Part shown: positions 1 through 48,863 of the stretch, in pieces
Layout: the number at the start of each line of letters is the position of its first letter
Position numbering within the stretch: position 1 is the first letter of the stretch
Assembly (NCBI GenBank): GCA_018241765.1
Contig: JAFEDD010000068.1
Coordinates: 1-48,863 of the forward strand
Direction: 5' to 3'
DNA from: Pseudomonadota bacterium
Lineage (GTDB): Bacteria > Pseudomonadota > Gammaproteobacteria > Burkholderiales > Casimicrobiaceae
DNA length: 48,863 bases
Made by a program: the position numbers and the translations under genes
The notes under the pieces: model-generated
What the model was told of the DNA's origin: nothing
Database searches by the model: none
Seen by the model: only the letters and a program-made list of their open reading frames with translations

Positions 1-456
1 GGCCTGCGCGGCGAGTTCCTTGCGGTCGACGCTGAGCGCCAGTCGCTGCACCGGCGCCATTGCCTGCCCGGTCAGTGACCCGGCCGCGTCGGGGTCGATG
101 TCGATGCCGCGCCCGATGGCGAGAAGCATGTCGCAAACCTGAAAGCAGTTCTCCATCTTGCGGTTCTTCGCGTGGCGAATCATCGGTTCCTTGAATTGAT
201 CCCACGCGCGCAACATGCGGGCCTCGTCCATGTTCTCGTAGCTCCAGGTGTAGGGCGTGTCCTGGCCACCTTCGGCCTTGATGTCCTCGGCGAGCGTCGC
301 GGTGTTCGCTTCGCGCCCCTTGCCGGCCTTCGGGTCGGGCTCGATCAGCCGCGTGCTCATGTAGGCTGCGCGGGTGCCGCTGCTGACGTAGAGCGAGCTG
401 AAGCCGGGGCTGTTGCTGCCCGGTCGGTTCGGATACCAGATTCGCAAAGTCACCAT
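1..456 (-). CDS. Partial hypothetical protein, possibly permuted NlpC/P60 (papain-like) fold
   Basis: This reading frame is open from an ATG at 456 to the left edge (152 codons, 3' end missing) and has strongly coding-like codon use. The start MVTLRIWYP followed by a Gly/Ser-rich turn, the later segment with AEDIKAEGG and YENMDEARM, and an Asn-Cys pair (residues 103-104, in MENCFQVCDMLL) recall hypothetical proteins with a circularly permuted NlpC/P60 fold, which often sit near secretion loci. In those proteins an early Gly-His and a later Asn-Cys supply the catalytic pair. Here the Gly-His position appears to be Gly-Phe (G18-F19), so activity is doubtful. No good ribosome-binding site is seen. 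The family assignment is from memory of the pattern; only the coding frame is secure. Confidence 0.6.
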   Translation of the reverse strand, partial: MVTLRIWYPNRPGSNSPGFSSLYVSSGTRAAYMSTRLIEPDPKAGKGREANTATLAEDIKAEGGQDTPYTWSYENMDEARMLRAWDQFKEPMIRHAKNRKMENCFQVCDMLLAIGRGIDIDPDAAGSLTGQAMAPVQRLALSVDRKELAAQA

Positions 457-563
457 CGGTCGTGCACGTCATGGCTATGAAATCGGCAGGCAGTTGCCGT
501 TGCGGCTGACCACCCCTTTCATCAAGGACGAAGTGCCGCCTCCTTTTGCGACATTGCCTCGCT

Positions 564-1370
564 TCAGGCGCGCACCACACGCTGCGCAAGCCACTTGCCG
601 GAGGCCGCCTTGACGACGTCGAAGCGGACGTGATCCCCCACCTCGATGAATTCGAACCCCGGCGGCGCCACGTGAGCCGAAAGAAACTGCACGTCGCCAC
701 GACCATCGCGTCGGGTGATCATGCCGTAGCCCTTGGCGAGCGACTTGACGACGCCGGTGATCGCATTGGCCGCAAAGGAGTCGTCGGGTTCACCGTCCGC
801 CGTCACCTCGCCGGCAGCACTGCCCGGCACCACGGGGGGCGGCTTGAATAGTGCGGAAACCGGCATCGTGTCGTGATGATGGCGAGCGAGCTCGCGCAGA
901 TCGATGACGCGCTCGGTCGAGACGAGCACCTTGCCGGTTGGCGGCAGCAATAGCTCGAACAGCGCCACGCCTGCGGCCTCGAGCTTCTGGCGCAGCGGCA
1001 ACCATTGCATCGGGCTGCCCACGCAGACGAGCACGTCGCAGCCCGCAAGCCCAAGCTCCACGCCGTCCAACGCGAGCCCGGCGCCGCTGTCGTCGCCACT
1101 GATGTGCGGCGCGGTGACCACCGTGAAGCCGGCCCCAACCGCCTGGGCATCACCGTCGTTGGGCTGCGATCGGGCCCAGCGCAGCGCTTTCAGCTCGGTC
1201 TGGTCGAAGGTGTGTCCCAACCGTGCGCCGATCATCAAGCGCGCATAGTCGGCGAGCCCGCCCAGCGTCCATGCGCGCGGCACCGCGTTCTGCGCAGCCA
1301 GCGCCTCACCCTCCTGCCGCCAACGGTCACCATTGACCACGATGCTGATGGAACAGCGCGCCTGCGCCAT
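564..1370 (-). CDS. NYN-like and cold-shock-domain protein
   Basis: A 268-residue protein. The start ATG is preceded by a strong ribosome-binding site (AAGGAGG, 5 bases away). Residues 204-268 form a cold-shock (OB-fold) domain: TGVVKSLAKGYGMI, then GDVQF, and a GDHVRFDV strand. The classic RNP motifs are only partly kept, with GYGMI in place of GYGFI. The N-terminal 150 residues (VVNGD near residue 12, then GVELGLAGCDVLVCVG) look like a NYN nuclease fold, but the usual acidic SGDSDF motif is replaced by GSPMQW (118-123), so nuclease activity is unlikely. It probably binds RNA or single-stranded DNA. The gene stands alone, between the edge gene and a dispersed repeat, with no clear link to the T6SS genes. 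Confidence 0.8.
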   Translation of the reverse strand: MAQARCSISIVVNGDRWRQEGEALAAQNAVPRAWTLGGLADYARLMIGARLGHTFDQTELKALRWARSQPNDGDAQAVGAGFTVVTAPHISGDDSGAGLALDGVELGLAGCDVLVCVGSPMQWLPLRQKLEAAGVALFELLLPPTGKVLVSTERVIDLRELARHHHDTMPVSALFKPPPVVPGSAAGEVTADGEPDDSFAANAITGVVKSLAKGYGMITRRDGRGDVQFLSAHVAPPGFEFIEVGDHVRFDVVKAASGKWLAQRVVRA

Positions 1371-1512
1371 GTCGCCTCCTTGATTCGTGTTCGATGTCGG
1401 GCATTATCAGCCAAAGCCGTGTCGCCGGAAAGCCGGAGTCGACGATACACGCCGTTACGCCACGCTTCCGGATGCCTCGCCGCTCAGCGTTCGGTGCATC
1501 ACGAACGACATC

Positions 1513-1633
1513 AATAACTTTTCGTGCAAAGCACGTCCACAACGGGCTTGACGCTCGATTTTGCCGAAAGTCGATATGGTCATGAATGCGCTTCCAAGCC
1601 CTATACCAACGCCATTTCAGCAAAAAGTTGTTG
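1513..1633. repeat. Dispersed palindromic element, copy 1
   Basis: Roughly 120 bp beginning AACTTTTCGTGCAAAG and ending near CAAAAAGTTGTTGC, so the two ends are inverted copies of each other. The centre (CGATTTTGCCGAAAGTCGAT) is shared with copies at 5392-5517 and 43205-43328. It fills most of the 327-bp gap 1371-1697 between the cold-shock gene and the kinase gene. The short open frames in this gap overlap the element and do not look like genes. This is the most diverged of the three copies. Confidence 0.7.
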
Positions 1634-1697
1634 CGTGTTTCCAGCCGGTGCACACCATCGCCCGGCTCCGCAGCGACGTCAAGCCCTCGCCTGCCCG

Positions 1698-2867
1698 TCA
1701 CCGCCACAGCACCACCGCGACGACGAGCAGCAGCACGACGACGGCGGCGACGCCGATGATGACGCCGCGCGGGCCGCGTGAGCCATCGTAGCGCTGGCGC
1801 GCTCCTGCGCGGGCGGCGCCGATGGGCGCCGCGTCGCCATCGGACGCGGGCGATGCGGCGGTTGGCGTGGCCGGCGCAGAATCACCGGGCGCACCGCCTT
1901 CCGCGACCCGGCGCGGCCCCCGCGACGCCACCGATTGCGTCACTTCCTGTGGCGCCGCTGGCGGTCGTGCCACCTTGATCCAGCCGAGCGCGGCGCGGAA
2001 CTCGCTGATGCTCTTGAAGCGGTCGATGGCGCGAACGGCCAGCGCACGGCCGACCGCCGTGATGAGTGCGGGTGAGTATCCGGCGGCGGGCGCGACTTCA
2101 TGAAGCGAGGGCTGCGAATCGCGCACGATGCGCGTGGTGGCAGCGACCGGCGGGCGGCCGCTGGCGAGAAAGAAGATGACGGCGCCAAGACCGTAGACAT
2201 CGGTCCAGCGCCCTTGCTCCATGCTGCCGTCATCGACGTACTGCTCGATGGGGGCGAAGCCCGGTTTGAGCACGGTGGTGAGCGCCTGCGTCATGCCGCC
2301 CAACACCTGCCGCGCCGACCCGAGGTCGAGCAGCACGGTGGCACCGTCGGGCATCACGAGAATGTTGTCCGGCGAGACGTCGCGATGGATCACGCGGTGC
2401 GCATGCAGTTCCGCCACGGCTTCGAACACCGGGTCGAGCCACGCGCGGATTTGCTCCTCGCTGGAGCTGCCACCCAGCTCGGCACGCAACTGACGCAGCG
2501 TTTTGCCTGCGTAATACTGCATCGCCATGTACGCGGTGCCGTTTTGCTCCCAGACACGGTGGACGGCCACCAGCGCGGGATGGGCAAACTCGGAGAGCAT
2601 CCGCGCCTCGCGCAGAAAGCCCTTGAGCCCAGTCGCGTAGGCCTTGGCCAGATCGGTCGTGCGCGGCACGATTCGCCCGTCCGCACCGCGCGCGGCGATG
2701 GCGCTTGGCAGGAATTCCTTGATCGCCACCGTGCGTCCGGTGCCGACGTCGCGCGCAAGATACACGACACCGAATCCGCCCTGCCCGATGAGCCCGGTGA
2801 TCTCGTGGCCCTCCAGCATCGACCCAGGGCGCAGGCTGTCAAAGGCGTTGGAAACGGATGGGGGCAT
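1698..2867 (-). CDS. Tail-anchored Hanks-type Ser/Thr protein kinase (PpkA-like)
   Basis: A 389-residue kinase. Motifs seen: glycine loop IGQGGFGVVY (27-36), catalytic Lys50 in VAIKEF, HRDVSPDN (161-168), and DLG (181-183) in place of DFG. A Pro/Ala-rich linker follows, then one transmembrane helix (about 369-387) that ends two residues before the C-terminus. The kinase is therefore cytoplasmic and tail-anchored, with no sensor domain outside. The start ATG at 2867 was chosen because the upstream open frame is out of character for a kinase N-terminus; the start motif (LRPGSMLEGHEI) aligns with the other three kinases here. It is transcribed divergently from the kinase at 3114. A likely role is phosphorylating FHA-binding partners of the T6SS, countered by PppA; this is inferred from context. 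Confidence 0.9.
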   Translation of the reverse strand: MPPSVSNAFDSLRPGSMLEGHEITGLIGQGGFGVVYLARDVGTGRTVAIKEFLPSAIAARGADGRIVPRTTDLAKAYATGLKGFLREARMLSEFAHPALVAVHRVWEQNGTAYMAMQYYAGKTLRQLRAELGGSSSEEQIRAWLDPVFEAVAELHAHRVIHRDVSPDNILVMPDGATVLLDLGSARQVLGGMTQALTTVLKPGFAPIEQYVDDGSMEQGRWTDVYGLGAVIFFLASGRPPVAATTRIVRDSQPSLHEVAPAAGYSPALITAVGRALAVRAIDRFKSISEFRAALGWIKVARPPAAPQEVTQSVASRGPRRVAEGGAPGDSAPATPTAASPASDGDAAPIGAARAGARQRYDGSRGPRGVIIGVAAVVVLLLVVAVVLWR

Positions 2868-3040
2868 CGCTGCAGGTGTAGGCAACAGAAAAGGCGACGG
2901 ACGCGACGTGCAAGCGGCAATTGTGCCTCGGCGGCGCGCATCCGTAGAGACGGGTTTGCCCGCAACATCATGCCATGGCCGCAGCGACGCTCGCCCGACG
3001 GCGTGACACGAATGCCGCAGATCGGAGCCAGTCGCAACTG

Positions 3041-3054
3041 CGTAACACGTTACG
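3041..3054. promoter_or_regulatory. Perfect inverted repeat between divergent kinase genes
   Basis: CGTAAC-AC-GTTACG is a perfect 6+6 bp palindrome with a 2-bp centre. It lies 60 bp upstream of the kinase ATG at 3114 and about 170 bp upstream of the kinase starting at 2867, in the 246-bp divergent promoter region. Its position suits an operator that could control both genes, but no regulator is identified and a 14-bp palindrome can occur by chance. Confidence 0.35.
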
Positions 3055-3113
3055 TCTTTGGGTTTGACCACGGACACGGGATAATCGAAGAGTCAACGCC
3101 CCATCGAAGTCTG

Positions 3114-5333
3114 ATGGAACACCCTGCCCAACAAAACCTGAACCAACTCGCCGTCGGCACCGTGCTTGGCGACTTCCGTATCTCGGGTGTCGTGGGCGAG
3201 GGCGGTTTTGGCATCGTCTACCTTGCGTACGAATCGGCGCTCGATCGCACGGTCGCCATCAAGGAATACCTTCCGTCCTCGATCGCGGGGCGCACGGGCG
3301 ATCAGTCGGTGCACGTGCGCTCGCAGCTCAACGCCGATGCCTTCGCCTCGGGTCTGCGCAACTTCCTGCGCGAAGCGCAGATGCTGGCGCGCTTCTCGCA
3401 CCCGGCGATGGTCGAGGTCCATCGCGTGTGGGAACAAAACGGCACCGCGTACATGGCGATGCGCTACTACGCCGGCCGCACGCTGCGCGAGGCGCGTCTG
3501 GCCGACGGCGAAATCGACGAAGCTTCGATGCGTCGCGTGCTCGAACCGGTGCTCGACGCGCTCACGCTGCTGCACGCGCAAAACGTCATCCACCGCGACG
3601 TCTCGCCCGACAACATCCTGATTCGTGACAACGGCGCTCCGGTGCTGCTCGATCTCGGTGCCGCGCGACTCGTCGTCGGCGGTATGACGCAGGCCCTCAC
3701 CACCGTGCTGAAGCCGGGTTACGCGCCCATCGAGCAGTACGTCGATGACGGCACCATGCAGCAAGGGCCTTGGACTGATGTCTACGGCCTCGGCGCCGTG
3801 CTCTACTACCTGCTGCTCGGCGCCGCGCCACCGCAGGCCGTCGCGCGCATGATCACCGATCCGATGCGTGACCTCGCCAGCCGCGTTCAGGCCAGTTTCC
3901 CCGCGCACCTCGTCGAGGCCACGATCAAGGCGTTGGCCGTGCACCCCGAGCAGCGCTTCCAGAGCGTCGATGCACTCCGCGAAGCGCTCGGCTGGACCGA
4001 AGCCGCCCCGCTCGAAACGCGCTTCGTTGGTGGCTCCGAGGGCGGTGCGGGCCGCGTCGATGCCACGGCGGTTCGCCCCACCACGGGCGGCGGTGCACCA
4101 CGCGCAGCCTCCGTCGCGCCACCGCCACGCAGCCAACCGGCCACGCCACCGCCGATTCCGCCGCCTGCCACAGCGATCGAGGCAGATCCGAACGCCACCA
4201 TCGTCTGGAAAACGGGCGACCAATCCGCAGCCTCGGCGCGACCCAGAACCCTCCCACCCGCGTCGCCCGCCAAACCGACGACTGCACCGTCCACCCCCTG
4301 GGCTGCTGCTTCGGCTGCCCCCTCGGTCGGCCCATCGGCCGCCCGCTCGGCCAGTCCATCGGCCACCGCGCCCGCCCGGCCGACGGCGGCCAAACCTGCG
4401 GCAACGCCAAGCGCCGGGCTCGCACGTCCGCAGCGCGGCAGCGACTATGAATCCTCCGCCGGTGGCGGCGCTGCACGCTGGATCGCCGCGTTCGTGGTCG
4501 CCGCCGCCGTCGCCGGTGGCGGCTACTACCTCCTCGGCCACTCTGGCAAGCGCCCGGGCGCCGATGCGCCGGCCGTCGCGAGTGCGCCCACCGCGCCGCC
4601 AGGGGTGCCTGCCCCGGACGTGCCGGGCGTCGGCGTGACAACGCCCGAACCGAGCGCGGCCGCGCTCGCCGCACAAGCCAAGCTCGACAACGAACGCCGC
4701 GCCCGCGAGAAGGCCGAGCAGGAACAAGCCGCCAAGGCGCAACGCGATGCCGACGCTGCCGCCAAAGCCGAGGCCGCTCGCCTTGCGAAAGAGGCGAAGC
4801 TCAAGGCCGAAGCCGACGCCAGAGCGGAGGCCCAGGCGAAAGCCAAAGCCGATTCCGAACGCATCGCCAAGGCTCGCGCCGAGGCCGACGAGCGAGCGCG
4901 CCGCCAGCGCCAGGACGAAGACGCTCGCGCCGCCGCGGCGCGTGCCAAACAAGACACCACGGGCCACGGCACACCGTCGCCGGTACCGCCCCCCGCCACT
5001 TCCACCGTCACAGGCTCGGGCGCCCCGCGCCGCATCGAAGACCTCTCCGCACAAGCCATGGCCGCGTTCCGGCGCGGCGATCTGGCCGGCGCACGCGCGC
5101 TCTGGAGCGAAATCACATCGCACGCACAGGCCAGCGGCACGGACAAGGCGCGCGCCTACAACAACATGGCCATCAGCTACTGCAACAACGGCGACGAAAT
5201 CGCCTGCGAGCGCATGTACACCGCCATGCTGCGCAGCGACCGCAACTACTCCGTCAGCGCCGGCGAGCGGGAGGGCGACAAATACAAGCGCGCCTTCGAT
5301 CGAGCCTGGCGCACCGTGCGCGGCGGCGACTGA
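3114..5333 (+). CDS. Transmembrane Ser/Thr kinase with coiled coil and TssQ-like extracytoplasmic domain
   Basis: A 739-residue kinase. The cytoplasmic kinase domain (about 20-295) has VGEGGFGIVY, Lys50, HRDVSPDN (160-167) and DLG (180-182) where DFG is usual. A long Pro/Ala/Ser linker leads to a transmembrane helix (about 456-475). Outside lies an Ala/Glu/Lys/Arg-rich coiled coil (about 520-615), then a TPR-like C-terminal domain (641-739). That last domain resembles the TssQ lipoprotein encoded at 23690-24190: RGD/RGE near its start, a matching C-x7-C pair (C690, C698), and FDRAWRTV at the end against FDRARRAV. The ATG at 3114 was chosen by alignment with the other kinases; the open frame continues upstream but overlaps the divergent kinase gene. 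It may sense the T6SS envelope complex through its outer domain (inference). Confidence 0.9.
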   Translation: MEHPAQQNLNQLAVGTVLGDFRISGVVGEGGFGIVYLAYESALDRTVAIKEYLPSSIAGRTGDQSVHVRSQLNADAFASGLRNFLREAQMLARFSHPAMVEVHRVWEQNGTAYMAMRYYAGRTLREARLADGEIDEASMRRVLEPVLDALTLLHAQNVIHRDVSPDNILIRDNGAPVLLDLGAARLVVGGMTQALTTVLKPGYAPIEQYVDDGTMQQGPWTDVYGLGAVLYYLLLGAAPPQAVARMITDPMRDLASRVQASFPAHLVEATIKALAVHPEQRFQSVDALREALGWTEAAPLETRFVGGSEGGAGRVDATAVRPTTGGGAPRAASVAPPPRSQPATPPPIPPPATAIEADPNATIVWKTGDQSAASARPRTLPPASPAKPTTAPSTPWAAASAAPSVGPSAARSASPSATAPARPTAAKPAATPSAGLARPQRGSDYESSAGGGAARWIAAFVVAAAVAGGGYYLLGHSGKRPGADAPAVASAPTAPPGVPAPDVPGVGVTTPEPSAAALAAQAKLDNERRAREKAEQEQAAKAQRDADAAAKAEAARLAKEAKLKAEADARAEAQAKAKADSERIAKARAEADERARRQRQDEDARAAAARAKQDTTGHGTPSPVPPPATSTVTGSGAPRRIEDLSAQAMAAFRRGDLAGARALWSEITSHAQASGTDKARAYNNMAISYCNNGDEIACERMYTAMLRSDRNYSVSAGEREGDKYKRAFDRAWRTVRGGD

Positions 5334-5391
5334 GAAGTCGCCGCTCCCTTCCAGCCAACCCACAACCCCCCGCTGGAACCTCAACATCGAG

Positions 5392-5517
5392 GCAACGACT
5401 TTTCACGAAAAAGCGCATCCATGAGGGGCTTGCAACGCGATTTTCGCTGAAGTCGATATTGCACGAAAACGGGCGCTAAGCCCGTCATGGATGCGGGTTG
5501 CAAGACGAAGCTATTGC
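5392..5517. repeat. Dispersed palindromic element, copy 2
   Basis: About 126 bp starting GCAACGACTTTTCACGAAAA and ending near CGAAGCTATTGC. The left arm (GCGCATCCATGAGGGGCTTG) pairs with the right arm (TAAGCCCGTCATGGATGCG). It lies 58 bp after the stop codon of the kinase ending at 5333 and just before the tandem array. It has no coding capacity; a structured RNA or a MITE/REP-type mobile remnant is the best reading. Confidence 0.8.
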
Positions 5518-5564
5518 GGTGTCGGGTGCTTGAGCGTTCGCATCCGCCCTCGCCTCCGACGCCC

Positions 5565-6035
5565 TGTAGGCGACGGCTCGACGTCGCTCGCGCACGGTTG
5601 ATCATCGCCGCACGCCATCGAGCGCCACGAAGCGCGGTCGAGCCCGCGCCTACCCGCAGGATGTAGGCGATGGCTCGACGTCGCTCGCGCACGGCTGATC
5701 ATCGCCGCACGCCATCGAGCGCAGCGAAGCGCGGTCGAGCCCGCCCTACCCGCAGGATGTAGGCGATGGCTCGACGTCGCTCGCACGGCTGATCATCGCC
5801 GCACGCCATCGAGCGCCACGAAGCGCGGTCGAGCCCGCCCTACCCGCAGGATGTAGGCGACGGCTCGACGTCGCTCGCACGGCTGATCATCGCCGCACGC
5901 CATCGAGCGCCACGAAGCGCGGTCGAGCCCGCGCGTACCCGCAGGATGTAGGCGATGGCTCGACGTCGCTCGCGCACGGTTGATCGTGGCCGCACGCCAT
6001 CGCACGCCACGAAGCGCGGTCGAGCCCGCGCCTGC
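5565..6035. repeat. Tandem repeat array A, five units of 94-97 bp
   Basis: Units begin TGTAGGCGAYGGCTCGACG at 5565, 5662, 5758, 5852 and 5947, giving periods of 97, 96, 94 and 95 bp. Each carries CATCGAGCG and AAGCGCGGTCGAGCCCG. The small length differences come from a CGCTCGCGCACGG versus CGCTCGCACGG core and the GCCTACC/GCCCTACC stretch. There are no unique spacers, so this is not a CRISPR array. Open frames read across the array are repeat artefacts. With copy 2 of the dispersed element it fills the 741-bp gap 5334-6074; the rest (5518-5564) shows nothing recognisable. The unit is related, in inverted orientation, to array B at 37814-38066. Confidence 0.9.
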
Positions 6036-6074
6036 GCCCGGCCGCCCCAGCGCGGGTACGCGTTGTGCCGTGCC

Positions 6075-7277
6075 TCATCGGAAAAATTCGATGATTTCCC
6101 CGGCCCGAGCGTAGGCATCGCGTTGCCCCAGGCGCATCAACTCACCGATGAACCCCGGTTCGAAGAGCAGGTAGCTGGCGAGCGAGGCGCCGCCCGCGCC
6201 GCCCATCAACGCGCCGAGGGAGTTGCGCGTCGCCGTCGGCAACTCCTCGGCATGAGCGGCAGCGAGCGCATCGAGCGACTGCGATGGCTGCATCGCAAAC
6301 ACCTGCACCGGACGGAAGGGCAACGCGGCAGCCACCTCGGGAGGCAGCCGTTTCAGCGTCTCGGAGACGCGCTGCGCCTGTTCGACATCGGCCTGCAAGG
6401 TGTCATGAAACACACTAGCCATCGCGTGCGCGGCAACGGCAGACAACCCCGGCTGCTGCTGCAGCGGCGCATCCTGCCCGAGGCCGCTGCGATTGGGTTG
6501 CCCGACGCCGATCACCATGATGCGTTGAGCGCCCAGATGCATCGCGGCCGACAGCGGAGTGATCTGTCGCATCGAGCCATCGCCGAAGTATTCCCGCTGC
6601 CCGTCGACCATCAGCTCCTGCGCCGGAAACACGATGGGAATCGCGCTGGACGCCATCAGGTGCTCGATGCCGAGCACCTGGAACTCGGCGCGGCGCCCGG
6701 GCCGACTCCACGGCGCGGCCGCACTTTCCTGGTCGACATCGCAGAACGTCCAGTGCACGCCGCTCGAATAGCTCGATGCGGTCACCGCGACGCAGCTCAA
6801 GACATCACGCTCCAACGCGCGGCGGATGCCGTCAAACGAGATGGCCTTGTTCAGCGTTGCGGCGAGTGGCGAGTTGTCGAGGATCGCCCCGTGCGCCAGC
6901 GCGCCACGGGTGAGTTGAAGCGCGGCGAGGTACTTGTTGCCGCCGGCGAACCAGGCGTGCGCGCTGGTATCGTTGAGCCGGTAGACGTCGGTCGAGCGGA
7001 CGATCTCCCAGAAGCGCGCGAGTTCGGCGAACGCCGTGAGCCCGAGTTCCGCATAACCTGCGAGCGAGGTCGCGTTGATGGCGCCGGCGGACGTGCCGAC
7101 CAGAATCGGAAACGGAAACCCTTGCGCCGCCGGCGAGCCCGACTGCTGCAACAACGCCGCCACGGCCTTCAAGGCGCCCACCTGATATGCCGTGCGCGCG
7201 CCGCCGCCCATCAGCACGAGTGCTGCCGTGCTGCCCTGTGGCTGCATGCCGGAGAGGATGACCGTTCCGAGCGACAT
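6075..7277 (-). CDS. Patatin-like phospholipase
   Basis: A 400-residue protein. It shows the patatin oxyanion motif GGGARTAYQVG, the nucleophile elbow GTSAG (G-x-S-x-G), and a DG motif (FGDGSMRQ) that supplies the catalytic Asp of the Ser-Asp dyad. There is no signal peptide or transmembrane segment. Starts at 7277 (MSLGTV) and 7247 (MQPQGS) are both possible; neither has a good ribosome-binding site. It would hydrolyse acyl ester bonds of phospholipids. It lies downstream of the T6SS genes on the same strand. Patatin enzymes include both housekeeping lipases and secreted effectors; nothing here decides between them. Confidence 0.88.
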   Translation of the reverse strand: MSLGTVILSGMQPQGSTAALVLMGGGARTAYQVGALKAVAALLQQSGSPAAQGFPFPILVGTSAGAINATSLAGYAELGLTAFAELARFWEIVRSTDVYRLNDTSAHAWFAGGNKYLAALQLTRGALAHGAILDNSPLAATLNKAISFDGIRRALERDVLSCVAVTASSYSSGVHWTFCDVDQESAAAPWSRPGRRAEFQVLGIEHLMASSAIPIVFPAQELMVDGQREYFGDGSMRQITPLSAAMHLGAQRIMVIGVGQPNRSGLGQDAPLQQQPGLSAVAAHAMASVFHDTLQADVEQAQRVSETLKRLPPEVAAALPFRPVQVFAMQPSQSLDALAAAHAEELPTATRNSLGALMGGAGGASLASYLLFEPGFIGELMRLGQRDAYARAGEIIEFFR

Positions 7278-7353
7278 GGAGCAAAGCGTAGCGCAGCGAG
7301 CGCGCCGTGGTCGCCGCTGGCTTCACCTGCGGCAACGACGGCGAACCGCGCGA

Positions 7354-7821
7354 TCAGCCACCGTCGCAGGACACGAAACCCTTCACCGTTGCCGTGCCCG
7401 CCTGCGTCGTGACATGCAGTGTGGCGCTGCGCGCCGCCTTCGAGTCACGCGGTAGCGCCGCGTAATCGACGCGCAGGCGACGATCGCCCTCGCTGTACGT
7501 GGCGCTGAACTTGCCGCTGGCGTCGGTGCTCGGCTCGCCGGTTCGTTTGAAGACCGTCGTGCGACCGTCGAGGCGGATGATGGCCACCGCCTCGCAAGCA
7601 CCACCACCCACCGGACACGCCGAACCGTCGACCAACAGGTATCGGGTCGGATTGGCGCGACGCGTCGCACTCACGGTGCAATTGGCGTTGGCCACCATGG
7701 CAAGCGCCGCCTCACCAACCTGCCCGACCGTGGGCGCCGCGGCCTGCGTCGCTGAGGCGAGACTCAGCACAACAGCCATCGCGCCAAATCGCGCGGAGAC
7801 AGCGAAGGATGGGGAACTCAT
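7354..7821 (-). CDS. Small exported protein, candidate immunity protein
   Basis: A 155-residue protein. Choosing the ATG at 7821 gives a typical signal peptide: SSPSFAVSARFG, a hydrophobic core AMAVVLSLASA, and cleavage near TQA-AAP. The mature part (about 125 residues) is predicted beta-rich and holds four cysteines (NANCTV, SACPV, GACEAV, VSCDGG), which suits the oxidising periplasm. No family was recognised. Its start is 8 bp after the stop of the M23-like gene, so the two are probably co-translated. A small periplasmic protein directly downstream of a possible peptidoglycan-targeting effector is the usual layout of an effector/immunity pair; that role is inference. Confidence 0.75.
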   Translation of the reverse strand: MSSPSFAVSARFGAMAVVLSLASATQAAAPTVGQVGEAALAMVANANCTVSATRRANPTRYLLVDGSACPVGGGACEAVAIIRLDGRTTVFKRTGEPSTDASGKFSATYSEGDRRLRVDYAALPRDSKAARSATLHVTTQAGTATVKGFVSCDGG

Positions 7822-7829
7822 GCGACCCT

Positions 7830-8930
7830 CTAGTGCGACGTCGGCAAGTGGCGGCGCCACACCGCGAGCAGCGGCGCGGGATCGGTCACGTCATTGCGTC
7901 GACGATACCGATTGGAACCACTCAGACTGGCCGCCGAAGAGCCGTTGCTGTAGACCTCGAAGTGCAGCATCGCGTGACGGCCCGGCTGCCCGACGCGGGC
8001 GATGGGCTGGCCGGCGTGCACATTGTGCCCGCCGGTGTAGCTGCCACGCGCGATTTCGCCGTAGCGCACGAGAATCGGACCGTGGCGGATTTCGACTGCA
8101 TCGGTATCGTTGAGCCCCATCCACGGCCCCGTGAATGGGTAGGGACCGCGAACGAGGACGCCATCGCCGATGGCAAAAATCGTGGTGCCGACCGGCGCCA
8201 GCAGATCGCAACCCGCGTGCAGGCGCCCGCCGTCACGCGGAGCGCCGAAGAAACGGGCGCCGCCTGTCCAGTCGGGGGTCGGTATTTGAGCGAGCGGGAA
8301 ATTGAAGGTGGCCACGACGCCTTTGGGGTCCCCTTCGGCCGCCTGTTGTTTCGCGGCTTGACCGACACTCGCGATCTTGCCGGCCAACCCCTTCTGCAAG
8401 AGCGCACGCACGCTGCCGTCGCCATTCAGTGCCCTCCAGGTATTCGGGCCGACGATGCCGTCGACCACCAAACCGCGCGTGCGCTGAAAATTCTTGACTG
8501 CCGTATCGGTACGCGGCCCGAAGATGCCGTCCTCTTTCAGCTTGGGTGAAGCGCCCTTGGCGTTCAAAACGTGCTGCAGGAAGGCCACCGCCGGCCCGGC
8601 ACTGCCAAGCATCAGCATGCCCGACGAGGCGTACCCGCTGACCTTTCCGCCGGCCTTTTTCTGGCTTTCGAGCGCCTTTTGCGCTGCCGCCGCTGCCGCT
8701 TTTGCCGCTGCCGCTACGCCTCCAGAGACGCCTGCGGCCGCTTCACGCTGACGCTGTTCGGCAATCATCTTCTCGACTATCCGCCCGGCGGAACCCGCGA
8801 TGCCCGAGCCACCGCCTTTTTGCCCTCCGTCGAAGATGCCTTCGATCAAATTGCCGACCGAGCGCAGCGATTCCTCTACCGCCTTGGCGGCGTTCTCCGC
8901 GACCTTGGAAATCGAATCAATGTAGGACAT
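7830..8930 (-). CDS. Peptidoglycan-binding, M23 (LytM-like) domain protein, putative T6SS effector
   Basis: A 366-residue protein. The ATG at 8930 is preceded by GGGAGAG. Domains: an Ala-rich helical N-terminus (1-100), a PG_binding_1 domain (about 105-168; GIFGPRT, DGIVGPNTW), and an M23/LytM-like domain (about 227-330). The three zinc ligands can be placed at H238 and D242 (LHAGCDLL) and H323 (MLHFEVY). The two histidines thought to act as general base in M23 enzymes are not at their usual places: RYGEI replaces the usual Tyr-x-His, and MLH replaces HLH. There is no signal peptide, so it would reach the periplasm only by a dedicated route such as the T6SS. It follows clpV by 57 bp on the same strand. 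Its activity is uncertain. Confidence 0.82.
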   Translation of the reverse strand: MSYIDSISKVAENAAKAVEESLRSVGNLIEGIFDGGQKGGGSGIAGSAGRIVEKMIAEQRQREAAAGVSGGVAAAAKAAAAAAQKALESQKKAGGKVSGYASSGMLMLGSAGPAVAFLQHVLNAKGASPKLKEDGIFGPRTDTAVKNFQRTRGLVVDGIVGPNTWRALNGDGSVRALLQKGLAGKIASVGQAAKQQAAEGDPKGVVATFNFPLAQIPTPDWTGGARFFGAPRDGGRLHAGCDLLAPVGTTIFAIGDGVLVRGPYPFTGPWMGLNDTDAVEIRHGPILVRYGEIARGSYTGGHNVHAGQPIARVGQPGRHAMLHFEVYSNGSSAASLSGSNRYRRRNDVTDPAPLLAVWRRHLPTSH

Positions 8931-8987
8931 GAATTTCTCTCCCTGTGTGGCCGGTGCGCTTGGCGAGTTGCCAACCCGCAATGACGG

Positions 8988-11666
8988 TCAGATAAAGTGA
9001 TAGACGAAATCGCTGTCGGCTACGGACATCGAAATGCGTTGCAACGCGACGCCATCGATGCTGCGACGCAGGAACTCCTCCGACAGTCGAGGCAGGATGG
9101 TGTTGGTCAGAATGGCGTCGATCATGCGGCCACCGCTCTCGATCTCGGTACACCGCGAGGCAATCAGTTGCACCACCGCGTCGTCGTAATCGAAGGCAAC
9201 CTTGTGGTTCTCGGCGACGCGCTTCTTGATGCGCCCAAGTTGCAGCCGGATGATGTTGCCGAGCAGCTCGTCGGAAAGCGGGTAATACGGAATGACCTGC
9301 AAGCGGCCGAGCAGCGCCGCCGGGAAGACTTTCAGCAGCGGTTCGCGCAGCGCTTTGGTGATGTCGTCGGGGGCAGGCATCAGTTCGGGGTCGCGCGTCA
9401 TGCTCATGATGAGATCGCTGCCGACGTTGCTGGTGAGGATGATGACGGTGTTCTTGAAGTCGATCAGACGCCCCTCGCCGTCTTCCATGATGCCCTTGTC
9501 GAACACCTGGAAGAAGATTTCGTGCACGTCACTATGGGCTTTCTCGACCTCGTCGAGCAACACCACGCTGTAGGGCTTGCGACGAACCGCCTCGGTCAGC
9601 ACACCGCCTTCGCCGTAGCCCACATAGCCCGGTGGCGCGCCCTTGAGCGTGGAGACGGTGTGCGCCTCCTGGAATTCGCTCATGTTGATGGTGATCATGT
9701 TCTGCTCGCCGCCGTAGAGCTGCTCGGCAAGCGTCAGCGCGGTCTCGGTCTTGCCCACGCCCGAGGGCCCAACGAGCATGAACACCCCGATCGGTTTGTT
9801 CGGGTTGTCCAGGCGCGCTCGACTGGTCTGGATGCGTTTGGCGATCAAGTCGAGCCCGTGCCGCTGGCCGATCACACGCTGGTTCAGGGTGTCGGCGATT
9901 TTCAGCACCGCCTCGACCTCGTTCTTGACCATGCGCCCGACCGGTATGCCGGTCCAGTCGGCCACGACCGAAGCGACTGCCTGCGCGTCGACCGCTGGGA
10001 GAATCAACGGCGCGTCGCCCTGCAGCGCCTGCAATCTGGCGTGAAGCTCATGCAATTCGGTCAGCAGCGCCGCCCGCGCTTCGTCGCCCAAAGGCACGGC
10101 GGTGTCGACCTTGCCGTCCCCCGAACCACGCAACTTGCCGCGAAGATCGAGGATCGATTCCACCAGAGCCTTCTCGTCCTTCCAGCGCGTCTCCAGCGTT
10201 GCGAGCGTTGCCGCCTGCGCGTCGCGCTGCGCCTGCGCGTCGGCGCGGCGGGCACCGACATCGATGCCGACCGCCGCTTCGCGATCGATGATGCCGAGCT
10301 CAACATCGAGCATCTCGATGCGCCGCTGCGTGTCCTCGACTTCTGGCGGCGTCGCGTGCTGGCTGACCGCCACCCGCGCACAGCTGGTGTCGAGCAGGCT
10401 GACCGCCTTGTCCGGCAGCTGCCGCGCCGGAATGTAGCGATGCGACAAATTGACCGCCGCCGCGATCGCCTCGTCGAGCAGCAGCACCTTGTGATGCTTC
10501 TCGAGCACGGTGGCCACGCCGCGCAGCATCGCGATCGCCTTCGCCTCGTCCGGCTCGGGGATCTGCACGACCTGGAAGCGGCGCGTCAACGCAGGATCTT
10601 TTTCGATGTACTTTTTGTACTCCGACCACGTGGTCGCGCCGATCGTGCGCAGGGTGCCCCGCGCAAGCGCCGGCTTCAGCAGGTTGGCGGCGTCGCCCGT
10701 TCCGGCAGCGCCCCCCGCGCCCACCAACGTGTGCACCTCATCGACGAACAGGATGATCGGCTTCGGGCTGGCCTGAACCTCATCGATGACCTGACGCAAC
10801 CGCTGCTCGAACTCGCCCTTCATGCTGGCTCCGGCCTGCAGCAGACCGATGTCGAGTGTCAGCAGCGAAACATCCTTCAATTGCGGCGGTACATCGCCTT
10901 TGGCCAGTCGCAACGCGAAACCCTCGACCACGGCAGTCTTGCCGACGCCTGCCTCGCCGGTCAAGAGCGGGTTGTTCTGGCGACGCCGCATGAGAATGTC
11001 GACGATCTGGCGGATTTCCTCGTCGCGCCCCGTCACCGGATCGATTTCACCCTTGCGCGCCTTTTCCGTCAGGTCGACGGCGAATTTCTTCAAAGCCTCC
11101 TGCTTGCCCATCTGCGCGGGCGCCATCGCGCCGCTCGCCTCGCCCGGCGCCCCGCCAAGCCCGATGCCATCGCTCGCGGCGAGCGCCTCCTCCGGCGACC
11201 CCTTCACGATGTCAGCCAGCCGTTCGGCCACCGCATCGATGCCGATCTTTTCGAACTCCTTCGAAATGCCGTAGAGGATGTTGCGTAGCCCCATCGTCTT
11301 CACGATGCCGACGATCAGGTAGCCACTGCGCACCTGCGCTTCGCCGTACATGAGCGTGCCGTACACCCAGCCCCGCTCGACGGACATTTCGATGTGCTCC
11401 GACAAATCGGATATGGACGTCGCGCCGCGTGGCAGTCGGTCCAACGCACGCGTCAAGTCCGCCGCCAGCTTCGATGCATCGAGTTCGAAGTGGCGCGTGA
11501 TGCGATGCAGATCACTGTCGTTGTTGCTGAGGATCTGATGCAGCCAATGCACCAGTTCGACGTAGGGATTGCCGCGCAGTTTGCAAAAGACCGTTGCCCC
11601 TTCGATCGCCTTGTAGAGCAAAGGATTGAGCTTCCCGAACAGAGCGTTGCGACTGATTTCCGACAT
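8988..11666 (-). CDS. tssH: T6SS AAA+ ATPase ClpV (TssH)
   Basis: An 892-residue ClpB-like ATPase, the usual length for ClpV. An N-terminal double Clp-N domain comes first (1-160). The first AAA+ module has Walker A GEAGVGKT (237-244) and Walker B ILFVDE (305-310). A ClpB-like middle domain lies at about 435-550. The second module has Walker A GPSGVGKT (633-640). The early residues ([14 protein letters not shown]) are typical of ClpV rather than ClpB. It disassembles the contracted TssB/TssC sheath in the cytoplasm. It is last of the tagJ-tssE-tssF-tssG-tssH string, 43 bp after tssG. Confidence 0.97.
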
Positions 11667-11709
11667 GCTTTTTCTCCTGCCTCCGAATCCCTATTGTTGG
11701 CCGTGGCAC

Positions 11710-12852
11710 TCAGCGCGTGCGCGCCGAGCGTGCGCTGAGACCCTCGATATCGAGAATGACGTCGTCGGCATCGCCGGCGTGCATGGTTTGCGGAGCACGC
11801 ACCCAACTGCTCCAGCCGAGCCGCGCGCTGTCGCCAAGGCGCATCGCGGGAACGTCGCTGCGCGCGAGCACCAATTGCGCATCCCAGGCGATTTCGACGC
11901 CGATGTAATTGCGTACCCAGTCGCGCACCTGCAGGTGGCGAACGCCGCCCGGCAAGAAGCGCTCGAATTCGTCGAGCCGCATCGGGCCGAAACGCAGCCT
12001 GAACTTGTGCTGCACGTCGAGGATGCGGGCGCCGATGACCGCACCGAGCCCGAGCCGTGAAGCGTTGTCGCCGAGCTCGATTCGGTGTCTGCCACCGTCG
12101 CCCGCTGTTGCCACCGAACGCAGACACGAGCGATCATGTTCGGCCAGGCGCAGCCACTGCGCGCAGTACTCCGCCATGGTGACGGGAACCTTGAGCATGG
12201 CGCGAAAGCCTCCGAGCAGCCCCTGGGCGTTTCGCGTTTGCCGCGCCAGGTGGCCCGCCTGATGCAGTTTGATGTGGTCAGGAACGCTGTCGCGTCGCCG
12301 CAGCGACGCCTGGCCATACCCGATGAGGCTGCCGGCGAAGCGCCCGAAGTGGTCTCGCTGGGGATGGTCGAGACTGGTGACGGCCTGCGCGTCCGCCCAT
12401 GCCCGATAGAAAAGCAGCAACATCCGGTGCTGAAACACGTCAAAGAAACGCGCGATGGTCGTGTCCTTGTGATGCAGCACGCGCTCCTGGACGTACTCCG
12501 TCAGGTGCTGCGGCAACGCGCCGTTCGGCCCGAAGAGGCCGAAGTGATACACCGAGAGCCGTCCCAGCCCGGTCGCCGTCGCGTCGGGCGTGTAGCTGTG
12601 CAGCGTCGCTGGCGCAAACATGAGGCTCGGTTGTTGCGTCATGCGCAGCGGTTCGTCACGAGGGCGTGGGCCACGCCCGAGCGGCGTGTCGCCCGGCAGC
12701 TGGGCGTCTACGTAGCGCAGCGCGTAATAGAAATCAAAGCGTGTGGCGTCCGCGGCCATCCCCGTGAACAAGCGTTGCAGGCGTTCGTCACGCAGGCGCG
12801 GCGTCGCCTCATCATCGCTGGACAGTACGCGAGCGCGGCCACGTTCACTCAT
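11710..12852 (-). CDS. tssG: T6SS baseplate protein TssG (ImpH/VasB)
   Basis: A 380-residue baseplate wedge protein. The region near residues 30-45 (GMAADATRFDFYYALRYVD) and the later SVYHFGLFGPNGALPQHLTE segment match the TssG family. The ATG at 12852 was chosen because it lies 10 bp after the tssF stop and gives the usual family length; the open frame runs further upstream only because it overlaps tssF. TssG joins with TssF, TssE and TssK to build the baseplate. Confidence 0.95.
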   Translation of the reverse strand: MSERGRARVLSSDDEATPRLRDERLQRLFTGMAADATRFDFYYALRYVDAQLPGDTPLGRGPRPRDEPLRMTQQPSLMFAPATLHSYTPDATATGLGRLSVYHFGLFGPNGALPQHLTEYVQERVLHHKDTTIARFFDVFQHRMLLLFYRAWADAQAVTSLDHPQRDHFGRFAGSLIGYGQASLRRRDSVPDHIKLHQAGHLARQTRNAQGLLGGFRAMLKVPVTMAEYCAQWLRLAEHDRSCLRSVATAGDGGRHRIELGDNASRLGLGAVIGARILDVQHKFRLRFGPMRLDEFERFLPGGVRHLQVRDWVRNYIGVEIAWDAQLVLARSDVPAMRLGDSARLGWSSWVRAPQTMHAGDADDVILDIEGLSARSARTR

Positions 12853-12862
12853 CGACCATCCC

Positions 12863-14737
12863 TCATGCCGCGGGCCGTTTGCCGATGCGCGGTGGCCACG
12901 CGGCGATGGCACCTCGTTGCAGCGATTGCAACGACAATTCCGTGAACGAGTTGATGGCGACGTGCCGCGCAAAGAATTGTTCGAGCACGGACGCGAGCAG
13001 CCAGGGACTGGAACCGGCGAACGGAATTTCGTCAACCTCCAACGCCAGCGCCACGCCGCGACCGAACGCGATGGGGCCAGGGTTGGGCACACGCCGGTTG
13101 ACGGGTGTGGCGTTGATTTTTTGCACGCCCGCGATCTGCGCATCCGCCCCGGACACTGCGAGCCGCGCATACAGGCCGAGCAGGTCGCGCAACGCTGCCG
13201 CCCCTTCAGCGGGGCTGAGGTCGGTGAGGGTGAGGTAGTTCAAACTCAGGTGCGAGATGAGCCGCCACGTGATCTCGCGCTCCGCGAGCGCGGGCGTCGG
13301 ACGCGTCGGGCCCGCCACGAAGTTGATGCTGTCGACGGGTGCCGCCGACAGCAATGCGAGATCGCTCCCCTCGGTGCCAACCGGCGTCAGCAACGGCAGA
13401 TCACGATTGGTGCATAGCGCGTCGATCGTCACTTGCCGCAAGTCCAGCGAGAACGGTGCTTCGGCGGCGTCGACCAGGGAGACGAAGCATTCGCTGCCGA
13501 TGTAACCGCTGCGCGCACCGTTACGCCGCGCCCGGTCAGACAGCAGGCGTGGTTCACGGCGAACGGAGAAGTAGCTGCCACCGCCATGCCGCGTCGTGTC
13601 CGCAAGCGCGTAGAACGGCGTGAAATTGATCTCGCGATCGGAATCGGAGACGTGTCCCGTGACGCCGCGCACGCTGTGAATCTCGAAGTCGAGCGGGCGT
13701 GCGCGATCGATGACCGCATGGTATTCGAAGCGGGTGGATGTGATCGGGATGCGATCACTGCGCCGCTCGAAGAGATTGACGACCGGCGAGCAAAACAGCG
13801 CGAAATTTTCGGCATCGACGACCGATTCCAGCGCCGCACTCTCTTGCTTGAGGAGAATCACGACTTCGAATTGGTCGCCTTCGATACCGGGCAACGCCTT
13901 CTGCAATCCGTTGATCGAAAAGAACCGGTAGCGTTCGGGGAACGCAAAATATTCGTGCAACAGGCGGTAGCCCTCGAAGGCGCGCAAATCTTGCGGCAGC
14001 AGCGCCTGATCGACGGCGTAACCTTCGGCCGCAAGCGCCGTTGGCGGCAGTGGCGCCAACCCGCGTGTGGGCAACGAGCCCGCGTGAACCAGGATGCCGA
14101 CGCAACTGGTGTGCAACAGCTCCTGCAGTTTCGAGACAACATCCGTCGGACCACGCATGAAGACCGGAAGCGAATCGAGTTTGAGCGCGTCCACCCGCGC
14201 CTGCGCAGTCGTCTCGAACACCAGGCGCAGCGCACCGCGAACAGCGCTGCGCCAACGGTAGCCCGTCATCGGGAGGTCCGGTGGCGCCGCGGTCAGTCGT
14301 GCCTCCCGAAGCCGGATGGGCCACAGAGTGACATCGTGGCCCGTGCGAAACTCACAGGCCGTCTGCTCCTGCGGAGCGAGGCGGGCACGCATACGCGACA
14401 GACGCGGAATGGTGTAACCATCGACCGACCCTCCTTCGGCTCGTGAAGGCTCGAACCGAACGACGCCCATCGACGGCGTCGGTGCGAGATAGCCGGGGTA
14501 GACGAGTTCGAGCAGCCGCTGTGAGAAGCGCGGAAACTCAGCGTCCATCTTGAGCTGGATGCGCGCCGACATGAACGCGAACCCTTCGAGCAGGCGCTCG
14601 ACGTACGGATCCGCGACGTCCATGCCGTGCATGCCGAGGCGCGCGGCAACCTTCGGAAACTGGGCTGCGAACTCGGCGCCTTGTTCGCGAACGTACGCGA
14701 GTTCGCGGTTGTAGTAGTCGAGCATCCGCGGGTCCAT
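12863..14737 (-). CDS. tssF: T6SS baseplate protein TssF (ImpG/VasA)
   Basis: A 624-residue protein of typical TssF length. The N-terminus (MDPRMLDYYNRELAYVREQG, then EFAAQFPKVAARLGM and DPYVERLLEGFAFMSARI) is a clear family signature. It forms the TssF2-TssG baseplate wedge core. Its ATG overlaps the tssE stop by one base (TGATG), so translation is probably coupled. Confidence 0.97.
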   Translation of the reverse strand: MDPRMLDYYNRELAYVREQGAEFAAQFPKVAARLGMHGMDVADPYVERLLEGFAFMSARIQLKMDAEFPRFSQRLLELVYPGYLAPTPSMGVVRFEPSRAEGGSVDGYTIPRLSRMRARLAPQEQTACEFRTGHDVTLWPIRLREARLTAAPPDLPMTGYRWRSAVRGALRLVFETTAQARVDALKLDSLPVFMRGPTDVVSKLQELLHTSCVGILVHAGSLPTRGLAPLPPTALAAEGYAVDQALLPQDLRAFEGYRLLHEYFAFPERYRFFSINGLQKALPGIEGDQFEVVILLKQESAALESVVDAENFALFCSPVVNLFERRSDRIPITSTRFEYHAVIDRARPLDFEIHSVRGVTGHVSDSDREINFTPFYALADTTRHGGGSYFSVRREPRLLSDRARRNGARSGYIGSECFVSLVDAAEAPFSLDLRQVTIDALCTNRDLPLLTPVGTEGSDLALLSAAPVDSINFVAGPTRPTPALAEREITWRLISHLSLNYLTLTDLSPAEGAAALRDLLGLYARLAVSGADAQIAGVQKINATPVNRRVPNPGPIAFGRGVALALEVDEIPFAGSSPWLLASVLEQFFARHVAINSFTELSLQSLQRGAIAAWPPRIGKRPAA

Positions 14738-15267
14738 CAGTTGGTTCCCGTCGAAAGTTGGTCAGCGATCGAAATTTGTCGTGTTTCCAGATCCCATTCC
14801 GTACGCACGAACAGTTCGATCGGAAACGGCAATGACCAGAGTTCCCCTCGAATCTCGAATTGAAGCTTGTTGTGGTGATTCATCGAATCGGTTGTCGTAA
14901 CGGCCTGAACGACCAGCGAATCCGGCAGGATACGTGGCTCGAACGCAAGAATCGATTCACGGATCGCGCTTTCGATGTCACCCCATTCGATGTCGGAGAA
15001 GTGCTTTCCCGACAACACCGGAATGCCGTAGTTGATGACCGATTTGCGAACTTCCGGGTGCGCTTCGAGTTCGCCGGCGACATCGTACGCCGTGGTGTTG
15101 AGCAACCACGCAAGGTCACGCAGAACCGTGCGCTTCAGGCGCTGCTTCGAGACGACCGCGTGCTCCGACGTTTCCTTGCGCTTTTCGGGTTCATCATCGG
15201 TGAGACGATCGAGCAATGCGGGTTGCAGGCGATCCGCTTCCGACCGTTGCAGGGTGCGGTTCTCCAC
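14737..15267 (-). CDS. tssE: T6SS baseplate protein TssE (gp25-like)
   Basis: A 176-residue protein related to phage T4 gp25. It carries the conserved stretch LRDLAWLLNTTAYD and the family-typical segment SVINYGIPVLSG, with a late FEIRGELW strand. The start at 15267 is GTG with no clear ribosome-binding site, so the exact N-terminus is open. TssE links the baseplate to the sheath. It lies 80 bp after tagJ and overlaps tssF by one base. Confidence 0.95.
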   Translation of the reverse strand: MENRTLQRSEADRLQPALLDRLTDDEPEKRKETSEHAVVSKQRLKRTVLRDLAWLLNTTAYDVAGELEAHPEVRKSVINYGIPVLSGKHFSDIEWGDIESAIRESILAFEPRILPDSLVVQAVTTTDSMNHHNKLQFEIRGELWSLPFPIELFVRTEWDLETRQISIADQLSTGTN

Positions 15268-15347
15268 GATTCAACGGCAACGCAACGCGGCACGAGGTCG
15301 ACGGTTCGACGACAGGCTCGGCGACGATACCGCGGGGTACACGATCG

Positions 15348-16160
15348 CTACCCAACCCGATGGTCCGCGATGACCTCGGGGCGCGCAATCAGACGAGTGT
15401 CAAGAATCGGGTGATCGCCATGATCGCTCGTAAACATGCGTTGACCCAGCCCGAACCAGACGTCTTCACCACGCGCGACCCACTCGGTTGCGGCCGCAAG
15501 CTTGAGGGTGTCAGCGTTGCCCGATGTCGCCTCCGTGGTGCCGACGTAGCGGGTCGGCACCAAGGCGGGAACTCGGCCTTCGTTCGGAAGCATGATTTCA
15601 GCGGGACACCAGACGAGGTCGCGAAGGTCGACCGGCTTTTCAAAGGAAACGCCGCTGCACGATTCGAAGGGGAGCCAGTAGTACTGCCCGTTCACGATCA
15701 CCTCGAGCACAGGCCCGAGGCGTGAATCAGCGTCTGCGATCCACTCGACGTCGACGCCATCGACTCGAAACGCCGCTGGCTCGGCCGTGTCAAGCGCTTG
15801 CGCGCGAAGTCGCGCGGCCGCGGCAGAATTTCCGGCCTGGTCGTGCTTCAGCGCCTCGATCAACGGACCGATCCAGTCGGGCGGCTGCCCCATCACTTGT
15901 GGCACACGTTCGCCCGCGAACACCTTGTGGCGGAAGGTTTCGCACCGGATTGCCTCGCGGTACGTCTGCGCCATCGGCAGCGCCTTGGTATCCAGCTGGG
16001 CGCTGAGCTGTAGCTGCGAGAGCGCACGCGGCCAGTTGCCCATGACGCATAGCAACTGAAACAGGTGAATGCGCAACGCGGCGTCGCTGGCGTGCGTTCG
16101 GATGCTCGACTGCAACGCGTCAAGCTGTTGCTGCAGCGATTGCGAACGGTCGATGCTCAT
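15348..16160 (-). CDS. tagJ: T6SS accessory protein TagJ (ImpE family)
   Basis: A 270-residue ImpE/TagJ-type protein. Its N-terminal half is helical and TPR-like (MGNWPRALSQLQL), and the C-terminal half has the family strand WLPFESCSGVSFEKPVDLRD followed by DLVWCPAEI. TagJ binds the N-terminal part of TssB and acts with ClpV in sheath recycling. The ATG is preceded by GAGGGG at a good distance. It is the first gene after the hcp terminator and likely starts the tagJ-tssEFGH unit, by its own promoter or by read-through. It marks the system as the HSI-I-like type found in Pseudomonas aeruginosa. Confidence 0.92.
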   Translation of the reverse strand: MSIDRSQSLQQQLDALQSSIRTHASDAALRIHLFQLLCVMGNWPRALSQLQLSAQLDTKALPMAQTYREAIRCETFRHKVFAGERVPQVMGQPPDWIGPLIEALKHDQAGNSAAAARLRAQALDTAEPAAFRVDGVDVEWIADADSRLGPVLEVIVNGQYYWLPFESCSGVSFEKPVDLRDLVWCPAEIMLPNEGRVPALVPTRYVGTTEATSGNADTLKLAAATEWVARGEDVWFGLGQRMFTSDHGDHPILDTRLIARPEVIADHRVG

Positions 16161-16200
16161 GAATTCCCCTCGATCGCATCAGTCGCGGCGATGCCGGCCG

Positions 16201-16241
16201 AAAAAACCAAGTCGGCAGAGACGGGGTTCGTCTCTGCCGAC
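16201..16241 (-). terminator. Intrinsic terminator downstream of hcp
   Basis: A perfect 13-bp inverted repeat, GTCGGCAGAGACG with a 5-base loop and CGTCTCTGCCGAC (16211-16241). On the minus strand it is followed by TTGGTTTTTT (complement of 16201-16210). It begins 20 bp after the hcp stop codon. This is the clearest terminator in the window. It would separate the abundant hcp transcript from tagJ-tssEFGH. Confidence 0.92.
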
Positions 16242-16260
16242 ACGCAGCGTTGCGATTGCC

Positions 16261-16749
16261 TTAGAGCTTGATGTTCTTCGCTGCGTTCCACCCCGCGGTC
16301 ACCTTGGCACCCGGGTTGCCATCGGCCTTGAGCGGCGTGTACTCTTTCTTGATCGACTCGTAGGTGAACGTATAGGTCACCATCGGTTGACCGTTCGCCG
16401 ACGTCCCGCTCCCCGTGTTGATGCCGGTGAACATCACGTTCTTCAGTTCGACCGACTCGAAAACGACTTGCTTTTTGTTGGACATCTTGCACGCTTCGAG
16501 CTTGACCGTCGGGACGGTGTCGCCTGTTGCCAGTTGATAGAAGATAACGGGCATCGCCTTGTCGAGCACGGCATGGATGGTGAGATCGTGATGATCCGCG
16601 CCACCGACGTTGCCGCCCGAGCCGATAGCAAAGCTGCCCTGGTTGCTGGCGCTGATGCTGAACGGTTCGATATCGATCCAGTTTTTGTGCCCTTGGTCAT
16701 TGCTGTCGCCGTCGGCGCCATCGACCTTCATGAAATTCATTGTTGCCAT
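16261..16749 (-). CDS. tssD: T6SS tube protein Hcp (TssD), second copy in the operon
   Basis: A 162-residue Hcp. Family features: the GDSNDQGHKNWIDIEPFS start, the HDLTIHAVLDKAMPVI strand, and a C-terminal EYTPLKADGN segment. Hcp hexamers stack to form the inner tube and can carry small effectors. It follows the other hcp by 45 bp, and AGGA sits upstream of the ATG. The two Hcp proteins are clearly diverged, so they may be used for different cargo or conditions (inference). Confidence 0.96.
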   Translation of the reverse strand: MATMNFMKVDGADGDSNDQGHKNWIDIEPFSISASNQGSFAIGSGGNVGGADHHDLTIHAVLDKAMPVIFYQLATGDTVPTVKLEACKMSNKKQVVFESVELKNVMFTGINTGSGTSANGQPMVTYTFTYESIKKEYTPLKADGNPGAKVTAGWNAAKNIKL

Positions 16750-16794
16750 GATGATGATCCTTCAATATTGGGTGAAAGCGTTCGCGCCGGCTGA

Positions 16795-17274
16795 TCAGCC
16801 GCCCTTGTTCTCATTGATATCCCAGTAGTGGCTGATCTCGCCACCCTTGCCACCGTCCTTGGTTTGCGGCGTGTACTTGACCGTGAGCTTGGCGAAGTTG
16901 AGGCTGTAGTCGGCCGAAGGATGCTCGCCGGCGGTACTGGTGTGGTAGTTGCTGACGATGATGTTCTCCATCTCGAGCACCAGATATTTGAGCTTGCTGT
17001 CGCCCGTTTCCCGGATGCATTCCAGCTTGCCTTTCGAGATCGTCTTGCCGTTGGAGCAGAACAGGAACATGTCCACGCTCGCGGGGCAGAGATGCGTCGT
17101 GAAGTTCAGGTCGGTAAACGACGTCTTGCCCGTGCTGCCGCCGCCGCCCGCCTTGATGCCGCTCGGGTGATGCGCGCCGATGTTCCAGTTGTCGACGTCC
17201 ATCCAGTCTTTGTGTCCAGCATCTTGGGAGTCGCCCTTGACGCCGTCGAGTTGCAGGTAGAACTGTGTTGCCAT
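16795..17274 (-). CDS. tssD: T6SS tube protein Hcp (TssD), first copy in the operon
   Basis: A 159-residue Hcp paralogue: GDSQDAGHKDWMDVDNWNIG near the N-terminus, then FTTHLCPASVDMFLFCSNG, and VKYTPQTKDGG near the C-terminus. The ATG has a strong ribosome-binding site (TAGGAG, 7 bases away). A 162-bp gap separates it from tssC. No sigma-70 promoter was evident in that gap, but hcp genes often have their own. Cysteines in the LCPASVDMFLFC and LECIRET stretches are absent from the other copy at those places. Confidence 0.95.
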   Translation of the reverse strand: MATQFYLQLDGVKGDSQDAGHKDWMDVDNWNIGAHHPSGIKAGGGGSTGKTSFTDLNFTTHLCPASVDMFLFCSNGKTISKGKLECIRETGDSKLKYLVLEMENIIVSNYHTSTAGEHPSADYSLNFAKLTVKYTPQTKDGGKGGEISHYWDINENKGG

Positions 17275-17436
17275 GATTCGCTCCTAGATAAGCGGTTAGG
17301 TTATTGCGCCTGACGGGACCCTGTGGGTGGCGATGCCGCCTACCGCTCAAAGTTCGTCACATCCGAATAGACGCGGCGGACAACCGGAAAGCGTCACGCC
17401 GCAGAAAATTCCCGAAACGGCGGGGGTTACGGCAGG

Positions 17437-18936
17437 TTACTTCGCCTGCGCCTTGACCGAAGGCAGCTTCGACACGAGGCGCAGGGACACCGTCAACCCC
17501 TCCAATTGATAGTGGGGACGCAGGAACATCTTCGACGTGTAGTAGCCCGGATTTCCCTCGACTTCCTCCACGGTCACCTCGGCGGCCGCCAGCGGTTTGC
17601 GCGCTTTCGTCTCCTGGCTCGACGTCTGCGGATTGCCGTCGACGTAGTTCATGATCCAGTCGTTGAGCCACCGTTGCATATCCTCGCGCTCGCGGAACGA
17701 ACCGATCTTGTCGCGCACGATGCACTTCAGGTAGTGCGCGAAACGGCAGCAGGCGAACATGTACGGCAAGCGCGCGGCGAGATTGGCGTTCGCCGTGGCG
17801 TCCGCGTCGTAGTACTCCGCCGGTTTGTTCAGCGATTGCGCGCCGATAAAGGCGGCGATATCGGTGTTCTTGCGGTGCACGAGCGGCATGAACCCATTCT
17901 TCGCCAGCTCCGCCTCGCGACGGTCGCTGATGGCGATCTCGGTGGGACACTTCATGTCCACGCCGCCGTCATCGGTGGGGAACGTATGGGCGGGCAAGTC
18001 CGTCACGATACCGCCCGACTCGACGCCACGAATCGAGGTACACCAACCATACTCCTTGAACGAGCGATTGATGTTGGCCGCCATCGCGAACGCAGAGTTC
18101 GTCCACGTGTACTTGGCATGCGAGCCACCTTCGGTGTCTTCTTCGAAGGCAAATTCATCAACCGGGTTGGTCTTTGCGCCGTACGGCATCCGCGACAAAA
18201 AGCGCGGCATCGCCAAACCGACGTACTTGGAATCGTCGGAATCCCGCAGGCCGCGCCATGCGGCGTATTCGGTATTGCTGAAAATCTTGGTGAGATCGCG
18301 AGGATTGGCAAGCTCCTGCCAAGACGACATCTGCATGATCGCCGGAGACGCGCCAGCGATGAAGGGCGCATGAGCCGCCGCCGCAACGCGAGCCATTTCG
18401 CCCAGAAGTTCGGCGTCGGGTGCACTGTGGTCGAAGAAATAGTCGCCGACGAGACAGCCGTAGGGTTCCCCGCCAAACTGTCCGTATTCCTCCTCGTACA
18501 GTTTCTTGAAAATGGGGCTTTGATCCCATCCGGTCCCTTTGTAGCGCCGCATCGTCTTGCGCAAATCATTTTTGGTGATGTTCATCACCCTGATTTTCAG
18601 CATTTCGTCGGGATCCGAATTGTCGACCAGGTATTTGAGCCCCCGCCACGTGCCTTCTATCTTCTGGAATTCTTCATGATGAAGAATCAGGTTCATCTGG
18701 TCCGACAATTTCTTGTCGATTGCGGCGATCAAACCTTCGATCGTGCGATACGCGTCGGTGCTGATGGTGGCCGTATTGGCGAGCGCCTGCTGTGCGAGCG
18801 TCTGCACGGCGTTTTCGATCGCGCCGCGTGCTTCGTCGGTTTTCGGTCGAAACTCTTTGTTCAGCAGCGACGCAAATTCGCTTCCCTGGAATTCGACGCC
18901 AGCAGGAGCGGCAGCAGTTTTCGATTCAGTAGCCAT
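17437..18936 (-). CDS. tssC: T6SS sheath large subunit TssC (VipB)
   Basis: A 499-residue protein of typical TssC length. Signatures include EEFQKIEGTWRGLKYLV (about 87-103), GEPYGCLVGDYFF, and a C-terminal MFLRPHYQLEGL. TssB and TssC form the contractile sheath. GGAGG sits upstream of the ATG. It starts 17 bp after the tssB stop. Confidence 0.98.
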   Translation of the reverse strand: MATESKTAAAPAGVEFQGSEFASLLNKEFRPKTDEARGAIENAVQTLAQQALANTATISTDAYRTIEGLIAAIDKKLSDQMNLILHHEEFQKIEGTWRGLKYLVDNSDPDEMLKIRVMNITKNDLRKTMRRYKGTGWDQSPIFKKLYEEEYGQFGGEPYGCLVGDYFFDHSAPDAELLGEMARVAAAAHAPFIAGASPAIMQMSSWQELANPRDLTKIFSNTEYAAWRGLRDSDDSKYVGLAMPRFLSRMPYGAKTNPVDEFAFEEDTEGGSHAKYTWTNSAFAMAANINRSFKEYGWCTSIRGVESGGIVTDLPAHTFPTDDGGVDMKCPTEIAISDRREAELAKNGFMPLVHRKNTDIAAFIGAQSLNKPAEYYDADATANANLAARLPYMFACCRFAHYLKCIVRDKIGSFREREDMQRWLNDWIMNYVDGNPQTSSQETKARKPLAAAEVTVEEVEGNPGYYTSKMFLRPHYQLEGLTVSLRLVSKLPSVKAQAK

Positions 18937-18953
18937 GGTGGTGCGTCCTCCGT

Positions 18954-19469
18954 TCAGGCGTTCGGCGTGTCGTTGGGTTTCGGTGCGGACGAAAGCGATG
19001 TCATCAGCGCTGGGTCCTGAAGAACTTTCGACAACAATTCCTCAGCTCCGGATTTGCCGTCCATGTAAGAGAGCAAGTTGTGCAACTGTGTGCGCGCCTC
19101 GAGCAACTCATTCAATGCTCCCACCTTCCGCGCTACAGCCGCTGGCGAAAAATCATCCATGTTCTCGAACGTGACGTCGACCGACATATAGCCTTCACCG
19201 GTCAGTGTGTTGGGGACGGTAAACGCAACGCGCGGTTTGATCGCCTTCATGCGGGCATCAAAATTGTCAAAGTCGATTTCGATGAATTTCCGGTCGGCGA
19301 TGTCCGGCAGGGGCTCTTCGGATTTTCCGGACAAATCTGCCATCACGCCCATGACGAACGGAATCTGTACTTTCTTCTCCGAGCCATACACCTCGACGTC
19401 GTATTCGATCTGCACGCGCGGCGCACGGTTTTTGGCAATCCACTTTTGTCCACTTTTCTTGGCTGACAT
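18954..19469 (-). CDS. tssB: T6SS sheath small subunit TssB (VipA)
   Basis: A 171-residue TssB: SGQKWIAKNRAPRVQIEYDV at the N-terminus, IPFVMGVMADLSG, FIEIDFDNFDARMKAIKP, and an EARTQLHNLLSYMDGK helix. AAAGGAG precedes the ATG. It pairs with TssC to form the sheath. The N-terminal helix is the part that TagJ recognises in systems of this type. Confidence 0.98.
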   Translation of the reverse strand: MSAKKSGQKWIAKNRAPRVQIEYDVEVYGSEKKVQIPFVMGVMADLSGKSEEPLPDIADRKFIEIDFDNFDARMKAIKPRVAFTVPNTLTGEGYMSVDVTFENMDDFSPAAVARKVGALNELLEARTQLHNLLSYMDGKSGAEELLSKVLQDPALMTSLSSAPKPNDTPNA

Positions 19470-19512
19470 AGTTCAGTGCTCCTTTGCTTGAACGATTCGA
19501 TCGAAGACTCGG

Positions 19513-20538
19513 TTACTCATCGGCTGGTGGTTGCACACCGGTGAGCATTTCCAGATGTGACATGGAATCGGGCGACAATTCGCGCATGATGTCCATGAAG
19601 GGCATGTTGAGCATGCGTTGCGCACGTTTCGCGAACAGCGCGGCAGGGTTGCTGGGCTCGGCCCGCTCGAGGTAATCGACCACGCGATCAAGCGCTCGGC
19701 GAACGTCTTCGCGGCTTTGAATGGCGCCCGAAACACCACCCGCACTGGAGCCGCCCGCGCCTTGCGCGTCGCCCTCGGAGGCGTCGCCATCCGCCGCAGC
19801 GCCGTCCATCGAGGCGACGATGGCGGTGACGCCGTTGGCGACCGTCTTCAAAATCGATTCGAGCCGCTCCAGATCAGGGCGTTCTTCGATATTGGCCTTT
19901 TCCGCAACCAATGCGGCAAGTTCCTGAAACGTGGAAAACGCTTCAATGACCGAGCGAACCTCTTCGTTTCCGGACGCGAGCGCATCACGCAAGGCGGACT
20001 CCACCTGACCCAGCGTGTACGTCGCCTCTGGCGCTTTCTCGAACACCAGCTCGGCATCGCGGTAGCTCAAAGTCAGCGGTTGCCGGACGAGAACCGTTGC
20101 GCGCAAGGCCTGGATCAGTTTGTCTTCACCAGAAAATTCGGAGCCGGAAAACGAACCGATCGCGTTCATCCGGAGGTAGGCGTCGGTTTCCCCGTCGATT
20201 TCGATGCGGGGATGGACGCCGTCCCATTGTTCCCGGCATAGTTGCAGCACCAGGCGCAAACCCGCCGTGAACGCGGACACTCCGTGCAACCACGTATTTG
20301 CCAACGTCAACCATGCGATTACGCGCAAGTCGCGCGTGCGTCCCAACAGGTCCCGCGCCAGAGCATCCACCTGACGCCAATCGGGCAGTTCGGCGGGAAT
20401 GATGGTGTCGCCGAATTGTTGTTCGGGTTTGCCGGCAACAGCCTGTGCCAGCGCGAGAAAGTCGTTGTCGTACTCGCAATCGGGCCCGCACGGGTTTTCA
20501 CCGTCCAGCGGTTGTGCAAATTGCTCGAAATCGATCAC
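19513..20538 (-). CDS. tssA: T6SS cap/priming protein TssA (ImpA)
   Basis: A 341-residue protein with an ImpA_N domain (DGENPCGPDCEYDNDFLALA near residue 20 and RDLRVIAWLTLANTWLHG). The C-terminal segment (RRALDRVVDYLERAEPSNPA) is also typical. The frame is open to a TTG at 20562, but GGGAG lies 10 bases before the GTG at 20538 and 4 bases before another TTG, so the GTG was chosen; the difference is at most eight residues. TssA primes and caps sheath growth. It begins the tssA-tssB-tssC-hcp-hcp unit. The 170-bp gap to pppA may hold a promoter, though none is convincing. Confidence 0.92.
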   Translation of the reverse strand: MIDFEQFAQPLDGENPCGPDCEYDNDFLALAQAVAGKPEQQFGDTIIPAELPDWRQVDALARDLLGRTRDLRVIAWLTLANTWLHGVSAFTAGLRLVLQLCREQWDGVHPRIEIDGETDAYLRMNAIGSFSGSEFSGEDKLIQALRATVLVRQPLTLSYRDAELVFEKAPEATYTLGQVESALRDALASGNEEVRSVIEAFSTFQELAALVAEKANIEERPDLERLESILKTVANGVTAIVASMDGAAADGDASEGDAQGAGGSSAGGVSGAIQSREDVRRALDRVVDYLERAEPSNPAALFAKRAQRMLNMPFMDIMRELSPDSMSHLEMLTGVQPPADE

Positions 20539-20710
20539 GGTCAACTCGCTCCCAATACCCAAATGCTGTCCGGGTCACATCGTCGCGCCCAAGCAGCAAG
20601 GCTACTGCGCCACGGACTGCTTGACAAGTGACAGCCGCCACGCTGCGCGTTACATGAAGTTACACCGCAGTCGTGCACATCGTACAGACGTATCCACGAC
20701 GCCAAACGCG

Positions 20711-21535
20711 TCACGCTGGCTGCACGGAGAGCGGCGGCATGGTGCGTTGATCGTCGTCGTCGGCGCTCTGCGGCGACAACGCGCACCGCACCAACAGAGC
20801 ACTGAAGTTATCGTGCCCGGGCGCCATTCGCCCACGCACCGCCGCCACCATGTTATCCCGCCATGTTGCGACCGAGGTACTCATCGCGTGCAGCCTTCCG
20901 AGCGTGGCTTCGTCGACCAGTTCCCACACGCCGTCACTGCATAGGAGGACGCCATCGCCCGGCAGCAGTTCAATGGCCGCGGAACTCACGTACGGCTCAA
21001 CCCCTTCCTCGTTGGCACCCAGGGACGCATAGAGCACGTTGCGCTTGGGGTGCTCGCGCAATTTTTCGACCGGATACAAGCCAGCGTCGATGAATCGCTG
21101 CACGAGACTGTGGTCGTACGACTGTGCAATGATTTGGGAACCTCGCAAGACGTAGCAGCGGGAATCGCCCAAGTTCCCGATCAGCGCTTGGCGTTGACGG
21201 TAATCGATGAGGATACCGACAAAGGTCGAGGCCATGCGCGCCAAACGACTTTCCGGCGTTTGCTTCTGTCGAATGGCACTGTCGGCCGCGGCGATACAGT
21301 GGCGCAGTGTTTCTGGACCGAAAGCAGGGAAGCGCATGAACTGCGCACGCGCCGCCGCAATCGCCGTCTGCGACGCGACATCGCCGCCGCCCTGCCCGCC
21401 CGCCCCGTCGGCGAGCATAAACAGGCGCACCGCACCGAAAGCGTCGCTGTCGCCGACGGCGTCCTCGTTGTAATCCCGACCGCCATCATGCGAGAAACTC
21501 GCCGACTCCAAGCGCAGTTCGCCACCCGTACTCAT
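20711..21535 (-). CDS. pppA: PP2C-type Ser/Thr phosphatase of the T6SS (PppA)
   Basis: A 274-residue PP2C enzyme with all metal-binding motifs: GGRDYNEDAVGD (18-29), LADGAGGQGGGD (41-52), IGNLGDSRCYVLR, CSDGVWELVD, and GHDNFSALLV. No transmembrane segment, so it is cytoplasmic. In the P. aeruginosa H1-T6SS, PppA reverses phosphorylation of the FHA protein by PpkA and shuts the system down; the same job is expected here. Its ATG overlaps the stop of the FHA gene by 4 bp (ATGA), so the two are probably made together. Confidence 0.95.
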   Translation of the reverse strand: MSTGGELRLESASFSHDGGRDYNEDAVGDSDAFGAVRLFMLADGAGGQGGGDVASQTAIAAARAQFMRFPAFGPETLRHCIAAADSAIRQKQTPESRLARMASTFVGILIDYRQRQALIGNLGDSRCYVLRGSQIIAQSYDHSLVQRFIDAGLYPVEKLREHPKRNVLYASLGANEEGVEPYVSSAAIELLPGDGVLLCSDGVWELVDEATLGRLHAMSTSVATWRDNMVAAVRGRMAPGHDNFSALLVRCALSPQSADDDDQRTMPPLSVQPA

Positions 21536-23646
21536 GACCGATCTCCTCCCGATACCGCGCCATCACCCCGGATGCGTGCGGTCTCGCGCTCGTACGCCTG
21601 TACGAACGCGCGACCGAAAATGCTCTGAAAGTCGTCCTCCGCCTCGCGACGGATCTGCAAATAGCGTTCAAGGTACATATCCCAGAGCTTCGCCTTGCGC
21701 GCCGACGGCAGCAACGATTCCAACACCGACCCACGAGTCAGCTTGTCCCCGAGGACCGTGGGATCGAATTTCCCCAGCACTTCCGTCAGCGCCGCACGGG
21801 TACCGGCGATGACACCCACTTCGTGTGCGCGGAGATCGTCGAAGGCATCGCGCATTGCAACATCCGCACGCATGAACCCGGGCATCTTCTTGCTCAAGAG
21901 CTGCAGCAATGCGGCATCCGCGTTGGGCAGAAACTTGAGCGGATTGTTTGCCTGGACCGAAATGATCGTGACGCTGGCTTGGACCTCTCGCTTGGTGGCA
22001 GCACGCGCGGCAAGCATATCGACGGCACCCGCCGTGGCGCTGCGAAGCACGCTGCCCACCATTGCCAGCACCTCGGGCGTAAGGCCGTTCGGCAGCGCCG
22101 ACGGAGGGAGGCCCGCGCCTCGCAGGAACGCCTCCGTGAGCGCATCGGGGTTGGTGGCGGTCGCCAACGGCGCCCCCCCTGCGGGAGCTTGCGGGACGCT
22201 CGCCGGTACGGGAGACTGCGGACGCGCGGGCGACGCAACGACGGGGGGGGGCGGAGGAGGCGCCGGCGGCAATGAATGCGCCTGGGGCGCCGGCGACCCG
22301 AGCAAATCAAGAAAGGGATCTCCTGGAATCAAGGACGCAGCGCTGACACTGGTCACGCCCGAAGCCGACGATTGCGCGAGCGGAGGAGCGAACGCCGCAC
22401 CGACCTCTTTCCGGTCATCGCGCATGGGGCGCAGCGCAGGCGCTGGCTCGGCACTGCCGAGCAGCGCCAGCGGATCGGTGCTGCCGCCATCACGCGGATC
22501 CAACAGCCCGCCGAGATCGCCCCCCTGCGACGAAGGGGTGACAGGTGTCGCCAGGAAGGGGTCCGCATGCTCGCCAGGAAGCACCCGGAACAGCGAATCG
22601 ATGGGTGGCGCGGTAGCCGACACCGCTACGTGATCGGCTCCACCCGGCGCCTGACCGAGAAGGCCGGCCAACGGATCTGCGGTATTGCGCTGCGCATCCG
22701 ACGGCAGCGCGAACGCGTTGAAATCCTCGGCCATACCCGTGTTCGTCGGCCGCACCGGAGCTATCGGTGGCGCACCGGGGAAGTTTCCCGGCGAAGACCC
22801 AAGCGCCGCCAGCGGATCCACACTCAAACCAACGGGAGTCGCCCCGCCTGCGTTGCGCCCGGTGAAGGCGCCGCCCTGTGGTGTTGGCGTACCGATTCCT
22901 TCGAGGAAACCAGCGAAGGGATCCACGCTCGCAGGCGACGGCGCGGGCGGTATGACCCCGAAGTTGCCTGCCACGTCGCCTCCGGGCGAGACACTGTCGA
23001 CTGCCGGCAGTAGCGGCGAGACAACGGGTAGATCGGCGGCAAACAAAGCATCCGGTGCACCCGCCGCAGCGGGTACGTTGGCAGCTGCGTCGCCCAACAG
23101 CGCGCGCAACGGATCATCAACGGGTGTGGTTGGCGCTTGCGTTCGTTGGCGATGGGGGTTCTGCGCGGCAAATGACGCTTCACCTGTCGTCGCGTCAAGC
23201 GGCGGCGCGATCAGCGAAGGTGGCGCCGGCGCGATTGTCGGGGGCGCGACGTTCGGACGCGCCTCGACACGGCTGGCCTCGACCGGGGGAATGGCAACGG
23301 GCGGCGTAAGCCCCGCCAAGGACGCCGCAGAAAGTGTCGCGAGCAATACGTAAGGACCGATCTCAATCTGCGTGCCGTTGACAATCAACATGGATTCGCC
23401 ACTGTCGAGCTGCTGATCTCCAACCAGAATCGGAAGCGACGTGCTCGAATTGGTCAGGGTGGGAATCCCCCCAGGGAAGCTCACGGTCGCGTGCAGGCGG
23501 GATACCCGGCGATGCCGGTCTGGCAGCGCCATGGAGTTGCCTTCATCACGCCCGATGGTGCCGCCGCGGGCATCGAAGAGCGCCACCAACCGCTGCGCCG
23601 GCGCCAAGGCGTCAACGGTGAGGACGGTGAGAGTCAATTCAGTCAT
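21532..23646 (-). CDS. tagH: T6SS FHA-domain scaffold protein (TagH/ImpI/Fha1-like)
   Basis: A 704-residue protein. Residues 1-110 form an FHA phosphothreonine-binding domain (GGTIGRDEGNSMALPD, VSRLHATV). A very long Pro/Ala/Gly linker of about 380 residues has repeated DPLAALLG-like blocks. The C-terminal 200 residues match the T6SS-associated FHA family (ADVAMRDAFDDLRAHEVGVI, SVLESLLPSARKAKLWDMYL, EDDFQSIFGRAFVQAYE). It would bind phosphothreonine made by one of the nearby kinases and trigger assembly. Gene order tssQ-tagH-pppA is tight: 43 bp, then a 4-bp overlap. Confidence 0.93.
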   Translation of the reverse strand: MTELTLTVLTVDALAPAQRLVALFDARGGTIGRDEGNSMALPDRHRRVSRLHATVSFPGGIPTLTNSSTSLPILVGDQQLDSGESMLIVNGTQIEIGPYVLLATLSAASLAGLTPPVAIPPVEASRVEARPNVAPPTIAPAPPSLIAPPLDATTGEASFAAQNPHRQRTQAPTTPVDDPLRALLGDAAANVPAAAGAPDALFAADLPVVSPLLPAVDSVSPGGDVAGNFGVIPPAPSPASVDPFAGFLEGIGTPTPQGGAFTGRNAGGATPVGLSVDPLAALGSSPGNFPGAPPIAPVRPTNTGMAEDFNAFALPSDAQRNTADPLAGLLGQAPGGADHVAVSATAPPIDSLFRVLPGEHADPFLATPVTPSSQGGDLGGLLDPRDGGSTDPLALLGSAEPAPALRPMRDDRKEVGAAFAPPLAQSSASGVTSVSAASLIPGDPFLDLLGSPAPQAHSLPPAPPPPPPVVASPARPQSPVPASVPQAPAGGAPLATATNPDALTEAFLRGAGLPPSALPNGLTPEVLAMVGSVLRSATAGAVDMLAARAATKREVQASVTIISVQANNPLKFLPNADAALLQLLSKKMPGFMRADVAMRDAFDDLRAHEVGVIAGTRAALTEVLGKFDPTVLGDKLTRGSVLESLLPSARKAKLWDMYLERYLQIRREAEDDFQSIFGRAFVQAYERETARIRGDGAVSGGDRS

Positions 23647-23689
23647 GGCGATACGAAATCAGTACCGGTGAAGTCGGCACTCGTGGGCA

Positions 23690-24190
23690 TCAACGCCCGA
23701 GAACGGCTCGGCGCGCGCGATCGAACTGCGGGCCCCACACGGGATGACCACGTTCAGCCGGCGCGAGATCGAAACCAGGATCCGCTCGAAACGCACGCTC
23801 GAAGCTGTGGCGGCAAGCGGTAATCGCTCCTACCGAGCATTGCGAAAACGCCAACACTTTCAGCGCGCGCAGCAATTGCGCCGGGTCTAGCGATCCGTCG
23901 GTCGTCATCGGATTCAATTGCCGAATGGCGGAAGAAAATTCACCGCGATCGTAGCTGGCGATGGCAGCGCTCAGCGCGCGCTCGCTGGCGGACGGCTCGA
24001 CCGCTGGCGCCTCGGGTGCCGCGGTCGGCACCGGAGCAGCGGGCGCCGGCGTCGGAGCGGGGGCGGGGGCAGGAGCGGGTGCAGGATAGTTCGTGGTTTC
24101 GGGCGGCGTCGTCGCGCAGCCCGCGAGCAGAGCGAGCCACAGTATTGCAGCCGAATACCCGTGGGATCGAGGCTTGTCAGACAGTTTCAT
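23690..24190 (-). CDS. tssQ: TssQ-family T6SS-associated lipoprotein
   Basis: A 166-residue lipoprotein. The ATG at 24190 gives a signal peptide with lipobox LLAGC (lipidated Cys25), then a Pro/Ala tether (35-65) and a TPR-like domain (70-166). Typical TssQ features: YDRGEFSSAIRQL, LLRALKVLAFSQC, an RADPGFDLAPAERGHPVWGP segment, and FDRARRAV. A C-x7-C pair (C118, C126) may form a disulfide in the periplasm. Function in the T6SS is not established. It is not TssJ, which has a different fold. The 165-bp gap to the upstream kinase holds no recognised gene. Confidence 0.85.
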   Translation of the reverse strand: MKLSDKPRSHGYSAAILWLALLAGCATTPPETTNYPAPAPAPAPAPTPAPAAPVPTAAPEAPAVEPSASERALSAAIASYDRGEFSSAIRQLNPMTTDGSLDPAQLLRALKVLAFSQCSVGAITACRHSFERAFRADPGFDLAPAERGHPVWGPQFDRARRAVLGR

Positions 24191-24355
24191 GCTGGGTCTC
24201 CTGAATACCAAGATGTTGAATGGTTGCGCCGTGCGCGTCCGCTCAGACTCGCCCAACGCCGGTGCGACAGCAGATGGGTGAGCGCGGGGCACGCCGCGTG
24301 CGAGACATCAGTTGTCAGAATGGGCGCTGCTTGCTTCGGCATAGATCGGCGGCCC

Positions 24356-26143
24356 TCACTGGAACGCATGACGCACCGTTATCGATTTGCCGGCCACGAC
24401 TTCAACCGTCTTCGTCACAGGCGCGCCCGCAGGATTTTGAATGACGATGGTGTGGCTGCCCGGTGGCAGGGTGAGTTGCATCACTGGCGGCGAGGCTCCT
24501 TTGGCGACGCCATCGACGATCACATTGCCCCAGGGACGAATTCGCAAATCCACACGACCGGTGTCGACGAGCCCCTTCGGTGGTTCTGCTCCCTTCGATT
24601 CGGCGACCGGCGTGGTCGGCGTCGCCGGCTCCTGCACCGGCGCAGCGCCCACGTCGTTCGTCGGGCTCTTTGAATCAGCGGGCTCGGCGGGCGCCTGTGC
24701 GGATGGCACGTCAGCCTTTTCGGCGGCCGGCGGCACCGCATCGGAGCCCTTCACGACCGGGGCTTCTGCAGGGGCTGGCGCGACCACCGCAGGCGGCTCC
24801 GCAGGCGCAGCCTGACGGTTCATGACAAGATACGCAGCAGCACCGATCGCCGCAACCGCGGCGACACCGATCACGACGAGCGGAACGAGGTTTCGCTTGG
24901 GCGCAGACGTGGTCGGCGCGACGGTGGCGCTGTCCGCCGCGCTCGACGCGGCGGACCGGCTCGGCGACGGCGTGGCAGGCCGGCCAGCGGCCGCGGCTGC
25001 CGTGCCCGAAACAGGCTTTGCCCCCAGCGACGGCGCAACGGTATCGCCCCCGGCGATCAAAGCAGCCAACGGATCCGCGGATGTCGCAGCCGGGATCCCA
25101 GGTGTCGCCAACAGTGGCGAACCGGCATCGCGCGCTGGTGCAGCGGTCGTTTGCGTCGACGCCGCCAAGGCGCGCGCCTGATTGGCGAGTTCGATCTCGG
25201 CCGCGCGTGCATGGCTCGTTTGCTGCAGGATCACGGTAGAGCTCACGGGTGTCGTCACCCAACCCAACGCCGCGCGCAACTCGTCGATCGACTGAAAGCG
25301 ATTCTCGGGCATGACGGCCAGGCATTTCATGACCGCGTTGCACAGGTTCTCCGAAAACGTTCCGCGTGCAGCGACCGACACAGGTTTCAGCGGGTCGTTC
25401 ATCATGCGCGAAATGGCCTGTACCGGCACCTTGCCAGTCATTGCGTGGTAGAGCACCCCGCCAAGCGCGTAGATGTCCGTCCAGGCTCCCTGTTGCATCG
25501 AACCGTCGTCCGAATACTGCTCGATTGGTGCGTAACCCGGTTTGAGCACCGTAGTCAGCGCATGCGTCATACCGCCAATGATGCGTCGCGCCGCGCCGAA
25601 ATCCATCAGCACCGAGCGGCCGTTCGGCAGAACCATGATGTTGTCCGGCGCAATGTCACGATGGAAACATCGCTCGTGATGCAGTTCCTGCAAGGCAAGC
25701 AGTATGGGATCGAGCGTCTCGCAAAGCCAGCTCTCGGTGACCACCTGCGGATTGGTACGCAGCATCTCTCGCAACGTAACGCCACGGTAGTAGCGCATCG
25801 CCATGTACGCCGTTCCGTTCCCTTCCCAGAATCGAAACACTTCGACCAAGCCGGGATGTGAAAACTTGGCCAGCATTCGCGCTTCGTTGATGAAGCTGGC
25901 GAGGCCGGCGTTGAACGTCTTGACGTGCTCTGACGAGCGTACCTGCACGGTGCCAGCCGTCGTGCGGCTTGCAAACGCAGCAGGCAGGTACTCCTTGATG
26001 GCCACCGTGCGGTCGAGGCTCGAATCGTGCGCGCTGTAGACGATGCCGAAGCCTCCTTCGCCAATGACGCCGGTGATTTCGAACTCGCCCAAACGGGTGC
26101 CGGTTGGCATTGCGCTGGACGCTGTCGCAGAGGACGGACTCAT
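24356..26143 (-). CDS. Transmembrane Ser/Thr kinase with C-terminal PEGA domain
   Basis: A 595-residue kinase. Motifs: IGEGGFGIVY (27-36), Lys50, HRDIAPDN (161-168), DFG (181-183, intact). A linker rich in Ala/Pro/Ser is followed by a transmembrane helix (about 418-441). Outside lies a low-complexity Pro/Ala stretch and a PEGA-type domain (530-595; VDLRIRPWGNVIVDG, LPPGSHTIVI). PEGA domains are thought to bind surface or wall-linked ligands. It starts 40 bp after the stop of the related kinase at 26184-27788, probably a tandem duplication. The ATG at 26143 was chosen by alignment to the other kinases and by GAGATGAG upstream. Confidence 0.92.
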   Translation of the reverse strand: MSPSSATASSAMPTGTRLGEFEITGVIGEGGFGIVYSAHDSSLDRTVAIKEYLPAAFASRTTAGTVQVRSSEHVKTFNAGLASFINEARMLAKFSHPGLVEVFRFWEGNGTAYMAMRYYRGVTLREMLRTNPQVVTESWLCETLDPILLALQELHHERCFHRDIAPDNIMVLPNGRSVLMDFGAARRIIGGMTHALTTVLKPGYAPIEQYSDDGSMQQGAWTDIYALGGVLYHAMTGKVPVQAISRMMNDPLKPVSVAARGTFSENLCNAVMKCLAVMPENRFQSIDELRAALGWVTTPVSSTVILQQTSHARAAEIELANQARALAASTQTTAAPARDAGSPLLATPGIPAATSADPLAALIAGGDTVAPSLGAKPVSGTAAAAAGRPATPSPSRSAASSAADSATVAPTTSAPKRNLVPLVVIGVAAVAAIGAAAYLVMNRQAAPAEPPAVVAPAPAEAPVVKGSDAVPPAAEKADVPSAQAPAEPADSKSPTNDVGAAPVQEPATPTTPVAESKGAEPPKGLVDTGRVDLRIRPWGNVIVDGVAKGASPPVMQLTLPPGSHTIVIQNPAGAPVTKTVEVVAGKSITVRHAFQ

Positions 26144-26183
26144 GATCTCATCTCGCAAATGTGGGGGAACGACGCCATGACGT

Positions 26184-27788
26184 TCAGGGGAATGTATGGG
26201 CAACGGTGATCGGCGCGCCCGATGCCACGTCGATCGTACGGGTTACGCGCTGCGACTTGTAGATGATCTCGACCGTGTGCTTCCCTACCGGCAACTCGAG
26301 TTCGGTGAGCGGTGGCGACAGCCCCCGGGCAATTCCATCGACATCGACGCGACTCGCCGGTTTGATGTGGAACTTGATGGTGCCGCTGGAAACCGCGGCC
26401 TCGCTCGTGGCATTTCCCGACGCACCCGCGCTGCCAGCGTTGGCGCCAGCGCCCGAGGGCTGAGCGGACGTCGCCCCTGTCGAGGTTGGCTGTGCGGCAA
26501 CCGGCTCCGACGATGCCGACGCCGGGGAAGTCGCAGGGCTTGCGACGCCGGGCACGGCGGGCAATGAGGCCGGGGCGCCGACGGAGTTCGTTGCCGGCCC
26601 GCTCGGCGTGGTGTTGGTTGCGACGGGTGCCTCCGCCGGTGCCGACTTGCGACTCAACCAATAGGCGCCGCCGCCAACCGCCACCGCGAGCACGACGATG
26701 GCCGCGACCATCGAGGCCCGCGTGGACCGCGTCGGTGTTCTAGTCTCCGAGCCGCGCTCGCCATGCACCACCGGTTCCGGTGCGCGACCCGCAGCACCAC
26801 GCGACGCGGTCTCGGCTGGCGCCAGCGAAGCTTCGGGGTCAAGCCAGACTTGCGGGCCCGGCAACGTAACAACGCGCGGCTGCAAGCCCACGTTCCAACC
26901 AAGCGCCTCGCGAAACGCTGTCACCGTTTGGAAGCGCTGTTCGATGTGCACACTCATCGCCTTCGCCACGGCGTCGGAGAACGTGGCCGAGAATCGCCCG
27001 TTCGTGGCGGCGTTCACCGACTGCATCGGATCCGACAGAATACGTGACACCGCCTGCAATGGTGGCTTGCCCGTTGCAAGGTGGTACAAGACCCCGCCCA
27101 GCGCATAGACGTCCGTCCATGCGCCCTGCTTCATCGTGCCGTCGTCCGTGTACTGCTCCACCGGCGCATATCCGGGCTTCAACACCGTGGTCAACGCCTG
27201 CGTCGCGTCACCGATGATTCGGCGCGCCGACCCGAAATCGAGCAAAACCGAACGGCCATCGGCCAGCATGATGTTGTCGGGCGCAATGTCCCGATGGAAC
27301 ACTTGTTCGCGGTGCAACATCTCGAGCGCATCGAAGATCGGTCCCATGATCTGAGCGATGCGTTCTTCGGTAAAGGGTTCAGTCCCCTTGGCAAGCAATT
27401 GGCGCAGCGTCTCCCCTTGATAGAGTCGCATCGCCATATAGGCCGTTCCGTTGCCTTCCCAGAAGCGAAACACCTCCACCAGTGCTGGGTGCGCGAATTT
27501 CGCAAGCAGTTTGGCTTCGTTGATGAAGCTTTTCAGTCCCGCCTCAAACGTGCCTTGATGATTGGCCGCGCGCACGGCGACGCGCACGCCGTCGATGCGA
27601 CCTGCGAAAGCCGCGGGCATGAATTCTTTCAGAGCGACGACGCGATCCAGCGTCGTATCCTTGGCCAAGTAGACGATGCCGAAACCACCCTCACCGATCA
27701 ATCCGATGATCTCGAAGTCAGCGACGCGCGTGCCGATCGGGAGACAGTTGGCATGCGTTGCTAACACCGGATTGGACGGACTCGACAC
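26184..27788 (-). CDS. Transmembrane Ser/Thr kinase with C-terminal PEGA domain
   Basis: A 534-residue kinase, counting from a GTG at 27788. That GTG has GAGG six bases upstream; a TTG four codons earlier and a GTG seven codons later (27767) are alternatives, and there is no ATG near the N-terminus. Motifs: IGEGGFGIVY (31-40), Lys54, HRDIAPDN (165-172), DFG (184-186). A transmembrane helix (about 360-378) leads to a Ser/Ala/Pro-rich stretch and a PEGA-type domain (about 470-534; FHIKPASRVDVDG, LPVGKHTVEII). It is a close paralogue of the next kinase. It is the second gene of the MORN-kinase-kinase-tssQ string. Confidence 0.9.
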   Translation of the reverse strand: MSSPSNPVLATHANCLPIGTRVADFEIIGLIGEGGFGIVYLAKDTTLDRVVALKEFMPAAFAGRIDGVRVAVRAANHQGTFEAGLKSFINEAKLLAKFAHPALVEVFRFWEGNGTAYMAMRLYQGETLRQLLAKGTEPFTEERIAQIMGPIFDALEMLHREQVFHRDIAPDNIMLADGRSVLLDFGSARRIIGDATQALTTVLKPGYAPVEQYTDDGTMKQGAWTDVYALGGVLYHLATGKPPLQAVSRILSDPMQSVNAATNGRFSATFSDAVAKAMSVHIEQRFQTVTAFREALGWNVGLQPRVVTLPGPQVWLDPEASLAPAETASRGAAGRAPEPVVHGERGSETRTPTRSTRASMVAAIVVLAVAVGGGAYWLSRKSAPAEAPVATNTTPSGPATNSVGAPASLPAVPGVASPATSPASASSEPVAAQPTSTGATSAQPSGAGANAGSAGASGNATSEAAVSSGTIKFHIKPASRVDVDGIARGLSPPLTELELPVGKHTVEIIYKSQRVTRTIDVASGAPITVAHTFP

Positions 27789-27881
27789 GTAACGCCTCAA
27801 TTTTTATGACAGCGAGAACCATATCAGCAATCGTGGCCGCTCGCCAGTCGCCCCACCATGGGCAACCCCGGTTGAAGGCGG

Positions 27882-29675
27882 TCAAAGTCCGACCAGCCCG
27901 ATCTCCGCGAACGTCTTCGAGACCGTCGCCCCGATCCATCGTGAGCGAAACTCCGAAGTCGCGGCCCCGCGCCCCTGCGCGAACCATTGTGGAGCCGCCC
28001 CCTTTTCATTCCCCAACGACGTGACCTCACTGATCTGCACTTGGGCTCGCCCCTTCTGCACGTCGATATCGCGCACCTTCGCCTTGACATCGAACACGTA
28101 GACGACGCGCTGGCAAGAAGCCCCGCTACCTGTCACACAAAACGGAAACTCCTGGCGAAACGCGACAGTGCTGCCGACGAACCCGCGCGCATTCGCCTGC
28201 CGCTCTTCCAGCGCCTTGCTCGCCGCTCTCGCGGCCGCTCGCGCCTGCTCCTCCCATGCTGCAATTTTTTCGCGGGCCAAGCCATGACGATTGCATTCAT
28301 CATCAGGAAACGAATCCAGGAATCGTCGCAACGCAGCGATATTGTGGGCGGTGTTGAATGCGACGGCGCACAACTCTGCGCGCGATGGGGCCGCAGGCAC
28401 GGCGGTCCCGTCCCCGCTGGCCGCAGGCGCAGGAGTCGGGCCCGGCACCGGCGTCGGTGCCGGCGTCTGTGAAGCCGCCGCCGCTTGGTTCGCTGCCACT
28501 TCCTCCGCGAGGAAGGTCATGACACCGCGCTTCGTGGGTTTGCCCGAATCGAACTCACCCTCAAAACGATCACCGGACCCCCAGCGCATGATGCCCTGCC
28601 CCTGCGGCACGCCATCGCGAACTTCGCCAGCATAGGAGTCCCCGCTCGCGAAGACGATGTCTCCCTTGCCGCTCGCGCGATCGTCCCGCCAATCGCCCTC
28701 GTAGGTATCGCCGTTGGCAAAGCGCATGCTACCGCTGCCATCCTTGCGGTTCTCCTTCCACGATCCATCGTAGCGCTGCCCGTTGGGCCACTCCTCCACG
28801 CCGTGCCCACTGCGCGCGCCCCCCAACCACTCGCCTCGATAGCTGCCCCCGTTTTTGTAGCGCAGCACCCCTTTGCCGGTGCGATCGCCCTTCACGAAAT
28901 CGCCTTCGTAGACATCGCCGTTGGCAAACGTCAACGTACCTTCACCATCTTGCTGGTCGTTCTTCCAATGACCGCTGTAACGTAGTCCGTCGGGCCAAAC
29001 ATACGTACCGACGCCCTCCTTGCGGCCGTCGCGCATCGTCCCCTCGAAACGGCGACCGTCGTTATAGCTTGCGCGCACCTCACCGCTTATCGCGCGGGTC
29101 ACGGGGTCCAGTGTGATTTTCCCTCGGTAGATACCGTCCACCGCCTGAACCTCATTGAGTACTGCGGTGCCCGCAGCCGACGGCGCCGGAGGCGGCGCCG
29201 GAGAGGCGCCGGCCGCGTCGGTGCTCGTGCCGAGCGCAGGCGATGCGGTATTGCCGGACGGCGACACGGCGGCACCCGCTGCGGCCTGTTCGTGCAAGCG
29301 CAAGAGACTCGGCGGGACATCATCGCGACACGCCTTGGCCGACGCGCCGGCGCAATCGCGCACGTTGTCCTGACGAATCAGGTCACCGGCGCGAAACTGC
29401 CCGCGCAGGATATAGCGCAGTTGACCGCCGCTGAACGCGATGACATCCCCGACGCCATTGGCCAGCCCACCGATGCAATCACCCGTCCATGACACGGTGA
29501 GTCGTTCGGCATTGGGCAATGAATTGAGCAAGCAATGACTTTGCGGGTCACGTGCGCTGACCGCCCCTTGCGCGCTGGCAGTGCACGTGAACACCACAGA
29601 CGCCACCATGATCACAAGCGATTGCACCACGGCTATCGTTTCGCCGCGCCGACGCACGCCGTATCGAACCCTCAT
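27882..29675 (-). CDS. Exported MORN-repeat protein associated with the T6SS locus
   Basis: A 597-residue protein. The ATG at 29675 has a strong ribosome-binding site (AGGAGG, 9 bases away) and starts a signal peptide or anchor (hydrophobic 14-34, SAQG near the cut). A Cys-containing region (47-118) and a Pro/Ala linker come next, then eight MORN repeats of 23 residues (about 205-388; typical unit FANGDVYEGDFVKGDRTGKG). The C-terminal 170 residues are unknown, with a helical Ala/Arg/Glu patch (460-495) and a beta-rich end. MORN repeats are found in membrane-bound scaffolds. It begins the kinase string and may be periplasmic; its role is unknown. Confidence 0.85.
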   Translation of the reverse strand: MRVRYGVRRRGETIAVVQSLVIMVASVVFTCTASAQGAVSARDPQSHCLLNSLPNAERLTVSWTGDCIGGLANGVGDVIAFSGGQLRYILRGQFRAGDLIRQDNVRDCAGASAKACRDDVPPSLLRLHEQAAAGAAVSPSGNTASPALGTSTDAAGASPAPPPAPSAAGTAVLNEVQAVDGIYRGKITLDPVTRAISGEVRASYNDGRRFEGTMRDGRKEGVGTYVWPDGLRYSGHWKNDQQDGEGTLTFANGDVYEGDFVKGDRTGKGVLRYKNGGSYRGEWLGGARSGHGVEEWPNGQRYDGSWKENRKDGSGSMRFANGDTYEGDWRDDRASGKGDIVFASGDSYAGEVRDGVPQGQGIMRWGSGDRFEGEFDSGKPTKRGVMTFLAEEVAANQAAAASQTPAPTPVPGPTPAPAASGDGTAVPAAPSRAELCAVAFNTAHNIAALRRFLDSFPDDECNRHGLAREKIAAWEEQARAAARAASKALEERQANARGFVGSTVAFRQEFPFCVTGSGASCQRVVYVFDVKAKVRDIDVQKGRAQVQISEVTSLGNEKGAAPQWFAQGRGAATSEFRSRWIGATVSKTFAEIGLVGL

Positions 29676-29986
29676 CGAAGCCACCCTCCTACCCGGGGCG
29701 CCGATTATCGCCGAATGCCAAAGAACGAACCGGTACGCCCCGCGTGTGAACCTGTCGCCGTTCCTCGCGAACAACCTGCGCCATCGGCCTTTCCGGATCA
29801 CGAAACGCGTTTCCATTCGCGCGAACATTGGATAGACTTCCAACGCTGCGGAGAACCACGCACGACTGCGCGTCGCGCAGCGCGCAGGGAACGCCCTCAA
29901 GCGGCATATCCTGCGGGCCTCATGAACGCCTCACGGCGTGAAGTTACGTTGACAGCCCCAAAAACCACCCCCAGAAAGCGTTGCTG
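29676..29986. other. Divergent promoter region between the MORN gene and the iclR-type gene
   Basis: These 311 bp contain no convincing gene. A short stem-loop (ACGCC-TCAC-GGCGT, 29927-29940) and a TTGACA hexamer (29949-29954) lie near the IclR-type start, but no matching -10 box is seen. Both the kinase/T6SS string and the regulator must start here, so the region is the most likely site for control of the locus by the adjacent regulator. Confidence 0.5.
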
Positions 29987-30847
29987 ATGTCTCGCCAACC
30001 ACGGCTCCCACCCAACGTGACGCCATCGGCGGCGGCATCGTCCTCACGCGAGCGGCGCAGCGCGACAACGCACGCGAGCGGCGGCGTCCAAAGCCTGACG
30101 CGCGGGCTGACGTTGCTTGAAAAATTGTCCGATACCGAGGGTGGCATCACGCTGACCGAACTCTCGATGCGCGCCGCGTTGCCGCCATCGACCGCGCACC
30201 GCTTGCTCAATACGCTCGCCGACCTGGGGTTTGTCTACCAGTCCCGAGAGTCGGGACTTTGGTACGTCGGACTGAAAACGTACCGAGTGGGATGCGCATT
30301 CATCTCGAATCGCGACTTCGTCGGCGATAGCCATCCCTACCTCCGTCGCCTGATGGAAGCATCGGGGGAGACCGTGAACCTCTCCATTCTCGATGGCAGC
30401 TTCGCCTGCTTCATCGGACAGGTCCAGTGCCACGAAGTCATGCGTATGCTGGTTCGGCTCGGGTCACGCATCCCGGCGCACGCCAGCGGTTCCGGCAAGG
30501 CAATGCTCGCCGCGCTACCCGAAGAGGAACTGACGGCGTTGCTGCGCACCGCGGATCTCGTGCAGTTGACCGCCAAGACCATCACCGACCCCGCACGGTT
30601 GCGTCAACAGTTCGCCACCATCCGTGCCCGTGGCTATAGCTACGACGACCAGGAGAATGCCATGGGGCTGCGCTGCGTCGCCGCAGCCATCTACGATGAA
30701 TTCGCCGAACCGCTCGGCGCCATCTCGCTCGCGGGGCCGATTGCGCGCCTCACCGATGATCGCATCCTGAAGCTCGGGCCATTGGTCGCCCAGACCGCGC
30801 GTGAAATCACGGAGCGCATGGGCGGCATGGTGCCGCCTACGCCTTGA
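29987..30847 (+). CDS. IclR-family transcriptional regulator
   Basis: A 286-residue regulator. A basic, Ser-rich leader of about 35 residues precedes a winged helix-turn-helix (ITLTELSMRAALPPSTAHRL) and the IclR effector-binding domain (PYLRRLMEASGETVNLSIL, GSRIPAHASGSGKAMLA, AISLAGP near the end). The first ATG at 29987 was chosen over the TTG at 29981. It is transcribed away from the MORN/kinase/T6SS string, and its stop lies 4 bp from the convergent slipin stop. IclR proteins commonly act on the adjacent divergent gene, but a metabolic target elsewhere is equally possible. The effector is unknown. Confidence 0.92.
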   Translation: MSRQPRLPPNVTPSAAASSSRERRSATTHASGGVQSLTRGLTLLEKLSDTEGGITLTELSMRAALPPSTAHRLLNTLADLGFVYQSRESGLWYVGLKTYRVGCAFISNRDFVGDSHPYLRRLMEASGETVNLSILDGSFACFIGQVQCHEVMRMLVRLGSRIPAHASGSGKAMLAALPEEELTALLRTADLVQLTAKTITDPARLRQQFATIRARGYSYDDQENAMGLRCVAAAIYDEFAEPLGAISLAGPIARLTDDRILKLGPLVAQTAREITERMGGMVPPTP

Positions 30848-30851
30848 ATCT

Positions 30852-32189
30852 TCACGCGCTCTTCTGTGACGCCTTCAACACGCTGGTGGCAGCGGTCACC
30901 AACCCCGCCACATCGGTCAAGTTCTGCGGCACGACGATTGTGTTGCCGGCGCGCGCAATGTTGGACAGTGCAGCCACGTATTGCTCTGCCACCTTCAGGT
31001 TCACCGCCTGCAATCCGCCCTGAGACTCGATCGCCAGCGCGATCTTGCGAATCGCTTCGGCGTTGGCCTCGGCCCTGGCGAGAGTCGCAGCGGCGTCACC
31101 CTGCGCCTGATTGATCTCAGAAATCTTGTCGCCTTCCGACTTCGCGATCGCGGCCTCTTTCTGCCCCATCGCAATGTTGATCTGCTCCTGCTTGCGCCCC
31201 TCCGACGCCGCGATGAGTGCGCGCTTTTCGCGTTCGGCCGTGATCTGCTGCTGCATCGCATGCAGAATTTCTTTCGGCGGCGTCAGGTCCTTGATCTCGT
31301 AGCGCAGCACCTTCACGCCCCAGTTCATCGCAGCGTCATCCAGCGCACCGACGACGGCATGGTTGATCATGTCGCGCTCTTCGAACGTCTTGTCCAGTTC
31401 AAGCTTCCCGATCACGCTGCGCAACGTCGTCTGTGCAAGCTGCGTGATGGCCATGATGTAGTTCGACGAGCCATAGGTCGCCAGTCTGGCGTCGGTGACC
31501 TGAAAATACAAAATGCCATCGACCTGCAGTTGCGTATTGTCCTTCGTGATGCAGACTTGGCTCGGCACGTCGAGCGGGACTTCTCGCAAATCATGGCGTG
31601 CCGAGATGCGATCCACGAAGGGAATCGTGAACCGCAACCCCGGTTCGAGAACGCGGTCGAAGCGCCCCAGTCGCTCGACGACCAAGGCGTGCTGCTGCGG
31701 AACCACACGCACCGCCTTGATGACAAAGATGATGCCGACGACGAATATCGCCAGCGGCACGATGGAACCGAGCAGTCCGCTCATAGTGATCTCCCCAGAA
31801 GTAACGGTAATGAAATTCCCGACGGCGTCGAGCACGCCATCTTCCACGCGCCCCGTGACGATCGAGTCGTGCCGCCTCCATGAAGGTAGGACGAACCTCA
31901 CGGCGAAGTAGGCCACACCGAAAATCAAGAGGTAGCGCTTGAGCAGACGCCCAAAGCGCGACGTATTGGCGCCGCGGGCATCGGCCCCCACGACCGGCGA
32001 GGGTTCGGATTTCGATGAAGCCGCGGCACGTGGCACCATTGGCGGAGCGACGCGGGGGTCGCCAGGTGCCGGGACACCTGGTTTGGCCGCCTTCGCCAAC
32101 CACACGCGCAGGCGCGATTCGACTTCGGCACCGGCCTCGTTCAGAAGTCGGGCCAGCCGATCTTCATCCGTAGGTCGCTTCGGGGTCAT
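30852..32189 (-). CDS. SPFH-domain membrane protein (paraslipin/stomatin-like) with N-terminal extension
   Basis: The open frame gives 445 residues. Residues 136-445 are a complete paraslipin: membrane helix 139-159, VPQQHALVVERLGRF, the SPFH domain, and a long Ala/Glu coiled coil (EAAIAKSEGDKI). Residues 1-135 are unusual: a charged helix, a Pro/Ala stretch and an extra transmembrane helix (about 85-101). The upstream part has coding-like third positions, so the long form is annotated. An internal ATG at 31784 has an excellent ribosome-binding site (see 31782-31796) and would give the standard 310-residue protein. Next to NfeD (31 bp), as is usual: slipin and NfeD work together in membrane-microdomain organisation. 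Confidence 0.82.
   Translation of the reverse strand: MTPKRPTDEDRLARLLNEAGAEVESRLRVWLAKAAKPGVPAPGDPRVAPPMVPRAAASSKSEPSPVVGADARGANTSRFGRLLKRYLLIFGVAYFAVRFVLPSWRRHDSIVTGRVEDGVLDAVGNFITVTSGEITMSGLLGSIVPLAIFVVGIIFVIKAVRVVPQQHALVVERLGRFDRVLEPGLRFTIPFVDRISARHDLREVPLDVPSQVCITKDNTQLQVDGILYFQVTDARLATYGSSNYIMAITQLAQTTLRSVIGKLELDKTFEERDMINHAVVGALDDAAMNWGVKVLRYEIKDLTPPKEILHAMQQQITAEREKRALIAASEGRKQEQINIAMGQKEAAIAKSEGDKISEINQAQGDAAATLARAEANAEAIRKIALAIESQGGLQAVNLKVAEQYVAALSNIARAGNTIVVPQNLTDVAGLVTAATSVLKASQKSA
31782..31796 (-). promoter_or_regulatory. Internal ribosome-binding site and ATG of the short slipin form
   Basis: GGGGAG-ATCACT-ATG on the minus strand: an ideal Shine-Dalgarno at 6 bases from an in-frame ATG that begins MSGLLGSIVPLAIF, the normal start of paraslipins. 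It suggests that the 310-residue form is made, either alone or in addition to the 445-residue form. Confidence 0.65.
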
Positions 32190-32220
32190 GTCGGCGCGTC
32201 CTGCCGCGTGCCAAATCGGT

Positions 32221-32640
32221 TCACGCGGGCACCGGGCCGAGGACCAGTTGTGCGCCGCGCATATCGACGATCATCATCTGTTCGCGCTTCGGCGTGCTGG
32301 CAGAGTCGAGCACCGCGTCCCAGTACGTGCCTCGATAGGCGACGCGAGCGCTGCCGTCGGCACGCCACTCGATCACGCTGACGCGCTGTCCGATATCGAG
32401 ATTGTTGGTCAGTTTCGGCGTCGCCATGTAATGGCGCTTCCAACGCCTCACGGCAAGCGTCCCCACCACCTCAACCACCGCGGCGACGCCCCACTGCCAC
32501 CCGCTGCCGAGCCCGACCACGGCAACCATCCCGCCGGCAAGGCAGGCCAAAGCCACGATCAGCAGATAGAAGGTGCCAGTCATCATCTCGACACCCACCA
32601 GAATCGCGGCAGCGATCCACCAAACGTACTGCATATCCAT
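32221..32640 (-). CDS. NfeD-family membrane protein
   Basis: A 139-residue short NfeD. Hydrophobic segments at about 6-32 and 33-63 form the membrane part, and the C-terminal half (residues 75-139; NLDIGQRVSVIEWRADGSAR and VAYRGTYWDAVLD) is the OB-fold. It lacks the serine-protease domain of long NfeD. It sits just upstream of the slipin gene on the same strand, 31 bp away, forming the usual NfeD-slipin pair. Confidence 0.93.
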   Translation of the reverse strand: MDMQYVWWIAAAILVGVEMMTGTFYLLIVALACLAGGMVAVVGLGSGWQWGVAAVVEVVGTLAVRRWKRHYMATPKLTNNLDIGQRVSVIEWRADGSARVAYRGTYWDAVLDSASTPKREQMMIVDMRGAQLVLGPVPA

Positions 32641-32815
32641 GTCTCATCTCTCTCAGTCGCTGGTGGGGATGATAAGGCGCTACCGGGCAAGCGCCAAGCA
32701 CGCTACCCGCGATTCACTCCCATTGCCCCGCGCCTGGTCCCACGGCGCGGGCACGGAGGGGCTCAACGTCCGGTAATAGTCATGTCGCAGCGCACAAAAA
32801 CCGATTGGCACCGCC

Positions 32816-32821
32816 TATAAT
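32816..32821 (+). promoter_or_regulatory. Putative -10 box for fmdB-DUF502-aspS
   Basis: A perfect TATAAT lies 55 bp before the fmdB-type start codon in the 235-bp divergent gap. No good -35 hexamer is found at 16-18 bp, so strength and use are uncertain. Confidence 0.4.
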
Positions 32822-32875
32822 CCGGGCACGTCCCACCACATCATGCGGACGGCGCTTCGCACTCCTGTCAACACC

Positions 32876-33163
32876 ATGCCGATCTACGAATACGCCTGCC
32901 CCGATTGCGGCGCCCAGCACGAGCACATTCAGAAGCTCGCGGACGCGCCGATCAGCACGTGCCCCAACTGCGGCAGCAGCAAGTATTTCAAGAAAATTTC
33001 CGCCGCCGGATTCGCCTTGAAGGGCACCGGCTGGTACGCGACCGACTTCAAGGGTGGTGGCAAGGCACCCGAGGCGCCCAAGGCCGCAGACAGCAAACCC
33101 GCCGCTGCGACACCCGCGTGTGCCGCCTGTACCGCGCCGGCGACGGGCAGCGACGCCGGGTAA
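32876..33163 (+). CDS. FmdB-family zinc-ribbon protein
   Basis: A 95-residue protein starting MPIYEYACPDCG, the standard start of the family. A single zinc ribbon uses C8, C11, C29 and C32 (CPDC and CPNC), then FKKISAAGFALKGTGWYATDF. The tail is Ala/Pro/Lys-rich and ends with ACAACTAP, an extra pair of cysteines. The role is a putative regulator or chaperone and is poorly known. In betaproteobacteria it commonly precedes a DUF502 gene and aspS, as here. Confidence 0.93.
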   Translation: MPIYEYACPDCGAQHEHIQKLADAPISTCPNCGSSKYFKKISAAGFALKGTGWYATDFKGGGKAPEAPKAADSKPAAATPACAACTAPATGSDAG

Positions 33164-33187
33164 CGCGGACACGATTCGCCATCGGTC

Positions 33188-33859
33188 ATGATCAGGAAGT
33201 ACCTCCTCGCCGGACTCCTCGTCTGGGCACCGATCGGCATCACGATCTGGGTGCTGCACTTCCTCGTCAGCACGCTCGACATCACGATCTACCTGCTCCC
33301 CGAAGCGATACGACCCACATTTCGCGGCGAGAACATACCCGGCTTCGGCATTCTCATCTCCTTCGTGCTGTTGTTTCTGACGGGGGCAATTGCCAGCAAC
33401 GTATTCGGCAAACAGATCACTCGCACCTGGGACGACATGGTGCATCGCATCCCGGTCGTCGGCGGTGTCTACAAGAGCGTCAAGCAATTGACGGACCCGG
33501 TGCTCTCCGGCAGCGGGCAGGCATTCAGCAAGGCGGTACTGATCGAGTTTCCTCACCCCGGTGCGCATTCGATCGCGTTTTTGACGAACCGGGTGGAAGG
33601 CGAACTGCGCACCCGGCTCGGCGAACCTCATGTCGCCGTGTACATTCCGACGACACCGAACCCCACCGGCGGCTACATGCTTCTGGTACCCGCTGCGCGG
33701 GTTCAGGAACTCGACATGAGCGTCGATCAGGCGCTGAAATACATCATTTCGATGGGCGTTGCTGCACCGCCCGGCAGTGTTTCCACGGGCCTCCCGCCTC
33801 CCGCAACGGCCGCTTCCGGGCCAGCGGCGCCCAACCCGAACGGCAATACCAACGCGTGA
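33188..33859 (+). CDS. DUF502-family membrane protein
   Basis: A 223-residue protein with two N-terminal membrane helices (about 5-35 and 53-72) and the family segments [14 protein letters not shown] and [14 protein letters not shown]. The C-terminus is a Pro/Ala/Asn-rich tail. Function unknown. It lies between fmdB and aspS, 24 bp after the first. Confidence 0.93.
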
Positions 33860-34046
33860 CCAGGTCGGCGGCGCCTGCGTCACACGAGCCAGCCGCCAGC
33901 ACCGCCAGCGCCTGCGGGCGCGGCAGGATCGCGCTCCCGATTCCGTGCCTTGCCATCGTCGTCCTCATGCCGCGCGCGCGGCCTCGATGCCGCGCCGACT
34001 GACGACGGTCAGGACGCCCACAACGAAATTGACACCGAGAAAAGCC

Positions 34047-35837
34047 ATGCGTACTACCTACACCGGTCTCGTCGACCAGAAATACCTCGAACAAATCGTG
34101 ACCCTCACCGGCTGGGTGCACCGTCGCCGCGACCACGGCGGCGTCATCTTTGTCGACCTGCGTGATCGCGAGGGCATCGCCCAGATCGTGATCGACCCGG
34201 ATCGCCCGGACGCCTTCAAGCTGGCCGAAACGCTGCGCAACGAATACTGCATCCGCGTCACCGGCAAGGTGCGCGCGCGTCCCGCCGGCACCGAGAACCG
34301 CGACATGGTCTCCGGCAGCATTGAAGTCTTTGCTCACGAGATCGAGATCTACAACGCCGCGCACACGCCACCATTCATGATGGATGAGGACAACGTCAAC
34401 GAAGAGGTGCGCCTGAAATACCGCTATCTCGACCTGCGCCGTCCGCAGATGGCCAGGAACCTTATGCTGCGCGCCCGGGTGGCGGCCGCCGCGCGCGAGT
34501 ATTTGAACGAGCGCGGCTTCGTCGATATCGAAACACCGTTCTTGTACAAGAGCACTCCCGAGGGTGCGCGCGAGTTCCTGGTGCCCTCGCGCATCCACGA
34601 CGGCCAGTTCTACGCGCTGCCGCAGTCGCCGCAGCTGTTCAAGCAACTCCTGATGGTGGCCGGTTTCGATCGCTACTACCAGATCGTCAAGTGCTTCCGC
34701 GACGAGGACCTGCGCGCCGACCGCCAGCCCGAGTTCACGCAGATCGACATCGAAACCTCGTTCATGACCGAGCACGACGTGCAGGACATGATGGAGGGGC
34801 TGGTCAAATACCTGTGGAAGAAGGGTCTCGGCGTCGATCTGCCCGATTTCCCGCGTATCCCGTATGCCGAAGCGATGGGCAAGTACGGCAGCGACAAACC
34901 CGATCTGCGCGTCAAGCTCGAATTCACCGAGTTGACCGACGTCATGAAGACGGTCGACTTCAAGGTCTTCCGCGGTGCGGCCGACCTGAAGGATGGCCGC
35001 GTCGTCGCGCTGCGCGTACCGGGTGGCGCCAAGCTCTCGCGCAAGGAAATCGACGACTACACCGCCTTCGTCGCCATCTACGGCGCGAAGGGTCTGGCCT
35101 GGATCAAGGTCAACGACGTGACGAAGCTGAACGACGAAGGCCTGCAGAGCCCGGTCGTCAAGTTCCTGACGCCCGATTCGCTGAAGGCGATCGTCGAGCG
35201 CAGCGGCGCGCAGAACGGTGACATCCTCTTCTTCGGTGCCGATCGCAAAAAGGTCGTCAACGACGCCATCGGCGCGTTGCGCGCGAAGATCGGCCACCAG
35301 CACGGCACCGAGCTCGGCTTCTTCGAAAAGGGCTTCAAGCCGTGCTGGGTGGTGGACTTCCCGTGCTACGAGTACGACGAAGAGAACAACCGCTACGTCG
35401 CCGCGCATCACCCGTTCACCAGCCCGAAGGACGAGCATTGGCCGCTGCTGGACACCGACCCGTCCAAGGTGCTCGCCAAGGCCTACGACGTGGCGATGAA
35501 CGGCTGGGAGCTCGGTGGCGGCTCGGTTCGCATCCATCGCCCCGAGCTTCAAGCCAAACAGTTCGCCACGCTGGGCATCAGTGAAGAAGACCAGCGCGCG
35601 AAGTTTGGCTTCCTGCTCGACGCGCTGCAATTCGGTGCGCCGCCGCACGCGGGGATCGCCTTCGGCCTCGATCGCATCGTCACCATGATGTGCGAAGCGG
35701 AATCGATTCGCGACGTGATCGCGTTCCCGAAGACCCAGCGCGGCCAGGACTTGATGGTGGATGCGCCGACGCCAGTGACGGAAAAGCAGTTGCGGGAGCT
35801 GCATGTGCGGTTGCGCAATCCGCAGGTGGCGGGTTAG
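34047..35837 (+). CDS. aspS: Aspartyl-tRNA synthetase
   Basis: A 596-residue class-II synthetase of normal bacterial length. It has an N-terminal OB-fold anticodon-binding domain ([20 protein letters not shown]), motif 2 ([20 protein letters not shown]), the GAD insertion domain in the middle, and motif 3 ([12 protein letters not shown]). It charges tRNA-Asp in the cytoplasm; it may also charge tRNA-Asn, as in species lacking AsnRS. The ATG at 34047 was chosen because it gives the family N-terminus MRTTYTGLV; the frame is open upstream but not family-like. Confidence 0.98.
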
Positions 35838-35846
35838 CCTCGCGCC

Positions 35847-36569
35847 ATGGAACGGGAAAAATTGGATCGGCTTGCGGTTCTGATCGACGCGGACAACGCG
35901 CAGTCGTCGTTGGCCGAACCGCTTTTCTCCGAGATTGCGCGATATGGCGACGCGTCAGTCCGGCGCGCGTACGGCGACTGGACGACGCAGAACCTCGTGG
36001 GCTGGAAGTCAGAGCTGCATCGACTGGCCATCCAGCCGGTGCAGCAATTCCGCTACACCACGGGCAAGAACGCCACCGATTCCGCATTGATCATTGACGC
36101 GATGGATTTGCTGCACTCGGGCAAATTCGAAGGGTTCTGCATCGTGTCCTCCGACAGCGATTTCACCCGTCTGGCGACCCGCATCCGTGAGGCAGGCGTA
36201 CGGGTGCTGGGTTTTGGCGAAGAAAAGACGCCTGCACCGTTCGTTGCGGCCTGCAACAAATTCATCTATACGTCGATTCTCGCTCCCGCGACGGCGAAGG
36301 GGGGCGAAACCGCTGCAGCCAAGAGCAAGCGCCCAGCGCTCAAACCGCTTTTGCTGGCCGCCATCGATGCGGTTGCCGGCGACGATGGATGGGCGAACCT
36401 TGGCGCACTCGGCTCCATTCTCGTCAAGAATGATCCGTCCTTTGATGAACGCGGCTACGGCCACAAAAAACTGAGCGACCTCGCTCGCAAGCAAAAGTAT
36501 CTCGAAGTTCGCGAAGAGAAGGCCGCGAACTCACCCTCGGTAGCGTTGTGGGTGCGTGCACGGCCATGA
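35847..36569 (+). CDS. NYN-domain nuclease-like protein with C-terminal OST-HTH/LOTUS domain
   Basis: A 240-residue protein. The NYN (LabA/DUF88) domain has the acidic residues in place: LIDADNAQ (D14, D16), TDSALIIDAMD (D78), and SSDSDFTRL (D103, D105). Residues 163-238 form a LOTUS-like winged helix (LLLAAIDAVAGDDGWANLGA, GYGHKKLSDLARKQKYLEV). It probably cleaves or binds RNA. It starts 9 bp after aspS and is likely co-transcribed. Confidence 0.9.
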   Translation: MEREKLDRLAVLIDADNAQSSLAEPLFSEIARYGDASVRRAYGDWTTQNLVGWKSELHRLAIQPVQQFRYTTGKNATDSALIIDAMDLLHSGKFEGFCIVSSDSDFTRLATRIREAGVRVLGFGEEKTPAPFVAACNKFIYTSILAPATAKGGETAAAKSKRPALKPLLLAAIDAVAGDDGWANLGALGSILVKNDPSFDERGYGHKKLSDLARKQKYLEVREEKAANSPSVALWVRARP

Positions 36570-36702
36570 CAGGGCATACCGCAGGCCAGTAGCGCGGATA
36601 GGCGGCGCGTAAACCGCCGTGTCCGGCAACGCACCGGCACCATGTCGCATTCGGCGCTACGATACGTCTATCAGGCACCTCGTCTGATATCCGGAGCCCA
36701 CG

Positions 36703-37098
36703 ATGATCACCCTCACGACTTGCTTTTCGAAATTCCGCCGCACAGGAACCGTTGCCGTGTTGGCGCTGAGCTGGCTGATTCCGGCGGGTGCGGTGGAGAT
36801 TCAGTGGTCGCCCGGAGACACGTTTGCCTATGGTGCGACGATCGCTCCCGGTAGCGCCCTCGAACTCTGTGGCGCAGTCGATCCGAGGCTGCCGGTGGAA
36901 TGGCGCTATCAGGCGAGCGGCCCGCTGACCTTCGACATCCACCGCCACAGCGGCAGTGAAGTCATCTACGCTTCGCGCAGCTATCTCACCCGACAGCAGA
37001 ACGGGCGCTTCAGTCCGACGTTTCAGTTCGACTGGTGCTGGACGTGGGCCAACGAATCCGCCGAACCGGTTTCACTGCGTGTCGACCTGAAGCGATAG
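36703..37098 (+). CDS. Small exported beta-sandwich protein (GOLD-like pattern)
   Basis: A 131-residue protein with a signal peptide (hydrophobic core VAVLALSWLIPAGA, cut before VEIQ). The mature part is beta-rich, with the pattern LTFDIHRHSGSEVIYA followed by FDWCWTWANES, which recalls GOLD-like small bacterial proteins in which the segment reads YCWMWxN. Two cysteines (in ELCGAV and DWCWTW) could pair. Function unknown. Confidence 0.75.
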   Translation: MITLTTCFSKFRRTGTVAVLALSWLIPAGAVEIQWSPGDTFAYGATIAPGSALELCGAVDPRLPVEWRYQASGPLTFDIHRHSGSEVIYASRSYLTRQQNGRFSPTFQFDWCWTWANESAEPVSLRVDLKR

Positions 37099-37127
37099 CC
37101 GGCTTTCGCGGCGTCGGCCCGACGCAT

Positions 37128-37679
37128 CTACTCGGCGGTGGCGAGCGCCTTGGCAAGTGCCAAAAGTTGCGCTCGCGTCAGTCCACTGGCCAGCGCCCGC
37201 ACCACACCGTCGGGCCGCTGTACCACGAGCAGCACGGCCGACTGGCCATGCACCATCGCGGCTCGGGCACCGAGGCCCGCAACCGCTTCGCGAGGCTTGC
37301 CCGCCGCCTCCTCGCCCGCGGTCAGCAACATATCGGCGTAGCCTTCGAAGGTGCGGCTGACTGAACTGGACTGAATGGCGGCGCGATCGAACCACTGCGC
37401 GGTCACGCTGTTCGCGCTGCCCTTGCCCCAGGCACAATCGACGACGTGCGCCTCGCCCGGCCGCTGCGCGGCGGGGCGCGCCACGGCCCCCGCGCCGAGG
37501 ACGCTCGCCACGCGATCGGGCGCAAGCAGCACCGTGCAGCGCGGCATGATGGTCGCCTCCGCGCCTGGCGCCTGCGCCTGAGCCATGGACACCGCCGCTG
37601 AAAGCGACGCAACGCACCCGAGCACGATGTCGGCGACGAGCGATCGGTGCGTTCGAGGATCGATCAGCCAGCGAACCAT
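37128..37679 (-). CDS. Small exported protein of unknown function
   Basis: A 183-residue protein. The ATG at 37679 has AGGAGG five bases upstream. A signal peptide ends around residues 33-37 (SMAQAQA). The mature protein has the pattern C-x-LLAPDRVASVLGAGA, then VVDCAWG; two cysteines probably form one disulfide. A similar C...LLxxxxVxxxLG...CxW layout is seen in several small periplasmic or lipoprotein families, so substrate binding is possible. It is convergent with the gene at 36703. Confidence 0.7.
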   Translation of the reverse strand: MVRWLIDPRTHRSLVADIVLGCVASLSAAVSMAQAQAPGAEATIMPRCTVLLAPDRVASVLGAGAVARPAAQRPGEAHVVDCAWGKGSANSVTAQWFDRAAIQSSSVSRTFEGYADMLLTAGEEAAGKPREAVAGLGARAAMVHGQSAVLLVVQRPDGVVRALASGLTRAQLLALAKALATAE

Positions 37680-38248
37680 CACACCCTCCTCACTTCCCGT
37701 TCAAACCGCAAACCGCGCTCGGCGCGCGCCAACGCGATGCATTGGCGAGTATGCCACCCAAGACCGAGCGATGCCAATTCAAACGCGGCGAAGCCCTCGG
37801 GCCGGATCCGCCCCGATGACCGGTGGCGATGACCGACGCCACGCAAGCGACGTCAAGCCGTCGCCTGCAGCCGGTAGGCGCGGGCTCGACCGCGCTTCGA
37901 TGCATTCGATGATCGGCGGCGATGACCGACACCACGACAGCGACGTCAAGCCGTCGCCTACAGCCGGTAGGCGCGGGCTTGACCGCGCTTCGATGCATTC
38001 GATGGCCGGTGGCGATGACCAACACCACGCAAGCGACGTCAAGCCGTCGCCTGCAGCCGGTAGGCGCGGCCGGATCCGGCCCGGCGCAGGCCCGGCGTCG
38101 ATCGATCCCGCGCGCCTCCTTGATGGCGGTCAAGTTCCCGGTGCGGAAATATCCCCTTGGCGCGCCCCGTGTGAGACAGTGCGTCCATCGCATGTCGTGA
38201 CGGACGCTTCGTGCGCCGCCACGGCTCATCTCCCTGGAGGTCGACATC
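37680..38248. other. Long intergenic stretch holding tandem array B
   Basis: The 569 bp between the exported-protein gene and the universal stress gene contain no convincing gene. Array B occupies 37814-38066. The decamer GCCGGATCCG occurs on both flanks (37801-37810 and 38069-38078). The rest, 38079-38248, carries only the stress gene ribosome-binding site (GGAGG). Confidence 0.7.
37814..38066. repeat. Tandem repeat array B, about 2.7 units of 93 bp
   Basis: The key stretch GACGTCAAGCCGTCGCCT occurs at 37849, 37942 and 38035, with an exact period of 93 bp. Each unit has GGTAGGCGCGGGCT, GACCGCGCTTCGATGCATTC and GGCGATGACC. Read on the plus strand, the unit matches the reverse complement of array A in order: a GTC-AGCC-TCGCCTACA block, a GGCTYGACCGCGCTTCG block, and a GGCGATGA block. 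There are no spacers, so not CRISPR. Confidence 0.88.
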
Positions 38249-38692
38249 ATGTTCAAGCACATCCTGGTTCCGGTCGATGGTTCCGCCACCGCACTGCAGG
38301 CCGTTCGCGAAGCAACCCGAATGGCGCAGGCCGTGAAAGCGCGCATCACGCTGATGCACGCCATTCAGGTCTACCCCTACGCCGGTCTTGGCGACACCTT
38401 CGGTGATGGGCTCGCGGTCTACCTGAACGCAGCGCACGCAGCGGCAAACGCGGCGATCGCCGAGGCGCGCGCCGTGATCGATGCCGGCGCTGTTGCCTGC
38501 GAATCACGCATCGTCGAGGGCAACAACGTGTGGCGCGCAATCGTTGACGCTGTGCCGGCGGTCGGGGCCGATCTCATCGTCATGGGCACCCACGGTCGCG
38601 GCATGATCGATCGCATGCTGCTTGGCAGCGTTGCCCAGCGCGTGCTCGCGAATGCCAGCGTGCCGGTGATGGTGGTGCATGGCAAAGAATGA
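38249..38692 (+). CDS. Universal stress protein (UspA family)
   Basis: A 147-residue Usp. Start MFKHILVPVDGS, and the ATP-binding signature GTHGRGMIDRMLLGS (G-x2-G-x9-G-S) near the C-terminus, ending ASVPVMVV. GGAGG precedes the ATG. Cytoplasmic stress-response protein. Six bases separate its stop from the GTG of the CoA-transferase, so they may form an operon. Confidence 0.95.
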   Translation: MFKHILVPVDGSATALQAVREATRMAQAVKARITLMHAIQVYPYAGLGDTFGDGLAVYLNAAHAAANAAIAEARAVIDAGAVACESRIVEGNNVWRAIVDAVPAVGADLIVMGTHGRGMIDRMLLGSVAQRVLANASVPVMVVHGKE

Positions 38693-38698
38693 CGTGGT

Positions 38699-40594
38699 GT
38701 GAACGCACGCCACGGGCCGCGCTCGAAGCAGGTCAGCGCCGCTGAGGCGGTGCGCCTGATCCATCGCGGAGACACGGTTGCCACGGGCGGTTTCGTCGGC
38801 ATCGGATTTGCCGAAGAAATTGCCATTGCGCTCGAGCAACGCTTTCTCGCCGAACGCCTGCCGCTCGAACTGACGTTGGTCTACGCCGCAGGGCAAGGCG
38901 ACGGCCAGCACCGCGGCCTCAATCATTTCGGGCATCCGGGCCTCGTGCGTCGCGTCATCGGTGGGCATTGGGGGCTCGTGCCCAAGCTGCAGGCGCTCGC
39001 CGCAGCCAACGAAATCGAGGCGTACAACCTGCCGCAAGGCGTCATCACGCACCTCTATCGCGACATCGCTGCCGGCAAGCCCGGCACGCTGACCCACGTC
39101 GGGCTTGGCACCTTCGTCGATCCCCGCCACGGTGGTGGCAAAGTCAATGCCCGCGCAACCGACGATCTGGTGACGCTGTTGGCGATCGATGGCAAGGAGT
39201 ACCTCTTCTACCGCGCGTTTCCGATTCACGTCGGCATCATTCGCGCGACGACGGCCGACCCCGACGGCAACCTGACGATGGAACGCGAAGCGTTGACGCT
39301 CGAAGCGCTGGCGATTGCGACGGCTGCGCACAACAGTGGCGGCGTGGTCATCGCGCAAGTCGAGCGCATTGCCGAACGAGGCTCGCTGAACCCACGTCAG
39401 GTGAAGGTGCCCGGCGTGCTGGTCGACGCCGTGGTCGTGGCCAGCGATCCGGCCCACCACATGCAGACGTTTGGCGAACCCTACAACGCCGCATTCGCTG
39501 GTGAAATCCGGGTTCCGATCGATGCGCTGCCTCCGCTGGCGCTCGATGAACGCAAGCTGATTGCGCGGCGCGCGGCCATCGAACTCAAGGCGCAGCAGGT
39601 CGTGAACCTCGGCATCGGCATGCCCGAGGGCGTCGCTGCGGTGGCGGCCGAAGAGCGGGTGACCGATCTCATCACGCTGACGGCCGAACCGGGCGTGATT
39701 GGTGGCGTGCCGGCCTCCGGTCTCAACTTCGGCGCGGCGATCAACACGCAGGCAGTCATCGATCAGCCCAATCAGTTCGATTTCTACGACGGTGGCGGGC
39801 TCGATATCGCCGTGCTCGGCATGGCCCAGGTGGACGCGCAGGGCAACGTCAATGTCAGCAAGTTCGGCCCGAAACTCGCAGGCGCAGGGGGCTTCATCAA
39901 CATCAGCCAGAACGCGAAGGCGGTCGTCTTCGTGGGCACGTTCACGGCCGGAAAGCTGCGCGCCGAAGTGGGCGGTGGGGCGCTCAGGATCGTGCAGGAG
40001 GGTGACACGCCGAAATTCGTCGCGCAAATCGAGCACCGCACCTTCAGCGGAGCGGAGGCGCTGCGGCGTCGACAAGCCGTGCTCTACGTCACCGAGCGCG
40101 CCGTCTTCCGTCTCATCGACGCTGGCGCAGGACAGTCGGCGCTCGAACTGATCGAAATGGCACCCGGCATCGACCTCGAACGCGACGTGCTTCGGCAGAT
40201 GGCGTTCGCACCGCGTCACGCACCGTCGGTGTCGAGCATGGATGCCGCACTCTTTCGCGATGCGCCGCTCGGGTTGCGCGCACGCATTCTCGCCAACCCG
40301 CTTGGCGAGCGCTTCGTGCTCACGCCCGATGCGGCGTCGATCTTCCTCGACTTCAGCGGCATGAGCGTGCACTCGGCGGGCGACCTCGCCGCCATCGAGC
40401 ACGCAATCGAAGCGCAACTTCGCGTCGCGACCGGGCCGGTCACGGCCATCGTCAACGACGATCATTTCAGCGTCGGAGAGTCGCTCATCGATGCCCACAC
40501 GGCGATGATGGAGCGGCTGCGCCGCCGCTACTTCAGCCGCGTCACGCGCTACGGCACGGGAGGGTTCCTGAAGGCTCGCGCCACGCTCGCCTGA
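38699..40594 (+). CDS. Family-I acyl-CoA:acetate/3-ketoacid CoA-transferase with C-terminal extension
   Basis: A 631-residue protein, GTG start. The N-terminal domain has [17 protein letters not shown] (24-40), and the second half has [11 protein letters not shown] (303-313) and the active-site motif TAEPGVIGG with catalytic Glu330. Both halves of a family-I CoA-transferase are fused in one chain, as in YdiF-type enzymes. About 100 extra residues at the C-terminus ([13 protein letters not shown] and [15 protein letters not shown]) form a further small domain. It moves CoA between short-chain acids; the acid is not determined by sequence. Confidence 0.9.
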
Positions 40595-40603
40595 GCGCGA
40601 CGG

Positions 40604-41380
40604 TCAGAACGTCGGCACCGCCACCGTCAGCGCCGGATCGAAGTTCGCGTTTTCGGCGACGCCATCGCGAGCGTAGCCACGCGCATTGCAAAGCACACGC
40701 GTAGCCCCGACGACGTAGTCGAAACTGTCGTGCGTGTGCCCGTGAATCCAGAGATCCGGTCGTCTCGCCTGTATCAATGCCTGCACGTCGGAGACGAAAT
40801 TGGTGTTCAACAGCGATCCCGCGAAGCGCGGGTGAATGCTCTTCGGGCTTGGGGCGTGGTGCGTGATGACGACGGTCGGCCCGGCCGTGTGCGGCTGCCC
40901 GAGCGCCTGTTCGAGCCACGCGACGTTCTCGGCGAAGAGCGCCATCGCATCACCTGGTGCAAAGACACGCTCCGCGTCCTCCGGGCCGATGCGGATGCGA
41001 CTGAAATCGCGATTGAAGACAACCGACTGCGCAATCGCCTCGGCCTGGATCGCGCCCTCGCCGGCAATACGAAAATCGCTCCACAACGTGCTGCCAAGAA
41101 AGCGCACGCCATCGATGACGACGCCCGCGTTGTCGAGCAGGTGAATGCCCGCTGCGGCGCATGATTCGCGCAGCGCGCGCCGCACACTGGCCATGTTGCC
41201 GCCGTAGAACTCGTGATTGCCGGGCACGTACAGCGTCGGCTTCGCGAACTGGCTTGCCCAAGCGACGGCGGCATCGGGGCGCGCAATGTCGCCGGCGAGC
41301 ACGACGACGTCGGCGTCGGTCGCCGACGGCTCCAAGCCATGCACACTCAGGTGCAGATCCGAGAGGACGTGCAGCTTCAT
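40604..41380 (-). CDS. Calcineurin-like metallophosphoesterase
   Basis: A 258-residue enzyme with all metal motifs: SDLHL (D8, H10), LAGDIARP (D31), VPGNHEFYGG (N55, H56), ITHHAPS, and HGHTHDSFDY. The ATG at 41380 was chosen because the open frame upstream overlaps the acyl-CoA synthetase gene. No signal peptide; cytoplasmic. Substrate unknown. It lies 37 bp after the acyl-CoA synthetase on the same strand and converges with the CoA-transferase. Confidence 0.92.
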   Translation of the reverse strand: MKLHVLSDLHLSVHGLEPSATDADVVVLAGDIARPDAAVAWASQFAKPTLYVPGNHEFYGGNMASVRRALRESCAAAGIHLLDNAGVVIDGVRFLGSTLWSDFRIAGEGAIQAEAIAQSVVFNRDFSRIRIGPEDAERVFAPGDAMALFAENVAWLEQALGQPHTAGPTVVITHHAPSPKSIHPRFAGSLLNTNFVSDVQALIQARRPDLWIHGHTHDSFDYVVGATRVLCNARGYARDGVAENANFDPALTVAVPTF

Positions 41381-41417
41381 GGCCCGCAGACGCCGCAGTG
41401 TCCGCCGAAGCGAACGC

Positions 41418-43046
41418 TCAGGCCGACAGCGTGAACTCCTTGAACATTTCGCGCAGCTTGGTCTTTTGCATCTTGCCGGTGGCGCCGAGCGGGATCGCAT
41501 CGACGAACTGCACCGCGTCCGGGATCTGCCATTTGGCAATCTTGCCCTCGTAGAAATGCAGGATGTCCTGCGCGCTGACCTCGACATTGGGCTTCTTGAC
41601 GACCACCAGCATCGGGCGCTCATCCCACTTCGGATGGCGAACCCCGATGCAGGCGGCCATCGCGACCGCCGGGTGCGCCATGGCGATGTTTTCGACGTCG
41701 ATCGAGCTGATCCATTCACCTCCGGACTTGATGACGTCTTTGCTGCGATCGGTGATCTGCATGAAGCCGTCGGCGTCGAGCGTGGCCACGTCCCCGGTCG
41801 AAAAATAGCCATCGGCATCGAGAATGCTGCCGCCTTCGCCGCGATAGTACTGCTCGATGATCCACGAGCCACGCACCATCAAGTCCCCGGCGGCAACGCC
41901 ATCGCGCGGCAGTTCGTGGCCTTCGCCGTCGACGATTTTCATGTCGACCCCAAACACGGCGCGCCCCTGCTTGAGCAGCGTCGCGCGTTGCGCGTCCGCG
42001 CTGGCGTGAAGCTGCGTGCCTTTCAGCGTGCCGAAGGTTCCGAGCGGGCTCATTTCGGTCATGCCCCAGGCGTGGTTGACGGTGACGCCATAGCGATCAC
42101 GGAAGGCGTCGAGCATCGCCGGCGGGCATGCCGAGCCGCCGATCACCGTGCGCTTCATCGTGCTCAATTTGAGCTGGTTGGCGTCCATGTAGGCGAGCAG
42201 CATCTGCCAGACGGTTGGCACGCCGGCCGACATGGTCACCCCCTCGCTTTCGAAAAGCTCGTAGATCGACTTGCCGTCGAGCGCTGCGCCGGGGAACACG
42301 ACCTTCGCGCCCACCATCGGCATCAGATACGGCAACCCCCAGGCGTTGACGTGAAACATCGGAACCACCGGCAGCACGGTGTCGCGCGAGCAGATTCCGA
42401 TGACGTCGGTGGCCGCGCTCGCCAGCGCGTGCAGCATGCTCGAACGATGGCTGTAGAGCACGCCCTTCGGGTGTCCGGTCGTACCACTGGTGTAGCAAAG
42501 CCCCGCCGCGAGGTTCTCATCGAACACCGGCCAGGTGTAGTCGCCGCCGTTCGGCGCCAGCCACGCTTCGTAGCTTTGCAGGTTCGGGATGCCGCTGTCG
42601 GCCGGCAGTTGGGCGGCATCGCAAAGCGCAATGAAGTGCTTCACCGTGGGCAGTTTCGAAGCCACGGCCTTCACCAGAGGCAGGAAGCTCATGTCGAAGG
42701 CGAGCACTTCGTCTTCGGCGTGATTGACGATCCAGGCAAGCTGCTCGGGGTGCAATCGCGGGTTGAGCGTGTGCAGCACCCGGCCAGAGCCGGACACGCC
42801 GTAATAGAGCTCGAAATGGCGATAGCCGTTCCACGCCAGCGTGCCCACCCGAGCCGACTGCGCAAGCCCGAGCGCATCGAGCGCCTGAGCAACCTGCTTG
42901 GCGCGGCGATTGATCGTGGCGTAGTTCGAGCGATGGATGTCGCCTTCGACGCGACGCGACACGACCTCCGTGTCGCCGTGATACAGCGCGGCAAATTCGA
43001 TCGCCGACGAAATCATCAGCGGGTGGAATTGCATCAGGCCTTGCAT
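41418..43046 (-). CDS. Acyl-CoA synthetase (AMP-binding, medium/long-chain fatty acid type)
   Basis: A 542-residue ANL-superfamily enzyme. P-loop YTSGTTGHPKGV (about 190-201), the VPMFHVNAWG motif, AWGMTEMSPLG, GYFSTGDVATLD, the hinge DRSKDVIKSGGEW, and a C-terminal catalytic Lys in GATGKMQK. The length and HVNAWG motif suit the AlkK-like, medium-chain acyl-CoA ligase group. It activates fatty acids through acyl-AMP to acyl-CoA for beta-oxidation. Confidence 0.94.
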   Translation of the reverse strand: MQGLMQFHPLMISSAIEFAALYHGDTEVVSRRVEGDIHRSNYATINRRAKQVAQALDALGLAQSARVGTLAWNGYRHFELYYGVSGSGRVLHTLNPRLHPEQLAWIVNHAEDEVLAFDMSFLPLVKAVASKLPTVKHFIALCDAAQLPADSGIPNLQSYEAWLAPNGGDYTWPVFDENLAAGLCYTSGTTGHPKGVLYSHRSSMLHALASAATDVIGICSRDTVLPVVPMFHVNAWGLPYLMPMVGAKVVFPGAALDGKSIYELFESEGVTMSAGVPTVWQMLLAYMDANQLKLSTMKRTVIGGSACPPAMLDAFRDRYGVTVNHAWGMTEMSPLGTFGTLKGTQLHASADAQRATLLKQGRAVFGVDMKIVDGEGHELPRDGVAAGDLMVRGSWIIEQYYRGEGGSILDADGYFSTGDVATLDADGFMQITDRSKDVIKSGGEWISSIDVENIAMAHPAVAMAACIGVRHPKWDERPMLVVVKKPNVEVSAQDILHFYEGKIAKWQIPDAVQFVDAIPLGATGKMQKTKLREMFKEFTLSA

Positions 43047-43204
43047 GAGTACGTCCTTTCACAGCGTGTTGTTCTTCGCGCCACGGTGCCGCGCCGGGCC
43101 GAGCCCAGCCGATGCGCGCATCGCACCGCCGCATGCTTCGCCAATCGTAACCTCTGCTGCATCGCGCAATGAAGCGAGCACACCGTTTGAACTCGAAAAA
43201 ATGC

Positions 43205-43328
43205 GCAACAGCTTTCACGCAAAAGCCGCATTCACGATGGGCTTACAGCTCGATTTCACTGATTATCGACTTTGCAGGAAACGTCGCTCCAAGCCCGTTA
43301 TGGATGCGGCTTTTCGTGCAAAGTTGTC
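43205..43328. repeat. Dispersed palindromic element, copy 3
   Basis: About 124 bp starting GCAACAGCTTTCACGCAAAA and ending GGCTTTTCGTGCAAAGTTGTC. The arms pair (GCCGCATTCACGATGGGCTT against AAGCCCGTTATGGATGCGGC). The central part CGATTTCACTGATTATCGACTT is shared with the other two copies. It starts right after the modC stop on the minus strand and could double as a transcription-stopping hairpin between modC and the acyl-CoA synthetase gene. Confidence 0.85.
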
Positions 43329-43334
43329 AAGCCA

Positions 43335-44468
43335 TCAAGCCGTGAAACCGAGACTGCGACGATCGAAGGCGATGGCCTTGATCAGTGCGAATACCGGCAG
43401 GCCGGGCGCCAGTTGCAACTCGTCGAGCGCCGCGCGCGTGATGCGCGCGAGCAACGCATGGCCGCCGCCGGCCAGACTCAGGCGAACCTCGACGATGGCG
43501 CCGCCACGGTCGTCGATCGCAGCCACCGTGGCGGGCAGCACGTTGCGAATGCTGAGCCCGCTGGGACGGGTGAGCGCGATGGCCACGTCGCGGGCGCGAA
43601 TGCGGATGCGCACCCGCGCGCCGGGCGCCGTATCGGTGCCCGGCGCCACCAGTTCGCCGCCATCGAAGCGGTAGTGCGTCATCGCCAGACGCTCGTCGCA
43701 GCGCGTGGCCGTCGCCTCCAGCAACACACCCCCCTCGAAGCGACCGGTGTAGGGGCGCAGATCATCGCGATTGAACACGGTCTCGGTGTCGGCGCAGGCG
43801 ATGGTGCAACCGTCGTTCATCACCGCAACCTCATCGGCCAGGCGCGTGACCTCGCCCACCGAGTGACTGACGTAGACGATGCGTACGCGAAATTCATCAC
43901 GCACGGCCTCGATCAAGCGCAGAATCTCGCCGCGCCGCGCGTTGTCGAGCGAGGCAAGCGGCTCATCCATCAAAAGCAGCCGCGGCTGCGACAGCAGCGC
44001 TCGCCCGATGGCGACGCGTTGCCGCTCGCCCCCCGACAACGACGCCGGCACCCGCGCGAGCAACGGCCGCAGACCGAGCAAATCGACGACGGCATCGAAC
44101 CCGAGCGTTGCGCTGACTTCGCGGCGGACCGCGCGGCGCGCACCGTAGCGCAGGTTCTCGCCGACGTTCAGGTGCGGAAACAGCAACCCATCCTGAAACA
44201 CGTAGCCGACACCACGTCGCTCGATCGGCGTGTCGACACCGAGTGCGGCATCGAACCACGTTTCGCCATCGATGACGATATGGCCGCGCGTGGGTCGCAC
44301 GAGGCCCGCGAGCATGTTCACGACAGTCGACTTGCCGGAACCGGAACGCCCGAACAACGCGAGGATGCGCGCTTCGCTGCGAAGCGTCGCGCTGACGCGC
44401 TCGACGCCGCCCTGCCCTTCGCCACGACGCGGCACGGCAAAGCGGACCTCCGCCTCGAACTCGATCAC
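43335..44468 (-). CDS. modC: Molybdate ABC transporter ATP-binding protein ModC
   Basis: A 377-residue ATPase. Walker A GRSGSGKST, Q-loop FQDGLLFPHLNV, signature LSGGERQRVAIGRA, Walker B LLLMDEPLASLD, then a C-terminal TOBE/Mop domain (IRARDVAIALTRPSGLSIRN) that binds molybdate. The GTG at 44468 was chosen: it overlaps the modB stop by 4 bp (GTGA). It drives molybdate import through ModB. Confidence 0.95.
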   Translation of the reverse strand: MIEFEAEVRFAVPRRGEGQGGVERVSATLRSEARILALFGRSGSGKSTVVNMLAGLVRPTRGHIVIDGETWFDAALGVDTPIERRGVGYVFQDGLLFPHLNVGENLRYGARRAVRREVSATLGFDAVVDLLGLRPLLARVPASLSGGERQRVAIGRALLSQPRLLLMDEPLASLDNARRGEILRLIEAVRDEFRVRIVYVSHSVGEVTRLADEVAVMNDGCTIACADTETVFNRDDLRPYTGRFEGGVLLEATATRCDERLAMTHYRFDGGELVAPGTDTAPGARVRIRIRARDVAIALTRPSGLSIRNVLPATVAAIDDRGGAIVEVRLSLAGGGHALLARITRAALDELQLAPGLPVFALIKAIAFDRRSLGFTA

Positions 44469-45160
44469 GAGCCACCGCCCCGCTGCTGGCGCGTCGCTCG
44501 GCGGTTGATCCACTCGCTCGCCGCGAGAGCCATGAGCGCCAGCGCCACCGAGACGGCGCACAGCCGCAAGATCGCCGCGTCACCACCGGGGCTCTGCGTC
44601 AGGCTGTAGATCGCCAACGGCAAGGTCTGCGTCTCGCCCGGAATGTTCGACACGAAGGTGATGGTGGCGCCGAATTCGCCCAGCGAGCGCGCAAACGCAA
44701 GCAGCACGCCCACCACCACCCCCGGCAGCGACAGCGGCAACGTCACCGTCCAGAACACGCGCCACCGCGACGCCCCGAGCGTTCGTGCCGCCGCCTCCAG
44801 CCGCGGCGATACCGCTTCGATCGACAAGCGCATCGCGCGCACCATCAGCGGGAACCCCATCACCGCCGCCGCCAACGCCGCTCCGGTCCAGCGAAACGCG
44901 AGCGTGATGCCACAACAATCGGCCAACGCGGCGCCAAGCACGCCCTGGCGGCCGAACAAGACGAGCAGCGCATAACCGATGACCACCGGCGGCAACACCA
45001 GCGGCAAATGCACGAGCGCGTCGAACAAGGTCTTGCCGTGGAACGACCGCCGGGCAAGGAGCCAGGCACATCCCAACGCGAGCGGCACGGACAGCACCAC
45101 GCTGGCTGCGGCCACCCGCAGGCTGAGCGCGATGATCGCGAATTCGTCGTTCGACAGCAC
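44465..45160 (-). CDS. modB: Molybdate ABC transporter permease ModB
   Basis: A 231-residue permease with about five transmembrane helices and the coupling loop EAAARTLGASRWRVFWTVTLP (EAA motif). LGEFGATITF is typical of ModB. The start is GTG at 45160, 13 bp after the modA stop; this gives the standard family length. It overlaps modC by 4 bp. Confidence 0.95.
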   Translation of the reverse strand: MLSNDEFAIIALSLRVAAASVVLSVPLALGCAWLLARRSFHGKTLFDALVHLPLVLPPVVIGYALLVLFGRQGVLGAALADCCGITLAFRWTGAALAAAVMGFPLMVRAMRLSIEAVSPRLEAAARTLGASRWRVFWTVTLPLSLPGVVVGVLLAFARSLGEFGATITFVSNIPGETQTLPLAIYSLTQSPGGDAAILRLCAVSVALALMALAASEWINRRATRQQRGGGS

Positions 45161-45173
45161 GCGAGGCGCAGAC

Positions 45174-45971
45174 TCAGGGCAAGGGTCGGAAGCCAAACTC
45201 GCGCCAGACGGCGGCGGCTTCCGGGCGGATGAGCGCCTCGTACAGCGCGCGCGTCGCAGCGTAGTCGTGACCGGCGACGATCGCGATCGGATAGACGATG
45301 GGCGGATGGCTGGCGGACGGGAACGCCGCCACCACGCGAACCTTCGGCTCCGCCATCGCATCGGTGCGGTAGACGATGCCGAGCGGTGCCTCGCCACGGG
45401 CGACGAACGCCAGCGCTGCGCGCACGTTGTCGCTGCGTGCGAGCCTTGGCTGCACCGCAGCCCATGCGCCGAGCGTCGTCAGCGCGGCGCGGGCATATTT
45501 GCCGGCCGGCACCGCGTCGGGGTTGGCGAGAGCCAATCGCCCGTCCTGGCCGAGCGCCGCGAGCAGCGCGGCGGCAACGTCGCCGCCCTGCTCGAGCGCA
45601 AGGGTCGTGCGGCTCGCGGCCGGTGCGATCAGCACGAGGTCATTGGCCAGCACATCGCGGCGCGTACCGGGCACGATCTGCTTGCGTTGATCCAGGTAGT
45701 CCATCCATTCACCATCGGCGGAAATGAAGAGATCGGCCGGCGCGCCCGCTTCGATCTGCTTGGCGAGCGCGTTGCTGCCCGCGTAGGACACCCGAACCTG
45801 ACCACCACCGCTCGCCGTGAAGCGTTGCACCTGACGGTCGAGCGACTCCTTCAGCGACGCCGCGGCGAACACCGTCACCTCAGCAGCGGCGGCTGCGCTG
45901 GTCGCCACGGCCGCAACGAGAACCAGGCCACGGGCAATGGATGCGAGACGATGGAAGCGACGTTGATTCAT
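45174..45971 (-). CDS. modA: Molybdate-binding periplasmic protein ModA
   Basis: A 265-residue binding protein. Signal peptide to about residue 29 (GLVLVAAVATSAAAA-AEV), then VFAAASLKESLD, YAGSNALAKQIEAGAPADLFISAD, and GIVYRTDA, all ModA hallmarks. It captures molybdate (or tungstate) for ModBC. A likely ModE site lies about 125-150 bp upstream of the start (46095-46117). Confidence 0.96.
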   Translation of the reverse strand: MNQRRFHRLASIARGLVLVAAVATSAAAAAEVTVFAAASLKESLDRQVQRFTASGGGQVRVSYAGSNALAKQIEAGAPADLFISADGEWMDYLDQRKQIVPGTRRDVLANDLVLIAPAASRTTLALEQGGDVAAALLAALGQDGRLALANPDAVPAGKYARAALTTLGAWAAVQPRLARSDNVRAALAFVARGEAPLGIVYRTDAMAEPKVRVVAAFPSASHPPIVYPIAIVAGHDYAATRALYEALIRPEAAAVWREFGFRPLP

Positions 45972-46094
45972 GGGACGAGGTTCCTCTTGGGTCGGATGGG
46001 CCTGCGTTGCACACGGCGCGCTCGCACGCAGGTGAACGCAGGTCAAACCGCAGGGCACGATGAAGTGCGGCTGCGGCGGCGGTGACGGCAAGCG

Positions 46095-46117
46095 TCGTGT
46101 TTTTGAATATATAACGA
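46095..46117. promoter_or_regulatory. Putative ModE-binding operator upstream of modA
   Basis: TCGTGTTTTTGAATATATAACGA is an imperfect 23-bp palindrome in the 231-bp gap between modE and modA. Its right half (TATATAACGA) matches the known ModE half-site (E. coli-type TATATAACGAT); the left half is diverged. The position suits repression of modABC when molybdate is plentiful. Confidence 0.6.
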
Positions 46118-46202
46118 ACGCGTGCGTCCAACGCGGTGCGTGTGGTACACAAAGGTTCGGCCGCCGACGATCGGCGCGACCGATGGCCGCATCGGCAACC
46201 GC

Positions 46203-46622
46203 TCAGCGCGCGCCGGCCTGCGACTTGCGGCGTGCCCGAAGCCGCATGCGCAGCGCGCGCATCGGTTCGGTGATGGCGATTTCGGCAGCACGCTCCATCG
46301 CGCGAAATTCCCTGAGCACCGTGTGCCCGTACTCGGTCACCACCGCGCCACCGCCATGGCTGCCGCCGGCCGCGGTGATGACGAGCGACTGCCGGAAACA
46401 CTGGTTCATCGTCTCGACCATGTCCCAGCACCGTTTGTAGGAGATCCCCAACTCGCGGCCAGCCGCCGAAATGGAGCCGCACCGCATGATCGCCTCCAGC
46501 AGATCGGCCTTGCCGGGACCCATCGCGATATGCGCCCCGGCGTAGAGCCGCAGCCGGAGTTCGCGCGCCGGCACTGTCTCACGCGCACCCGGAGCCGCCT
46601 TGTTGGAACGTCGCGCCATCAT
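46203..46622 (-). CDS. modE: Short ModE-type molybdate-responsive regulator
   Basis: A 139-residue protein. An N-terminal winged helix-turn-helix of ModE type (GPGKADLLEAIMRCGSISAAGRELGISYKRCWDMVETMN) is followed by a short Arg-rich tail (RMRLRARRKSQAGAR). The two C-terminal Mop/TOBE molybdate-binding domains of full ModE are missing; short forms of this kind are common and may need another molybdate sensor. Start ATG at 46622 (overlapping the hemerythrin gene stop) or the next codon. It lies directly upstream of modABC. Confidence 0.88.
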   Translation of the reverse strand: MMARRSNKAAPGARETVPARELRLRLYAGAHIAMGPGKADLLEAIMRCGSISAAGRELGISYKRCWDMVETMNQCFRQSLVITAAGGSHGGGAVVTEYGHTVLREFRAMERAAEIAITEPMRALRMRLRARRKSQAGAR

Positions 46623-47158
46623 GGCCCGATGCGGCTGAAGTCGGCTGGCGCCGCCGCCGGCATGCGCCACGCCGCTTCCTGCACCTCGGGCGTCAGTTCG
46701 ACGGCGAGCGCCATCTGCTCGCGCTCGTGATGATGTTCGATCACGTGGCGCAAGGAATGTGCGCCATCGAGCAACGCGAGCACGGCTTCGCGCGTCGCGC
46801 GCCACCCCTGCGGCGGCCGCGCGGCCACGGCCTGAACCTTGGCGGCGTAGTCGTGCGCAAGGTCTTCGATGCGCCGATGCTCCAGCCGATACACCCGCGC
46901 CGCCCAACGCGCCCCGTCGGGGACGTGGGGCAGCAAATGCGTCTCCTCGATGGCGATATGGCGATCGAGCGCGCGACGCCAGCGGGCGAGGTGGCGCACG
47001 GCACGACCAAAGTCGGCGCCCGCCACGGCAAGCAGATGGGCACGCAGGCGAACGTCGAGGCACTCATGCTGCTGCGTGAATCGATTGACTGCCTCCCCGA
47101 CGGCCGCGCCTGCCTCCGTCGCCATCATGTCGACACCGGGCGTCACCGCCTCGCTCAT
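46619..47158 (-). CDS. Hemerythrin-domain protein
   Basis: A 179-residue helical protein with the iron-binding pattern of hemerythrin HHE domains: H31 (QQHECLD), H67 and E71-H74 (HIAIEETHLLPH), H94 (LEHRRIEDL), and H138/H142-H144 (RHVIEHHHEREQ). It may bind oxygen, NO or iron. Its ATG overlaps the stop of the upstream lipoprotein gene (ATGA), and its stop overlaps modE, so it is in one transcription unit with both. Confidence 0.88.
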   Translation of the reverse strand: MSEAVTPGVDMMATEAGAAVGEAVNRFTQQHECLDVRLRAHLLAVAGADFGRAVRHLARWRRALDRHIAIEETHLLPHVPDGARWAARVYRLEHRRIEDLAHDYAAKVQAVAARPPQGWRATREAVLALLDGAHSLRHVIEHHHEREQMALAVELTPEVQEAAWRMPAAAPADFSRIGP

Positions 47159-48246
47159 GGCTGCTCCTGAAGCGTCGGCGGAAACTCGTGATGCGGATTG
47201 GCGCAAGGATCCATCGGGCGCGTCGTCGCCGGACAGTCCCGCAGGTGCTTCGCGATGAACGCCTCGCGCGGCGAGCCCTGCCCGCCTCCCTCCTCGGTCA
47301 GGTACCACGTTGCCCGCGCCACCTGCGGCGTCATGGCCACCGTGGCCTGATATTGGACGACCACGCGGCGCTTGGGCCAGTCGATGGTGACGACGACGGG
47401 ACGTGCCGGCACCAGCGCCTGCGCATCGCGATCGGCAAAATGCATCCACACATACGGGCGCGGCTCCCGGGGCAGCGAGAGGACGAGCGCTCGGCCACCG
47501 CGGTCGGGGCGCAAACTCAGGCGATCCCCCGCTTCGAGGTAGCCCAGCGTGCGCCAGCCGTGGCGCGCGCGCTGCGTACCTACACAAGGTACGTAGCCGT
47601 ATTCGAGTTCGCGCGCCTTCGGCCCCGACACGGCCATGATGCCGTGATCACCGACGGCAAGCGGCAACAACAATCGCTTCTTGCCGTGCTCATCGTGAAG
47701 CGCCGTGACACGCGCGCCAACCACAAACACGCCAGTGTCAGGAAACCACGTCGTGCGTTGATTGAACCCGCCGCCATACGCCTTGCAGTCATAGTCCTCG
47801 CTCTGCGCATCGTCCCCACCAAGCATCGGTTCCAGCTCGCTCGTCAGCGCGTGCAGCGCACCGTGCTGGTCGATCGCGTAGGTGATCTTCAGTCCGAGCG
47901 AGGTGTATTCCCCAAACTGATCGACCCCGACCAGGGTGATGAACGGATACCCGGTGCGGTTGGCAACGCGTGGAGGCGTCGGCTTGGCGGGCGGGCGTGG
48001 TGGCGTCGGTTCCACGGCCGCGCCCCGTCCGTCGGCTGCGGTCTCGGGCGGTCGCGCGGTCGTGGCGGCGGCGGGAGCGCCGCCGGCATCGGGTACGCCC
48101 GGTTGGGCACAACCGCCCGTCAGCAGCGCGACGGACGCTGCCAGCGCCAGAGAAACCCCCGCGACGCGAAGGCGATGTCCGCCCCCGAAGCCGCCGTCAA
48201 CGACACACTCGGTTTGCACGATCTTCGCTCCATGGCTTTCTGTCAT
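47155..48246 (-). CDS. Putative lipoprotein of unknown function
   Basis: A 363-residue protein. A hydrophobic segment (about 30-44) ends in LLTGGC, a weak lipobox, so it is probably a lipoprotein of about 320 mature residues. A Pro/Ala/Thr stretch (50-90) follows. The rest has mixed beta structure, with WFPDTGVFVVGA, YGYVPCVG and DWPKRRVVVQYQA. No family was recognised. The start has no clear ribosome-binding site. It overlaps the hemerythrin gene by 4 bp. Confidence 0.75.
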   Translation of the reverse strand: MTESHGAKIVQTECVVDGGFGGGHRLRVAGVSLALAASVALLTGGCAQPGVPDAGGAPAAATTARPPETAADGRGAAVEPTPPRPPAKPTPPRVANRTGYPFITLVGVDQFGEYTSLGLKITYAIDQHGALHALTSELEPMLGGDDAQSEDYDCKAYGGGFNQRTTWFPDTGVFVVGARVTALHDEHGKKRLLLPLAVGDHGIMAVSGPKARELEYGYVPCVGTQRARHGWRTLGYLEAGDRLSLRPDRGGRALVLSLPREPRPYVWMHFADRDAQALVPARPVVVTIDWPKRRVVVQYQATVAMTPQVARATWYLTEEGGGQGSPREAFIAKHLRDCPATTRPMDPCANPHHEFPPTLQEQP

Positions 48247-48284
48247 AAAGCGAGTGTACGAACATCGCGGCCGCGTTGCAGCGC

Positions 48285-48863
48285 TCAGGCGCGGGTCGAC
48301 TCCGCGCTGCGCACGCGAACGATGTCGCGGTTCAGGCCGCTCAGGATCGCCTTGAACGACGCCGTGACGATGTTGCTGTCCATGCCGACCCCATGCAGCG
48401 ACGGGCCATCCCCGACGCGCATTTCGATGTAGGTGATGGCGGTCGCATTCGCGCCCTGGCCGATCGCATGCTCGTGGTAGTCCATCACCTTCACCGGCGC
48501 GTGCAGCTCGCTCGCGATGGCGGCGACGAAGGCGTCGATCGGGCCATTGCCAACGCCCTTCGCCTGATGGCGATCGCCATCGATGACCACTTCGGTGTGC
48601 ACTTCGACCGCGTCGGGCTTCGATGAATCTTCGGCCAGACGATGCCCGACGTACTGATACGGCGCGCGCTTGCTGATGAATTCAGCATCGAAGATGTTCC
48701 AGATGTCATCGGCGCTCAGCTCCTTGCCGGTGGTGTCCATGACCTGTTGCACGACCTGCGAGAACTCGATCTGCAGGCGGCGCGGCAGGTCGATGCCGTA
48801 CTCGCTCTGGAGCAGATAGCTGATGCCGCCCTTGCCCGACTGCGAGTTGACGCGGATCACCGC
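48285..48863 (-). CDS. leuA: 2-isopropylmalate synthase, C-terminal part (class II/fungal-type LeuA)
   Basis: The 3' end of a larger gene: 192 residues are visible and the frame runs off the right edge. It holds the RVNSQSGKGGISYLLQSEYG segment and the C-terminal leucine-binding LeuA_dimer domain (EVVIDGDRHQAKGVGNGPID, GANATAITYIEMRVGDG, FKAILSGLNRD). These features suit the class-II LeuA of about 560 residues. It makes 2-isopropylmalate from acetyl-CoA and 2-ketoisovalerate, the first step of leucine synthesis, with feedback control by leucine. Confidence 0.95.
   Translation of the reverse strand, partial: AVIRVNSQSGKGGISYLLQSEYGIDLPRRLQIEFSQVVQQVMDTTGKELSADDIWNIFDAEFISKRAPYQYVGHRLAEDSSKPDAVEVHTEVVIDGDRHQAKGVGNGPIDAFVAAIASELHAPVKVMDYHEHAIGQGANATAITYIEMRVGDGPSLHGVGMDSNIVTASFKAILSGLNRDIVRVRSAESTRA

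Follow-up and report, generated by a model that had tools for sequence, protein, structure and literature searches.

A Ser/Thr kinase of a T6SS locus carries a predicted periplasmic domain that resembles the lipoprotein TssQ

TssJ is the usual lipoprotein of the type VI secretion system (T6SS) membrane complex, and PpkA, the T6SS kinase of Pseudomonas aeruginosa, has a VWA domain; the fusion protein described here may bear on how T6SS kinases read the envelope. Among the closest described systems is that of Acidovorax citrulli, in which TssW is an outer-membrane protein with its gene between ppkA and fha, pulls down PpkA and TssM, and in two-hybrid assays binds PpkA, TssM and TssJ at their periplasmic domains, the first two strongly and TssJ weakly (PMC12607579). 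The same study relates that TssW places the T6SS away from the poles, that T6SS number and place shift with the TssW/PpkA/Fha balance, and that Casimicrobium huifangae is a TssW carrier (PMC12607579). The TssQ of the Bacteroidota TssNQOPR set shares only its name with the TssQ considered here, being described as a protein of the inner membrane whose transmembrane helix is N-terminal and whose helical part is elongated; the lipoprotein of that set is TssR (PMC10781749).

The window, i.e., the whole stretch of 48,863 nucleotides that was analyzed, comes from a betaproteobacterium of the Casimicrobiaceae (contig JAFEDD010000068.1) and holds a T6SS locus with four kinases in all (Table 1), of which the one at 3114..5333 is our subject. 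The tssQ gene sits between a PEGA kinase and tagH/fha, which is the tssW position, and in relatives with contigs covering the place it likewise has the PEGA kinase on one side and TagH on the other. Judged by gene position only, we infer that the window TssQ is TssW; like TssW, it is a small exported protein encoded between a PpkA-type kinase and fha, and when the T6SS stretches were scanned crudely for lipoboxes, TssQ was the one protein found. Unlike the separate outer-membrane protein TssW, the TssQ/TssW-like domain is in this genus also fused to a kinase. The original prediction had regarded TssQ as known only as a T6SS-associated lipoprotein, which is not supported, the same-position gene having been studied as TssW (PMC12607579). 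Among the neighbors, the kinase directly upstream of tssQ scored 116.6 bits against our own PEGA profile, of which it is itself a seed; for the second PEGA-ending kinase, no Pfam PEGA was reported at E<=0.01. The two Hcp-like proteins of the core score below cut-off.

Table 1. Positions of the fused kinase, its parts and the T6SS genes in the window
Feature	Position	Strand	Basis
Divergent Ser/Thr kinase, ends just past a transmembrane stretch	1698..3077	-	Pfam
Ser/Thr kinase, 739 aa, C-terminal domain TssQ-like	3114..5333	+	translation, Pfam, NCBIfam
Kinase domain, residues about 15-300	3156..4013	+	Pfam PF00069, residues 23-243, 1.3e-31
Single predicted transmembrane helix, residues 457-475	4482..4538	+	hydropathy
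TolA-like Ala/charged spacer, residues 515-615	4656..4958	+	NCBIfam tolA_full, 2.3e-9
TssQ-like TPR-type domain, residues 641-739, C690-x7-C698	5034..5330	+	NF038027, BLASTP, hhalign, AlphaFold
T6SS core: ClpV, TssG, TssF, TssE, ImpE-type protein, two Hcp-like, TssC, TssB, TssA	8988..20562	-	
PP2C phosphatase (PppA-like)	20711..21535	-	NF033484, 136 bits, below cut-off 230
TagH / Fha	21532..23646	-	TIGR03354
TssQ-family lipoprotein, 166 aa	23690..24190	-	NF038027, 97.9 bits (cut-off 65); lipobox candidate
Ser/Thr kinase with terminal PEGA domain, immediately upstream of tssQ (place of PpkA)	24356..26203	-	PF08308, 6.9e-5
Second PEGA-ending Ser/Thr kinase	26184..27800	-	own PEGA profile, 57.6 bits

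Both genes were recovered where they had been placed, with their products of 739 aa (3114-5333, plus strand) and 166 aa (23690-24190, minus strand). The former is a Hanks-type Ser/Thr kinase by its PF00069 match and its intact catalytic motifs, namely the G-loop at residue 28, VAIKE at 47, HRDVSPDN at 160 and DLG at 180, and the PHROGs search also returned kinase families. A Pro-rich stretch separates the kinase domain from the predicted transmembrane helix, and everything C-terminal of this helix would, on hydropathy, be periplasmic. There are 166 residues from the helix to the outer domain, including a 107-residue Pro-free part of Ala and charged residues; by the rise per residue, 100 helical residues would span about 15 nm. 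The spacer scored 37 bits against tolA_full, below the cut-off of 59.45, and this match may reflect composition alone. C690 and C698 are the sole cysteines of the whole kinase. Similar dimensions were found in the nine of the ten orthologs that were measured (the G016 kinase was left out, a stretch of Ns within the contig splitting the gene into two open frames): each has one transmembrane helix, 161-199 residues from membrane to outer domain, a longest Pro-free part of 55-113 residues, and a periplasmic part with precisely two Cys. The subject kinase thus resembles PpkA in its single transmembrane helix, its predicted periplasmic C-terminal domain and its T6SS locus with PP2C and Fha, and differs from it in that the periplasmic domain is TssQ-like; no VWA match was found in a Pfam scan of the 739 residues.

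The central observation of the original prediction, that residues 641-739 look like TssQ, was borne out in its details, since translations and alignment contain the RGD/RGE turn, the ISYC/FSQC segment, the FDRAWRTV/FDRARRAV end, and C690/C698 against C118/C126, the TssQ positions being taken from the BLASTP alignment. By BLASTP, kinase residues 648-737 align to TssQ over 90 ungapped columns at 28% identity, with E 3e-8 in this single comparison. The TssQ family model NF038027 matched kinase residues 646-730 (E 3.5e-5, 24.3 bits, far below the cut-off of 65), and the score rose to 29.7 bits in the genome search and to at most 41.7 in relatives, the cut-off never being reached. Nonetheless, the same model at E<=10 found just two places in the kinase's own genome (6 candidates scored), TssQ and the kinase; at an equally loose E, matches were seen in 6 of 14 control genomes, none of them over cut-off. 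Across 17 genomes of the genus, 21 places were matched at E<=0.1, and these were 11 TssQ genes and 10 such kinases. The two checks proposed at the outset agree: the profile-profile comparison of 10 kinase domains with 11 TssQ domains by hhalign gave a probability of 97.9 (E 6.3e-13; 97 columns aligned at 27% identity), and separate AlphaFold models of the kinase outer domain and of TssQ have six helices in register. In length, register and C-x7-C pair, the kinase domain is thus like the NF038027 family, from which it differs in its low score, its lack of a lipobox and a mostly lost HPxWGP motif; hydropathy and the lipobox scan found no lipoprotein signal, but an internal transmembrane helix instead. 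For TssQ itself, PHROGs gave weak spanin matches (3.4e-4 and 7.8e-3) to the N-terminal Pro/Ala-rich part.

The fusion was also found to accompany the T6SS within the genus, in support of the original prediction. Twelve of the 17 genomes are TssC-positive; 11 of these have TssQ and 10 the fused kinase, which lies inside the T6SS cluster, while the five TssC-negative genomes have neither (T6SS-negative here means no TssC match, and the genomes are partly incomplete). One T6SS-positive genome (G009) has the locus and the flanking genes with the fused kinase missing, and the kinase is therefore not essential to the T6SS; in another (G003), the T6SS contig ends inside tagH. When 399 Burkholderiales genomes were searched with the kinase-domain profile (E<=0.001), 42 genomes matched, the matching kinases being confined to the kinase's own genus (3 genomes in this sample), and all 27 non-kinase loci fetched with this profile hold a TssQ relative. 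Seven further weak matches lay away from TssQ places (G057, G064, G076, G120, G271, G280 and G312; E 8e-5 to 9e-4). In a class search of 369 genomes, the 11 other matching genomes had ordinary TPR proteins (best E 1.8e-6), and no kinase was present in the 3.2 kb fetched around them. In both searches, 12-13 candidates were scored per genome, so that a weak fusion could escape. The finding that would have refuted the original prediction, kinases with this domain being common in genomes lacking T6SS, did not appear: among 118 TssQ loci outside the genus, no reading frame was found with both a kinase and a TssQ domain. Long TssQ frames, of as much as 735 aa in the order search, were considered as kinase fusions and rejected, as 0 of 15 fetched hold both domains. 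In the literature covered, from which subscription journals were mostly absent, we found no kinase-TssQ fusion and no PEGA-TssQ pair.

The TssQ family extends well beyond the T6SS. Of the 399 genomes, 117 exceeded the NF038027 cut-off and 94 had TssC, with 32 having both, 85 TssQ only, 62 TssC only and 220 neither (odds ratio 1.34, p 0.30). The 85 of 117 carriers without TssC have TssQ beside PEGA genes and Ser/Thr kinases, which speaks against the view of TssQ as a T6SS-associated protein only; the family is not tied to the T6SS in this sample, and its T6SS name seems misleading. The 118 loci (L126, L128-L141 and L143-L245) represent at least one per each of 113 carriers outside the genus; L142 (G161, 23.8 bits) was left out, contigs ending near TssQ were kept, and the 399 genomes being related, the loci are not independent. 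A Ser/Thr kinase was present in the fetched flank of 102 of the 118 (82/85 TssC-negative, 20/33 TssC-positive), on the same strand within 2 kb of TssQ in 81/85 and 17/33, respectively; a T6SS-type gene was near TssQ in 1/85 and 11/33. In 105 of the 118 loci (84/85 TssC-negative, 21/33 TssC-positive), TssQ is immediately preceded on its own strand by a PEGA domain, usually at the protein's very end, with a median gap of 112 bases between the domains, as called by a self-built PEGA profile of 11 seeds, 4 of them from these loci. Thirteen proteins were also scanned with Pfam PEGA, which did not report some of our calls. The upstream domain belongs to a kinase in 47 loci and to another frame in 58; three of these 58 were scanned with Pfam, and each has a guanylate cyclase domain (one over the cut-off, two just under). 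Three more loci have a PEGA kinase on the opposite strand. Of the remaining 10 without PEGA, 9 are in T6SS-positive genomes, and in the sole TssC-negative one (L204) TssQ is at the contig edge. Eleven control loci of ordinary TPR genes, few and short, showed no PEGA and no kinase. This pairing of a PEGA gene with a TssQ-lipoprotein gene points to a two-protein envelope signaling module that the T6SS name has hidden. As a separate observation, in nine loci (L128-L131 and L135-L139), none of whose genomes has a TssC match, a single frame next to a kinase encodes two TssQ domains in tandem.

TssK, TssL (long form), TssM and TagF are encoded on another contig of the same genome (G000:C32, L127), an example of genus T6SSs in which these genes are present and a recognizable TssJ is missing. 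One model found TssJ in 0 of the 12 TssC-positive genus genomes, and two models found none in 5 genus genomes; the same single model detected TssJ in 51 of 68 other TssC-positive genomes (23/28 with TssQ, 28/40 without), although TssJ is variable and a distant form may therefore be missed.

Part of the likeness between the two outer domains is common to the TPR fold, since both are TPR-type, their helix pairs matching solved TPR structures. One may thus ask if they share this fold only and no partner. Such a reading agrees with the Foldseek and VIA matches of both models, which are general TPR proteins, with the PDB sequence search, which gave weak TPR matches only, and with the seven order-search matches away from TssQ places and the 11 genomes of ordinary TPR proteins; it is at odds with the restriction of NF038027 matches in the 17 genomes to fused kinases and TssQ, and with the 27 of 27 non-kinase loci holding a TssQ relative. 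Moreover, the likeness is ungapped over 97 columns, taking in two helices beyond the repeats, and the C-x7-C pair occurs in 10/10 kinase domains and 128/128 matched TssQ stretches (the pattern being accepted anywhere within the stretch), as against 0/19 ordinary TPR stretches. Overall, we regard a mere sharing of the fold as distinctly unlikely. The trees speak on both sides. A quick unrooted tree (148 rows) unites the kinase domains with genus TssQ in one group (SH-aLRT 100), whereas TPR-rooted trees place the kinase domains outside TssQ (99/93 and 99/100), in agreement with a mere common fold; the grouping of kinase domains with genus TssQ is not rejected (AU p 0.112), and in the second of the rooted trees the kinase rows are not one clade. 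Thus, of the earlier wording, 'borrowed from, or shared with, TssQ', sharing stands, and on borrowing the unrooted and rooted trees disagree. A tree of the catalytic domains unites the four locus kinases as one genus set (30 rows, 100/100), and it settles no paralog of the locus as closest to the subject kinase.

The reading that we favor, and to which we assign roughly even chances, is that of a PpkA-like kinase whose TolA-like stalk ends in a TssW-like domain, by which the kinase itself docks at the T6SS membrane complex. The product would be a Hanks-type kinase belonging to the threonine-phosphorylation pathway of the T6SS, having a TssQ/TssW-like, Cys-paired TPR-type domain in place of the PEGA of its sister kinases; a helical spacer of roughly 100 residues would carry this domain across the periplasm to dock where TssW-type proteins dock, at periplasmic TssM and/or the PEGA kinase. 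Docking would hold a second active kinase at the membrane complex, where it could phosphorylate Fha or other substrates, beside or in competition with the lipoprotein. The intact kinase motifs, the neighbors kept in the genus, the G165 protein described below and the lack of a recognizable TssJ in the genus speak for this reading; against it stand the NF038027 score below cut-off, the mostly lost HPxWGP motif, the TPR-rooted trees, the G009 locus lacking this kinase and the possibly compositional TolA match. The partner may be TssM, the PEGA kinase or TssQ; the earlier suggestion of a common partner, or of binding between kinase and TssQ, is plausible, since PpkA, TssM and, weakly, TssJ are bound by A. 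citrulli TssW, which is encoded at the place of tssQ (PMC12607579). The kinase might also, as the original prediction proposed, sense the envelope state of the T6SS. Alternatively, the TssQ-like domain could bind PEGA in the two sister kinases (24356-26203 and 26184-27800), as lipoproteins of the TssQ type may do with PEGA domains generally, and couple kinases to each other rather than sense the T6SS. The direct succession of PEGA gene and TssQ in 105 of 118 loci, the reported binding of TssW to the PpkA periplasmic domain (PMC12607579), and a G165 protein with both PEGA and a TssQ-like domain lend it substance, but adjacency is not binding, the term 'PEGA' does not occur in the text of the A. 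citrulli study (PMC12607579), and the 10 loci without PEGA are mostly T6SS-positive; it is unlikely in our estimate. A decoy, in which the kinase outer domain would compete with TssQ/TssW for binding to TssM or to the PEGA kinase and so damp T6SS assembly, would be consistent with two TssW-like domains in one cluster and with the effect of the TssW/PpkA/Fha balance in A. citrulli (PMC12607579); intact kinase motifs, which a pure decoy does not need, speak against it, and we consider it very improbable.

A broader and rather doubtful picture can be drawn, in which the TssQ family would be a general outer partner of PEGA signaling proteins (kinases and cyclase-like proteins) in Burkholderiales, recruited by the T6SS as TssW and serving as outer-membrane anchor in a genus without recognizable TssJ, one kinase having exchanged its PEGA for the partner's domain on a periplasm-spanning stalk and so united kinase and anchor. 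A naturally occurring protein that joins a kinase to a likely relative of a PpkA-binding protein supports the pairing of the two and offers a single-chain object for testing it.

Several neighboring genes were also recorded. The G165 protein mentioned above (L126:6770-7564) is a predicted product; its gene belongs to a T6SS locus that also has TagH and is flanked by a kinase gene and by tssQ. In the window, a protein with peptidoglycan-binding and M23 peptidase domains (7830-8981) is encoded beside clpV, and no relative of it was found in the genus stretches searched. A patatin-like phospholipase gene (6075-7277) adjoins the subject kinase and is kept in the genus, being beside the kinase wherever the fetched DNA covers the place (9 of 10 genomes); the stretch of G016 shows neither neighbor. 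On the other flank, the divergent kinase is usual in the genus and missing in G013. Lastly, a MORN-repeat protein (27882-29900) adjoins the pair of PEGA-ending kinases and is kept in relatives whose contigs reach there.
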